The position numbers and the translations under genes are program-made. The notes under the pieces were generated by a model. The model searched no databases and was not told where the DNA came from. It worked only from the letters and a program-made list of their open reading frames with translations. Shown piece by piece: positions 1-48,195 of a DNA stretch of 48,195 nt. The stretch spans positions 1-48,195 of the forward strand of contig JAABRO010000021.1 in NCBI GenBank assembly GCA_011390885.1. Reading direction: 5' to 3'. Source of the DNA: Gemmatimonas sp. Lineage in GTDB: Bacteria; Gemmatimonadota; Gemmatimonadetes; Gemmatimonadales; Gemmatimonadaceae. The number at the start of each line of letters is the position of its first letter. The stretch's first letter is position 1.

Positions 1-736
1 GCCCGGTGCGCGCTGCCAGCGCGCGCTCCAGCAGTGGGAAGCGCTCCCGCAGGGTGGCGAACCAGGCGGGTCGCGACAGCTCCGTATCGCGCCGTCGGCT
101 GATCACCACCACCGGTCCCCCGCCGATTCGATACACGGCGGCCTCGCACCGCAGGCCCCGATGGTCGGCCCAGATTCGATACGGTTCTCGGCCCACGAGG
201 GCGGCATCGACCTGCTCGTCCGGCACGCGCGTCGTCGACGGACGCAGCAGCCACCACGGGCGGAGCAGCCACGCGGTGCGGTCGGTGTCGAAGGGCCGGA
301 TGCGGTAGCGGCTCCAGAACGCCATGTGATCGTGGCGGAACGTGAGCATCGTGGCGGTGCGATCGCGATAGCGCTCCATCCAGGCGTCTGCGAGGCGACG
401 TCCGAGCCCGTCCCCGCGCAGCCTGGGGTCCACCCACCAGCCAACCATGTTCGCGACCGCGCGACGATGGCCGTCCACCTGCCGGTGACTGTGGATTGCG
501 CCGAGATATCCCACGATGCGCCCCTCGCGCTCGAGCACGACGCCGAAGTCCGGTTGCTCGTCGCGCCAGCGATGCTCGAAGAGCAGTTCCCACTCGGCCC
601 GCGGCGTCGCGGGGAACGTCTCGGCGAGCCGGTCGCACACCTCCCCTTTGTCGCCGTACGTGGCGGCGCGCAAGCGCTCGGCCCCCGCCAGAGACGGTCG
701 GGCCGCGGGCTGCTCACCCGACGTGGTGACGCTCAT
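1..736 (-). CDS. GNAT-like acetyltransferase, 3' end cut by window
   Basis: The minus-strand frame opens with ATG at 736 and stays open to base 1, so the C-terminus lies outside the window (at least 245 residues seen). The start overlaps the stop of the upstream deacetylase gene (ATGA), which indicates translational coupling at the end of the exopolysaccharide operon. The N-terminal half reads like a GNAT fold: a central strand with a phrase of the type FGVVLEREGRIVGYLG, followed by VDPRLRGDGLGRRLADA, close to the R-x-x-G-x-G/A acetyl-CoA loop. The second half, with several Trp and Arg residues, matches no family I recognise. In polysaccharide operons such proteins often acetylate sugars or act on peptidyl/aminoacyl substrates; the substrate here is unknown. 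Longer antisense frames over the same bases have unnatural Arg/Ser/Pro-rich composition and were not used. Confidence 0.72.
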   Translation of the reverse strand, partial: MSVTTSGEQPAARPSLAGAERLRAATYGDKGEVCDRLAETFPATPRAEWELLFEHRWRDEQPDFGVVLEREGRIVGYLGAIHSHRQVDGHRRAVANMVGWWVDPRLRGDGLGRRLADAWMERYRDRTATMLTFRHDHMAFWSRYRIRPFDTDRTAWLLRPWWLLRPSTTRVPDEQVDAALVGREPYRIWADHRGLRCEAAVYRIGGGPVVVISRRRDTELSRPAWFATLRERFPLLERALAARTG

Positions 737-1794
737 GTGCGAAACCAGGGGCTGGGCGTCTCGGCGGGTACGCGCCGGGGCGCGCGCAGCAATCGGCCGT
801 ACAGCGCGCTCTCGGACAGGGCGTTGCCACCGCGCTCGAGCGCGCGCTGACCGATCCACAGCCGGCCGAAGAGGGGTGATGTAGGGCGTAGCGCGCGCAG
901 TGGTGTGACGGTGAGTTCGCTGGTGAAGATCGCGTCGTACCCCGCCGCGCGAGCGCGGGCGAGCACCCGGGGACCGTAACGACCGTGAGGCAGCGACATC
1001 GTGCGAAGGGAGGTGGGCTGGCCGCCGATCCATCCGGCCATTCGCTCTCGCGCGGCGATCAGCTCGAGGTCGAGGTCCACGTCGCCGGTCAGTCGCTCGT
1101 GCGTCATGCCGTGCAGGCCGAGCGCCATGCCGAGCGGCGGGGCCGCACGGAGATCTGCCGGAGTGACGAACTGGGGGGACTCCCGCCGACACGGCAGCGT
1201 GCCGAGGCGGTCGAGTACCGCACGACGGCGCGCGGGCGCCAGAGGCTCCAGGCACTCGCACAGCATGTCGAACATGCGCTCCTCGAGTACTCCCGACGGT
1301 GGTACTGTCACCTCGGTCTGGGCACGCAGCGCCGACAGGATGGCGGCGGCGCCGTTGAAGTGCAGGCGGGCATGCAGTTCGTTCTGCCAGAGCCCATGCT
1401 CACTGCCCACGTGTCCCGCGGCGACGAAGAGCAGTGACGGCAACCCCATGCGGGCGAGGATCGGGGCCGCTACGTCGAGCGCGTCCCGCCACCCGTCGTC
1501 GATGGTGATCAGCAGCGAGCGGGGCGGCAGCGGATCGCCGCCGGAGCGCGCGGCGAGCAAGCGGTCCGCATCGATCACGGTGAAGCGCGTCGCCAGAAAA
1601 TCGAGGGCCGTCGAGAACAGCTGGTCGGTGATCGTGAACTCGGGAATCGCCCACGGCCACCGGTCGTCGTCTTGCGAGAGCACCCGGTGCAGGCCGATCA
1701 CGGTGAGGACGTTGCGGGTGCCGGCATGCTGCCATGCGCGCAGGGCGCCAAGGCGCTCAGCCGTTTGCCAGATGACCGCGCGGGGCGAAATCAT
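733..1794 (-). CDS. polysaccharide deacetylase (NodB-like)
   Basis: This 353-residue protein is a carbohydrate esterase 4 (NodB homology) type deacetylase, which removes N- or O-acetyl groups from a polysaccharide using a divalent metal. Visible motifs are LLITIDDGW at about residues 94-102 (the TFDDG metal/base motif, with Ile for Phe), HGMTH at 228-232 (the H-S/T-x-x-H metal ligands) and SLPHGRYG at about 267-274 (the substrate-groove Pro/Gly motif). No signal peptide is obvious, so it may act in the cytoplasm or be exported by another route. It lies 37 bp downstream of the sugar transferase gene and its stop overlaps the start of the GNAT-like gene. That places it in the exopolysaccharide operon as a modifying enzyme. 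XrtA-type exosortase loci commonly carry a related deacetylase. Confidence 0.85.
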   Translation of the reverse strand: MISPRAVIWQTAERLGALRAWQHAGTRNVLTVIGLHRVLSQDDDRWPWAIPEFTITDQLFSTALDFLATRFTVIDADRLLAARSGGDPLPPRSLLITIDDGWRDALDVAAPILARMGLPSLLFVAAGHVGSEHGLWQNELHARLHFNGAAAILSALRAQTEVTVPPSGVLEERMFDMLCECLEPLAPARRRAVLDRLGTLPCRRESPQFVTPADLRAAPPLGMALGLHGMTHERLTGDVDLDLELIAARERMAGWIGGQPTSLRTMSLPHGRYGPRVLARARAAGYDAIFTSELTVTPLRALRPTSPLFGRLWIGQRALERGGNALSESALYGRLLRAPRRVPAETPSPWFRT

Positions 1795-1831
1795 GAAAGA
1801 CCGATCGCCTCGTCACTCGACGCCCGATGCC

Positions 1832-2677
1832 TCACCAGCCCCCGATGCGGAACAGCACCACCGGCACGGTCCGCAGCATGATCGCGAGATCCGTGAGGAA
1901 CGACTGGCGCTCGAGGTACTCGATGTCGAGGCGCAGCTTCTCCTTGACACCTTCCACATCGGTGTCGTAGCTGCGGTTGATCTGGGCCCAGCCGGTGATC
2001 CCCGGGCGCACACGCTGCCGCACCGGGTACTGATCGATCTGCTCTCGCAGCCGCACGAAGATGCTGGGGCGCTCCGGCCGTGGCCCCACGATGTTCATGT
2101 CGCCACGCAGCACGTTCCAGAGCTGGGGGAGCTCGTCGATGCGGGTGGCGCGGATGAAGCGCCCGATGGGGGTGACCCGCGGGTCGCCCTGCGTGGCCCA
2201 CTGCGCCTGACCGTCCGCCTCTGCGTCGAGCCGCATGCTCCGGAACTTGTAGATGGTGAACTGCTCGCCGCCCAGATCCTCGCGGCGCCGCTCCCGGAGT
2301 GCCTGCGCGCGATTCCAGCGGCGGTCGATGCCCACGCGCGTCTGCGTGTACACCGCAGGCCCCGGGCTGGTGAGCTTGATGAGCAGGGCCACGACCAGCG
2401 ACACGGGGAGCGTGAGCACCAGCAGCACGAGCGCCACGGTCGCATTGAGCACCCGGCAGGCGAGCTGGGAGCGATCTCGCACCGCGACTTCGCCGGCGAG
2501 CGCTTCACGCTCGAGGGTCGGCCGCCCGAACGTCGGGGTGAGCATGCCGCCGGCGGGCGAACGCATCGCCGGCTCGCGACGCGGCATGTACTGGCGTCCA
2601 GTGCGCGGGAAGGCGCGGGCCGGGGTGCTCAGCCAGCCGGAGGTGTCGTGCCCGAACGGGGAGTTATTCGGTGCCAT
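1832..2677 (-). CDS. undecaprenyl-phosphate sugar-phosphate transferase (WcaJ/PssY type)
   Basis: This 281-residue bacterial sugar transferase is the enzyme class that starts repeat-unit assembly by moving a sugar-1-phosphate from a UDP-sugar onto undecaprenyl phosphate at the inner membrane. One hydrophobic stretch (about residues 76-99) is followed by the diagnostic catalytic core: YKFRSM, RIDELPQLWNVL, GDMNIVGPRPE and RPGITGWAQ. The multi-helix N-terminal part of full-length WcaJ is absent, so this is the short PglC/PssY-like form with a 75-residue polar N-terminal extension. The gene overlaps the upstream export lipoprotein gene by 14 bp. The sugar specificity cannot be read from the sequence. 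Confidence 0.93.
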   Translation of the reverse strand: MAPNNSPFGHDTSGWLSTPARAFPRTGRQYMPRREPAMRSPAGGMLTPTFGRPTLEREALAGEVAVRDRSQLACRVLNATVALVLLVLTLPVSLVVALLIKLTSPGPAVYTQTRVGIDRRWNRAQALRERRREDLGGEQFTIYKFRSMRLDAEADGQAQWATQGDPRVTPIGRFIRATRIDELPQLWNVLRGDMNIVGPRPERPSIFVRLREQIDQYPVRQRVRPGITGWAQINRSYDTDVEGVKEKLRLDIEYLERQSFLTDLAIMLRTVPVVLFRIGGW

Positions 2678-3491
2678 AGATGAGGATCAGGACCTGAAGG
2701 AATGCAGCGGCGCCAGCGACGATGAGCAACGTCTGTTGCGAAATCTGTGCCCAGTTGATCTGGCGCCGCCGCCCGACGTCAATTTCGTCGCCCGGCCGGA
2801 GCCCGAGCTCTCCGATCGTGATGCCAGCCTTCTGCGCCCGGTCCCAGGCAGCCGGAGAGAGCACCCGCTTGCCGTTGCGTCGAACCGACACTTTGCCGAG
2901 GTCGCTCAACGGTGTGGGTCCGCCGGCGAGCATGATCAGTTCGGCAATCGGCCGGTCCGCCGGCACGCTGTAGAAGCCGGGGCGCGCCACCTCGCCCAGC
3001 ACGGCGAGGCGCGTCGGCACCGTCACCCGGACCGTGCGATTGCGAAAGAACCGGTCGGTGTGCGCCTGCAGGCGGGGCGCGATTTCCGACTGCAGCAGGC
3101 GCGACACGTCGGCGTCGGGGAGCCCCGCGAACGAGACGAGCGACCCATCGCGCACCGTGGCCGTGTCTGTGCGCACCGCGGAATCACCGAGCATGGTGAT
3201 GACCAGCTGGTCACCCACGCGCAGGTCGCCCGTGGCGAGCCGCTGCTGCAAGAGGTCGAACTCCTCCTGCGCATCCTTGCGACGTTGTCCGGAGAGCCCA
3301 CCACTGGCGAGCTGGGTCCGCAGGTCCGCGACGCGCTGGTCGATGGCCTCGCGACGCGCGTCCAGGAGGGGAATCGGCGCGGCCCGTGTCGGGCCGGTGC
3401 CGCGGAAGAGGCAGCCGCTCGTGCCCGTGGCCAAAGCAAGGAGGACGAACGCACGGGGCAGCGCGCGCAGCAGCCGTCGGCTGTCCATCAC
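2664..3491 (-). CDS. Wza-like polysaccharide export lipoprotein (SLBB)
   Basis: The product is 275 residues with a lipoprotein signal: charged start, hydrophobic core and a lipobox-like TSGC with the lipidation Cys at about residue 27. After a coiled-coil-prone region (about 40-88) comes a poly_export segment starting LRVGDQLVITMLG, then a SLBB-type segment around VLGEVARPGFYSVPADRP. A hydrophobic C-terminal helix (about 250-270) could be the membrane-crossing end, as in Wza. It would form or support the outer-membrane channel for the polysaccharide. Its start overlaps the kinase gene's stop by 4 bp. It is shorter than E. coli Wza (about 380 residues), with apparently a single SLBB domain. 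Confidence 0.88.
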   Translation of the reverse strand: MMDSRRLLRALPRAFVLLALATGTSGCLFRGTGPTRAAPIPLLDARREAIDQRVADLRTQLASGGLSGQRRKDAQEEFDLLQQRLATGDLRVGDQLVITMLGDSAVRTDTATVRDGSLVSFAGLPDADVSRLLQSEIAPRLQAHTDRFFRNRTVRVTVPTRLAVLGEVARPGFYSVPADRPIAELIMLAGGPTPLSDLGKVSVRRNGKRVLSPAAWDRAQKAGITIGELGLRPGDEIDVGRRRQINWAQISQQTLLIVAGAAAFLQVLILIYGTE

Positions 3492-5935
3492 GGTCCCTCC
3501 ATCCGCTGCAGGCCGCGCGAGCCCTCGCCGCTGGCGGCTGGGAGCCGGCCCTGGTCCTCGTCTTTCGCGGCGTAGTCGAGGTAATAGTCGTAGTACTTGT
3601 ACACGCCGCCCATGTCCACCGCGTTGAGAATGCCCCCGAGTACACGAAGCGGCAGCGTCTCCACCACCTTCAGCTTGGCGGCCGCGAGCTTGCGGTCGGT
3701 CACGCCGCCCCGCAGCACCACGGCGAGGTCGCCGGTGGCGATGCCGAGGGCGTAGGCGTCGGAGCCGGCACCGAGCGGGGGCGAATCGACCACCACCACG
3801 TCATAGTCGGCACGCAGCTGCGTGAGCAGCTGGGTGAGGCGGGGGCCGCTCAGCAGCTCCGGGGCGCGTCGATCGCGGCGCCCGCAGGGCAGGAGCGTGA
3901 CGTTCGGATGGGTGGTCTCGCGAAACACCTCAGGGAGCAGCGCGTCGCCGTCGAGGTAGTCCACCAACCCCGGGCGCTGGGGCACGGCGAACGTGTCGTG
4001 CTGCTGGCCGCGCCGCACGTCGCCGTCGATGAGCAGCACCCGCAGCCCCGCATCGCCGAAGGAGAGGGCGAGGTTGGCCGATACGAACGACTTGCCGTCG
4101 GTGGGCCCGGGGCTGGTGATGGTGAGCGCCATGCCGCGACTCGGATCCATGGCATACCGGAGGTTCATGCGAATGGCCCGAAAAGCCTCGATCATCTGGG
4201 CCTGCTGCTCGTCGCGCGCCCTGCGCGAGCGGCGCACGAGCGGCACCACGCCCAGCACGAACAGGCCCATGTCGTCCGTGGCCTGCTGGGGATACCGGAA
4301 GCGCTTGTCGAGCAGGTCGAGCAGAAGGGCGAGTCCGATGCCGAGCGCGAAGAACGCCCCGATGGCGCCAGCCAGGATCACCGGCGCCTGGTTGCGGCTC
4401 GGCCGCAGCGGTGCGATGGCGCGATCGTAGACGGCGTACTCTTCAGGGATGGTCATCTCGTCGAGGCGCGCGCGCTGGGCATCCTCGAGCAGGGTGCGGT
4501 AGCGCCGATCCTCGACCTCGAACTTCCGGGTGAGGCGCCCGAGCTCGATGGTGCGTTGCGGAATGTCCCGGAGGTCCTGCTCCTTGGCGACCAGTTCGCT
4601 GCCAACGGTGGCCAGCTGCTGGTCGATCTGGGCGACGAGGGCGCGAGCGGTGCGCGGGATGTCGCGCGTCCGAAGCTGGGAGAGCGCCTCCCGCTCGAGC
4701 ACCACCTCGCGCCACTCCTCCGTGTAGCGCTGGCGCAGGTCACGCAGCCGTACCTCGCGGCGCAGCGACTCGTCGAGGTGCTGCCGCAGCTCCGTGGCGG
4801 CTGGATCGGTTGCCACGGTGGGCACTGCATAGAGTCCTTCCGCCGACGGGCCGCCGTCCGGGCCTTCGGCGAGCGCGCGCAGGATCGCCTCGCGGTCGCG
4901 CCGGAGCGACTGCGCCTCCACCTGCTGTGACGAGTAGGCGGTGAAGACGGGATCCTGCAGAAGCTGGGTGCCTGCGAGCTGCGGGATGCGGCTCTCGCTG
5001 GGCAGTGTGGCCGTGGAAACCCGGAACCCCTCGAGCGCCTGCTCGGCCGACGCGAGCTCGCTGCGCGCAAACTCGAGCTGCCCGTCGAGCACGTCGGCCC
5101 GCTTGCGCACCTGGGCGCGCTGGAGTTCGGCCGATACGGCCACGAAGCTCTCCATCCATGTGTTGAGCGTGGTGGCGGCGCGGAGCGGATCCGGATCCTC
5201 GAAGGTCATGGTGAGCAGGCTCGACCCGTCGAGCAGGCGCGGCTGCATGCGCTCGCGCAGCGTGACTGACACTTCGCGTGGGGTGCGCACGGTGAACTCG
5301 ACTTCAGAGCGCCCGGTGAAGAGGGAGGCGAATGGCTGCCAGCGAAACCCGACCGATCGGCCGATGGAGTCGCCGAGCATTCCCGCCTCGACCCGCGTCG
5401 TATCCCCGAGAAACAGTTCGTACCGCCCTTGGGCCGCGCGCAGCACATAGGCCCCGGGCCGTACTCCCGGCTCGACTTCGAACGGACGAAACAGGATCGA
5501 GTCGGCCCGCGCGGCCGGCGTGACGAACAGGCGAAGCTGCGTAACCACCGGATCGACCACGCGGTACGAGGACAGCATCTCGAGCGTGTTGGTGCGCTGC
5601 GCCTGATCCGTCATCGGGCGAGCACCGCTTCTCGGCGCAGGCGTGATGCTGATGCTGCCCTGCACCACGTAAAGGGGCGCCACGAACCGCATGCCCACGA
5701 CGCCAGCGATGCCGCCGAGGGCCACGCAGGCGAGGATCAACCACTTGTATCGACGAATGGCCGCCACGTAGCGCTCCAGCGACGGTCCGCTCGGCGGAGG
5801 CGGTTCGTCTCCTCCCTCCCACGCCGGCATCGGCTCGGGCGGCAGCGCGGGCAGGGGGGCTGCCGCTGGTTCGGCGCGCGTGAGCGCGCGCACCCGGTCG
5901 TCCTTCGGGAAGATATCGGGGTCTGGCGCGGTCAT
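3488..5935 (-). CDS. Wzc-like chain-length determinant / BY-type tyrosine kinase
   Basis: This inner-membrane co-polymerase couples polysaccharide length control to an autophosphorylating kinase. Order: a Pro-rich cytosolic N-terminus; TM1 (WLILACVALGGIAGVVG); a Wzz-type periplasmic region with long coiled coils; TM2 (ILAGAIGAFFALGIGL); then a cytosolic P-loop kinase. The kinase has Walker A ending DGKS (Lys615), Walker A' in VLLIDGDVRRG and Walker B in VVVVDSPP. The tail has a Tyr cluster (YKYYDYY...) just before the C-terminus, the usual autophosphorylation site. I chose ATG at 5935 (815 residues) because the open frame upstream runs through the divergent control region with unnatural composition and the family begins near here. 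No strong Shine-Dalgarno is seen, so the start is provisional. It is the first gene of the leftward operon. Confidence 0.92.
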   Translation of the reverse strand: MTAPDPDIFPKDDRVRALTRAEPAAAPLPALPPEPMPAWEGGDEPPPPSGPSLERYVAAIRRYKWLILACVALGGIAGVVGMRFVAPLYVVQGSISITPAPRSGARPMTDQAQRTNTLEMLSSYRVVDPVVTQLRLFVTPAARADSILFRPFEVEPGVRPGAYVLRAAQGRYELFLGDTTRVEAGMLGDSIGRSVGFRWQPFASLFTGRSEVEFTVRTPREVSVTLRERMQPRLLDGSSLLTMTFEDPDPLRAATTLNTWMESFVAVSAELQRAQVRKRADVLDGQLEFARSELASAEQALEGFRVSTATLPSESRIPQLAGTQLLQDPVFTAYSSQQVEAQSLRRDREAILRALAEGPDGGPSAEGLYAVPTVATDPAATELRQHLDESLRREVRLRDLRQRYTEEWREVVLEREALSQLRTRDIPRTARALVAQIDQQLATVGSELVAKEQDLRDIPQRTIELGRLTRKFEVEDRRYRTLLEDAQRARLDEMTIPEEYAVYDRAIAPLRPSRNQAPVILAGAIGAFFALGIGLALLLDLLDKRFRYPQQATDDMGLFVLGVVPLVRRSRRARDEQQAQMIEAFRAIRMNLRYAMDPSRGMALTITSPGPTDGKSFVSANLALSFGDAGLRVLLIDGDVRRGQQHDTFAVPQRPGLVDYLDGDALLPEVFRETTHPNVTLLPCGRRDRRAPELLSGPRLTQLLTQLRADYDVVVVDSPPLGAGSDAYALGIATGDLAVVLRGGVTDRKLAAAKLKVVETLPLRVLGGILNAVDMGGVYKYYDYYLDYAAKDEDQGRLPAASGEGSRGLQRMEGP

Positions 5936-5960
5936 CAGAGCAGTTACGGAGGGAGTTCGG

Positions 5961-5975
5961 TGGGTGTCACACCCA
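5961..5975. promoter_or_regulatory. candidate operator, TGGGTGT-C-ACACCCA
   Basis: A perfect 7-bp inverted repeat around one central base lies 26 bp upstream of the chosen kinase start. Symmetry of this kind fits a dimeric repressor or activator. The cognate protein is unknown. Confidence 0.45.
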
Positions 5976-6040
5976 CTCGGCAATATACGGACGCCGGTGA
6001 CAGGCCGCACGCAACGATACAGTCTGTACTCCTGCACGCC

Positions 6041-6073
6041 GCGCAGGTTCGGGAGTGTCGCCCGAACCTGCGC
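6041..6073. promoter_or_regulatory. perfect 13-bp inverted repeat with 7-nt loop
   Basis: GCGCAGGTTCGGG (6041-6053) is followed by AGTGTCG and then its exact reverse complement (6061-6073). It sits about midway between the two divergent genes, 106 bp from the kinase start and 130 bp from the regulator start. No T-run follows, so a terminator is unlikely. The position suits an enhancer-like binding site for the adjacent sigma-54 activator, or an RNA hairpin in either leader. Confidence 0.55.
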
Positions 6074-6202
6074 CTCCTTATGTTGCGTCGGTGCAGCGCA
6101 CTGTTGCGGTCGCGAAACGATGGCGCCGATCGCGCGTCCATGAGGCAGCACGGATCTTCGCGCCCCTTGCTGTCGTCCGCATCATACGAACGAAACTACC
6201 GC

Positions 6203-7669
6203 ATGACCGCTCCTGCCCACGCCCTCGACTCCATGGCCCCCCTGCGCATCCTGCTCGTGGACGACGATCGCACCGTGCGCGAAGGAGCGGCTCGCGTGCT
6301 CCAGCTCGATGGACACGTGGTCACCCAGCTCGGCCGCTCCGACGAGGCGCTGCAGCTGCTGCGCCAGCGCTCCTTCGACCTGCTGATCTGCGACCTCGAG
6401 CTCTCACCGGTCTCGGGCACGGAACTGCTCCGGTCGGGGCGCGAGGCGGGTACGCTCGTGATCGTCACCACCAGCAACCCGAGCGTGGAGTCCAACCTGG
6501 CCGCGCTGCAGGCGGGAGCGTGGGAGTACCTGCCCAAGCCGTTCGCCGCAGCGCACCTGCAGGTGCTCGTGGGGCGCGCCGCGCTGGCCGTGGCCCAGCA
6601 GGGATCGGGCCCCTCGCGGCCGGGCCGAGGCAAGGCCGGGGCTGACGCGGAGCAGCGTGGTGCGGGCACCGCGCTGCTGGGGGAGAGCCCCGCGCTGCAG
6701 AAGGCCATCGCCCTCGCGGCCAAGGTGGCCGCCACCGATGCCAGCGTCATGATCTCCGGCGAGAGCGGCACCGGCAAGGAGCTCATCGCCCAGTTCATTC
6801 ACGCCCAGAGCCGCCGCGCCAACAAGCCGCTCGTGCCCGTGAACTGTGCCGCCCTTCCGGACAACCTGCTCGAGAGCGAAATGTTCGGGTACCGCAAGGG
6901 CGCCTTCACCGGGGCCGACCGCGACAAGACGGGGCTGCTCGAAATGGCCCACCGTTCCACGCTCTTCCTCGATGAGCTCACGGAGATGGCCATGCCGCTG
7001 CAGGCCAAGCTGCTCCGCGTGCTGCAGGACGGCGTCGTGCGCCGCCTCGGCTCCGAGACGCAGGACGCGATCGTGGACGTGCGTTTCGTGTCCGCCACGA
7101 ATCGGGACCCGCAGGAAGCGGTGCGTCAGGGGCTGCTGCGCGAGGACCTGTTCTACCGGCTGCGCGTGGTGCCCATCAAGCTGCCGCCGCTGCGCCAGCG
7201 CCCCGAGGACATCGTGCTGCTCGCCCGGCACTTCCTGACGCAGGCCTGGGAGCGGCATCGCCGCGGTGGCGAGGCGCCGTTCTTCGCCGACGACACGCTC
7301 GCTGCGCTGCAGGCGCGCCCGTGGCGCGGCAATGTGCGTGAGCTGCAGAACCTCGTGGAGCACGTGGCCGTGATCTCCACGGCTGGCACCGTGATCGAGC
7401 CGGACGACCTGCCCAGCCACGACGACGAGATCATGCCGGGGGCCGCCGAGGGGATGGTGGGGCTGCAGGCGCTGCTCGACAAGCCGTTCCATACGGCCAA
7501 GGACGAGCTCGTCGCGCAGTTCGAGCAGGAATATGTGCGCCGCATCACCAGCAAGACCCGGGGCAACATGAGCAAGGCGGCCCGGCTGGCGGGGATCGAC
7601 CGCACCACACTGTACCGTCTCATGGAGAAGCACGGAGCGCTGCGCGGCGACGATCCGGCCCCCGAGTGA
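6203..7669 (+). CDS. sigma-54-dependent response regulator (NtrC/PrsR-like)
   Basis: This 488-residue transcription activator has three domains. The receiver (about 13-128) has the acidic pocket LVDDD, phospho-acceptor Asp64 in LLICDLEL and the conserved Lys in LPKPF. The AAA+ domain (about 150-390) has Walker A GESGTGKE, the sigma-54-contacting loop GAFTGA (233-238), Walker B LFLDEL and the GNVREL segment. A Fis-type helix-turn-helix closes the protein (NMSKAARLAGIDRTTLYR). All residues needed for phosphorylation, ATP hydrolysis and sigma-54 contact are present. The start at 6203 is provisional; ATG at 6233 is an alternative. It is divergent from the exopolysaccharide operon, and no histidine kinase is encoded in the window. 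Exosortase loci often carry such a regulator (PEP-CTERM-box response regulator), making the consensus sigma-54 site at 14331 a natural target. That link is inference. Confidence 0.93.
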   Translation: MTAPAHALDSMAPLRILLVDDDRTVREGAARVLQLDGHVVTQLGRSDEALQLLRQRSFDLLICDLELSPVSGTELLRSGREAGTLVIVTTSNPSVESNLAALQAGAWEYLPKPFAAAHLQVLVGRAALAVAQQGSGPSRPGRGKAGADAEQRGAGTALLGESPALQKAIALAAKVAATDASVMISGESGTGKELIAQFIHAQSRRANKPLVPVNCAALPDNLLESEMFGYRKGAFTGADRDKTGLLEMAHRSTLFLDELTEMAMPLQAKLLRVLQDGVVRRLGSETQDAIVDVRFVSATNRDPQEAVRQGLLREDLFYRLRVVPIKLPPLRQRPEDIVLLARHFLTQAWERHRRGGEAPFFADDTLAALQARPWRGNVRELQNLVEHVAVISTAGTVIEPDDLPSHDDEIMPGAAEGMVGLQALLDKPFHTAKDELVAQFEQEYVRRITSKTRGNMSKAARLAGIDRTTLYRLMEKHGALRGDDPAPE

Positions 7670-7683
7670 GGATGTGGCCGACG

Positions 7684-7707
7684 GCGGGACCACCAATCGC
7701 GTCCCGC
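7684..7707. other. 7-bp inverted repeat after the regulator gene
   Basis: GCGGGAC and GTCCCGC flank a 10-nt loop, 14 bp after the regulator stop and 82 bp before the citrate synthase start. There is no T-run, so it could be a weak terminator, an operator or chance. Confidence 0.3.
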
Positions 7708-7789
7708 GGCTAGATTGCGGGCACGACCAGCCCGGCGCGATGCACCTCCCACCAGCCGGCTGCCGCGACACTCCCGACGAGGATCCACG

Positions 7790-9148
<1,359 letters not shown>

Positions 9149-9195
9149 TCGCACCCGCCGCCCCCTGACTGTCCATTTCCTGCGCCGCGCTCCTC

Positions 9196-10626
9196 GTGAC
9201 TTCGTCTGATCGTCGGCTGCTGCTTGTCTCTTACCACTTCGGGGATGCCGGGGCCACCGGTGGGTTCCGGTGGGCGGCGATGGTGCGTGACCTGGTCGCG
9301 CGCGGCTGGGAGGTGGAGGTCATCACCTCATCGAGCGAGGCCGCGTCGTACCGGGAGGCGCGCGTGCACGTGGTGCCGCCTGCCACATGGCCGCAGCGGT
9401 GGGCCGATCGGCTGCTGGCGCCGCTTCGCGCGTTGCGCGGCGCACGCCGGGCGGAGGCGGGTGCGGGTGCACTCAAGTCCGCTGGCATCCCTCCGGACCC
9501 TGCGATGTTGCGTCGCCGCGCCGAGGCGCTGCCGATCTGGCGCATCGGACAACGACTGCCCGCAGGCGTGCTCGCAATGAAGTCGTACAACGCGCTGATC
9601 GGCATCGCGGGCGCCCTCGATTGGGCGCACCGCTCGGGCGATTTGGGGGTCGCACTGCATCGACGCACTCCCTTCAACGCGGTGATCGTTTCGACGCCGC
9701 CGCATGCCACCCAGTGGGCCGGTCATCGCATCACCGCGCGGACTGGTCTCCCGTACATCGCGGACTACCGCGATCCGTGGGCGACCGGCGTGCACGAGCT
9801 GGACGGCTACGACTCGCCGGTCTCCCGCGTGATCGGTGGATACCTCGAGCGCCGTGTCCAGTCGACCAGCCACGTGGTCGTCCACAACAATGGCAACTCG
9901 CTCGAGCGGGCCATGGCGCAGCCTCGGCTGCCGCGCGTGCCTCGCGTGTCCATCCCCAATGGCTACGACGGCGAGCCGACGACGGCACGCCCTGATCCGA
10001 CGGCGTTCCGGATCCTCTTCTCGGGGTGGATTCATCCGTTCATGGATCCCCGCGTGCTGCTGCGCGCTGTCGAGGCGCTGCGGCAGGAGGATCCGGCAGG
10101 GACGTCGTCGCTCCGGCTCGAGTTCATCGGTTCGCCCACGGACATCGAGGAGATGCCGATGACGGAGCTCGTGCAGGCCTACGGTCTTGGCGACTGCACG
10201 ACCTTCGCCGCGCGTGTGTCCCGGGAGGAGGCGATGCGCGCACAGGAGCAGGCCGCGGTCCTCGTGGCCTTCGACTGTCCGCATCCGTTGGCCGTGGCCA
10301 TGAAGTTCTATGACTACCTGCTCATGCGTGGCGACCTGCTGCTGATCGCCGAACGCGACAGTGCGCTGGACCGCGCCGCCCAGCAGCTGGGGCAGCGTGC
10401 CGTGCCGCCCGGCGATCATGCCGGGCTGGTGGCGGCGCTTCGGGGGGCGCTGGCGCGCTGGCACGCTGGCGACTACCCGTCGACCCACGATCCGGAGCGG
10501 GTCTTCCATCGGTCGCATCGCGTGGCGGAGTTCGAGGCGTTGTTCGCTTCGCTGCCTGCCACCGGCGCGGGCGGCGCCCCCGTGGCGAGGTCGTCCATGG
10601 CCGGTCGAATCGCGGTGGAGCGCTGA
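9196..10626 (+). CDS. GT-B glycosyltransferase
   Basis: This 476-residue protein starts at a GTG at 9196, with YHFGDAGATGGFRW near the N-terminus, a variant of the GT-B glycine-rich loop. The middle carries YIADYRDPW and a phrase SIPNGYDGE typical of glycosyltransferases that pair with the second Rossmann domain. The second half (about 270-440) begins RILFSGWIHPFMDP and shows a GT4-like pattern, including the acceptor/donor segment LVAFDCPHPLAVAMKFYDYLL. The usual E-x7-E motif is not clear, so the family is uncertain. It is 3 bp upstream of the amidotransferase gene, which suggests they are co-expressed in surface-glycan synthesis. Donor and acceptor are unknown. Confidence 0.8.
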   Translation: MTSSDRRLLLVSYHFGDAGATGGFRWAAMVRDLVARGWEVEVITSSSEAASYREARVHVVPPATWPQRWADRLLAPLRALRGARRAEAGAGALKSAGIPPDPAMLRRRAEALPIWRIGQRLPAGVLAMKSYNALIGIAGALDWAHRSGDLGVALHRRTPFNAVIVSTPPHATQWAGHRITARTGLPYIADYRDPWATGVHELDGYDSPVSRVIGGYLERRVQSTSHVVVHNNGNSLERAMAQPRLPRVPRVSIPNGYDGEPTTARPDPTAFRILFSGWIHPFMDPRVLLRAVEALRQEDPAGTSSLRLEFIGSPTDIEEMPMTELVQAYGLGDCTTFAARVSREEAMRAQEQAAVLVAFDCPHPLAVAMKFYDYLLMRGDLLLIAERDSALDRAAQQLGQRAVPPGDHAGLVAALRGALARWHAGDYPSTHDPERVFHRSHRVAEFEALFASLPATGAGGAPVARSSMAGRIAVER

Positions 10627-10629
10627 CGC

Positions 10630-12603
10630 ATGTGCGGCATTGCGGGCATGCTGCGACTCGACGGAGGCCCGGTCGATCGCGCACTGTTGGTGCGCATGCG
10701 GGACGCACTCTGGCATCGCGGTCCCGACGACGCGGGCCTGTGGACCGACGGATCCGTCGGCCTCGCGCACCGTCGTCTGTCCATTCTCGACCTCTCGCCG
10801 CTCGGTCACCAGCCGATGCGCGCGCCCGGTGGCAACGCCACGATCGTGTTCAACGGCGAGATCTTCAACTTCGTGGAGTTGCGCGAGGCGCTCATCGCCG
10901 AGGGCGAGGTGTTCGTGTCCACGTCCGACACCGAGGTGCTGCTGCGCCTGTGGCAGCGTCGGGGTGCGGCGTGCGTGGATCCGCTCGTGGGCATGTTCGG
11001 GTTCGCGGTCTGGGATGAAGCCCGCGGGGAGCTGTTCGCGGCGCGCGATCGGCTGGGCATCAAGCCGTTCTATTACACGCGCACGAGTACGCACTGGCTG
11101 TTCGCCTCGGAGATCAAGGCGTTGCTTGCGCACCCCGAGGTGTCGCCGCGCCTCGATGCGTGCGCCTATGCCGATGTCAGCTATGCAGGATATGCGCTGG
11201 GCGACCGCACGCTGTTCGAGGGAATTCACGCACTGCCGCCTGGGCACTCGCTCACGTTTCGCAACGGCGAGCTGTCGGTGCGTCCGTACTGGTCGTTGCG
11301 GTACGAATACGATCGGCGGCGCACCCTCGACGAGACGGTGGAGGCGCTGCGGCCGCTGCTGGATGACGCCGTGCGCATGCACTGTCGTAGCGATGCGCCC
11401 ATCGGTGCCCATCTCAGCGGCGGCCTGGATTCGAGCACCGTGGCGACGCTGGCGGCGGAGCATCGGCCGGCGCTCCCCACCTTCTCCATCCGCTTTGCGG
11501 AAGGCGGCGCGTACGACGAGTCGCGGTACGCGCGTGCGGTCGCGACGCGCATCGGGTCCACGCACCATGAGGAATCGCCGGCGGACATCCCGCTCGAATC
11601 GCTGCTGCCGTTCCTCATTCATCATGTCGAGACCCCGGTCACCCGCACGGCCATCGCCTACTTCGGCGCGGCGCGGCTCGCGCGCCGGCATGTCACGGTC
11701 GCACTGACCGGCCACGGCGGCGATGAGGTGTTCGGCGGGTATCCGGCACAGTTCGAGGTCGGGCTCGGGGTTCCGGGCGATGCCGCGAGTGCAATGCTCG
11801 CGGTGCAACCGATGTCATCGGCGCAGTCACTCGCCTTCGCGTGGCACAGCGAGGGGCCGAACGGCCTCTGGCGACGGGTGACAGGCAGGCTGCGGCGAAG
11901 CGGATCGACGGGCCCAGCCTCGGCATCGGATGCGTGGATCGCCCGCCACTGCGGGCTCCCCGAGCCGGCATCGCATCCATCGCTCTCGGATGCGTTCAAG
12001 CGCGACCTGGGCGGTTATTCGCCGCGCACGGGATTTCTCGAGGCGTTCGACCACGCGCCCACCGACGAACTGTTCGACCGGTGCGTTCACCACGACCTGC
12101 GTTCGTACCTGCCGAGTCTCCTGCATGTCGAGGACCGGACGAGCATGGCGCTGTCGCTGGAATCGCGGGTGCCGCTGCTCGATCATCGCCTGGTCGAGTT
12201 CGCAGCCACGGTACCGCCCGACGTGAAGGTTGCCGGACATCGCTCCAAGCAGCTCATCCGATTGGCGATGCGCGGACGCCTCCCCGACGAACTCATCGAT
12301 CGACGCGACAAGGGCGCCTTCCCGGTGCCGGTGGAACGGTGGATGGCGGGCCCCTTCGGCGACTGGGCGCGGCGCGTGTTGTCGGAGCCGCGCTCGCTCG
12401 AGCGCGGCGTGCATCGGCCGGAGTGGATCAGGGCGTGCGTGCGTCACGGACGATCGCTCTTTCCGCTGCTCGCGTTCGAGCTGTGGTCGCGCCTGTTCCT
12501 CGATGGCGATCGCCCGTTGCTCGATGAGGCGCGTGAGACGGCGGACCGCGTGCGCCGCGACCTGCGGCTGACTACGGCGCCGGAGCCGGTGATGCAGGAC
12601 TGA
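10630..12603 (+). CDS. asparagine synthase-type glutamine amidotransferase
   Basis: The 657-residue protein begins MCGIAG, so Cys2 is the class-II glutaminase nucleophile after Met removal. RHRGPD-like (WHRGPDD), FNGEIFN and other N-domain motifs follow. The synthetase domain has the PP-loop SGGLDSS (263-269) and GHGGDEVFGGYP. Both half-reactions look intact: glutamine hydrolysis and ATP-dependent amide formation on an acid. A GGAG ribosome site lies at 10617-10620. In exosortase/exopolysaccharide loci, relatives (exosortase-associated amidotransferases, WbpS-like) are thought to amidate sugar acids rather than make free asparagine. The location between a glycosyltransferase and a flippase supports that, though true asparagine synthase cannot be excluded. 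The last 32 bp overlap the convergent flippase gene. Confidence 0.93.
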   Translation: MCGIAGMLRLDGGPVDRALLVRMRDALWHRGPDDAGLWTDGSVGLAHRRLSILDLSPLGHQPMRAPGGNATIVFNGEIFNFVELREALIAEGEVFVSTSDTEVLLRLWQRRGAACVDPLVGMFGFAVWDEARGELFAARDRLGIKPFYYTRTSTHWLFASEIKALLAHPEVSPRLDACAYADVSYAGYALGDRTLFEGIHALPPGHSLTFRNGELSVRPYWSLRYEYDRRRTLDETVEALRPLLDDAVRMHCRSDAPIGAHLSGGLDSSTVATLAAEHRPALPTFSIRFAEGGAYDESRYARAVATRIGSTHHEESPADIPLESLLPFLIHHVETPVTRTAIAYFGAARLARRHVTVALTGHGGDEVFGGYPAQFEVGLGVPGDAASAMLAVQPMSSAQSLAFAWHSEGPNGLWRRVTGRLRRSGSTGPASASDAWIARHCGLPEPASHPSLSDAFKRDLGGYSPRTGFLEAFDHAPTDELFDRCVHHDLRSYLPSLLHVEDRTSMALSLESRVPLLDHRLVEFAATVPPDVKVAGHRSKQLIRLAMRGRLPDELIDRRDKGAFPVPVERWMAGPFGDWARRVLSEPRSLERGVHRPEWIRACVRHGRSLFPLLAFELWSRLFLDGDRPLLDEARETADRVRRDLRLTTAPEPVMQD

Positions 12604-14179
12604 CCGTGGCGTCCGGCGTCGCCTGCGGCACGGCCGCGGCACCGCGCATCGCCCTGAGCGACGCGACCACGTCACGCACGCGCCGTCGGTGCAGGAGCAC
12701 GAGCGATCCGACGTACGCCGCGGCGCCAGCGGCCACCTTCAGCGCGAAGAGCACCACATCGCTGACCGCGCCGTCCGTTATCGACGCGACGCCGACCACG
12801 GCCCCGGTCATGACGACTGCGCTGCTGGTGGCGGGCCACAGTGACCTGGCCATCGAGCGCAGGCTGAGGTCGAGGCGTCGCCGCGTGCGGAAGAAGAGCG
12901 GCCCCCGCACGAGCGGCAGGCATACGAACCACGCCGCGGCCACACCCGTCACGCCCCATCGGGCCCCGATGAGCAGGATCACGGGCACGACCAGCACGGC
13001 GAACACACCGTTGCGCGCCACGAATGAGGACTCGCCGCTCACGACCAGGATCTGCGGAAAGATCGACGTGATCGAGGGGATCACGCCCTGCAGCGCCACG
13101 AGCTGCAGGGGCACGGTCACGTCCCGCCATTCGGCGCTCAGGAACACGCGCACGAACTCGGGCGCCACGAGCGCCGTGCCCACGCACAGCGGGAACGTGG
13201 CCACGGCCAGGCCTTCGGTGATCAGGTACACATAGCGACGAAGGGCCGGGGCATCGTCCTGCGCCGCCGCGAATATGGCGGGTGTCACCCGCATCGTCAT
13301 GCCGGTGACCTTGTCGACCGCGATGGCTCCGAGGGCTCGGGCCAGCGTATACAGGCCCAGCGGCCCGTCACCCAGGACTCGGCCGATGATGAGCGAGTCC
13401 GCCGTGGAGTATCCGTAGCCGGCCACGCGCTCCACCAGGATGTTCCGGCTGAAACGAACCGCCGCCGCGATCTCCCGCGTGGGTCGCGCGAACGGCACCG
13501 GACGCAGGCGCATGTTCATCACGGTGGCCGCGAGTTGTCCCGCCGTGGGTCCGAGGGCCAGCGCCCAGTACCCGGCGCCCGCTGCGGCGAGGGTGAGGGT
13601 GGTGGCGGTCATGATCAGGGCCTGCAGCACTTCGAGTCGCGCCAGCGCGTCGAACCGCAGCTCGCGCTGCAGCAGTGCGTACGGCACCACGCGAGCGGCC
13701 GCGATCACGAACCCCACGCTCATGACCGCGACCACCATCGGCAGCTCCGCCGAGTCGAAGAAGTGGCCGAGCGGCAGGGCGACAAGGAGCGACAGCAGCA
13801 TGGCGCCCACCCCGAACACCATGGACAGCCCATTGACCTGTGCGACCGAGCGGTCGGTGAGGTCGCGCATGGCCAGCACGACGGTCCCGAGACCGAACTC
13901 GCTCATCAGGCGTGCCAGGCCGAGAAACACCGTGGCCATGGCCACGATGCCGTAGTCGGACGGCAGCAGCAGCCGCGCGACCAGGATCGTCGAAAGCCAG
14001 GAGACGATCTGGGTGCCCCAGTTCGAGATCCAGGTCCAACCGAGTCCCCGGAGCAAGGCGCGGTCGAGCGATCGACGCGCGCTCGCGACGTCGGCGGCCG
14101 TCGCAGCCGCAGAGGCATGTCCGACGTCTGGCACAGGCGGTGCCGTGTCGAACGCGGCCGGCCCGTCTTGGGTTGGCAT
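12572..14179 (-). CDS. oligosaccharide flippase (Wzx/MOP superfamily)
   Basis: This 535-residue polytopic membrane protein of the PST/MOP type would move a lipid-linked oligosaccharide across the inner membrane. After a polar N-terminus of about 40 residues, repeated hydrophobic helices run to about residue 500. Characteristic segments include ILVARLLLPSDYGIVAMATVF near TM1-2 and GRVLGDGPLGLYTLARAL in the middle. I used ATG at 14179 because the frame upstream is atypical and runs into the NRPS control region. It is transcribed towards the amidotransferase, and the two 3' ends overlap by 32 bp with no terminator. It pairs functionally with the sugar transferase and export genes at the left end. 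Confidence 0.9.
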   Translation of the reverse strand: MPTQDGPAAFDTAPPVPDVGHASAAATAADVASARRSLDRALLRGLGWTWISNWGTQIVSWLSTILVARLLLPSDYGIVAMATVFLGLARLMSEFGLGTVVLAMRDLTDRSVAQVNGLSMVFGVGAMLLSLLVALPLGHFFDSAELPMVVAVMSVGFVIAAARVVPYALLQRELRFDALARLEVLQALIMTATTLTLAAAGAGYWALALGPTAGQLAATVMNMRLRPVPFARPTREIAAAVRFSRNILVERVAGYGYSTADSLIIGRVLGDGPLGLYTLARALGAIAVDKVTGMTMRVTPAIFAAAQDDAPALRRYVYLITEGLAVATFPLCVGTALVAPEFVRVFLSAEWRDVTVPLQLVALQGVIPSITSIFPQILVVSGESSFVARNGVFAVLVVPVILLIGARWGVTGVAAAWFVCLPLVRGPLFFRTRRRLDLSLRSMARSLWPATSSAVVMTGAVVGVASITDGAVSDVVLFALKVAAGAAAYVGSLVLLHRRRVRDVVASLRAMRGAAAVPQATPDATVSPASPAPAP

Positions 14180-14315
14180 CAGGTACGTGCGTGCGTGCGA
14201 GCGGAGGGAAGGGCGCGGCGCCACATGGCATCGTCGACCCACTAATCTTAGCAGGCGACGACGATGGCGTGCCGTTCCTTCGGGGACGCGCGGCGCTGGT
14301 CGGCGCAACCTCCTC

Positions 14316-14325
14316 GTGACGTCAC
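14316..14325. promoter_or_regulatory. palindrome GTGACGTCAC
   Basis: A perfect 10-bp palindrome containing TGACGTCA ends 5 bp before the -24 element. That is too close for a classical distal enhancer, so overlap with RNA polymerase (repression) or a separate activator are both possible. Confidence 0.45.
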
Positions 14326-14330
14326 AGTCG

Positions 14331-14345
14331 TGGCACGCGTGTTGC
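14331..14345 (+). promoter_or_regulatory. consensus sigma-54 (-24/-12) promoter
   Basis: TGGCAC, five bases (GCGTG), then TTGC matches the RpoN consensus exactly. The invariant GG (14332-14333) and GC (14344-14345) are 12 bp apart. Transcription would start near 14356, upstream of every plausible NRPS start. It is the only exact match I found in the window. Confidence 0.8.
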
Positions 14346-14427
14346 GCTTGGAAGGCGAATGCGGTCAGGTATCCTGTGTGGCTGGTGGAACGTCTGGTAG
14401 CTGGACGACCCATCGCCGCGCCGTCCC

Positions 14428-14437
14428 CTGACGTCAG
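14428..14437. promoter_or_regulatory. palindrome CTGACGTCAG
   Basis: This second perfect 10-bp palindrome with the TGACGTCA core lies 112 bp downstream of the first, between the sigma-54 promoter and the NRPS start. The two sites bracket the promoter. Confidence 0.4.
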
Positions 14438-14501
14438 CGGACGCGGCGCGCATGTGACCGCTGCGTCCGATCCGGCTCCTCCTCCCGACGTGCACACCCC
14501 G

Positions 14502-17500
14502 ATGACCCTCACCCACCGCGGAACTTCGGCCCCACCGCTCCTGACCGATCTCGTGCTGCTCGGCCTCGTGGCCGGCGGTGACGAGCCGGTTCGGGTGACC
14601 GTGGATGCCACCTTCGCGGGGCGCGCCGATGAAGTCGCGTTCCGAACCGTCTGGCAGCGACTGGCGGAACAGGCGCCCGCACTCCGGCTTCGTCTCGGCG
14701 GTGATCGGGATGACGCCCCCGAACTCGAGCCGGGCCTGGCCTGTGACGCCGCGCTCGGCTGGCTTGGCGCGTGGAGCACGTCGCCGGCGGATGCGTTGTG
14801 GAGCGCCGAGGCAGTCGCCGGAACGGAGCAGGCGCTGACGGTGCGCTTCTCGCATCATCCGGCCCTGCTGGACGAGCGTTCGCGACTGCGGCTGCTCGAG
14901 ATCTGGGGTGAGGCATACGCGGCAGAACTCGCGGGGCGGGAATGGTCGGCCGCTGGACTCGCAGGTGGCGATCCGGAGTCGGAGGCCCCAGCGGCGGGCG
15001 CGCAGGCCAGTGATGTCGAACTCGCGGAGGCATTCTGGCGCCCTCGACTGTCCGCCGCTCCCGTCTCGCGTTTGTGGGCGTCGGGTGACGGTCTGTCGGC
15101 CGATCGCGTGGCGATCCGCCTGCGCGCGCTCGACGCGTCCATGCTTCGCCAGCTCGACCAACTTGCTGCCGACCTGGGTACCGACCCGGAAACCATCGTG
15201 GAGGCGGCGTTGGGGCTGGTGCTCGCGCGCGCCACAGGTTCCGACGAGGTCCGCTTCGTGGTTCGACGCGCAACGCCGTCCTTCGCGCCAAGGCTGCTGG
15301 CCGCGCCAGGCGCCCACGACCTGGTGCGGCCGTCGGCGTACTCGGTCGATGCGCACGCCTCCGTCCGCGAGGCCGTCCGCCTCACTGCGGAGCTGCACCG
15401 CGCCGCGGAGCCGCATTCCTGGCTGCCGCTCTCGCAGCTTGCCCGGTGGGATGCGCCGCGCGGATCGACCCGCGTCGCGGACGTGCTGCTCATGGTCGAC
15501 CTCGAGCCCGCGTTGGCTGCGGTCCGGGACGCACTCGGCGGTGATCTCGCCGTCCTGCGCGAACCTACCGGCTTCCCCCTCACGATCACGCTGCGCCGCT
15601 CGGCGCGCCCGCTGCTGCGCGCCGAGTTCGACGCCGCGCTCGTGCCCGAGCCGACGGTCGATGCGCTGCTGGAGGCGCTCAGCACCGTGCTCGCACAGTG
15701 GTGCGCCGCGCCGGACGCACCGCTCGGTGCCATTCGCCTGTCGCCACCTGAGCAACCGGTGTCACCGGCGCCGTTCGCGCCCGGTTCCGCGGAGCCGGCA
15801 TGGCAGGGCGGCATTGCCAGCGCGCTGAGCGTCCACTCGCTCACGGCGCCGCAGGCGCCAGCGGTGGCGTGTGGCGATGAGTCGCTCACGTACGACGACC
15901 TCGAGGCCCGCGCCGCCCTGATCGGCGGGCACCTGCGGGCGGCCGGAGTGTCGCGCGGCGACATCGTGGCGTTGCATCTCGAGCGCGGCCCCGAGCTGGC
16001 GGCCGCGGTGCTGGGCATCCTGCGCGCCGGCGCCGCCTGGCTGCCGCTCGATCCCGCCTACCCGCGCGGTCGCACGCTCGACGTGCTGCGCCGGAGCGGC
16101 GCGCGCTGCGTGCTCACCCAACGCGCCCTGGCCGGGGTGCTCGCCGAGGCGGGCGTCCCCGAACTGCTGCTCGAGGATGCCCCCTCGGCCGAGCCGGTGC
16201 CGCCGCTCGAGATGTCGCCGGACGAACCGGCGTACCTCATCTACACCTCGGGCTCCACAGGCACTCCCAAGGGCGTGCTCGTCTCGCACGGGAACGTGGT
16301 GCGTTACGCGCGCGCGCTGGGAGAGGTCGTGGGGCTGGAGCCCACGGATCGCTGGCTGCACACGGCGTCCATGGCGTTCTCGTCGTCCGTGCGCCAGCTG
16401 CTGGTGCCGCTGCTCAATGGCGCGACCGTGGTGATCGCCCGGCGTGCCGAGGTCGCGGATCCGCGCGAGCTGCTGCGCGTGGCGCGGCAGGCGCGGATCA
16501 CCATCATGGACCTCGTGCCCTCGTACTGGGCGCGCGTGGTGGAGGCGCTCGAGGCGGAGCCCGCGCTGGCGGTCCCCTCGCTTCGGCTCGCCCTGTCGGC
16601 CAGCGAGCCGCTGCCGGCGGCGGTGCTCGAGCGCTGGTTGCGGCTCGCGCCGGAGGGACAGCGGTTCATCAACATGTTCGGGCAGACGGAGACCACCGGG
16701 ATCGTGGCGGCCGGAGAGGTCACGCTCGAGGACTGCCGCGACGGCGCCATTCTCCCGCTCGGTCGGGCGCTCCCGGGCAATCGCCTCCTGGTGCTCGATG
16801 CCGCCGGCCAGCCCCTGCCGGCCGGCCTCACCGGCGAGATCGTCGTGAGTGGCAGCAACGTGGGGCTCGGCTACCTCGGTGACCCGGAGCTCACGGCCGC
16901 CCGCTTTCGACCGGATCCGTTCCACGGCAACGGAGCGCGCCTGTACGCGACCGGCGACCGCGGCTACGTGCGCCCGGACGGGCGGCTCGCGTTCGTCGGT
17001 CGGCAGGACAATCAGGTCAAGGTGCGCGGCCACCGCGTGGAAGTGGAGGAGATCGAAGCGGTGCTCACGCGCCACGTCGGCGTGTCCGAGGCGGCCGTGG
17101 ACGTGCGCGTCGATGCGGGGGGTGACGTGCGCCTCGTGGCGTTCGTGGTCCCCGCCGTGGCCGGCGAGGCGCCCGCCGCGCGCGAACTGCGTGACCATCT
17201 CGCCGCCACGCTGCCGGACTACATGATGCCGGCCGCGTTCACGCCAAGCGTCGCGCTGCCGCGCACCCCGAACGGCAAGCTCGACCGAGCGGCGCTGCGC
17301 GCGCTCGCGGTGGACTTCGCACCGATCGCCCCCTCGTACGTGGCTCCCCGAACGCCCCTCGAGTCCGAACTCTCGGCGCTCTGGTGCGAGGTGCTTGGCG
17401 TGTCACGGGTGGGGGTGAGCGACCACTTCTTCGAGATCGGCGGCCACTCCCTCATGGCCATTCGCGTGCTCGCGCGCATTCGGGCCACCCACGGGGTGGA

Positions 17501-20500
17501 CCTGCCGGTGCGGGTGCTGTTCGAGCGACCCACGGTGGCGGCGCTTGCCGAGGAGATCTCGGCGCGTCTCGTCAGCGCGTCGGCCGAGGTGCCGCTGCGC
17601 CCGCTGGCCGACGGTGCGGAGGCGCCGCTCTCGTTCGCCGAAGAGCGGCTGTGGGTGCTGCACCAGATGGAGCCGGAGAGCGCTGCCTACAACCTGGTGG
17701 CGGCGTTCCGCATTCATGGGCGGCTCGACCGCAACGCGCTCGTGGCCGCGCTCTCGTCGATCGAGCGGCGCCACCAGTCGCTGCGCACCGTCTTCCCGAG
17801 CCCCGACGGCATGGCGCGTGCCGAGGTGCGCCCCCCGCGCACCTTCCCGCTCACCGTGGAGCATGTGGCGAGCGGCGAGAGCCGTGACGAATCGCTCCGC
17901 GCTCGCGCCGCCGAGCTGGCCGCCGTGCCGTTCGATCTCGCCGAGGGGCCGCTCTTCCGCGGTACCCTGCTCGAGGCGGACACGAGCGATCACCTGCTGG
18001 TGCTCGTGATGCACCACGTGATCTCGGACGGCTGGTCGCGCGGTGTGCTCTATCGCGAACTGGGCGAGGCGTACGCACTCTTCGCGACCGGGCGCCCGGA
18101 CGATCGCCCCGAACTCGCCATCCAGTACCGCGACTACGCGGCGTGGCAGCGCGCGCGCCTCACCGAGGGCGTGATCGAGGCGCAGTCCGCGTACTGGTCC
18201 CGACAGCTCGCCGGACCGCTCCCGACGCTGGACCTCCCCACGGACCGTCCGCGGCCGCCGGTGCAGACGTACAAGGGCGCCACCCACAGCTTCCTCATTC
18301 CGCCGCGCCTCGCGGAACGGCTGCGCGAACTCGGGGCTGCCGAAGACGCGACGTCGTTCATGGTGCTGCTGGCCGCGTTCCAGGCGTTGCTCGGCCGCTA
18401 CAGCGGACAGGACGATGTGGTCGTGGGGTCTCCCACCGCCGGTCGCACGCGCGTGGAGACGGAGCCGCTGATCGGCTTCTTCGTGAACACGCTCGCGCTG
18501 CGCGCCGACCTCTCGGGCAACCCGAGCTTCCGCTCGCTGCTCGCGCGCGTGCGCCGCATGGCGCTCGATGCGTTCGAGCACCAGGACCTGCCCTTCGAGC
18601 GGCTCGTGGAGTCGCTCAAGCTGCCGCGTGACCTGAGCCGTTCGCCGCTCTTCCAGGTGCTGTTCATTCTGCAGAACACCCCCGTGCATCCGCTCACGCT
18701 GCCCGGGCTCACGCTGCAGCAGGTGGATGTGGACGCGGGCGCGGCGAAGTTCGACGTGACGCTCGCGCTCGTGAACGCCGATGGCGGCTACACGGGGCAT
18801 CTCGAGTACAACACCGACCTGTTCGATGCGAGCACCGTCGAGCGCCTCGCGGGACACTACGTGCGCCTGCTCGAGGCCGCCGCAGAGGCGCCTGATCGCC
18901 CCATCGGGCGGCTGGCGCTGCTCACGTCGCCCGAACGCGAGCAGCTGCTGCACGCGTGGAACGCCACCGATGTCGAACTCCCGACCGGCGACACGATCGT
19001 CTCGCAGTTCGAGGGGCAGGTCGCGCGCACACCCGATGCGCCCGCGGCCACCTTCGAGCTCGAGACGCTCAGCTATGGCGAGCTCAATGCGCGCGCGAAC
19101 CGCCTTGCGGCGCACCTGCGCACGCTCGGGGTGGGGCCGGACACGCTCGTCGGCATCTACATGGAGCGTTCGCTCGAGATGCTCGTGGGCATGCTCGCCG
19201 CCATGAAGGCGGGCGGTGCGTACCTGCCACTCGACCCGGCGTACCCGGATGACCGGATCGCCTTCATGCTCGAAGACAGCGGGGCGCCGGTGGTGCTCAC
19301 GCAGGCGCGCCTGATGAGCAAGCTGCCTGCACGGGAGGGCGTGCAGGTGGTGCGCGTCGATGCCGATGCGGCCGCCTTCGCGACCCGCTCGTCGGAGAAC
19401 CCGGCGCCGACCGCCGGGCCGGCGCACCTCGCCTACCAGATCTACACCTCCGGCTCGACCGGCCGCCCCAAGGGCGTCATGATCGAGCACCGGAACGTGA
19501 TCAACTTCTTCGTGGGCATGGACGAGCGTGTCGGTGGCGATGCCCCGGGCACGTGGCTCGCCGTGACCAGCATCTCGTTCGACATCTCGGTGCTCGAGCT
19601 GCTCTTCACGCTCACGCGCGGCTATCACGTGATCGTGCAGGGTGACCCGGAGCGCGTGCGCCAGCAGCAGGCGGTCAAGCGCTCGGACCGCAAGCTGGGG
19701 TTCAGCATCTTCTACTGGGGAAGCGATGCGCATGCGGCCACCGAGAACCGCTACCGCATGCTGCTCGACGGCGCGAAGTTCGCCGATGCGAACGGGTTCG
19801 AGGCCGTCTGGGTGCCGGAGCGACACTTCCACTCGTTCGGTGGGCTGTATCCCAGCCCCGCGGTGGCGAGCGCTGCGATCGCGGCTGCCACGTGCCGCAT
19901 CAAGCTGCGCAGCGGCAGCGTGGTGCTGCCGCTGCACAGCCCGGTCCGGGTGGCCGAAGACTGGTCCGTCGTGGACAACCTGTCCAACGGGCGTGTGGGA
20001 CTCGGCTTCGCGTCCGGCTGGCACGACCGCGACTTCGTGTTCGCGCCCGACAACTACGCGAACCGTCGCCAGGTGCTCACGGAATACATCGACATCGTGC
20101 GCCGCCTGTGGCGCGGGGAGACGGTCACGCTCCCCGGTGGTAGCGGCACGCCGGTGCAGATCGCCACGTTGCCGCGACCGATCCAGCCCGAGCTGCCGGT
20201 GTGGGTGACGGCGGCCGGCACGCCGGCCACGTACGAGATGGCGGGCACCACGGGTGCCAACGTGCTCACGCACCTGCTCGGGCAGACGCCCGAGACGCTG
20301 CGCGAGAAGATCGCGATCTACCGTGCGGCCCGGAAGCGCGCCGGTCATGAGGGCCCCGGCCACGTCACGCTGATGCTGCACACCTACGTCCACGAGGACA
20401 TGGAGCACGTCAAGCGCACGGTGTGGCATCCGTTCCGCGAGTACCTGCGCACTTCGGTGGACCTCATCAAGGGGCTGGCCGAGGGGCGCGGACAGGACAT

Positions 20501-21926
20501 GCGGTCGGCCGAGTTCACCGCCGAGGACATGGAGGCGCTGCTCGACCACGCGTTCCATCGCTACTTCGACACGAGCGCCCTGCTCGGCACGCCCGAGACC
20601 TGCTCCGAGATGGTGGAGCGCCTCAAGGGCATGGACGTGGACGAGATCGCGTGCCTGATCGACTTCGGCATCCCCGATTCGGAGACCATGGGCAGCCTCG
20701 AGCTGCTCGCCGAACTGCGCCGGCGCTCGGACGAGAGCTCGGCCACCGCGTCGGCCGACTTCGACATCAAGGCGCAGCTCGAGCGCTGGAACGTCACCCA
20801 CTTCCAGTGCACGCCGTCCATGGCGGCCATGCTCACGCAGGAACCGGAGACGCGGTCCGCGCTCGCCGGCCTCCAGTGCCTCATGGTGGGCGGGGAAGCG
20901 TTCCCCACCGCACTGGCGGGCGAACTGCAGGCGCTGGTGCGTGGCCGTGTGGTGAACATGTACGGGCCCACCGAGACCACGATCTGGTCGGCCACGCACA
21001 CACTCGACGGCGCTGCCGGTGCGGTGCCGCTGGGCACGCCGATCGCGAACACCGTCTGCCATGTGGTCGATCGCAACCTGGAGCTGGTGCCGGTGGGCGT
21101 GCCCGGTGAACTGCTCATTGGCGGCGAGGGCGTAGTGCGCGGGTATCATGCGCGCCCGGAGCTCACGGCGGAGCGCTTCCTCGACGATCCGTTCCTGGGG
21201 CGCGGCCGTGTGTACCGCACGGGCGACCTCGTACGCTGGCGCGCTGATGGCCGACTGGAGTTCCTCGGCCGCATCGACCATCAGGTGAAGGTGCGCGGCC
21301 ATCGCATCGAGCTTGGCGAGATCGAGACGGCGCTGGAAGCCGAAGCGTCGGTGCGTGAGGCCGTCGTGATGGTGCGCAGCTTCGGCGCGGACGACAACCG
21401 CCTTGTGGCGTATGTGGTTCCGTCGCGCGGCACCGTGGATGCGGGTGCGCTGCGGCAGGCACTCGGTGCACGCCTGCCGGAGTACATGGTGCCGCAGCAC
21501 GTGGTGCCCATGGAGCGACTGCCGCGCACGCCGAACCTGAAGGTGGATCGCAAGGCGCTGCCGGCCCCGAACGAGGTCGCCGCCGCGCCCGCCGCGACCT
21601 TTGTGCAGCCCGGCAGCGAGCTGGAGTCGCAGATCGCGGCGATCTGGCGGGACGTGCTGCAGCTGCCGCAGGTAGGTGTCAGCGACAACTTCTTCGACAT
21701 CGGTGGACACTCGTTGCTGACCGTGAAGGTGCACATGCGCCTGCGCGGGGCGATCGACAAGCCGGTCTCGATCACCGATCTCTTCCGATTTCCGACCATC
21801 CGGTCGCTGGCCGAGCACCTGGGTGGTGCAGCGCCGGCAGCGCCGACGGGCGAAAAGGCGCAGGCGCGAGCGGATGCTCGCCGCGAAGCGCTGCAGAACC
21901 GTCGCGCACGACGGGGAACCTCCTGA
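14502..21926 (+). CDS. NRPS: C*-A-PCP-C-A(Ox)-PCP with embedded luciferase-like monooxygenase
   Basis: This two-module NRPS has about 2474 residues. Domains: a degenerate condensation-like domain (about 1-430) whose motif reads HHPALLDE at 118-125; adenylation 1 (about 438-940; YTSGSTG at 581); PCP1 (Ser983); an active condensation domain (about 1030-1470; HHVISDG from 1171); adenylation 2, first half (YTSGSTG 1648, Asp1694); a luciferase-like flavin monooxygenase (about 1728-2080) set between core motifs A4 and A5; adenylation 2, second half (NMYGPTE 2152, A10 Lys2347); and PCP2 (Ser2404). My reading of the adenylation-2 specificity residues is DILQMGMIWK, close to the glycine consensus. Adenylation 1 has FSSSV where Asp is expected, so its substrate may lack a normal alpha-amino group. 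Starts at GTG 14454 or 14490 are also possible. No terminal thioesterase is present; the chain should pass to the PKS 14 bp downstream. Confidence 0.95.
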   Translation: MTLTHRGTSAPPLLTDLVLLGLVAGGDEPVRVTVDATFAGRADEVAFRTVWQRLAEQAPALRLRLGGDRDDAPELEPGLACDAALGWLGAWSTSPADALWSAEAVAGTEQALTVRFSHHPALLDERSRLRLLEIWGEAYAAELAGREWSAAGLAGGDPESEAPAAGAQASDVELAEAFWRPRLSAAPVSRLWASGDGLSADRVAIRLRALDASMLRQLDQLAADLGTDPETIVEAALGLVLARATGSDEVRFVVRRATPSFAPRLLAAPGAHDLVRPSAYSVDAHASVREAVRLTAELHRAAEPHSWLPLSQLARWDAPRGSTRVADVLLMVDLEPALAAVRDALGGDLAVLREPTGFPLTITLRRSARPLLRAEFDAALVPEPTVDALLEALSTVLAQWCAAPDAPLGAIRLSPPEQPVSPAPFAPGSAEPAWQGGIASALSVHSLTAPQAPAVACGDESLTYDDLEARAALIGGHLRAAGVSRGDIVALHLERGPELAAAVLGILRAGAAWLPLDPAYPRGRTLDVLRRSGARCVLTQRALAGVLAEAGVPELLLEDAPSAEPVPPLEMSPDEPAYLIYTSGSTGTPKGVLVSHGNVVRYARALGEVVGLEPTDRWLHTASMAFSSSVRQLLVPLLNGATVVIARRAEVADPRELLRVARQARITIMDLVPSYWARVVEALEAEPALAVPSLRLALSASEPLPAAVLERWLRLAPEGQRFINMFGQTETTGIVAAGEVTLEDCRDGAILPLGRALPGNRLLVLDAAGQPLPAGLTGEIVVSGSNVGLGYLGDPELTAARFRPDPFHGNGARLYATGDRGYVRPDGRLAFVGRQDNQVKVRGHRVEVEEIEAVLTRHVGVSEAAVDVRVDAGGDVRLVAFVVPAVAGEAPAARELRDHLAATLPDYMMPAAFTPSVALPRTPNGKLDRAALRALAVDFAPIAPSYVAPRTPLESELSALWCEVLGVSRVGVSDHFFEIGGHSLMAIRVLARIRATHGVDLPVRVLFERPTVAALAEEISARLVSASAEVPLRPLADGAEAPLSFAEERLWVLHQMEPESAAYNLVAAFRIHGRLDRNALVAALSSIERRHQSLRTVFPSPDGMARAEVRPPRTFPLTVEHVASGESRDESLRARAAELAAVPFDLAEGPLFRGTLLEADTSDHLLVLVMHHVISDGWSRGVLYRELGEAYALFATGRPDDRPELAIQYRDYAAWQRARLTEGVIEAQSAYWSRQLAGPLPTLDLPTDRPRPPVQTYKGATHSFLIPPRLAERLRELGAAEDATSFMVLLAAFQALLGRYSGQDDVVVGSPTAGRTRVETEPLIGFFVNTLALRADLSGNPSFRSLLARVRRMALDAFEHQDLPFERLVESLKLPRDLSRSPLFQVLFILQNTPVHPLTLPGLTLQQVDVDAGAAKFDVTLALVNADGGYTGHLEYNTDLFDASTVERLAGHYVRLLEAAAEAPDRPIGRLALLTSPEREQLLHAWNATDVELPTGDTIVSQFEGQVARTPDAPAATFELETLSYGELNARANRLAAHLRTLGVGPDTLVGIYMERSLEMLVGMLAAMKAGGAYLPLDPAYPDDRIAFMLEDSGAPVVLTQARLMSKLPAREGVQVVRVDADAAAFATRSSENPAPTAGPAHLAYQIYTSGSTGRPKGVMIEHRNVINFFVGMDERVGGDAPGTWLAVTSISFDISVLELLFTLTRGYHVIVQGDPERVRQQQAVKRSDRKLGFSIFYWGSDAHAATENRYRMLLDGAKFADANGFEAVWVPERHFHSFGGLYPSPAVASAAIAAATCRIKLRSGSVVLPLHSPVRVAEDWSVVDNLSNGRVGLGFASGWHDRDFVFAPDNYANRRQVLTEYIDIVRRLWRGETVTLPGGSGTPVQIATLPRPIQPELPVWVTAAGTPATYEMAGTTGANVLTHLLGQTPETLREKIAIYRAARKRAGHEGPGHVTLMLHTYVHEDMEHVKRTVWHPFREYLRTSVDLIKGLAEGRGQDMRSAEFTAEDMEALLDHAFHRYFDTSALLGTPETCSEMVERLKGMDVDEIACLIDFGIPDSETMGSLELLAELRRRSDESSATASADFDIKAQLERWNVTHFQCTPSMAAMLTQEPETRSALAGLQCLMVGGEAFPTALAGELQALVRGRVVNMYGPTETTIWSATHTLDGAAGAVPLGTPIANTVCHVVDRNLELVPVGVPGELLIGGEGVVRGYHARPELTAERFLDDPFLGRGRVYRTGDLVRWRADGRLEFLGRIDHQVKVRGHRIELGEIETALEAEASVREAVVMVRSFGADDNRLVAYVVPSRGTVDAGALRQALGARLPEYMVPQHVVPMERLPRTPNLKVDRKALPAPNEVAAAPAATFVQPGSELESQIAAIWRDVLQLPQVGVSDNFFDIGGHSLLTVKVHMRLRGAIDKPVSITDLFRFPTIRSLAEHLGGAAPAAPTGEKAQARADARREALQNRRARRGTS

Positions 21927-21940
21927 GGACCGAAGCCAGC

Positions 21941-24900
21941 ATGAGTGATCACATCGAACTGCCCGCCGGATCTGCCGAGACCGACATCGCCATCGTGGGA
22001 ATGGCCGGTCGCTTTCCAGGTGCGCGCGATGTCGAGGAGTATTGGGCCAACCTGCGCGGCGGCGTGGAGAGCGTCACGTGGCTCACCGACGAGCAGCTGC
22101 GCGCGGCCGGCGTGCCCGAGGAGCTGATCGCCGACCCGCAGTACGTGAAGGCCTGCTATCCGCTCCCGGACATGGAGGGCTTCGACGCCGGCTTCTTCGG
22201 CTTCGCGCCGCGCGAGGCCAGCATCATGGATCCGCAGCAGCGACACTTCCTCGAACTGGCGTGGACCGCCCTCGAGTACGCCGGCCACGACCCCGCGCGC
22301 TTCGACGGCTCCATCGGCGTGTACGCCGGATGCGGTGCGAGCTCGTACCTCATGTTCAACCTGCTCTCCAACCCGGAGCTGGTGCAGAGCACGGGGATGT
22401 TCCTGTTGCGCCACACGGGCAATGACAAGGACTTCCTGGCCACGCGCGTTTCGTACCTCATGAACCTGCGGGGCCCGAGCGTGAACGTGCAGACGGCGTG
22501 CTCCACGTCGCTGGTCGCGATCCACGCCGCAGTGCAGTCGCTGCTCAACCACGAATGCGACCTTGCGCTCGCGGGGGGCAGCACGCTCAAGCAGCCGCAC
22601 ACGGTGGGGTACAAGTACGAGGAGGGCGAGATCATGTCGCCCGACGGCCACTGCCGGAGCTTCGACGAGAAGGCCGAGGGCACGATCTTCGGCAGCGGCG
22701 CGGGGGTGGTGGTGCTGCGCCGCCTCGTGGATGCGATCCGGGACGGCGACACGATCCACGCCGTGATCAAGGGCTCGGCCATCAACAACGACGGGTCGCA
22801 GAAGGTGGGTTACCTCGCGCCGAGCGTGGACGGGCAGGCGGCCGTCATCGAGGAGGCGCTCCGCCTCGCCGATATCTCGCCGGAGGATGTGCAGTACGTG
22901 GAGTGCCACGGCACGGCGACTCCGGTGGGTGATCCGATCGAGGTGACGGCGCTCACGCAGGCGTACCGCTCGGCCGGCGCTCAGCACAATGGCTACTGCG
23001 CCATCGGCACGGTCAAGTCGAACATCGGACATCTGGACACGGCTGCGGGTGTCGCCGGCGTCATCAAGACGGTGCAGGCGCTCAAGCATCGCGAGATTCC
23101 GCCGTCGCTGCACTACACGGCGCCCAATCCGGCCATCGATTTCGAGACCAGTCCGTTCTTCGTCAACGCGACGCTGCGGACGTGGGAGACCGATGGGCGT
23201 GCGCGCCGCGCGGGTGTGAGCGCTCTTGGCGCGGGTGGCACCAATGCGCATGTCGTGCTCGAGGAGGCGCCGGCGCTGCCGCCGTCATCACCCGCGCGCG
23301 ACCTGCAGCTGTACGTGCTGTCGGCGAAGACCCCCTCGGCGCTCGATGCGCAGGCCATGAACCTCGCCGATTTCCTCGAGCGCACCGACGCGCCTGCGGC
23401 CGATGTCGCCTTCACGCTGGCCGCGGGCCGCCATGCGTTCGCGCATCGCCGTGCCGTCGTCGCCGCGTCCGCGCACGAAGCCGCCGCGCTGCTCCGGGCC
23501 AACGATCCGAAGCAGCTGCCCTCGGGCACCGTGTCGGATCGGCCGCGCTCCGTCGCGTTCATGTTCGCCGGTGGTGGCGCACAGCACCCCGGCATGGGCG
23601 AGGATCTCTATCGCACCGAGGCGGTCTACCGCGCGGCAGTGGACGAGTGCATCGCGCTGCTGCAGCCGCGGCTGGATTGGGACCTCAAGGCGCTGCTCTA
23701 CCCGCCCGTCGCGCAGCGTGAAGCGCTCGCGGCGGAGATGGAGCGCCCGTCTCGCTCGCTGCCCTGCCTGTTCATCACGCAGTACGCCATGGCAAAGCAG
23801 TGCCTCGCGTGGGGGCTCGAGCCCTCGGCCATGATCGGGCACAGCATGGGTGAGTACACGGCGGCGCATCTGGCGGGCGTATTCTCGCTTGCCGATGGGC
23901 TCGCCCTCGTCACCCTGCGTGGCCAGCTCTTCGAGAAGGTGCCCGCGGGCGGCATGCTCAGCGTGTCGCTGTCGGCCGAGGAGCTGGCGAAGCGGTTGCC
24001 GCCGGAGCTCTCGATCGCGGCGGTGAACGCGCCCGAGCTGTGCGTGGCGTCGGGACCGCTCGACGCGCTCGAGCGTCTCGAGGCGGCGCTCGAGGCCGAT
24101 GAGATCGACAGCCGCCGCGTGCGCATCAACATTGCGGCGCACTCGAGCATGCTCGAGCCCATCCTTGCCGAGTTCGGTGCCTTCTTCCGCGGGATCACGC
24201 TGTCGGCGCCCGAGCGGCCGTTCGTCTCGAATGTGAGCGGCACCTGGATCACCGCCGAGCAGGCCACCTCGCCGGACTACTGGGTGCGACACCTGCGCCA
24301 GACGGTGCGCTTCGCCGACGGCGTGGGCGTGCTGCTCGAGGACGCCGGTCGCGTGCTGGTGGAGGTGGGGCCGGGGCGCATCCTCGCCACGCTGGCGGGC
24401 CTGCACCCGGCGCGGTCGAAGGAGCAGGTCACGCTCACGTCGATGCGGCACCCCGACGAAGCCGCGCACGATGTCGCGCACGCGCTCGGCCTGCTGGGGC
24501 GCGCGTGGGTGGCTGGTGTCCCGCTGCGGAGCGAGGCGCTGTGGCATGATGAACGGCGGCGTCGCCTGCCGCTCCCCACGTACCCGTTCGAGCACCAGCC
24601 GTACTTCATTGCGCCGGGCAAGCCGGCGGTGGCGGCGCCCTCGCTCGCCAAGCGCGCCGATGTGGGCTCGTGGTTCCACGCGCCTGCGTGGGTGCGCTCG
24701 CCGGTGCAGCCGTCCGATGTGCCGGCCGATGCGCGCTGGCTCGTGTTCCATGACGACCAGGGCACCGGTCGTGCCCTCGTCGAGGCGCTCGTGCAGCGTG
24801 CGGGCCGCGTCGACGCCGTGATCTCCGTGATCCCCGGCGATGGCTATGCGGCCATCGACGCGCGCACGTTCCGGATCGACCCGTCGGAGCCGGAGCACGC

Positions 24901-27628
24901 GAGCCGCGTGCTCGCGGCGCTCGGGGCGGCGGGCGGTGTGCCCTCACGCGTGGTGCACGCGCTCAACCTCGATGCGCCGCCCGCCTCCACGGCCGAGGTG
25001 GAGGGGCGCGCGTTCTACAGCCTGCTCGGCCTGCTGCAGGGGATCGCCGCCGAGGGGATCGAGACGCCGCTGCGACTCGATGTGCTCACGGCGGGAGTGC
25101 ACCATACCGGTGGCGAAGCGATGTTCGAGCCGCGCCGCGCCCTGGTGCTGGGCCCGGTGCGCGTCGCCTCGCGCGAGCTCCCGAACGTCACCGCGCGGGC
25201 CGTCGATGTCCCGCTCGCCGCGTCGGCCGCGGCGGGCTCCCGGCTCGTTGCGCAGCTGCTGGCGGAACTGCACGGCGACGGTGAGGGACAGGTGGTCGCG
25301 TGGCGCGGGACGACCCGCCTCGCGCAGTCGTTCACGGCCTTGCCGATGCGTGCGTCGGACAGTGCGTCGTCGTGGATCCGCGACGGCGCGGTGGTGCTCG
25401 TGACCGGCGGTCTGGGTGGCCTCGGCCTGCTCGTGACCCAGGAGCTGGCGCGCGCGGCGCGCGCCCGCTTCGTGCTGCTGGGCCGTGGCGGCCTGCCGGA
25501 TCGCAGCGCGTGGCCAGCGGTGCTCGCCGCCGGTGGGGCGGCCGCCGAGCGGGTGCGCGGCGTGCAGGCACTCGAGGCGCTCGGTGCCGAGGTGTTCGTG
25601 GCGCAGGCCGACGTGAGCGATGCCGCGCAGGTGGTGCGCGCGGTCGGAGAGGCGCAGGCACGATTCGGTGGCATCACGCACCTGGTGCATGCGGCCGGCC
25701 TGGTGGAGGACGCGCTCATTCCGCTCAAGGAGCGCGCCTCGGCCGCGCGCGTGCTGGCGCCCAAGGTGAGCGGCACGCTCGCCCTCGAGGCCGCGCTCGC
25801 CCAGGCGCCGCTCGAGCGCGTAGTGCTGTTCTCGTCACGTGGTGCGGTGGCGGGTGTGGCCGGTCAGGTGGACTACACGGCGGCGAGTGCGTTCCTCGAT
25901 GCGTGGGCCGAGAGCAAGGCGGCCACGAACGGCGTGCCCACGCTCTCCATCGACTGGAGCGCGTGGCAGGGGGTCGGTATCGCGGCCGCACTCACCGCGC
26001 CCCCCGCGCCCGAGGGGCGCACGACGTCGCACGCGCTGCTCGAACGGTGCGTTCGCGAGAGCGACGCCGAAACGGAGTACCGCTCCACGCTCACGCCGTC
26101 GTCGCATTGGCTGCTCGACGGCCATCGCATCCGCGGCGGCGAATCGCTCATTCCCGGCACCGGGTATCTCGAGATCGTGCGCGCCGCCGCCACGGAGCGC
26201 GTACCGGCGCCGCGCCTCGAACTGCGCGACGTGTACTTCATCGCGCCGTTCATGGTGCACGACGGGGCGTCACGCGAGCTGCGCATCACCCTCGAGGGCA
26301 CCGACGAGCGCGATGTCGTGATCGAGGGGCGTGCCTCCGGCTCGGCGCCGTGGGAAGAGCACGCGCGTGCGCTCGTCGCGCCGCTCGCCGGCGAGGCACC
26401 GGTCGCGGTCGATCCGGCCTCCATCCGTGCCCGCTGCACCGCGCGCCATGTCACCTTCACGGGGAGCGAGAAGCGAGAGCATCTCGTGCTCGGCGAACGG
26501 TGGAGCAACATCCGCGCGCTGGACTACGGCGAGGCCGAGGCGCTGGCCACGCTCGAACTGCCGGCGGAGTACGTGGAGGAACTGGGCGCGTATCCCCTGC
26601 ACCCGGCGCTGCTCGACGTGGCCACCGCGTGTGCGCAGGCGCTCATTCCCGGCTTCGACGGCGCGCGCGACTTCTACATTCCCGTGTCCTACGGGCGCGT
26701 GCGCGTCTGGGCCCCGCTCGAAGCATCGTGCGTGAGCCACATCCGACTGCAGCCGGGTGCCGAAGGGCAGGACACGGCCGTGTACGATGTCACCGTCCAC
26801 GCGGCCGATGGCCGCGTGCTGGTGGACATTGCCGACTTCACGATGATGAAGGTCAAGGATCGGGTGCAGGTGGGGCATGGTCCGGCCGCGGCGCCGGCTG
26901 TTCCGCTGCAGATGCGTGCCGCCATCCTGCCGGAGGAGGGACTCGATGCCTTCCGGCGCCTGCTGACGGCCGACGTGACCGGACAGGTGGTGGTCTCGCC
27001 GCAGGACCTCGGGGCGTACCTCGATGCGCTGAATGCGCCGGAACCCGCGGCCGCGCCGCCGGAGCGCGCCGAGACGCGGGAGCCGGCCGTGGACGTGAGC
27101 GAAGTGGAGGCGGTGCTGGCCACGCACGAGTCGGTGCACACCGTGGTGGTCACGGCGCACCGGGAGCGGGCGGGCACGCTGCGCGTGACCGCGTTCGTGG
27201 TGTTCGAACTGGGAGAGCAGGCCACGGTGTCGGAGATCCGGCGCTACCTGCGCGGCAAGGTGCCGGAGGACTTGGTTCCGCAGCACCTCATCGAGCTCGA
27301 GGAGCTGCCGCTCGGTCCCGACGGGGCCGTGGACCGCAGCGCGCTGCCCGACCCGTTCGCCGGCCAGGACGACCTCGTCGGCCCCCGGACGGACATGGAA
27401 CACACCATCGCGAAGATCTGGATGGAGCTGCTGGGCGTGACCAAGTTGAGTGTGTACGATAATTTTCTCGATGTGGGCGGTCACTCGCTGCTCGCGATGC
27501 GCGCCGTCTCGCGCATCGCGAAGGCCACGAGCGTGCGCCTCAACCCATCCGTGATGACCCTGCACACCCTCGAACAGATCGCCGCCGAGTGCGCCGAGAA
27601 GTCGGCGCTCAGCGGGGCGGCGCGATGA
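21941..27628 (+). CDS. type I PKS: KS-AT-KR-DH-(A-subdomain remnant)-carrier
   Basis: This 1895-residue PKS module should extend the chain handed over by the NRPS by one ketide unit. The ketosynthase (1-440) has Cys187 in TACSTS and His323/His364. The acyltransferase (about 545-860) has GHSMGE with Ser635; its specificity motif reads AAHSS, so extender choice is unclear. The ketoreductase (about 910-1370) has TGGLGGLG (1155-1162) and Tyr1312 in DYTAAS, where the usual Asn is Ser. The dehydratase-like region (about 1375-1700) has His1395 and Asp1559. The order KR before DH is the reverse of the standard one. Residues about 1720-1806 look like the C-terminal subdomain of an adenylation domain, with Ala at the catalytic A10 Lys. 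The carrier Ser1849 sits in a PCP-like GGHS. GAGGA at 21925-21929 may serve as ribosome site. Confidence 0.95.
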   Translation: MSDHIELPAGSAETDIAIVGMAGRFPGARDVEEYWANLRGGVESVTWLTDEQLRAAGVPEELIADPQYVKACYPLPDMEGFDAGFFGFAPREASIMDPQQRHFLELAWTALEYAGHDPARFDGSIGVYAGCGASSYLMFNLLSNPELVQSTGMFLLRHTGNDKDFLATRVSYLMNLRGPSVNVQTACSTSLVAIHAAVQSLLNHECDLALAGGSTLKQPHTVGYKYEEGEIMSPDGHCRSFDEKAEGTIFGSGAGVVVLRRLVDAIRDGDTIHAVIKGSAINNDGSQKVGYLAPSVDGQAAVIEEALRLADISPEDVQYVECHGTATPVGDPIEVTALTQAYRSAGAQHNGYCAIGTVKSNIGHLDTAAGVAGVIKTVQALKHREIPPSLHYTAPNPAIDFETSPFFVNATLRTWETDGRARRAGVSALGAGGTNAHVVLEEAPALPPSSPARDLQLYVLSAKTPSALDAQAMNLADFLERTDAPAADVAFTLAAGRHAFAHRRAVVAASAHEAAALLRANDPKQLPSGTVSDRPRSVAFMFAGGGAQHPGMGEDLYRTEAVYRAAVDECIALLQPRLDWDLKALLYPPVAQREALAAEMERPSRSLPCLFITQYAMAKQCLAWGLEPSAMIGHSMGEYTAAHLAGVFSLADGLALVTLRGQLFEKVPAGGMLSVSLSAEELAKRLPPELSIAAVNAPELCVASGPLDALERLEAALEADEIDSRRVRINIAAHSSMLEPILAEFGAFFRGITLSAPERPFVSNVSGTWITAEQATSPDYWVRHLRQTVRFADGVGVLLEDAGRVLVEVGPGRILATLAGLHPARSKEQVTLTSMRHPDEAAHDVAHALGLLGRAWVAGVPLRSEALWHDERRRRLPLPTYPFEHQPYFIAPGKPAVAAPSLAKRADVGSWFHAPAWVRSPVQPSDVPADARWLVFHDDQGTGRALVEALVQRAGRVDAVISVIPGDGYAAIDARTFRIDPSEPEHASRVLAALGAAGGVPSRVVHALNLDAPPASTAEVEGRAFYSLLGLLQGIAAEGIETPLRLDVLTAGVHHTGGEAMFEPRRALVLGPVRVASRELPNVTARAVDVPLAASAAAGSRLVAQLLAELHGDGEGQVVAWRGTTRLAQSFTALPMRASDSASSWIRDGAVVLVTGGLGGLGLLVTQELARAARARFVLLGRGGLPDRSAWPAVLAAGGAAAERVRGVQALEALGAEVFVAQADVSDAAQVVRAVGEAQARFGGITHLVHAAGLVEDALIPLKERASAARVLAPKVSGTLALEAALAQAPLERVVLFSSRGAVAGVAGQVDYTAASAFLDAWAESKAATNGVPTLSIDWSAWQGVGIAAALTAPPAPEGRTTSHALLERCVRESDAETEYRSTLTPSSHWLLDGHRIRGGESLIPGTGYLEIVRAAATERVPAPRLELRDVYFIAPFMVHDGASRELRITLEGTDERDVVIEGRASGSAPWEEHARALVAPLAGEAPVAVDPASIRARCTARHVTFTGSEKREHLVLGERWSNIRALDYGEAEALATLELPAEYVEELGAYPLHPALLDVATACAQALIPGFDGARDFYIPVSYGRVRVWAPLEASCVSHIRLQPGAEGQDTAVYDVTVHAADGRVLVDIADFTMMKVKDRVQVGHGPAAAPAVPLQMRAAILPEEGLDAFRRLLTADVTGQVVVSPQDLGAYLDALNAPEPAAAPPERAETREPAVDVSEVEAVLATHESVHTVVVTAHRERAGTLRVTAFVVFELGEQATVSEIRRYLRGKVPEDLVPQHLIELEELPLGPDGAVDRSALPDPFAGQDDLVGPRTDMEHTIAKIWMELLGVTKLSVYDNFLDVGGHSLLAMRAVSRIAKATSVRLNPSVMTLHTLEQIAAECAEKSALSGAAR

Positions 27629-28413
27629 ACCCGTTCTACTTCGGCTCGTCGAAGTCGCCGCTGTACGGCGTGTACCATCCGCCGCGTGCGGGTGAGGGGG
27701 CGGGGAAGGCCGTGCTGCTGTGCTATCCCATGGGCGCCGAGTACATGCGCGCGCATCGAGCGTTCCGGCAGCTCACCACGCTGCTCGTGAAGGGCGGCGC
27801 GCATGTGCTGCGCTTCGATTATTTCGGCACCGGCGACTCGGCCGGTGAGGGGACGGAGGCGACCGTGGCACGGTGGCTCGAGGACATCGACGTGGCCATT
27901 GACGAGCTCAAAGAAACGGCGCAAACGACCTCGGTGACCATCGTGGGGCTGCGCTTCGGGGGCACGCTGGCCGCGCTGGCGAGCACGGAGCGCAACGATG
28001 TGGAGCAGGTCGTGCTCTGGGATCCGATCATCGATGGCACGCAGTACGTGCAGGACCAGCTGGCGGCGCACGAGGGGGAGCGGCGTCGGCGCGGCGGGCC
28101 GGCGAACGCGGAAACGGCAGGGGTGCACGGGTTCCCGCTCACGAGCGCGATGCGCGCGGCGATCGAGCCGATCGACCTGCTCACGTGGCCGGGTGGCAAC
28201 AGCCGCATCGAGATCGTGACCTCCGCGGAGCGCGAGGACGCGCGCGACCTGGCGGGTCGGCTCGCTGCGCGTGGTCGTGCGGTGCGCGCGCAGGTGTTCC
28301 CGAGCAACGGCAACTGGGCCGAATCTGACGCGTTCGGGTCGGCGCTGATTCCCCAGGGCATCATCCAGGGCGTGCTGGGGTGCGTTCTGGGAGACAAGGT
28401 GACGAGCGCATGA
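27625..28413 (+). CDS. alpha/beta-hydrolase-like protein, no nucleophile (cassette copy 1, member a)
   Basis: This 262-residue alpha/beta-hydrolase-fold protein begins at an ATG that overlaps the PKS stop (ATGA). The oxyanion and strand landmarks are clear (AVLLCYPMGAEY, RFDYFGTGDS, VVLWDP), but the nucleophile elbow reads GLRFGG with Arg110 where Ser would be. The homologue at 34275 has Arg at the same residue number. From memory, this GLRxG elbow and a following VLW phrase resemble exosortase A system-associated hydrolase 2. The protein may be a non-catalytic partner of the next gene product, or use another mechanism. Position directly after a carrier-protein domain suggests work on carrier-bound intermediates; that is inference. 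A frame opening upstream inside the PKS gene is discounted. Confidence 0.85.
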   Translation: MNPFYFGSSKSPLYGVYHPPRAGEGAGKAVLLCYPMGAEYMRAHRAFRQLTTLLVKGGAHVLRFDYFGTGDSAGEGTEATVARWLEDIDVAIDELKETAQTTSVTIVGLRFGGTLAALASTERNDVEQVVLWDPIIDGTQYVQDQLAAHEGERRRRGGPANAETAGVHGFPLTSAMRAAIEPIDLLTWPGGNSRIEIVTSAEREDARDLAGRLAARGRAVRAQVFPSNGNWAESDAFGSALIPQGIIQGVLGCVLGDKVTSA

Positions 28414-29279
28414 GAGAGAAGGCAGTCAAGTTCGGGGCCAATCGCGGTCTCGTCGGCATCGTGGCGGAACCCACCGTGCCGGTGGCCGGCAAGCCGGCGG
28501 TCGTGCTGCTCAACTCCGGCATCCTGCACCATGTGGGGGCCTCGCGGCTCTACGTGCGGGTTGCCCGTCGTCTCGCGGCGGCCGGACACGCCACGCTGCG
28601 GTTCGACTTTTCAGGGATCGGCGATTCCGAACCGCGCAGGGACACGCTCGGCGCCGCCGAGAGTGCGGTGGTCGAGACGCGTGAGGCGATGGACCTGCTG
28701 CAGACCCGCAAGGGTGGCACTGACCGATTCATCCTGTTCGGGTTGTGCTCCGGGGCCGACATGGGCTTCAAGACGGCCGGCGTTGACGAGCGCGTGGTGG
28801 GGCTGGTGCAGCTGGATCCATTTGCGTATCGCACGCGCGGGTACTATGTGCACCACTATGGCCCGAAGCTGGTCAGCGTGGATGCGTGGCGGAACTACGT
28901 GAGCGTGCGCGTTCGGCGCTGGCGCGCGAAGCGGGAGGCGGCGCGGCGGGTGCCGGGCGCGGTCGACGAGGAGCGCCTGGAGTACGTGGCTCCCGAGTAT
29001 CGCCGCATCTTTCCGCCGCGCGAGCAGACGAAGGCGAGGCTGGAGGCGCTGCTCGCTCGGCGCGTGCAGCTGCTCAATGTCTTCTCGAGCGGCATGCCCG
29101 ACCACTACAATCACGAGCGGCAGTACCGGGACGCCTTCGCCGACATCGACTTCGGCAATCAGCTGCAGGTGGACTTCATTGCGGGCGCCGAGCACACGTT
29201 CACCTATCTCCCCGACCAGGAGCGGGTGCTCGAGATCGTCGATCGCTGGGCCCAGCGCGTCTTCCCAGGATCCGGCTGA
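28410..29279 (+). CDS. alpha/beta hydrolase with Cys nucleophile (cassette copy 1, member b)
   Basis: This 289-residue alpha/beta hydrolase starts at ATG 28410, overlapping the previous stop (ATGA). Landmarks are LNSGILHHVGASR, LRFDFSGIGDS and an elbow FGLCSGAD in which Cys113 takes the nucleophile position. A late AEHTF provides a candidate catalytic His, and QLDPF may carry the acid. From memory, the G-x-C elbow resembles exosortase A system-associated hydrolase 1, which is reported to occur next to a second, distantly related hydrolase, as here. Cys hydrolases of this fold include dienelactone hydrolase, so thioester hydrolysis or acyl transfer is plausible. The homologue at 34988 repeats the same arrangement. 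Confidence 0.85.
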   Translation: MREKAVKFGANRGLVGIVAEPTVPVAGKPAVVLLNSGILHHVGASRLYVRVARRLAAAGHATLRFDFSGIGDSEPRRDTLGAAESAVVETREAMDLLQTRKGGTDRFILFGLCSGADMGFKTAGVDERVVGLVQLDPFAYRTRGYYVHHYGPKLVSVDAWRNYVSVRVRRWRAKREAARRVPGAVDEERLEYVAPEYRRIFPPREQTKARLEALLARRVQLLNVFSSGMPDHYNHERQYRDAFADIDFGNQLQVDFIAGAEHTFTYLPDQERVLEIVDRWAQRVFPGSG

Positions 29280-29299
29280 GCCGGCGGACGCGCCGCTCC

Positions 29300-30034
29300 A
29301 TGGCAACCACGATCGCCGAGGTGCGCCTCATCGACCTCCGACGCGTGCAGGCCGATGCATGGACGTTGCTCGACGAGGCGGAGCGCGTTCGCGCGGCGCG
29401 GTTCCGGCATCCGGAGGATGCGCGGCGCTGGATCGCGGCCCGCGCGGCGCTGCGCACCGAGCTCGGCGCGGCGCTCGAGGTCCCTGCGGCATCGCTCGTT
29501 TTCCGCTACAGCGCGCGCGGGAAGCCGGCGCTCGCCGGCGCCTCGGCTGGGCGGATCGCGTTCAACCTCAGCCACAGCGCGGAGTGGGTCGCCATTGCGA
29601 TGGTCCGCGCCATGGGCGACGGAGAGCCGCCGCCGGTGGGGGTCGATATCGAGGCGATTCGGCCGCTCGACGAACTCGCCGAACTGGTGGAACGCTGCTT
29701 CGCTCCCGAGGAGCGCGAGGCCTGGTGTGCGCTCGATGAAGCGCTGCGGCTCGCGGCCTTCTACCGCACCTGGGCCCGCAAGGAGGCCTGCGTGAAGGCC
29801 CTTGGCGTCGGCATTGGTGCGCCGCTCCACGCCGTCGACGTGAGGGACCCGGCATGGCCGCGCGTGCGCCTGACGGAGGCGCTCACCGGACACGAACACG
29901 CATGGTCGCTTCGCGACTTCGATGCAGCACCGGGCATCGTCGGCGCGCTCGCCGTGCCGAAGGCCGATGTGCTGTTGCAGGTGCACGACCTGTCCCGCGC
30001 AGGCGGAGAGTCGGAAGGTGACCGTGCCGCCTGA
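29300..30034 (+). CDS. Sfp-type 4'-phosphopantetheinyl transferase
   Basis: The product is 244 residues and would load phosphopantetheine from CoA onto the carrier Ser residues of the NRPS/PKS proteins in this operon. Family motifs are NLSHS, GVDIE (Mg-binding Asp116) and the WARKEACVKA segment (Lys161, Glu162). I used ATG at 29300, 20 bp after the hydrolase stop, because the frame upstream lies inside that gene. The length is normal for the Sfp group. It overlaps the next gene slightly, consistent with one transcript. Presence of a dedicated PPTase supports the cluster being self-sufficient. Confidence 0.96.
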   Translation: MATTIAEVRLIDLRRVQADAWTLLDEAERVRAARFRHPEDARRWIAARAALRTELGAALEVPAASLVFRYSARGKPALAGASAGRIAFNLSHSAEWVAIAMVRAMGDGEPPPVGVDIEAIRPLDELAELVERCFAPEEREAWCALDEALRLAAFYRTWARKEACVKALGVGIGAPLHAVDVRDPAWPRVRLTEALTGHEHAWSLRDFDAAPGIVGALAVPKADVLLQVHDLSRAGGESEGDRAA

Positions 30035-31355
30035 CCAACCGCCGCCTCGTCGGCGTTCAGCCACCGGCGTTGCAAGGTTCGCGACGTCCGCCGCGCTCGC
30101 CGGCCTCGTCGCATTCACGGCGTGCGACGCACGCGGCTCGAGCGGCGAGGCAACGGATGCCGTCACTGGTACCGCCGTGGCGACGGAGTCGCTGCCGCCC
30201 GCCGATTCCACGGGGGTCACCTTCCGCCTCGACACCGTTGCGACCGGACTGGAAGTGCCATGGGGGATCGCGGCGCTGCCGGACGGCCGGCTGCTGGTGA
30301 CCGAGCGACCGGGGCGCATCCGCGTGATCCGCGACGGCCTGCTCGACCCCGAGCCGTGGGCCACGCTCGACGTGTACGCTGAGGACCCGGGCATCGGACC
30401 GGAGTCCGGATTGCTCGGCATCGCGGTGTCCCCGGACTTCGCGAGGACAGGGCATGTATACGTCGTGGCCACGACGTGGCGGTCGGCGGGGGATCGCACG
30501 CGGGCGCTGTCCACGCGTCTGTCACGGCGTGTGCGCGGACTCTTCGACGAGACGGCCACGTTGCGGTATCGGAACCAGGTGCTCCGCCTGCGCGACGCGG
30601 ACGGGCGTGGGGTGGAGTCGGAGGTGATCGTCGAAGAACTGCCCGCCGCGTTCTATCACGCGGGCGGCGGCATCGCCTTCGGCCCCGATGCCATGCTGTA
30701 CGTGTCCATGGGCGACGCGCTCCTGCCGCGCCAGGCGCGCCTGCCGACCTCCTGGCTCGGGCGTGTGCATCGCTTCACCCCGGACGGACGCATTCCGACG
30801 GACAACCCAAACGCAGGCTCGTCCACCTGGGCGTTCGGGCTCCGGAACACGCAGGCGTTCGCGTGGCTCGACGACGGCACGATGGTGGGCGTCGAGCACG
30901 GGCCGACCGGGATGCCGCAGGAGGGCGGCCGGGCGGGGCACGACGAACTCAATGTGCTCGTCGCGGGGGGCGACTACGGCTGGCCCGACGCGCTCGGCGG
31001 CGAGTCGAGCCGCGGCAGTCGGCCGGCGATCTGGACATGGGGGGAGCCCATCGCTCCAGGCGGGATCGCGGTGTACCGCGGCCCGGTCGTTGGATGGCAG
31101 GGATCGCTTCTCGTAGCCGGGTTACGCGGACGGCTCGAGCGCGTCGTGCTCAGAAGGGAGGGCGACGTCTGGCAGGCGACGGCCACGGAGACGCTGATCG
31201 ACCGCGACCTCGGCCGCCTGCGCGCGGTTCTCGCGGATTCCACCGGCTCCGTATATCTCACCACCAGCAACCGTGATGCGCGCGGCGCACCACGGGCGAG
31301 CGATGACCTGCTCGTGCGGCTGACCCCCATGCCACCGGTCGACGATTCGCCGTGA
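30024..31355 (+). CDS. PQQ-type sugar dehydrogenase-like beta-propeller lipoprotein
   Basis: This roughly 443-residue protein has a twin-Arg-free signal and a lipobox-like FTAC near residue 31, so it is likely a lipoprotein outside the cytoplasm. The body is a six-bladed glucose/sorbosone dehydrogenase-type propeller: GLEVPWGIAALPDGRLLVTER, YHAGGGIAFGPD, AFGLRNTQAFAW and GVEHGPTG. Members oxidise sugars with PQQ or, in some, simply bind carbohydrate. The start is a GTG at 30024 with GGAAGG at 30013-30018; a GTG at 30018 is the alternative. It overlaps the PPTase gene by 11 bp and the following gene by a GTGA. Its place in the operon suggests extracellular sugar or aldose-type oxidation linked to the product, which is a guess. 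Confidence 0.85.
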   Translation: MPPDQPPPRRRSATGVARFATSAALAGLVAFTACDARGSSGEATDAVTGTAVATESLPPADSTGVTFRLDTVATGLEVPWGIAALPDGRLLVTERPGRIRVIRDGLLDPEPWATLDVYAEDPGIGPESGLLGIAVSPDFARTGHVYVVATTWRSAGDRTRALSTRLSRRVRGLFDETATLRYRNQVLRLRDADGRGVESEVIVEELPAAFYHAGGGIAFGPDAMLYVSMGDALLPRQARLPTSWLGRVHRFTPDGRIPTDNPNAGSSTWAFGLRNTQAFAWLDDGTMVGVEHGPTGMPQEGGRAGHDELNVLVAGGDYGWPDALGGESSRGSRPAIWTWGEPIAPGGIAVYRGPVVGWQGSLLVAGLRGRLERVVLRREGDVWQATATETLIDRDLGRLRAVLADSTGSVYLTTSNRDARGAPRASDDLLVRLTPMPPVDDSP

Positions 31356-32476
31356 TCATTGCCCAGATGCTCGAATCCGACGGCCCGGGCGGGGCCGAAC
31401 TCGTCGTGCTCCGGCTCGCGATCGAGCTGCGCCGGCGCGGGCACGATATCGTGCCGGTCGGTCCCACCAACGGCGTCGGCTGGCTGGGTGAGCGGTTTCG
31501 GGAGGCCGGCTTCGAGCCGGAGCAGTTCGGGCTGCGCCGCGCCGTCGATCCGAGTGGGCCGCGTCGGCTCGCGGAGATGCTGGCGCGTCGCGGTGTGCAG
31601 GCGGTGCACTCGCACGAGTTCACGATGTGCGTGTACGGTGCCGCAGCCGCGCGGCGGCTGGGCGTGCCGCATGTGACCACGATGCACGGCAGCCAGACCA
31701 TGACGCAGGCGTGGCGTCGCCGCGCGGCGCTGCGGTGGGCGTATCGACGAAGCCGGGCGGTCGTAGCCGTGTCGGAGGCCACGCGAGTCCAGCTCGAGGC
31801 GGATCTCGGCCTGCGCCCCGGCGTGCTCACCCTCGTGCGCAACGGTGTGCCGGTGGTGCGAGGCGATCGAGCCCGGGCGCGCGCGGAGTTCGGCCTCCGC
31901 GACGACGACGTCATGGTGCTCGCCGTCGGCAACCTCGATCCGCGCAAGGGACATCGCGTGCTGCTGGGCGCCCTGCAACAGCTCGTGGCGAACGGACTGG
32001 ACGTGCCGTGGCACCTCGTCATCGCGGGCGGCCGTGGCGGCCCTGAGCGGGAACCGCTGCTCGCCTTCGCCGCCGAGCATGGTATCGCCGACCGGGTGCA
32101 CGTGCTGGGGCAGCGCGAGGACGTGCCCGACCTGCAGGCCGCTGCCGACATCTTCGCCATGCCCTCGCTCTGGGAAGGGCTGCCGCTCGCGCTGCTCGAG
32201 GGGATGATCGCCGGCAACGCCTGCGTCGCCTCGCGCACCTCCGGCATCCCGGAAGCCATCACCGACGGGGAGCATGGGGTGCTGGTGCCGCCCGGTGATG
32301 TGGAATCCCTGGCGACCGCGCTGGCGCCCCTGCTGCGCGATCCGGCGCTGCGTGCCCGCTACGGGCAGGCTGCGTACGCACGCGCCATGCAGGAGTTCAC
32401 GATCGAGGCGATGACGGACCGCTACGAGGCGCTGCTCGGCGTCGGAGCCGGGCAGCTGGTCGGCGCAGGGCGGTAG
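31352..32476 (+). CDS. GT4 family glycosyltransferase
   Basis: This 374-residue GT-B enzyme starts at GTG 31352, overlapping the previous stop. The N-domain begins with DGPGGAELVVLRL, the glycine-rich acceptor loop, and has HSHEFT and TTMHG. The nucleotide-sugar half (about 185-360) has VGNLDPRKGH, FAMPSLWEGLPLALLEGM (the E-x7-E donor motif) and SGIPEAI. All landmarks of a retaining GT4 are intact. Its position between assembly-line genes argues that the peptide/ketide product, or a lipid carrier of it, is glycosylated. Sugar and acceptor are unknown. Confidence 0.93.
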   Translation: MIIAQMLESDGPGGAELVVLRLAIELRRRGHDIVPVGPTNGVGWLGERFREAGFEPEQFGLRRAVDPSGPRRLAEMLARRGVQAVHSHEFTMCVYGAAAARRLGVPHVTTMHGSQTMTQAWRRRAALRWAYRRSRAVVAVSEATRVQLEADLGLRPGVLTLVRNGVPVVRGDRARARAEFGLRDDDVMVLAVGNLDPRKGHRVLLGALQQLVANGLDVPWHLVIAGGRGGPEREPLLAFAAEHGIADRVHVLGQREDVPDLQAAADIFAMPSLWEGLPLALLEGMIAGNACVASRTSGIPEAITDGEHGVLVPPGDVESLATALAPLLRDPALRARYGQAAYARAMQEFTIEAMTDRYEALLGVGAGQLVGAGR

Positions 32477-32481
32477 CGCAC

Positions 32482-34278
32482 GTGGTCGACCTCTCGCATC
32501 CACCTGCGGTCGCCATCGCGGCCGACCTGCTCGCACGCATCGCGTCGCACGCCGCGGCATCACCCTCGGCGCCCGCGGTCACGCAGGGTGACGCGCGTCT
32601 CGCGTACGGCGCGCTCTGGGACGACGCCGGTCGCATCGCGCTCCGCCTCCGCGAACGCGGCCTCGGCGCCGAGGACATCGTGGGCATCCACGTCGCGCGC
32701 ACGCCGTCGCTCGTGGCGCTGCTGCTTGGCGTGTGGCGTGCCGGGGCCGCGTGGCTGCCGCTCGACCCGGCCTTTCCGGAAGAACGGCTGGCGTTCATGG
32801 TGCGTGACTCGGGCTGTCGCCTGGTGTGCGCGGACTCGCTGGTGTCGTGGCTGCCGCCGCAGGTCGAGTGTCGGGACCTGCTCGCCATGCCGACTGATGC
32901 GCCGCGCGAGGCAGTCACAGCGGGGGCGAACGGGGCGTGCTCCCCGCTCGATGTTGCGCCGCCGGCCGATCGGCTCGCGTACCTCATGTACACCTCCGGT
33001 TCCACCGGCCGCCCCAAGGGCGTGGAGGTCACGCACGGCGCGCTCGCCAACTTCCTGGGCGCGATGGCCGAGGTGCCCGGCATTGCGGCCGACGATGTCC
33101 TGCTCGCGGTCACCACGCTGTCGTTCGACATCGCGCTGCTCGATCTCTTCGTGCCGCTGTTCGTGGGCGCGCGCGTGGAGCTGGCGCCCGTGGAGGAGCA
33201 ACTCGCACCGGAGCGACTGCTCGCCCGACTCACCGCGTGCGGGGCCACGATCATGCAGGCCACGCCGGTGACGTGGCGCATGCTGCTCGGTGCGGGCTGG
33301 GGAGGCCGACTGCGCGCGGTGCTATGCGGCGGTGAGGCCTTCCCGCCGGACCTGCGCGCGCCGCTCGCCGCGCGCGCCGACGCGGTGTGGAACCTCTACG
33401 GGCCGACCGAAACGACTGTCTGGAGCACGGCCGCGCGCATCGAGGCGCTGCCCGAGGGGCGGCGCATCCCGATCGGCCAGCCGATCGCCAACACCCGCGT
33501 CTACGTGATGGACCCGGAAGGCCGCCCGCTGCCCGACGGTGAATCCGGAGAGCTGTGGATCGCGGGCACCGGCGTCGCGCGCGGCTATCGCGACCGGCCG
33601 GCGCTGCAGGCGCGGCAGTTCGTGGCGGATCCGGTCGTGTCCGGCGCTCGCGCCTACCGCACCGGCGACCTCGGTCGCGTGGCGGATGACGGGCAGCTCG
33701 AGCACCTCGGCCGCATCGACGAGCAGATGAAGCTGCACGGCTACCGGATCGAACCGGGAGAGGTCGAGGCTGCGCTGGCGGCCGTACCGGGGGTGCATCA
33801 GGCGGTCGTGGCGCTGGCCGGCCCGGAGGACGATCCGCGACTCGTCGGCTACGTGCGGTACACGACCGATGCGGCCTCGCGTCCGACCGCCTCCGCGATG
33901 CGGCGGCAGTTGCGCCGCACGCTGCCCGACTACATGGTGCCTGCCATGCTCGTGGAGATCGAACAGGTGCCGCTCACGCCCAACGGCAAGGTGGACCGGC
34001 GCGCGCTGCCGGATCCGTTCGCCGCGTCCGCGCGACCTGCGTCGTCGCCCGAGGACGACGCGCCGCGCACGCCGGTGGAGCGCGTGCTCGCGGGCGCCTG
34101 GCAGGCGATGCTCGTGCGCGACCGGGTCGGTCGGCACGACAACTTCTTCGAGCTCGGCGGGCATTCGCTGCTCGCGCTGCGCGTGGTGGAGGCGCTGGCG
34201 CGCGAGCACGGCCTCACCATCGACGTGCGCAGCCTGTTCTACCGCACGCTCGCGCAGGTGGCCGAGGAGGCGCGATGA
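32482..34278 (+). CDS. free-standing adenylation-PCP didomain, predicted glycine
   Basis: This 598-residue protein (GTG start at 32482) is an adenylation domain (about 20-510; YTSGSTG from 170, Asp216, A10 NGKVDR) followed by one PCP (Ser562 in GGHS). There is no condensation or thioesterase domain. Reading the ten specificity positions by alignment to GrsA gives DILQLGLVWK, the published glycine consensus to my knowledge. Such didomains load an amino acid that is later moved or modified in trans. It starts 5 bp after the glycosyltransferase and its stop overlaps the next hydrolase start (ATGA), so it is coupled to the second hydrolase cassette. In type-1 exosortase loci an AMP-ligase gene also neighbours the two hydrolases, a parallel worth testing. 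Confidence 0.93.
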   Translation: MVDLSHPPAVAIAADLLARIASHAAASPSAPAVTQGDARLAYGALWDDAGRIALRLRERGLGAEDIVGIHVARTPSLVALLLGVWRAGAAWLPLDPAFPEERLAFMVRDSGCRLVCADSLVSWLPPQVECRDLLAMPTDAPREAVTAGANGACSPLDVAPPADRLAYLMYTSGSTGRPKGVEVTHGALANFLGAMAEVPGIAADDVLLAVTTLSFDIALLDLFVPLFVGARVELAPVEEQLAPERLLARLTACGATIMQATPVTWRMLLGAGWGGRLRAVLCGGEAFPPDLRAPLAARADAVWNLYGPTETTVWSTAARIEALPEGRRIPIGQPIANTRVYVMDPEGRPLPDGESGELWIAGTGVARGYRDRPALQARQFVADPVVSGARAYRTGDLGRVADDGQLEHLGRIDEQMKLHGYRIEPGEVEAALAAVPGVHQAVVALAGPEDDPRLVGYVRYTTDAASRPTASAMRRQLRRTLPDYMVPAMLVEIEQVPLTPNGKVDRRALPDPFAASARPASSPEDDAPRTPVERVLAGAWQAMLVRDRVGRHDNFFELGGHSLLALRVVEALAREHGLTIDVRSLFYRTLAQVAEEAR

Positions 34279-35003
34279 TCCTGCACCCCTTCGGTGATCG
34301 TGAGGCGCAGCTCTTCGGCGCATTCGACCCGGCGGCGTCGCCGCGGCTGCGACGAGCCGTGCTGCTGCTGCACCCCGCCGGCTGGGAGTACGTGCGGGCG
34401 CATCGCACGATGCGGCTGCTCGCGTTGCGCCTGGCGGCTGCAGGCATCGACGCATTCCGTTTCGACTACCGCGGCACCGGCGACTCGTGGGGCGACGACG
34501 ACGAGTCGCTCACGCTCGAGGATTGGGTGCGCGACGCCGAGGAGGCCGCCGAGGAGCTGCAGGCACTCGCTGGTGTTGGTCGCGTGTCCCTCGTGGGGCT
34601 GCGCGCCGGCGCGCGCGTCGCGCTCGAGGTCGTGGCGCGCCGCACGGTGCCCGTCGATCGCGTGGTGCTCTGGGATGTGCTGGAGCTCGAGCAGCCGGTG
34701 CCCGCGTCGGCGGGCAATGCCGACGGCATCGAATCGTCTGAACGTCCCTCGCTGCGTGTACCGCCCGGCGTGATCCGCGATCTGGGCCGTACGCGACGAC
34801 CCGGGATCGCGGCGACCACGCACCGTCTGCTGCGCGTGCAGTCCGACGGCGCGCCGACCGCATCCGACCTTGCGGGGCTCGAGGCCGAGTCGACGCTCGC
34901 CGTTGCCGGATGCCCTCCATGTTGGATCGAGGAGCGGGATTTCGGCGCCGGAGCCGTGCCTGCGCCGCTCATCGAGGGGATCGTGTCATGGCTTCGGAGT
35001 TGA
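34275..35003 (+). CDS. alpha/beta-hydrolase-like protein, no nucleophile (cassette copy 2, member a)
   Basis: This 242-residue homologue of the protein at 27625 shares RAHR near residue 40, RFDYRGTGDS and VVLWD. The elbow again has Arg110 in place of the nucleophile (GLRAG). The C-terminal half is shorter and more divergent than in copy 1. Its ATG overlaps the stop of the A-PCP gene, so the order carrier protein, then this member, then a Cys hydrolase is the same as at 27628. Conservation of the missing nucleophile in both copies argues that it is a real feature rather than decay. A scaffolding or partner role is inferred. Confidence 0.85.
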   Translation: MILHPFGDREAQLFGAFDPAASPRLRRAVLLLHPAGWEYVRAHRTMRLLALRLAAAGIDAFRFDYRGTGDSWGDDDESLTLEDWVRDAEEAAEELQALAGVGRVSLVGLRAGARVALEVVARRTVPVDRVVLWDVLELEQPVPASAGNADGIESSERPSLRVPPGVIRDLGRTRRPGIAATTHRLLRVQSDGAPTASDLAGLEAESTLAVAGCPPCWIEERDFGAGAVPAPLIEGIVSWLRS

Positions 35004-35908
35004 CTCCCGTGTTTCCATCGTCCGGCGACGTGCCCGCGCGTCGGGTGCTGGAGCGTCCATTGCTCTTCGGTCGGCACGGGACGCTGGTGGGCGTGCTCAG
35101 CACGCCGGCGCAGGGCGCACGTGCGGTGCCGGTGCTGTTGCTGGCCGGCGGGATCATTCACCGGGTGGGGCCGTCGCGGTCGCTCGTGCGCATCGCGCGC
35201 TCGCTCGCGGCTGCAGGCCATCCGTGTCTGCGCTTCGACCTCTCGGGCGTGGGCGACAGCGCGCGTGCGCCCGAATCGTCGTTGCAGGCGGCCGCCGTGG
35301 CGGACATCCGCGACGCGATCGGCACGCTGCTCGCGCAGGCGGCCTCGCTGGCGGGCGGTGATGCACCGCCGGACCGGGTGGCGCTGGTGGGCTTCTGCTC
35401 CGGCGCGGACAATGCGTTGCATGTGGCCGCAGACGATTCACGGGTGGACGGGCTGGTGCTCTTCGATCCGACCGTGCACCGCACGAGTGGATTCCGGCGC
35501 CGCGAACTCGCGCGTCGCTTGCACAGCCACGAGGCCTTCGTGAACCTCGTGAGCGGGCGGTCGCTGATGAAGCGACTGGAGTCGCTGCGGGAGCGGAGCG
35601 CGCCGGTGTTCCCGCCGGAGTACTACGGACTGCTGAGCTCCGATCCCGAGGACACCGATGCTCGGGTCGCGCGGCTCTCTGCCCGCGGTGCGCGCCGGCT
35701 CTGGGTGCTGAGCCGCGACGTGCAGCGCTACTGCAATGCGCCGGAGCAGGTGATGGAAGCGCTGCCCCGCGGCTGGCGCGAAACGCTCGACACCGTTGTC
35801 TGGGCCACCGAACTGGATCACGTGCTCAGCACGCGCGCGCAGGTGGATCGCTTCGTGACGATGGCGCTGGCGTGGCTCGAGCGCGGCGAACGACGCGAGG
35901 CCGCGTAG
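34988..35908 (+). CDS. alpha/beta hydrolase with Cys nucleophile (cassette copy 2, member b)
   Basis: This 306-residue homologue of the protein at 28410 has HRVGPSR, LRFDLSGVGDS and an elbow VGFCSGAD with Cys137 as the likely nucleophile. ELDHVL near the end offers the catalytic His. ATG at 34988 overlaps the preceding gene by 16 bp and fits the homologue's N-terminus; a frame opening at 34910 is less likely. It closes the long rightward operon: the stop is only 8 bp from the convergent exosortase stop, with no terminator between. Activity on a thioester or acyl-carrier intermediate is plausible but unproven. Confidence 0.85.
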   Translation: MASELTPVFPSSGDVPARRVLERPLLFGRHGTLVGVLSTPAQGARAVPVLLLAGGIIHRVGPSRSLVRIARSLAAAGHPCLRFDLSGVGDSARAPESSLQAAAVADIRDAIGTLLAQAASLAGGDAPPDRVALVGFCSGADNALHVAADDSRVDGLVLFDPTVHRTSGFRRRELARRLHSHEAFVNLVSGRSLMKRLESLRERSAPVFPPEYYGLLSSDPEDTDARVARLSARGARRLWVLSRDVQRYCNAPEQVMEALPRGWRETLDTVVWATELDHVLSTRAQVDRFVTMALAWLERGERREAA

Positions 35909-35916
35909 TTCGCGCG

Positions 35917-37452
35917 TCAGCGTGCGGAGGCGTCGTCCGCAAGCCCGCTGCCGGCCACGAAGTCGAGCAGCGCCTTCCCCGCATCACGGCAGTCGGGCCG
36001 TTCGCATGAGGCGCTGACCGCCACGAGTTCGGAGGCGGATGACCGTCGCACGAAGGCGAGCAGTTCGAGCAGCTTGGCACGCGACGTCGATGCCGTGACC
36101 TGGCCCGCGACGCGGTACCAGGACCAGACCAGCCGCGGACCAGCCGGCGTCCGCACCACGGTCACGTGCGCCTCCACACTGGCGTTGCCCAAGGGGCGCG
36201 TGCGTCCCTCGCCTGCGCGCAGGGAGTCGGGGGCGATGGTGTTGTCGTACTGAATGAGTTCCTTGCCCTGACGCTGTTCGGCGTAGAGGAGCCGGTCCAC
36301 CTGCACGCGTGCATCGCCGCGCTGCCAGTGAGTCTGCGCGGCGAGGTCTGCGCCGGAGAATGCGGGGCGGAACAGCGACGAGTCGCGAGGTGCCTCGGTC
36401 CACCCGGCCGGCGGGATCACTCGCGCCTGCTCGGCCAGTTCGTCGGCCGAGGCGCGAGTGCTGCCCGCGAGCAGCACGTAGAGGATCGGGCCGCTGACTG
36501 CGACCGATGTGGCGACGACGAGGCGGCGCAACGGCACCGGCGTCGAGGGGGTGACACTCGTCGCATCGGACGCGGTCACCACAGATGTGGCGAGTGTGTG
36601 CTCCTCGGCCATGTCGATGCGGCGAGCAACGGCGAGGAAGAGCGCCTGCGCGACGCCGAACAGGATCCAACCGTAGGTGCCGTGATCACGCACGAGCGGT
36701 GACTGCATGTCGGTGGCATGGCCGATCACGATCAGGCCGAACACCCGCAGCCAGTTCATCACGATCACGCCGACAACCGACGCGGCGATGACCATGACCC
36801 GCGCGCGCCACGTGCGCAGGAAGAGCAGCGCGTACGCGACGCCAACGAGCAGGCCGATCTGGAAGTAGTCGATGCCGGCACACCCCTCAGCCACCCAGAA
36901 GGTGCCGGCCGGAATGCGGATGAGGTCGCCGTCGATCGTCGCATCGATGCGGGCGACACGCAACAGCACGGTGTTGGCCAGCACCGTCAGCGACTGGAGC
37001 GGGCGCGTGAGCACGTTCCAGAAGGGCACCGCCAGAAGGAATGCGCCGGTGATCGGCAGCGCCGTCGGCAGCGGCGCGAAGCCGGCGGTGGCCACGAGCC
37101 ACGCGAGCAGCAGGAGGGGCAGGGCGCCCTGTTGCACCACCTGCACGTTTAGCACGAAGGCAGCGAGCCAGCACAGCGAGAGCCCTGCGACCGCGACGAG
37201 CGCGAGCGCCACGGGCCGACTTGTGGTGACCAGGCGCTCCCGGTCGCGCCAGAGCAGCCACAGAGCGAGCGCGGCGGCGGCAAAGCCGTGCTCCGCCGAG
37301 TTGAGCCAGCGGCCAGGGAAGCCGAGCCAGGTGGGGAGGAAGGCGACGGCGACGAGCAGCGCGAACACCGGGCGCCACCGATCAGCGGCGGTGGTGGCCC
37401 GGCCGACGGTCTGCGGCGTGAGCGGTCCTGACGTGATGAACTCGGTGGTCAC
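35917..37452 (-). CDS. exosortase fused to C-terminal EpsI domain
   Basis: This 511-residue polytopic membrane protein carries the exosortase triad in order: Cys191 in EGCAGID, Arg236 in NWLRVFG and His257 in DHGTYGW. Around eight hydrophobic helices span about residues 25-275. A linker with one further hydrophobic stretch (about 308-325) is followed by a roughly 190-residue EpsI-type C-terminal region. Exosortases are transpeptidase-like enzymes that process PEP-CTERM-type sorting signals at the membrane. EpsI is a companion that is separate in many genomes and fused in others. I chose GTG 37452; a GTG at 37518 would add 22 residues of atypical composition. No protein with a recognisable PEP-CTERM-like tail is encoded in the window. 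It is convergent with the hydrolase operon. Confidence 0.92.
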   Translation of the reverse strand: MTTEFITSGPLTPQTVGRATTAADRWRPVFALLVAVAFLPTWLGFPGRWLNSAEHGFAAAALALWLLWRDRERLVTTSRPVALALVAVAGLSLCWLAAFVLNVQVVQQGALPLLLLAWLVATAGFAPLPTALPITGAFLLAVPFWNVLTRPLQSLTVLANTVLLRVARIDATIDGDLIRIPAGTFWVAEGCAGIDYFQIGLLVGVAYALLFLRTWRARVMVIAASVVGVIVMNWLRVFGLIVIGHATDMQSPLVRDHGTYGWILFGVAQALFLAVARRIDMAEEHTLATSVVTASDATSVTPSTPVPLRRLVVATSVAVSGPILYVLLAGSTRASADELAEQARVIPPAGWTEAPRDSSLFRPAFSGADLAAQTHWQRGDARVQVDRLLYAEQRQGKELIQYDNTIAPDSLRAGEGRTRPLGNASVEAHVTVVRTPAGPRLVWSWYRVAGQVTASTSRAKLLELLAFVRRSSASELVAVSASCERPDCRDAGKALLDFVAGSGLADDASAR

Positions 37453-37572
37453 GGCTGAGGGAAGGCGCGAGCAGGACGAGCGTCCACATGGTGACGAGCA
37501 GTGGCCCGACGTCGACACATCGGTCCCCTGCCGGACCAGTCGTCCCCGAGAAAGATCGCGCGGTCGACTCCC

Positions 37573-38853
37573 CTACGACACCCGCTTCGTCTTCCGCCGC
37601 AGGAAATCCATCAGGATGAACTGCCCGAGCGTCATCGTGTTCGTGAAGTACGCCTTCCCGCGCGAGATCTCGCACACCCGCCGCACGAACTCCACCAGTG
37701 CCCGGTCCCGCGCCAGCATGAACGTGTTGATCGCGATGCCGCTCTTCCGGCACGCCGCCACCTCGCGCAGCGTCTCGGCCAGCACGTAGCCGTCCAGCCC
37801 CATGCTGTTCTTGTAGATCTGCCCGTCGGGCATGGTCAGCGCGCTCGGCTTGCCGTCGGTGATCATGATGATCTGCCGCATGTCCTTCTTCTGCGCCAGC
37901 AGCAGGCGCCGCGCCAGCTTGAGCCCCTCGGCCGTGTTGGTGTGAAACGGCCCCACCTGCGCGCCGGCCAGCTTGGCGATCGGGATCTCCTCGGCGCTGT
38001 CGTGAAAGAGCACCACCTTGATCGTGTCGCCCGGAAACTGCGTGCGGATGAGGTGCGTGAGCGCGAGCGCCACCTTCTTCGCGGGCGTGAAGCGGTCCTC
38101 GCCGTACAGGATCATGCTGTGCGACGTGTCGAGCATGAGCACCGTGGCCATGCTCGAGCGGTACTCCGACTGACGCACCATGAGGTCGCTGTAGTCGAGG
38201 TCCATGGGCACGTCGAGCGAGCCGGTGCGCGCGAGCGCGTTGGTGAGCGTGCCGGGCACATCGAGGTTGAGCACGTCGCCGAACTCGTACGGCTTGCTCC
38301 ACGCGTCGGCCTCGATGCCGGTGGAGAGGTGCGGCGTGTCGTGCACCCCCACGCTCGCCTTGCCGAACGACCCCAGCAGGTGCCGCAGCGTGCGGTGGCC
38401 GAGGAAGTCCATGCCCTTGTCGGTGAGCTTGAACTGCACGTCGCGCGCCGCCGCCTGCCCGATGGACCCCTTGCCGGTCACCGGCTGGTGCCCGGCCGGC
38501 ACGTCACCCCCCTGGTCGGTGGTGAGGTAGCCGTCCTCCATGAGGCGCCGCACGAGGTTGTCGAGCAGCTCGGCGAGCTTCCCCTCGCTCACCTCGTTCC
38601 CCTCGCCACGCAGCGCCTCGAGCATCTCGGGGGTGAGCTGCCCGCCCTCGATGAGCGCCCGCAGGATCGCCTCCTTGAGCCCGTCCATGGACCGGTCGGC
38701 GCCCTCCGCGGGCTCGCCCCACCACGGGTTCTGGTCGGGGGAGCCGGCGAAGCCGGACTGCAGCAGGAAATCCGAGAGCTGGTCGAGCAGCGCCTGGAGG
38801 TCCACCGCGTCGGCCAGGGCGGGGTTGAACTTGGTGTACGTGTGCAGGCGCAT
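37573..38853 (-). CDS. VWA-domain protein
   Basis: This 426-residue protein, started at ATG 38853, has a helical N-terminal half and a von Willebrand factor A domain from about residue 230. Its metal-binding site is DTSHS (Asp242, Ser244, Ser246), with ITDGKP later and a Thr in FHTNT. Such cytoplasmic VWA proteins resemble CoxE/YehP types and usually work with a MoxR-like AAA+ ATPase in metal or cofactor insertion. No such ATPase lies in the window. It is 120 bp upstream of the exosortase on the same strand, so co-transcription is possible but there is no evidence of a shared role. It has no signal peptide. Confidence 0.85.
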
Positions 38854-39103
38854 GGGGCTTCCGGCGGGTCGGGGTGACAGACTCCTCCTGTACTCTACGC
38901 ACGGGACCGGGGGGACGATCCCGCCGTGCTGCATTCACACGGGATCGCAGGGCCGATCCCGGCGCGCAACATTCGCGTCGGGTCGATCGTCACCCATACA
39001 GCCCTCATCGATTGCCCAGGACGCGCCGCCGCGACTGGTTCCGCCCTTCTGCCGGCCTCCGTGTGTGAGCGCTTCCTGGATCTGGACCCCGCACCCGCGT
39101 CCG
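38854..39103. promoter_or_regulatory. divergent region between VWA and thioesterase genes
   Basis: These 250 bp lie between the leftward VWA gene and the rightward thioesterase-NRPS-PKS operon and probably promote both. They contain an inverted repeat, CGGGATC (38940-38946) with an 8-nt spacer and GATCCCG (38955-38961), and another GATCCCG at 38917-38923. No consensus sigma-54 or sigma-70 site is convincing. Confidence 0.45.
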
Positions 39104-39895
39104 ATGGCGCCCGTGCGCCTGCTCGCCTTTCCCTACGCCGGCGGGGGACCGTTCAGCTACCTGCACTGGACGCGCCTGCTCTCGTCCGATGTCGAGCTGC
39201 GGGTGGTGTCGGCGCCGGGACGCGACCTGCGCGAGCACGAAGGTGAGGAGCCGCACCTCGAGGCGTGGCTCGACGCCATCACGGCGGAGCTGCTGGCCGA
39301 TCCTGGCGTGCCGCTCGCGCTCCTCGGGCACAGCCTGGGCGCCCTCATGGCATTCGAGGTGGCGCGTCGCCTCGCCGCGGCCGGCCGGCCACCGGTTCAC
39401 CTCGTGGTGTCGGCCAAGGCACCAGCCGGCGTGCGCGAGGAAGACGCCGCGCTGCGACGGTTGCCCGATGCGCCGCTGCTCCAGGCGATTCGTGAGCGAT
39501 TCGGAGGGCTGCCGGAGGAGCTCGAAGAGGATCCCGAGCTGCTGGCGACCGTGCTGCGGCGCCTGCGCAATGACCTGCAGCTGCTCGAGCAGTTCGAGGC
39601 CCGCACCGGGTCGCCGCTCGCACTCCCGCTCACCGTGTTGTGGAGCACGGACGACCGGAGCGTGAACGAGGCGCAGATGCGGCAATGGGGAACGCTCGTG
39701 TCGGGGGAAGTCCGATACCGTGCCTTCCCCGGCGGGCACTTCTTTCTCGTTGAACACGCGGCGGCGGTCTGCCGCATCGTGGCGGAGGCGCTCGCCGCCG
39801 GGCGCGACGGGCACCCGCTTCAGGAGCGGGCCGCGGCACGAGCTGAGGCGCAGCACCTGGAGCGCGCCGCCGATCGGGGAGAGCGCGACTCATGA
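39104..39895 (+). CDS. type II thioesterase
   Basis: This 263-residue external thioesterase clears misprimed acyl groups from carrier proteins. It begins MAPVRLLAFPYAGGGPFSYLHW-like, typical of the GrsT/LipT family, with the nucleophile elbow GHSLGA, a late Asp in LWSTDD and the catalytic His in FPGGHFFL. Length and motifs are normal. ATG 39104 is preferred; GTG 39065 would add 13 residues. Its stop overlaps the next gene's start (ATGA), so it is the first gene of the second assembly-line operon. As no terminal thioesterase domain is encoded here, product release must use a domain downstream or another mechanism. Confidence 0.93.
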   Translation: MAPVRLLAFPYAGGGPFSYLHWTRLLSSDVELRVVSAPGRDLREHEGEEPHLEAWLDAITAELLADPGVPLALLGHSLGALMAFEVARRLAAAGRPPVHLVVSAKAPAGVREEDAALRRLPDAPLLQAIRERFGGLPEELEEDPELLATVLRRLRNDLQLLEQFEARTGSPLALPLTVLWSTDDRSVNEAQMRQWGTLVSGEVRYRAFPGGHFFLVEHAAAVCRIVAEALAAGRDGHPLQERAAARAEAQHLERAADRGERDS

Positions 39896-42800
39896 GCACG
39901 GACGCCGACATAGGGCAATACGCTGGATGGCCCCTCCGGCCGGGGCTTCGCTGGCGTTCGGAAGGGGCACCGCCCCAGGACTCGACCTCCGAGGGGTGCG
40001 AGTCGGAGCGACCGGAGGCGTTCACAGCCCGCTCGGTGTCGTTGCCGGCGACCGTGGTGGGTGCCCTGCGGAACGGTGCCGAGGTGTCGGACGGCGGCGT
40101 GCCGCGCCTGCTCGTTGCCGCGGTCGCGGAGTTGCTGCGCCGTCAGGCGGGTGATGCCGAGGTCGCGCTGCTCGTCGAGGGCGTGGACCATCCCCCGCTG
40201 CCGCTTCGCCTGGAGGTGGATCCCGACGGCTCGTGGGAGACCGCGGTGCGTCACGTGGGAGTCGCTGCGGAGCGGGCGCCCGACGTGGCGGTCATCGATC
40301 AGGCCGCGAGGTGCGCCGGATTCGCGGTGCACGTCGGCGCCACGACGGCGTCACCGACTGCGCCCGTGGCACGCTTGCAGGTCACGCTGGTGGTGGAGGC
40401 GAATGCGCCGTCGCTGGTCGTCGCCGCACCCGCGCGGTGGCTCGACGCGGACGCTGTGGCGCACTTCGCGCACCGCCTCGTCGCGCTGCTCGAGTCGGCC
40501 GCTGCGGATCCGCAGGCGGCGATCGGCGACGTGAATCTGGTGACGGCCGCGGAACGCGAACTGCTGGAAGGGGCCTGGGCCGGCACGCGCATGCCGTACC
40601 CTGCCGAGCAGTCCGCGGCGTCACGTTTCCGCGAGGTGGTGGCCCGCCAGCCCGGGGCGATCGCGGTGGAGGACGCATCGGGCACGCTGTCGTACGCCGA
40701 CCTCGTGGCGTGCGCGGTGCGGCTCGGCGCCGACCTGCGCCACACCGGCGTGCCGCCGCATGGCCGCGTGGGCGTGCTCGTGGAGCGCGGCATCGCGCAG
40801 GTCGTCGCGCTCGCCTCGGTGTTCGAGGCCGGGTGCGCGTATGTCCCGCTCGATGGCGCCCAGCCCGTGCACCGGCTGCGCACCATCGCGGCGGAAGCCG
40901 AGCTCGATGCGATCATCGCGGATGCCGCACACGCTGCCCTCGCGGCATCGCTCGGCGAGGGGCTGGCGCGCCCGCTTCCGATCGTGGTGCTCACATCCGA
41001 TCACGCGCGCCCCGAGTCGTCGTTCGTCACGCGCCTCCCCGCGCTCCGCCCCGAGGCCGCGGACGGCGGCGACACGCCGGCGTACGTGCTGTTCACGTCG
41101 GGCTCCACGGGCACGCCCAAAGGGGTGGAGGTGCCGCACCGCGGGCTCATGCGACTCGCCTGCGGCACCACCATGCTCCCGCTCGGTCCCGGCGATCGCA
41201 TGCTCGGTTTCGCGCCGATCACCTTCGACGTGTCGGTGTTCGAGATCTGGGGTGCCCTGCTGAACGGGGCCACGCTCGTGCTGGCACCAGCCGGCCCGCT
41301 GTCCCTTGGCGACCTGGCCGCGTACATCGCGTCGCGCGGGGTGACGGCGATCACTATCGCGACGGCGCTCTTCGCCGAACTGGTGGAGTTTCACGCCGAT
41401 CGCCTCGCCGGAGTGCGACAGATCAGCGTGGGTGGTGAAGCGATGCCCGCTCGGGCTGCGCAGCGGCTGCTCGCGCTGGCGCCCGCGCTGCGCCTCGTGA
41501 ACGGCTATGGCCCCACCGAGAACGCGATGGTGACCACCGCGCACGTGGTCGAGCGCGGCGCCCCGGTCGATGCACCCGTGCCCATCGGACGGCCGGTCGA
41601 GAACACCACCGTCTACCTGCTCGATCGTCGCGGGCGCCTGGTGGAACCCGGCGCGGTGGGCGAGCTGTGCACCGGCGGTGACGGTCTCGCTCTCGGCTAC
41701 GTGGGGCGCCCCGAGCTCACCGCCGAGCGGTTCGTGATGTACGAACACGCCAGCGGACGCCTCGAGCGGGTCTATCGCACCGGCGACCTCGCGCGCCACC
41801 GCAGCGATGGCGTGCTCGAGTTCCTCGGGCGCGCCGACGGACAGGTGAAGCTGCGCGGGTATCGCATCGAACTGGACGAGATCGAGCATGTGCTGCGTGC
41901 GGCGCCCGGCGTGGCCGGCGCGGCGCTCGCCGTGGTCGGGGAGGCGCAGGCACGTCGGTTGCGCGCCGCCGTGGTGCTCTCGGCGCGTGGCGGTGACGAG
42001 GTTCTCGACGAGCTGGCTGCCCATGCACGCGCGCGGCTGCCGGCATGGATGGTGCCGTCCGAGTTCGTGGTGGTGCCGAGAATTCCCACTACGCCGCACG
42101 GCAAGATCGACCGGAAGGCGATCGGCGCGATGCCCATGGCACGTGCGTCTTCTCCCGTACCCGAGAACAGCGCGCCGGCTGGCGGTTCCCCCGCGGGTCC
42201 GTCTGCGCGTGACGTCGAGCGCGCGATCAGTGAGGTCTGGGCGTCACTGCTCGGTGTCGACGCCGTGCCGCGCGATGTGCCGTTCTTCGACATGGGCGGC
42301 AACTCGCTGCTCGCGCTGCGGCTCGTCGAGGCGCTGCGGCAGGGACTCTCGATGGACGTGCCGATCGTGCGTGTCTTCGAACACCCCACGATCGCGGGCC
42401 TCGCCGCGGCCCTCACGGGGGCGATGGTGCCGGCGCGTGCGCCTCTGCGGGACCGCGGGCACGAACCGGCGCGCGAGGATCGGCGCATCGCGATCGTGGG
42501 CATGGCGGGACGGTTTCCCGGTGCACCAACGGCGGCATCCCTCTGGCGACTGCTGCGCGACGAGTGCGAGGGAGTCCGTCGGTTCACGCGGGACGAACTC
42601 GATCCGTCGGTGCCCGATCGCGACGATCCGGCCTACGTGCCGGCCCGCGGGGTGCTCGACGACGTCGAGTCGTTCGACCCGGCGTTCTTCGGCCTCAGCC
42701 CTCGCGTGGCGGAGGTGATGGACCCGCAGCAGCGCGTGCTGCTCGAGACGGCCTGGCAGGCGTTCGAGGACGCGGGCATCGTGCCCGGCGACGGGGAGCG

Positions 42801-45333
42801 CCTGACGGGCGTGTTCACCGGCGTCTCGCACGACGAGTACGCGGAGCGCAACCTGGCCACGCGTCCTGAGCTCGCCCGGCAGCTTGGCGAGCTCGCGATC
42901 GTCTTCGGCAACGACAAGGACTACTCGGCGTCGCACATCGCGCATCGACTCGACCTTCGCGGACCTGCGGTGGCCGTGCAGACATCGTCGTCCACATCGC
43001 TCACGGCCGTTGCGCTCGCGGTTCAGGCGTTGCGTGCGGGGCAGTGCGATCTCGCGCTCGCCGGCGGCGCATCGGTGAGCGTGCCGACGCAGCGCGGCCA
43101 CCGCCACGAGGAGGGCGCCATGTTCTCCCGCGATGGGCACACCCGGGCCTTCGACGCCGACGCGTCGGGCACGGTGTTCAGCGATGGCGTGGCCATGCTG
43201 CTGCTGCAGCGACTTGAGGATGCGAAGCGTGACGGGCACCGCATTCTCGGTGTCATCTCGGGTGTCGGGATGACGAACGACGGAGCGATGCGCGCGAGCT
43301 TCTCGGCGCCCACCGTGCAGGGACAGGCGGCGTGCATCACGCGCGCGCTCGCGGACGCCGGCTGGTCCGCCGAGTCGGTGCAGTACGTGGAGGCGCACGG
43401 CACCGGCACACCGCTCGGCGATCCCATCGAGGTGACGGCGCTCACGCGGGCCTTCGCCGCGCACACGCCGAGGACACGCTTCTGCTGGCTGGGCTCGCTC
43501 AAGTCCAACATCGGGCACCTCACCGCGGCGGCCGGAGCCGCCGGCGTGATCAAGGTGCTGCTCGCGATGCACCACCGCTGGATTCCGGCCACGCTGCACG
43601 TGGACCGCCCCAATCCGCGCATCGACTTCGCGAACTCGCCGTTTCTCCTGCCGCGCGCCGGCGTGCCGTGGGAGGCTGCGGGCGGGGCGCGTCGCGCGGG
43701 GGTGAGTTCGTTCGGCGTGGGCGGCACGAACGTGCATGTGCTGCTGGAGGCGTGGGATGATGCAGCGGAGGACCTCGCGGATGACGCGCCGCGTGGCACG
43801 GGCACGCGCGGTGAGACGCACGCGACAACGCGACGACCGACGTTGCTGCAACTGTCGGCTCGCACCGGGAGCGCGCTGCGCGCACGGGCCGCGCAGCTGG
43901 CGGATGCGATCGCCGCGGCGGAGTCGGGTGGCAAAACCGACGCGCTCTCCCTGGGCGCGGTGGCCTCGACGTTGCGGCACGGACGCATGTCCTTCGCGCG
44001 CCGCGCGACGATCGTGGCCGGGACGCTCGACCAGGCAGTGGAGCGATTGCGTGCGTTCGCCGCGTCGCCCGAGCCGGCGACCGATGCACCGGTGACGCAC
44101 CCCCCGGCCGTCGTGCTGCTCTTCCCCGGGCAGGGCACGCAGACGCCGGGCGCGGCTCGCTCGCTGTATGAGGCGCTGCCGGTGTTCCGCGATGCAATCG
44201 ATCGCTGCGCATCGGCGGCCGGCCTTCTGCAGGACCATCCACTCACGACGTGGCTCTTCGCCGACGCGTCGACGGTTCCCGATGTGGCCGACCGCCTGCG
44301 CCACACCGAGCTCGCGCAGCCGGTGCTCTTCGCCCTCGAGTACGCGCTCGGGCACACGATCATGGCTGCCGGCATCACGCCGGTCGCGATGGTGGGGCAC
44401 AGCATCGGGGAGTTCGCGGCCGCCTGTCTCTCGGGAGTGCTGGGTGTGGAGGACGCGATGCGCGTGGTCGTGGCCCGTGGACGGCTCATGGGCGCGCGGC
44501 CCGGTGGCGCCATGCTCGCGGTGCGCATGCCTGCCGACGCACTCATCGAGCGGCTCGCGACGCACGCGCTGCCGGGCGTGTCGCTGGCGGCGATCAATGC
44601 GCCGCAGCTGTGCGTGGTGGCCGGCGACGACGACGCGATCGCCGCCTGTGAACGCATGCTCGTTGCCGCCGAGGTGTCGTGCCGCCGTCTGCAGACGTCG
44701 CACGCCTTCCATTCGCCCGCCATGGACGAGGCCGCGCGCGCCTTCGAACAGGTCATGCGTGACGTGACGCTGCATCCGCCCACGATCCCGTTCGCGTCGT
44801 GCGTGACCGGCGCGCTCATCACGCCGGCGCTCGCGACCGATCCGGCCTACTGGGCACGGCAACTCCGTGAGCCGGTGCGCTTCGCCGACGGACTCGCGGC
44901 GGCCGTCGCATGCGCTGGGGATCGCGAATGCGTGGGGGTTGAGGCCGGACCGCGCGAAACCCTCACGACGCTGGCCCGTCAGAGCCAGCGCGATCGCGTT
45001 CGGCCGGTGGCGCTGCTGCCGCTCGCCGACGGCGTCGACGAGCGCGAGGCGTTCCTGACGGCCGTCGGGGCGCTGTGGGAGCGTGGGGTGGAGGGCGTGA
45101 CATGGGACGTGATCGATCCGCTGCCGCGGGAGCGCCCCGTCAGCCTTCCCGGGTATCCGTTCGACCGTCGGCGCTGCTGGATCGACCCGTTGCCGTCGAA
45201 GGAGACGCACGCGGCCGAATCCGGCGTGGACTCGTTGCTCGAGGTGCAGATGCAGTTGCTGCAGGACCAGCTCGGTATCCTGACGCGCGCGATGGCCGCG
45301 TCCACTGTGGGTGCAGCCGTGGAGCAATCATGA
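39892..45333 (+). CDS. NRPS-PKS hybrid: half-C-A-PCP-KS(Ser)-AT
   Basis: This 1813-residue protein begins with about 190 residues that resemble only the C-terminal half of a condensation domain, without the HHxxxDG half. Then come an adenylation domain (about 245-750; FTSGSTG from 401, Asp446), a PCP (Ser805 in GGNS), a ketosynthase (about 864-1290) and an acyltransferase (about 1400-1690; GHSIGE with Ser1504, HAFHS at 1604-1608 which indicates malonyl-CoA). The ketosynthase active-site motif reads TSSSTS with Ser1033 where Cys is expected, while His1169 and His1209 are intact. No ketoreductase or carrier follows the acyltransferase; the next protein starts with a carrier, so the module is split. 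The adenylation specificity residues read DVFTSGGMVK by my alignment, which I cannot assign. The start overlaps the thioesterase stop. Confidence 0.93.
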   Translation: MSTDADIGQYAGWPLRPGLRWRSEGAPPQDSTSEGCESERPEAFTARSVSLPATVVGALRNGAEVSDGGVPRLLVAAVAELLRRQAGDAEVALLVEGVDHPPLPLRLEVDPDGSWETAVRHVGVAAERAPDVAVIDQAARCAGFAVHVGATTASPTAPVARLQVTLVVEANAPSLVVAAPARWLDADAVAHFAHRLVALLESAAADPQAAIGDVNLVTAAERELLEGAWAGTRMPYPAEQSAASRFREVVARQPGAIAVEDASGTLSYADLVACAVRLGADLRHTGVPPHGRVGVLVERGIAQVVALASVFEAGCAYVPLDGAQPVHRLRTIAAEAELDAIIADAAHAALAASLGEGLARPLPIVVLTSDHARPESSFVTRLPALRPEAADGGDTPAYVLFTSGSTGTPKGVEVPHRGLMRLACGTTMLPLGPGDRMLGFAPITFDVSVFEIWGALLNGATLVLAPAGPLSLGDLAAYIASRGVTAITIATALFAELVEFHADRLAGVRQISVGGEAMPARAAQRLLALAPALRLVNGYGPTENAMVTTAHVVERGAPVDAPVPIGRPVENTTVYLLDRRGRLVEPGAVGELCTGGDGLALGYVGRPELTAERFVMYEHASGRLERVYRTGDLARHRSDGVLEFLGRADGQVKLRGYRIELDEIEHVLRAAPGVAGAALAVVGEAQARRLRAAVVLSARGGDEVLDELAAHARARLPAWMVPSEFVVVPRIPTTPHGKIDRKAIGAMPMARASSPVPENSAPAGGSPAGPSARDVERAISEVWASLLGVDAVPRDVPFFDMGGNSLLALRLVEALRQGLSMDVPIVRVFEHPTIAGLAAALTGAMVPARAPLRDRGHEPAREDRRIAIVGMAGRFPGAPTAASLWRLLRDECEGVRRFTRDELDPSVPDRDDPAYVPARGVLDDVESFDPAFFGLSPRVAEVMDPQQRVLLETAWQAFEDAGIVPGDGERLTGVFTGVSHDEYAERNLATRPELARQLGELAIVFGNDKDYSASHIAHRLDLRGPAVAVQTSSSTSLTAVALAVQALRAGQCDLALAGGASVSVPTQRGHRHEEGAMFSRDGHTRAFDADASGTVFSDGVAMLLLQRLEDAKRDGHRILGVISGVGMTNDGAMRASFSAPTVQGQAACITRALADAGWSAESVQYVEAHGTGTPLGDPIEVTALTRAFAAHTPRTRFCWLGSLKSNIGHLTAAAGAAGVIKVLLAMHHRWIPATLHVDRPNPRIDFANSPFLLPRAGVPWEAAGGARRAGVSSFGVGGTNVHVLLEAWDDAAEDLADDAPRGTGTRGETHATTRRPTLLQLSARTGSALRARAAQLADAIAAAESGGKTDALSLGAVASTLRHGRMSFARRATIVAGTLDQAVERLRAFAASPEPATDAPVTHPPAVVLLFPGQGTQTPGAARSLYEALPVFRDAIDRCASAAGLLQDHPLTTWLFADASTVPDVADRLRHTELAQPVLFALEYALGHTIMAAGITPVAMVGHSIGEFAAACLSGVLGVEDAMRVVVARGRLMGARPGGAMLAVRMPADALIERLATHALPGVSLAAINAPQLCVVAGDDDAIAACERMLVAAEVSCRRLQTSHAFHSPAMDEAARAFEQVMRDVTLHPPTIPFASCVTGALITPALATDPAYWARQLREPVRFADGLAAAVACAGDRECVGVEAGPRETLTTLARQSQRDRVRPVALLPLADGVDEREAFLTAVGALWERGVEGVTWDVIDPLPRERPVSLPGYPFDRRRCWIDPLPSKETHAAESGVDSLLEVQMQLLQDQLGILTRAMAASTVGAAVEQS

Positions 45334-48195
45334 CCGGGACGATTCGCCGAATTGCGGAGACGATCGAGGAGCTGACGGGGCTCGAGGCGGCGACGCTCGA
45401 TGCGTCCGCCCCGCTCACGCAGCTCGGGCTGGATTCACTGACGCTCACGCAGCTGGCTTCGCGCCTGAAGCGCGAGTTCGGCATCGACATCGCCTTCCGC
45501 GAGTTCTTCACGACGACACCGACGATCGCGGCGATCGCGGAGCGTGTGCACATCACGGCTCCGGCGCAGCCGGTGCGCTCGGCTCCCGCCGCCTCCATTC
45601 CAGCGGCGTCCGCCGTCGTGCCGCCCGCCGTGCGGACCGGGCCGGCCACCGTCCGGGTGGCGCCGCCCGCCGGCGAGGGAAAGGGGATCGAGCCGGCCCT
45701 CCCGCTGCTCATCGCACAGCTCGACGTGCTCTCGTCCCAGCTGCAGCTGGTCGCCGCCGCGAACGGCATCACCCTGCGCGCACTGCGTGCGGACGCGTCC
45801 GAGGGAGCGCCTGTGCTCGCGCCTGTGCTCGCGCCTGTCGCCGCACAGGTCGCGGCGCCCGCCGCGGCGCCCGCCGGCGGCGTGCCGGTGCCCGAAGCGG
45901 TCGCGCCACCGGCAGCATCGCTGCCCCCCTCGCCCGTGCGCGTCGGGCCGGTCGATGCCGGCGCACTCACGCCGCAGCAGGAGTCCGCGCTGCACCGGTT
46001 CACCGAGTCCTGGTGCCGCAAGACCGCACGCTCCAAGGCCATGGTGGACGCGCAGCGCGACGTGCATGCCGATCCGCGCACGGCCAGCGGCTTCGCGGCG
46101 CCGTGGAAGGAGCTCGTCTATCCCCTCGTCGTTGAGCGGTCGGAAGGCGCGTACCTGTGGGACCTCGACGGCAATCGCTACATCGACCTGCTCAATGGCT
46201 TCGGGCCCACCTTCTTCGGCCACCGGGCGCCGTTCATCGTGCAGGCGCTGCAGGAGCAGCTCGGGCGCGGCTTCGAGCTCGGGCCGCAGACACCGCTGGC
46301 CGGAGAAGCGGCGCGCCTGCTGTGCGAACTCACGGGGCTGGACCGTGCCGCGTTCGCGTGCACGGGATCCGAGGCCGTGCAGGCCGCGCTGCGCATTGCG
46401 CGCACGTACACCGGACGCACGAAGATCGTCACCTTCGGCGCCGACTACCACGGCAACTTCGACGAGGTGCTGGTGCGCGGGCTCGAGGATGCGCGAGGGC
46501 TGCGCACCGTGCCATCGGCGCCCGGCATTCCGCAGCGGGCCGTCGATGACATGGTCGTGCTCCCGTACGGGAGCGACCGGGCGCTCGCGTACCTGCGCGA
46601 ACATCTGGGTGACTGTGCGGCCGTGCTCGTGGAGCCGGTGCAGACGCGGTATCCCGACACGCAGCCGCGCGAGTTCCTGCACGAGCTGCGGCGCCTGACC
46701 CGCGAGGCGGGTGCACTGCTCATCTTCGACGAGGTCGTGACCGGCTTCCGCTGCCATCCGGGCGGCGCACAGGCGCACTTCGGCGTCGAGGCGGACCTCG
46801 TGACCTACGGCAAGGTGCTGGGCGGCGGCATGCCGATCGGCGTGATCGCCGGTCGACGTCCGTTCATCGACGTGCTCGATGGCGGGCCCTGGCGCTTCGG
46901 CGACGACTCGGCGCCGACGCAGGGCGTGTCCTTCTTCGCGGGCACCTTCGTGCGGCATCCGCTGGTGATGGCCGCGGTGCATGCCACGCTGCGCTACCTG
47001 CGGGATGCCGGGCCGTCGCTGCAGCAGTCGCTGAATGCGCGAGCGTCGGGCTTCGTCGCGCGCCTCAACGCGCTCGCCAGGGAAACAGGTGCACCGCTTC
47101 GCATCGAGCACTTCGCGTCGATCTTCTTCGTGCGGGCCACGGAGCCTCGCAATCCGCTCAACGCGCTCTTCTGGCTCTTCCTGCGGGACGAGGGGGTGTT
47201 CCTGCTCGAAGGCTACCCCTCGTACCTCACGCTCGCACACACCGACGCGGATCTCGATGCCGTCGTGGCGGCGTTCCGTCGGGCGATGACGGCCATGTTC
47301 GAGGCCGGCTTCTGGACACGTGAGGGCGTCGGCGCCACGCCCGTCATCGGCGTCACCACCGAGGCACAGCGTGAAGTGCTCGCCGTGGCCCGACTTGGCA
47401 CCGAGGCGAACCTTGCCTACAACGAAGGCACCCACCTGACCTTCACGGGCGTGGTCGATCGGGACCGGTTGCTGCAGGTGATCCAGGAGCTGCATGCGCG
47501 ACACGACGCGCTGCGCATGACGTTCAGTCGTGACAACGCCACGTTCCGCGTTGGCGATCGCGCGCTCGCGATCGAGCATCGCCGCGTGCCGGTGGACGCC
47601 GACGGCCGCGCCGACCTCCGCGCCGCTGCCCACGCACTGGCCGCCGAGCCGTTCGATGTGGACCGGGGCCCGCTCTTCCGCGCGATCCTGCTCGAGTCCG
47701 CCACGCCGGCAGCGGATCGCGTCGACCTCGTCCTGCTCGCGCACCATCTCGTGTGTGATGGCTGGTCGCTCTCGGTGCTCGTCGATGAACTGCTGCGTCG
47801 CTACCGCACACCGGCGACCGAACTCGAGGTGGCGCCGCAGTTCACGGCGTACGCTGCGCGCGAGCAGGCCGCGTCCGACGCATCGACCGAGACGTTCTGG
47901 CAGCAGGAGTACGCGACGCCGCTGCCGCGCATGGGCCTGCCGGGCCGATCGCCCCATGGCGAGCGTCGGCAGTATCGATCGCAGCGCCTCGACGTGCCGG
48001 TCGACCAGGCGGTCGTCGACGGCATCCGGCAGCTTGCGGGGCGGCAGCAGGTGACGCTCTTCAGCGCACTGCTCGCCGGTGCGGCGGCCTTCGTGGCGAA
48101 GCTCTGCGGCGAGTCGGACGTCGTGCTCGCCGTGCCGTCGGCCGGGCAGGCCGCATCCGGCATGACCGGACTCGTCGGCCATTGCGTCAACGTGC
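45330..48195 (+). CDS. ACP-aminotransferase-condensation protein, 3' end cut by window
   Basis: The visible 955 residues begin at an ATG overlapping the previous stop (ATGA). Domains: an acyl carrier (Ser36 in LGLDS); a long Ala/Pro-rich linker (about 75-205) with a tandem repeat; a class-III PLP aminotransferase (about 225-660) with Lys495 in YGKVLGG as Schiff-base lysine and FDEVVTGF for the cofactor ring; and a condensation domain (from about 668) with an intact HHLVCDG (His805-His806). The condensation domain runs off the window. The ACP-AMT-C arrangement matches iturin/mycosubtilin-type synthases, in which the aminotransferase converts a beta-keto thioester to a beta-amino one. Here the ketide would come from the KS-AT pair just upstream. 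Confidence 0.93.
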   Translation, partial: MTGTIRRIAETIEELTGLEAATLDASAPLTQLGLDSLTLTQLASRLKREFGIDIAFREFFTTTPTIAAIAERVHITAPAQPVRSAPAASIPAASAVVPPAVRTGPATVRVAPPAGEGKGIEPALPLLIAQLDVLSSQLQLVAAANGITLRALRADASEGAPVLAPVLAPVAAQVAAPAAAPAGGVPVPEAVAPPAASLPPSPVRVGPVDAGALTPQQESALHRFTESWCRKTARSKAMVDAQRDVHADPRTASGFAAPWKELVYPLVVERSEGAYLWDLDGNRYIDLLNGFGPTFFGHRAPFIVQALQEQLGRGFELGPQTPLAGEAARLLCELTGLDRAAFACTGSEAVQAALRIARTYTGRTKIVTFGADYHGNFDEVLVRGLEDARGLRTVPSAPGIPQRAVDDMVVLPYGSDRALAYLREHLGDCAAVLVEPVQTRYPDTQPREFLHELRRLTREAGALLIFDEVVTGFRCHPGGAQAHFGVEADLVTYGKVLGGGMPIGVIAGRRPFIDVLDGGPWRFGDDSAPTQGVSFFAGTFVRHPLVMAAVHATLRYLRDAGPSLQQSLNARASGFVARLNALARETGAPLRIEHFASIFFVRATEPRNPLNALFWLFLRDEGVFLLEGYPSYLTLAHTDADLDAVVAAFRRAMTAMFEAGFWTREGVGATPVIGVTTEAQREVLAVARLGTEANLAYNEGTHLTFTGVVDRDRLLQVIQELHARHDALRMTFSRDNATFRVGDRALAIEHRRVPVDADGRADLRAAAHALAAEPFDVDRGPLFRAILLESATPAADRVDLVLLAHHLVCDGWSLSVLVDELLRRYRTPATELEVAPQFTAYAAREQAASDASTETFWQQEYATPLPRMGLPGRSPHGERRQYRSQRLDVPVDQAVVDGIRQLAGRQQVTLFSALLAGAAAFVAKLCGESDVVLAVPSAGQAASGMTGLVGHCVNV
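45807..45838 (+). repeat. 12-bp tandem repeat in coding linker
   Basis: The unit GCGCCTGTGCTC occurs 2.7 times in a row inside the Ala/Pro/Val-rich linker between the carrier and aminotransferase domains. It encodes repeated APVL. It is consistent with slippage in a flexible linker. Confidence 0.7.

Follow-up and report, generated by a model that had tools for sequence, protein, structure and literature searches.

Gene content of the locus

The finding of a large NRPS/PKS operon within what looks like an exopolysaccharide locus of Gemmatimonas sp. raises the question of how this operon is switched on. An earlier note had pointed to a sigma-54 promoter upstream of it, and we examined this proposal in the 48,195-nucleotide stretch of contig JAABRO010000021.1 (assembly GCA_011390885.1), hereafter called the window, whose genes were predicted with a custom script. 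The NRPS gene (14454..21926, + strand, starting at GTG 14454 or ATG 14502) encodes a degenerate first C domain, A domains and a luciferase-like monooxygenase domain. The first condensation domain (14796-15750) gives a weak Pfam match (35.5 bits, profile positions 118-450) and may thus be non-canonical. Downstream on the same strand are a PKS gene (21941..27628) with KS, AT, KR, DH and carrier domains, and a further co-directional run (27589..35908) encoding alpha/beta hydrolases, a phosphopantetheinyl transferase, a GSDH-like protein, a glycosyltransferase, an A-PCP protein and hydrolases. No large gap separates the + strand genes from the NRPS gene to 35908, in agreement with the end of the operon proposed in the earlier note.

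The operon end is convergent with a gene for an XrtA-like exosortase with an EpsI domain (35917..37518, - strand; 180 bits, cut-off 208), and the NRPS gene is divergent from a polysaccharide flippase gene (12572..14179, - strand, start at 14179). A PrsR-like response regulator of the sigma-54 activator type is encoded at 6203..7669 (+ strand; receiver, AAA+ with GAFTGA, Fis-type HTH), and the next gene codes for a citrate synthase (7715-9148). The other members of the locus encode an AsnB-like amidotransferase, exosortase-associated hydrolases, a sugar transferase, an SLBB protein and a chain-length/kinase protein, and a second NRPS/PKS block is found from 39892 on. The XrtA-associated models score under their curated cut-offs at this locus, which resembles an XrtA-type exosortase/exopolysaccharide cluster with NRPS and PKS genes within it. 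In the exopolysaccharide loci of relatives a citrate synthase gene (about 70-89% identity) often adjoins the activator gene, an odd location.

A candidate sigma-54 promoter facing the NRPS gene

The candidate promoter, TGGCACGCGTGTTGC (14331..14345, + strand), matches the -24/-12 consensus TGGCAC-N5-TTGC exactly and is, as first reported, the sole exact occurrence in the window, where four matches with at most one mismatch are found vs 3.27 expected. It sits outside genes, in the 274-bp gap between the divergent flippase and NRPS genes, and is oriented to the latter, at 107 bp from GTG 14454 or 155 bp from ATG 14502. The predicted transcript start is at about 14357. The base 3' of TTGC is a G, the preferred one being A/T.

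Upstream of the gene the NRPS frame stays open as far as 14013, through the whole promoter region. However, its codon usage is non-coding before ~14493 and the condensation-domain profile extrapolates to ~14445, which together led us to reject a frame starting upstream of the promoter; the promoter-like site is thus probably not within the NRPS gene.

How far does such a match exceed chance? The exact pattern occurs at three places genome-wide vs four for a reversed control pattern, so the consensus by itself is not above chance, and in the loci of 60 relatives (1.04 Mb) it occurs twice vs four times for the control. Both occurrences in relatives (G001:C59:8645; G105, L099:1324) are inside genes and were rejected as conserved promoters. 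What raises the site at 14331-14345 above chance is its position, in a divergent gap, facing the NRPS gene and with the top score outside genes. This score (14.8) comes from a sigma-54 weight matrix implemented in our own script, with weights that we set from the sigma-54 consensus, and it ranks first among sites outside genes in 218,877 bases of the host genome, a set that is not random since one locus (L003) was taken for its pattern match and the PEP-CTERM loci for their genes. Three other gene-facing sites outside genes reach at least 13.5 in the scanned set, upstream of two PEP-CTERM genes (13.9 and 13.7) and of a clpB-like gene (13.7). High-scoring sites outside genes in the 60 relatives' loci exceed those given by column-permuted matrices only weakly (at score 14, 7 observed vs a mean of 3.6; at score 13, 11 vs 7.4). 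From the permuted matrices we estimate about 0.003 sites of such quality per 274-bp gap on one strand, so chance alone explains the site poorly as long as the choice of region is left out of the reckoning.

It is possible, at a probability that we place well short of even, that the -24/-12 match is nevertheless fortuitous and that a housekeeping-type promoter, also within the gap, drives the operon; one such pair of hexamers would be TTGGAA (14348-14353) and TATCCT (14370-14375), separated by 16 bp. The chance-level genome count of the exact sigma-54 pattern speaks for this explanation, as do the sigma-70-like hexamers themselves, which match at 8/12 positions; but a sigma-70 scan (at least 9/12) finds none in 14100-14560, and the permuted-matrix estimate for the gap argues in the opposite direction. 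We lean towards regarding 14331-14345 as a real sigma-54 promoter.

Two further sites deserve mention. A second exact -24/-12 match in the same genome, TGGCACCGTCGTTGC (L003:1500-1620; G000:C60:139805), lies 86 bp before the clpB-like gene, suggesting sigma-54 control of a chaperone. In another Gemmatimonas genome, TGGCACGCCATTTGCT (L250:12159-12174, G004:C76) precedes a gene with a secreted-protein-like beginning that is cut by the contig end, and is probably a further sigma-54 surface-protein promoter; the same contig also has an AsnB-like gene.

Conservation of the operon was assessed among 394 genomes of the class. The NRPS gene was found in two of them, the host and its closest relative with the operon, Gemmatimonas sp. 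isolate S07.Bin085 (G004), whose contig breaks off inside the gene after some 150 codons and lacks the orthologous promoter. Orthologues of the flippase are present in six other genomes, with 39-46% identity, none of them in the genus. Searches for an orthologous locus returned nothing from the plasmid collection, and nothing from contig scans besides G004 and a Pyxidicoccus cluster whose NRPS and PKS genes are related, where neither the -24/-12 nor the palindrome motif was found in 21 kb searched on one strand.

Predicted sigma-54 promoters of PEP-CTERM genes in the Gemmatimonadaceae

A sigma-54 reading of the site presupposes the sigma factor, and the absence of rpoN would have counted against it. 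The gene is present in the host genome (4e-62), in which eight sigma-54 activator genes also score strongly. PEP-CTERM genes are present in 67 of the 179 Gemmatimonadaceae genomes, the host among them with four matches over the cut-off. The set analysed comprised 94 loci, a part of the family matches listed, which gave 97 genes and 80 distinct upstream regions after duplicates, regions shorter than 300 bp and one locus (L204) had been left out. A sigma-54 site scoring at least 13 faces the gene in 25 of the 80 regions vs 1/80 on the opposite strand, and 200 column-permuted matrices give a mean of 0.6 and a maximum of 4. Two of the four PEP-CTERM genes of the host genome have such a site. Sigma-54 promoters of the TGGCAC-N5-TTGC type thus appear to be in use before PEP-CTERM genes, both in the family and in the host genome, and the NRPS promoter site shares with them a -24/-12 element facing its gene.

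The PrsR-like activator and its predicted enhancer

The sigma-54 activator gene announced at 6203 in the earlier note is indeed there and intact (6203-7669), with its GAFTGA motif. The protein matches the whole PrsR model (NCBIfam TIGR02915) with 349.1 bits; as the curated cut-off is 502.6, we call it PrsR-like only. In the window no kinase gene adjoins it, whereas a sensor kinase gene is expected beside PrsR. In two relatives tested, a histidine kinase gene lies directly 3' of the activator gene (L093:1269-2360, L111:5461-6558).

A search for palindromic motifs with our own script, in those 45 of the 80 PEP-CTERM regions that have a site scoring at least 7 at 25-130 bp before the start, returned the 18-bp motif TGTnGC-N6-GCnACA with a log-likelihood of 181 vs 25-29 for shuffled sequences; widths of 20 and 22 scored slightly above 18, with the same core. 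In a three-fold held-out test the motif reached p<0.05 in 38/45 regions, and 39/45 score at least 10 with the model trained on those same regions. It is located about 50-180 bp upstream of the -24/-12 element in Gemmatimonadaceae PEP-CTERM promoters, and was seen at L093, L186, L187, L202, L203 and other PEP-CTERM loci across the family.

The same motif marks the activator gene itself. In 53 of 57 relatives' loci, vs 6.3 expected, a copy scoring at least 10 lies within 500 bp before the PrsR-like activator gene; these 57 were drawn from 60 fetched loci, the others being without the activator gene or without 300 bp before it. Copies scoring at least 14 in the relatives' loci number 27 upstream of the activator gene, 20 elsewhere outside genes (including three at PEP-CTERM promoters of L093 and L099 that had already served to train the model) and 2 inside genes. 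The DNA-recognition helix of the activator is nearly invariant in 59/59 relatives and agrees with that encoded in the window. From the motif upstream of the activator gene and the near-invariant helix we infer that the PrsR-like activator binds TGTnGC-N6-GCnACA, which is probably its enhancer. Two predicted copies occupy the gap before the activator gene in the window, TGTTGCGTCGGTGCAGCG (6081..6098, score 15.1) and TGTTGCGGTCGCGAAACG (6102..6119, score 12.0). A model trained without the host genus also found the motif at the host PEP-CTERM genes (13.8 and 17.2) and beside the activator gene (15.1). No sigma-54 site scoring at least 11 faces the activator gene in the 57 loci, and three point the opposite way. 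Among open-licence full texts, we found no published account of a TGTnGC-N6-GCnACA enhancer.

The NRPS promoter presents a different picture. The best score of the motif in 14080-14453 is 4.2, and in the 200 bp upstream of 14331-14345 the score is no better than in shuffled sequence (p 0.43). Of the 25 best-scoring places listed for the window, the NRPS gap has none, and the 6081-6119 pair is the only one situated in a gap close to the activator gene. The motif at hand being the probable one of the PrsR-like activator, no recognisable activator enhancer was found near 14331-14345. The activator encoded at 6203 could still switch on the NRPS/PKS operon from this promoter, as it is intact, carries GAFTGA and belongs to the same locus, and high activator levels can bypass the enhancer according to the accessible part of a survey of such clusters (PMC3665592). 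With an inferred enhancer scoring at most 4.2, against at least 10 in most PEP-CTERM regions, we regard direct control by this protein as quite improbable. The sigma-54 control put forward in the earlier note is therefore upheld in part: rpoN, a well-placed site and the use of such promoters before PEP-CTERM genes in the family speak for it, but the role given to the 6203 activator does not fit an enhancer score of 4.2 vs 15.1 beside the activator gene.

The two palindromes

The site is flanked by two copies of TGACGTCA, which had been taken as possible sites of a second regulator. Each core lies within a perfect 10-bp palindrome, GTGACGTCAC (14316..14325, core 14317-14324), just upstream of the -24 element, and CTGACGTCAG (14428..14437, core 14429-14436), and the window holds no third copy, as originally described. 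Since 0.80 copies are expected and at least two occur in 19/100 shuffles, their number is ordinary, and closeness alone is unusual: among the 43 copies in the genome this is the sole pair within 200 bp, and chance would give about 0.05 pairs within 112 bp in the whole genome. Of these 43 copies, 31 are inside genes and 12 outside, the latter vs ~4.5 expected (10.5% non-coding); without this pair the count is 10/41, and several of the 12 do no more than overlap gene ends. All 45 PEP-CTERM upstream regions are free of TGACGTCA, which was rejected as the enhancer of the activator on these grounds. TGACGTCA does not recur before related promoters, and most of its copies are genic, so the idea of a second regulator's regulon loses its support; the palindromes are probably incidental, and the pair may have a local function without regulon backing.

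A dimeric repressor or activator that binds both palindromes as a paired operator, looping out or blocking the promoter, would account for their closeness and for the modest enrichment of TGACGTCA outside genes. Such an arrangement seems unlikely to us, given that the flanks of the two copies differ, that the second copy forms a hairpin tip, that the window genes scanned yielded no linked regulator from a different family, and that the copies are distributed in the genome as described above. The hairpin in question is GC-rich and belongs to the predicted 5' leader (14417..14450, + strand; -20.4 kcal/mol, z -2.58). As it ends 3 nt before GTG 14454, the second palindrome could instead act as RNA, affecting the start of NRPS translation or its elongation. 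This too we hold to be doubtful, because stable hairpins are common in a GC-rich genome (4/200 shuffles are as stable) and no terminator was found.

Comparison with known systems and proposed mechanism

The association of sigma-54 with NRPS/PKS genes, called uncommon in the earlier note, is not a new idea: the accessible part of a survey reports sigma-54 promoters predicted in 124/180 NRPS/PKS clusters, with an acknowledged high false-positive rate (Stevens 2013, PMC3665592). Our candidate resembles those predictions in having its -24/-12 consensus no more than 500 bp before a PKS/NRPS gene; it differs in that rpoN is present in the host and in that the surrounding locus is an exosortase exopolysaccharide cluster. 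The view of sigma-54 as a controller of the bacterial exterior (Francke 2011, PMC3162934) likewise ties it to exopolysaccharide and surface genes, but makes no link to polyketides, a word absent from the main text.

The closest parallel is the PEP-CTERM/PrsK-PrsR regulon. Sigma-54 promoters before PEP-CTERM genes were proposed for Proteobacteria (Haft 2006, PMC1569441), and RpoN dependence was shown for one gene, pepA of Aquincola (PMC9850573), in the passages of these papers available to us. Both systems have such promoters with an upstream enhancer and an NtrC-type response regulator in the exosortase/EPS locus. However, the host group here is the Gemmatimonadaceae, the activator falls under the PrsR cut-off, the enhancer is TGTnGC-N6-GCnACA and not the proteobacterial 17-nt motif ending in TTTACA, and the NRPS promoter has a -24/-12 element without enhancer. 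A single paper was found that joins PEP-CTERM with Gemmatimonas or Gemmatimonadota; it concerns a light-responsive PEP-CTERM gene, and its available passages do not mention sigma-54 regulation.

The explanation that we favor, and to which as a whole we give an even chance, combines a real sigma-54 promoter, activation by a route other than the usual enhancer of the PrsR-like activator, and a TGACGTCA pair that is no mark of a regulon. The promoter at 14331-14345 would start a transcript near 14357, with a leader of about 100-145 nt, that reads the NRPS/PKS operon inside the XrtA-type exopolysaccharide locus. In the absence of TGTnGC-N6-GCnACA, another of the cell's enhancer-binding proteins would be the activator, unless the PrsR-like protein acts without its usual site. 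The first TGACGTCA copy would be an isolated operator or due to chance, and the second the tip of the leader hairpin.

More tentatively, and with less confidence than in this scheme as a whole, the Gemmatimonadaceae may possess their own PEP-CTERM/exosortase sigma-54 regulon, run by the PrsR-like activator through TGTnGC-N6-GCnACA, into whose locus, in this strain, an NRPS/PKS operon was inserted with its own sigma-54 promoter and no such enhancer. A second sigma-54 activator would then couple the making of an NRPS/PKS compound to the surface programme, and the TGACGTCA sites and the leader hairpin might serve for fine tuning.

If the promoter is real, a conditional, activator-dependent promoter would govern a natural-product operon in a phylum that has received little study, and would offer a way to wake the operon. 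Of greater use, perhaps, is the enhancer motif obtained along the way. It gives the exosortase-linked sigma-54 activator of the Gemmatimonadaceae a testable candidate site and predicts the targets of this protein, the NRPS operon probably not being among them.

Follow-up and report, generated by a model that had tools for sequence, protein, structure and literature searches.

Paired alpha/beta-hydrolase-like proteins with an Arg/Cys split behind carrier-protein genes, candidate subunits of an off-loading enzyme

Two hydrolase-like gene pairs in the window

In the DNA of Gemmatimonas sp. analysed here, two pairs of alpha/beta-hydrolase-like genes, each with a member a and a member b, stand directly behind genes that end in a carrier protein, one of them beside an exosortase gene. 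What do such pairs do at carriers, and do they belong to the exosortase system? The window, which is the whole stretch of 48,195 nucleotides that was analysed, is an exopolysaccharide (EPS)/exosortase locus with NRPS/PKS genes inside. Its features are as follows (coordinates, strand where recorded, description).

733-14224: left-hand exopolysaccharide genes, labelled from sequence (deacetylase, sugar transferase, Wza-type export, Wzz/BY-kinase, glycosyltransferase, AsnB, flippase)
14490-21926, +: NRPS upstream of the PKS, with a carrier at its end and a luciferase-like domain inserted
21941-27628, +: PKS (KS-AT-KR-DH), carrier-terminated (Pfam PP-binding, residues 1822-1882), without thioesterase
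27625-28413, +: member a1, hydrolase-2-like pseudoenzyme of the alpha/beta-hydrolase fold, with Arg110 at the nucleophile elbow and a Trp near the usual His position
27952-27954, +: Arg110 codon of a1 (GLRFGG)
28410-29279, +: member b1, hydrolase-1-like alpha/beta hydrolase with Cys113/His262
28746-28748, +: codon of the nucleophile Cys113 of b1 (GLCSGAD)
29300-30034, +: phosphopantetheinyl transferase, 3' of pair 1
31352-32476, +: family 4 glycosyltransferase, between pair 1 and pair 2
32482-34278, +: A-PCP didomain with a terminal carrier (Pfam PP-binding, residues 543-595), immediately 5' of a2
34275-35003, +: member a2 (Arg110), of a lineage common to Thioalkalivibrio and Piscinibacter
34602-34604, +: Arg110 codon of a2 (GLRAGA)
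34988-35908, +: member b2 (Cys137), of the lineage common to Thioalkalivibrio and Piscinibacter
35396-35398, +: codon of the nucleophile Cys137 of b2 (GFCSGAD)
35917-37452, -: exosortase (PF09721, 5.7e-45) with an EpsI/DUF3485 domain at the C-terminus (2.4e-16), convergent with b2
39104-39895: ordinary type II thioesterase (TEII) with a PF00975 match

An earlier note on this DNA had described two a-b pairs in the same order, and all four open reading frames were present where it had placed them, with Arg110 in both a copies and Cys113 and Cys137 as the nucleophiles of b1 and b2. The close spacing that it had reported behind the carrier-ending genes was also confirmed. The PKS stop and the a1 ATG overlapped by 4 bp (ATGA), as did a1 with b1 and the A-PCP stop with a2, and the overlap between a2 and b2 was 16 bp, which suggests translational coupling at these junctions. 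Both upstream genes were carrier-terminated according to the Pfam PP-binding model and had no thioesterase domain. No signal peptide was evident by eye in a1, b1, a2 or b2. A phosphopantetheinyl transferase was also found in the flanks of 23 of the 80 related loci surveyed below, and homologues of the left-hand EPS genes were present in other exosortase loci.

Family profiles, catalytic residues and trees

Profile searches revealed that the best NCBIfam model was TIGR03101 for a1 (101.2 bits, E 6.8e-29) and a2 (66.1 bits, E 3.5e-18), and TIGR03100 for b1 (88.0 bits, E 6.2e-25) and b2 (88.8 bits, E 3.5e-25), as the earlier note had anticipated. All four scores were well under the curated cut-offs of these equivalog models (202.75 for TIGR03101, hydr2_PEP; 168.45 for TIGR03100, hydr1_PEP). 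Membership in the equivalogs was therefore rejected, and the four proteins are relatives of hydrolases 2 and 1, not members. When 298 Gemmatimonadota genomes were searched with the TIGR03101 profile, matches at E <= 1e-15 were obtained in 19, and in no genome did a match exceed the cut-off. The traits of a1 and a2 fitted hydrolase 2, with Arg at the nucleophile position, a carrier gene on the 5' side and a hydrolase 1 on the 3' side, and those of b1 and b2 fitted hydrolase 1, with a Cys-His catalytic pair and a hydrolase-2-like partner. In Pfam, the gathering score of Hydrolase_4 (PF12146; 27) was passed by a1 (37.1 bits), a2 (34.9 bits) and b1 (33.6 bits); b2 fell under it at 21.2 bits but passed Abhydrolase_6. 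The Pfam Thioesterase model (PF00975) gave no match for a or b of the window.

The proposed division into one catalytic and one non-catalytic member extended to all aligned sequences. The nucleophile position of a was occupied by Arg in 138 of 142 sequences and by Gly in the other four, and Ser, Cys or Asp was found in none of the 142. The same position of b held Cys in 143 of 144 sequences, the single Ser being that of locus L144. The His of b was kept in all 142 sequences covering that position, and the acid of the triad was retained after strand 6 or 7 in 140 of 144. Near the position of this His, member a carried a Trp in 96 of the 108 sequences of the NRPS type and in 20 of the 23 of the exosortase type. 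The bona fide hydrolase 2/1 pairs of exosortase A loci showed the Arg/Cys split together with the His in 22 of 22 cases. These residue patterns imply that a is a pseudoenzyme and that selection maintains b as an enzyme. Single-chain models predicted the full alpha/beta-hydrolase fold for both a and b (pLDDT 92.8 and 93.4), and the nearest solved structures found by Foldseek were ordinary lipases and feruloyl esterases.

When eight ordinary Hydrolase_4 proteins from the same genome served as the outgroup of a tree, the a members of the NRPS, fused and exosortase types, hydrolase 2 included, formed one clade (95/83) and the b members with hydrolase 1 another (100/98); a quick tree agreed, and the tree is a rough one, its outgroup not being cleanly one-sided and its bootstrap not fully settled (correlation 0.983). 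The two clades mirrored each other, and in each of them the exosortase type split from the fused and NRPS types. The two types occurred together in three of 12 genomes or records (Accumulibacter G308 and G309, Rhodoferax G317), where a bona fide exosortase-type member and an NRPS-type pair were both present, which argues that they are parallel lines. The earlier note had called the cassette of the window duplicated, a reading that did not survive this analysis. The identity was only 33% between a1 and a2 and 34% between b1 and b2, and pair 2 grouped with the pairs of Thioalkalivibrio and Piscinibacter among the a as well as among the b sequences (100/97 and 100/99), apart from pair 1, so the two pairs are separate lineages and local duplication was rejected.

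Co-occurrence of a and b and the tie to exosortases

To find related loci, 84,980 species genomes were scanned with patterns from b only, the catalytic motif being excluded; the patterns came from a closer set of four b proteins, the alignment of 11 diverse b proteins being too variable. The scan gave 80 loci from about ten phyla, which spanned Gemmatimonadota, Myxococcota, Acidobacteriota, Planctomycetota, Chloroflexi, KSB1, Zixibacteria, Bacteroidetes and others and included alpha-, beta- and gammaproteobacteria. Member a adjoined b in 78 of the 80 loci, in the order a-b in 77 and b-a in one (L126), and the remaining two (L098, L136) had b at a contig end. Both members were also present in all of 34 further loci collected through TIGR03101, TIGR03100 or synteny. 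Metagenome-assembled genomes are the source of most loci. The models for a and b were built from the family that they counted, with the nucleophile columns unused in selection. The distance matrices of a and b correlated with a Mantel r of 0.82, which none of 2000 permutations reached and to which species history contributes. These results showed that a and b are inherited together.

As to the tie to exosortases, the one reported 8 bp away is genuine and does lie 8 bp from b2, but it is arranged tail to tail with it and thus is a neighbour outside the operon of b2. In G004, a genome of the same genus, the second pair likewise had an exosortase at a distance of about 4 kb. The Thioalkalivibrio pair, which is the nearest relative of window pair 2, shared a stretch of about 30 kb with an exosortase, PrsK, PrsT, Wza, Wzz, a deacetylase, AsnB, FemAB, an ACP-like gene, a ligase, a phosphopantetheinyl transferase and then C-A-PCP - a - b. 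Exosortase loci were located 20-37 kb from the pair in G083, G106 and G318, and an exosortase lay within 40 kb of the pair in G004, G083, G106, G311 and G318. The pair was near an exosortase in 6 of the 18 genomes having both (about four independent lineages), against a chance expectation, roughly estimated, of 2% per genome for an 80-kb window. On the other hand, no exosortase was tagged by blastp within 10 kb on either side of the pair in the 80 surveyed loci, and 9 of the 15 Gemmatimonadota genomes with pairs had none at all. The pair therefore does not need an exosortase, and dependence of the NRPS-type pairs on it was rejected. Of the tie to exosortase loci that had been proposed, the kinship with hydrolases 1 and 2 stood; the tie appears to be one of common ancestry and frequently shared loci, not of dependence.

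Carrier contexts and a candidate off-loading reaction

An analysis of the gene contexts, labelled by blastp and HMM searches with references from these same loci rather than by full annotation, revealed NRPS/PKS genes in 72 of the 80 surveyed loci. Over all sets, a stood directly behind a carrier-terminated gene in 73 of 111 scorable cases and was fused behind a carrier in 16, which extends the carrier link seen in the window. The fused form of the A-PCP/a2/b2 arrangement of the window was found in Planctomycetes bacterium CA13 (L125), where A-PCP-a is one chain and is followed by b. In the remaining 22 of the 111, no carrier was immediately upstream, some of these having a phosphopantetheinyl transferase in between, a reversed order or a gap, and one pair (L097) was surrounded by housekeeping genes only.

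Most likely, as judged from sequence, the pair is a heteromer of pseudoenzyme and Cys enzyme that removes acyl or peptidyl groups from carriers by way of an acyl-S-Cys intermediate, and a and b are probably the two subunits of one such off-loading enzyme. The Cys of b would attack the thioester on the carrier phosphopantetheine to give acyl-S-b, a thioester exchange expected to be nearly energy-neutral. Member a would hold the carrier or complete the active site, or both, and would exclude water. The group would then be handed by b to an acceptor such as a sugar, an amine, a lipid or a second carrier, not merely hydrolysed. For the window this would mean that the NRPS-PKS product is released from the PKS carrier by pair 1 and the amino acid from the A-PCP by pair 2. 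The pairs without a carrier immediately upstream, the Foldseek proximity of both members to ordinary lipases and feruloyl esterases, and the single b with Ser count against this explanation.

The position of the pair is also what would be expected of a split type I thioesterase, with Cys for Ser, which would free the completed chain from the final carrier by hydrolysis or cyclisation. Within NRPS/PKS clusters the place of the pair is exactly that expected of a thioesterase, the upstream genes lack one, and a may follow the final carrier in the same chain. Where the upstream gene was separate, at most 54 amino acids followed the carrier, so a thioesterase domain does not fit there. Against this explanation, the pair is used with single free ACPs in two other settings. 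In the XrtA locus of Sphingomonas parapaucimobilis, where the exosortase was confirmed within the same locus, an ACP was followed by a "hypothetical protein" and by "hydrolase 1, exosortase A system-associated", and an AMP-binding protein and a PLP-dependent decarboxylase were also present. Free ACP - a - b was the prevailing order in the betaproteobacterial loci whose TIGR03101 match exceeded the cut-off; the exosortase usually lay outside these 20-kb stretches, and for G308, G309, G317, G382, G425 and G439 its presence in the genome was confirmed. The third branch had a and b fused in one protein, with a TIGR03101-like N-terminal half and a TIGR03100-like C-terminal half, in loci of Azospirillum, Rhizobium and Gemmatimonadota containing an ACP, an acyl-CoA dehydrogenase, an amino acid:ACP ligase, DUF1839 and GH2; the fused protein of Azospirillum in L069 has 592 amino acids. 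A polysaccharide locus of Shinella, in which the fused protein occurred with an ACP, an AMP-binding ligase and a type III PLP enzyme, bridges the exosortase A and amino acid:ACP ligase contexts. The constant neighbour of hydrolases 2 and 1 was the free carrier and not the AMP ligase named in the earlier note. Plain hydrolysis at single free ACPs would only reverse the ligase, and the strict preference of Cys over Ser (143/144) favours thioester exchange, so that a split thioesterase appears rather improbable, though of the alternatives it deserves the most weight. Transfer is favoured over hydrolysis by the Cys and by the use with single ligase-charged ACPs; Cys nucleophiles also occur in hydrolytic enzymes, and the sequence does not decide between the two.

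Editing of misloaded carriers by a TEII-like activity would agree with stand-alone genes near a carrier, canonical TEIIs also being discrete alpha/beta hydrolases, and LgnA has dual TEII/aminoacyltransfer activity (PMC8748450). An ordinary TEII is already encoded in the window, however, and four other loci (L093, L104, L108, L121) also have one beside the pair. A stoichiometric step would explain better than housekeeping why there is one pair per terminal carrier and why a is fused to carriers, and we consider an editing role very unlikely. Least credible of all is that a and b are esterases or hydrolases of EPS processing which only happen to be encoded in the same loci as carriers. The exosortase A, Variovorax, Shinella, Thioalkalivibrio and window loci are indeed EPS loci, but a recognised glycan gene was present in the flank of only 18 of the 80 surveyed loci, in contrast to the 72 with NRPS/PKS genes, and neither the a-carrier fusions nor the four window proteins, with no signal peptide evident by eye, agree with such a role.

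For the off-loading enzyme, glycosyltransferase or EPS genes close by in several loci make a glycan or lipid plausible as a candidate acceptor. A much broader scheme would make the pair a general pseudoenzyme-assisted off-loader: groups built by an NRPS/PKS or by a ligase would be moved to a glycan or lipid of the cell surface, and the pair of exosortase loci would make or load the acceptor for sorted proteins. This scheme is speculative and seems unlikely as a whole, if slightly less so than editing. D-alanylation (Dlt), in which a ligase, a carrier and a hydrolase-like protein pass an acyl group to a surface polymer, resembles this arrangement in logic only.

SyrC and CmaE have a Cys nucleophile and an alpha/beta-hydrolase fold. 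Together with LgnA, which is of the TEII type, they are aminoacyl shuttles that move an aminoacyl group between carriers through an acyl-enzyme (PMC8748450), and the transfer proposed for b would resemble theirs. Unlike the a-b pair, all three are single proteins without a pseudoenzyme partner, and LgnA uses Ser. Type I and II thioesterases (PF00975) have the end-of-line position in common with the pair, which differs from them in having two subunits, Cys, a dead partner and no PF00975 match in Pfam. The loci of amino acid:[carrier protein] ligases (ACP, ACAD, aaRS-like ligase, DUF1839, GH2) contain the fused a+b; their free ACP is charged by the aaRS-like ligase and not by an A domain. The exosortase A hydrolases 1 and 2 share the tree clades, the carrier-a-b order and the Arg/Cys split with the window pairs; the window members, at 66-101 bits against cut-offs of 203 and 168, serve NRPS/PKS carriers, and many hosts have no exosortase. 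The names hydrolase 1 and 2 are already in NCBIfam, without an assigned function. A literature search confined to open-licence papers, and hence weak as evidence of novelty, turned up no account of the Arg/Cys pair, of its carrier syntax or of its NRPS and fused branches, and the only text match for TIGR03100 was a study of Burkholderia cenocepacia in which the hydrolase-1 protein Bcam1334 was named as a possible polysaccharide hydrolase (PMC3584217).

The observation of the earlier note is thus confirmed, and its interpretation is largely supported, the profile searches, trees and genome survey that it had named all turning out in its favour. The link of hydrolases 1 and 2 to the large group of NRPS/PKS-terminal pairs found across phyla gives a concrete functional hypothesis, in which a Cys enzyme that requires an inactive twin would act on carrier-bound acyl groups, as could be tested by assembly-line chemistry. 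The hypothesis predicts how many thioesterase-less assembly lines release their product, and an Arg-elbow and Cys-elbow hydrolase pair behind a carrier would be annotated as a putative off-loading device.

Position of the triad acid and unusual copies of b

The position of the triad acid in the b proteins, the hydrolase-1-like cysteine enzymes of the pairs, seemed to shift between types (residues 136 and 227-231 of b1, the first b protein of the window). Every exosortase-type b protein (23 of 23) and every fused a+b protein (11 of 11) had the acid behind strand 7 and an Asn behind strand 6; in the majority of the NRPS-type b proteins the acid followed strand 6. Two copies were unusual at the nucleophile:
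L144 9995-10885, the sole b with Ser replacing Cys (GLSSG)
L028 45-731, a b gene without the nucleophile segment

The L144 locus came from a Rhodoferax MAG, which also carried a bona fide hydrolase 1. The L028 gene is probably a decayed copy.

Gene settings of the pairs in other genomes

The fused a+b gene was found in a conserved six-gene locus together with genes for a free carrier (ACP), an acyl-CoA dehydrogenase, an amino acid:[carrier protein] ligase, a DUF1839 protein and a large GH2-like protein, the last being odd for a carrier pathway. This locus occurred in Gemmatimonadota and Proteobacteria:
L026 9194-16834
L064 3787-11810
L069 1330-8942
L070 1012-8664
L230
L231

Variovorax loci with pairs were as follows:
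L068 6399-12501
L145
L148-L152

The order NRPS - PPTase - a - b was observed in L068, L145, L148, L149 and L151, and was directly followed by polysaccharide export genes in L068. The pair at L097 3019-4709 was surrounded by housekeeping genes, with no carrier seen nearby; it is either an orphan or acts on a carrier encoded elsewhere.

Exosortase and assembly line of the window

The window exosortase (35917-37452) contained an EpsI domain and scored below the cut-offs of both subtype models, XrtA (180.6, cut-off 208) and XrtW (122.5, cut-off 425). In the first NRPS (14490-21926), a luciferase-like monooxygenase domain was inserted into an adenylation domain at about residues 1746-2048. The carrier - class III aminotransferase - condensation protein at 45330-48194 extends past the edge of the window, and the assembly line continues beyond it.
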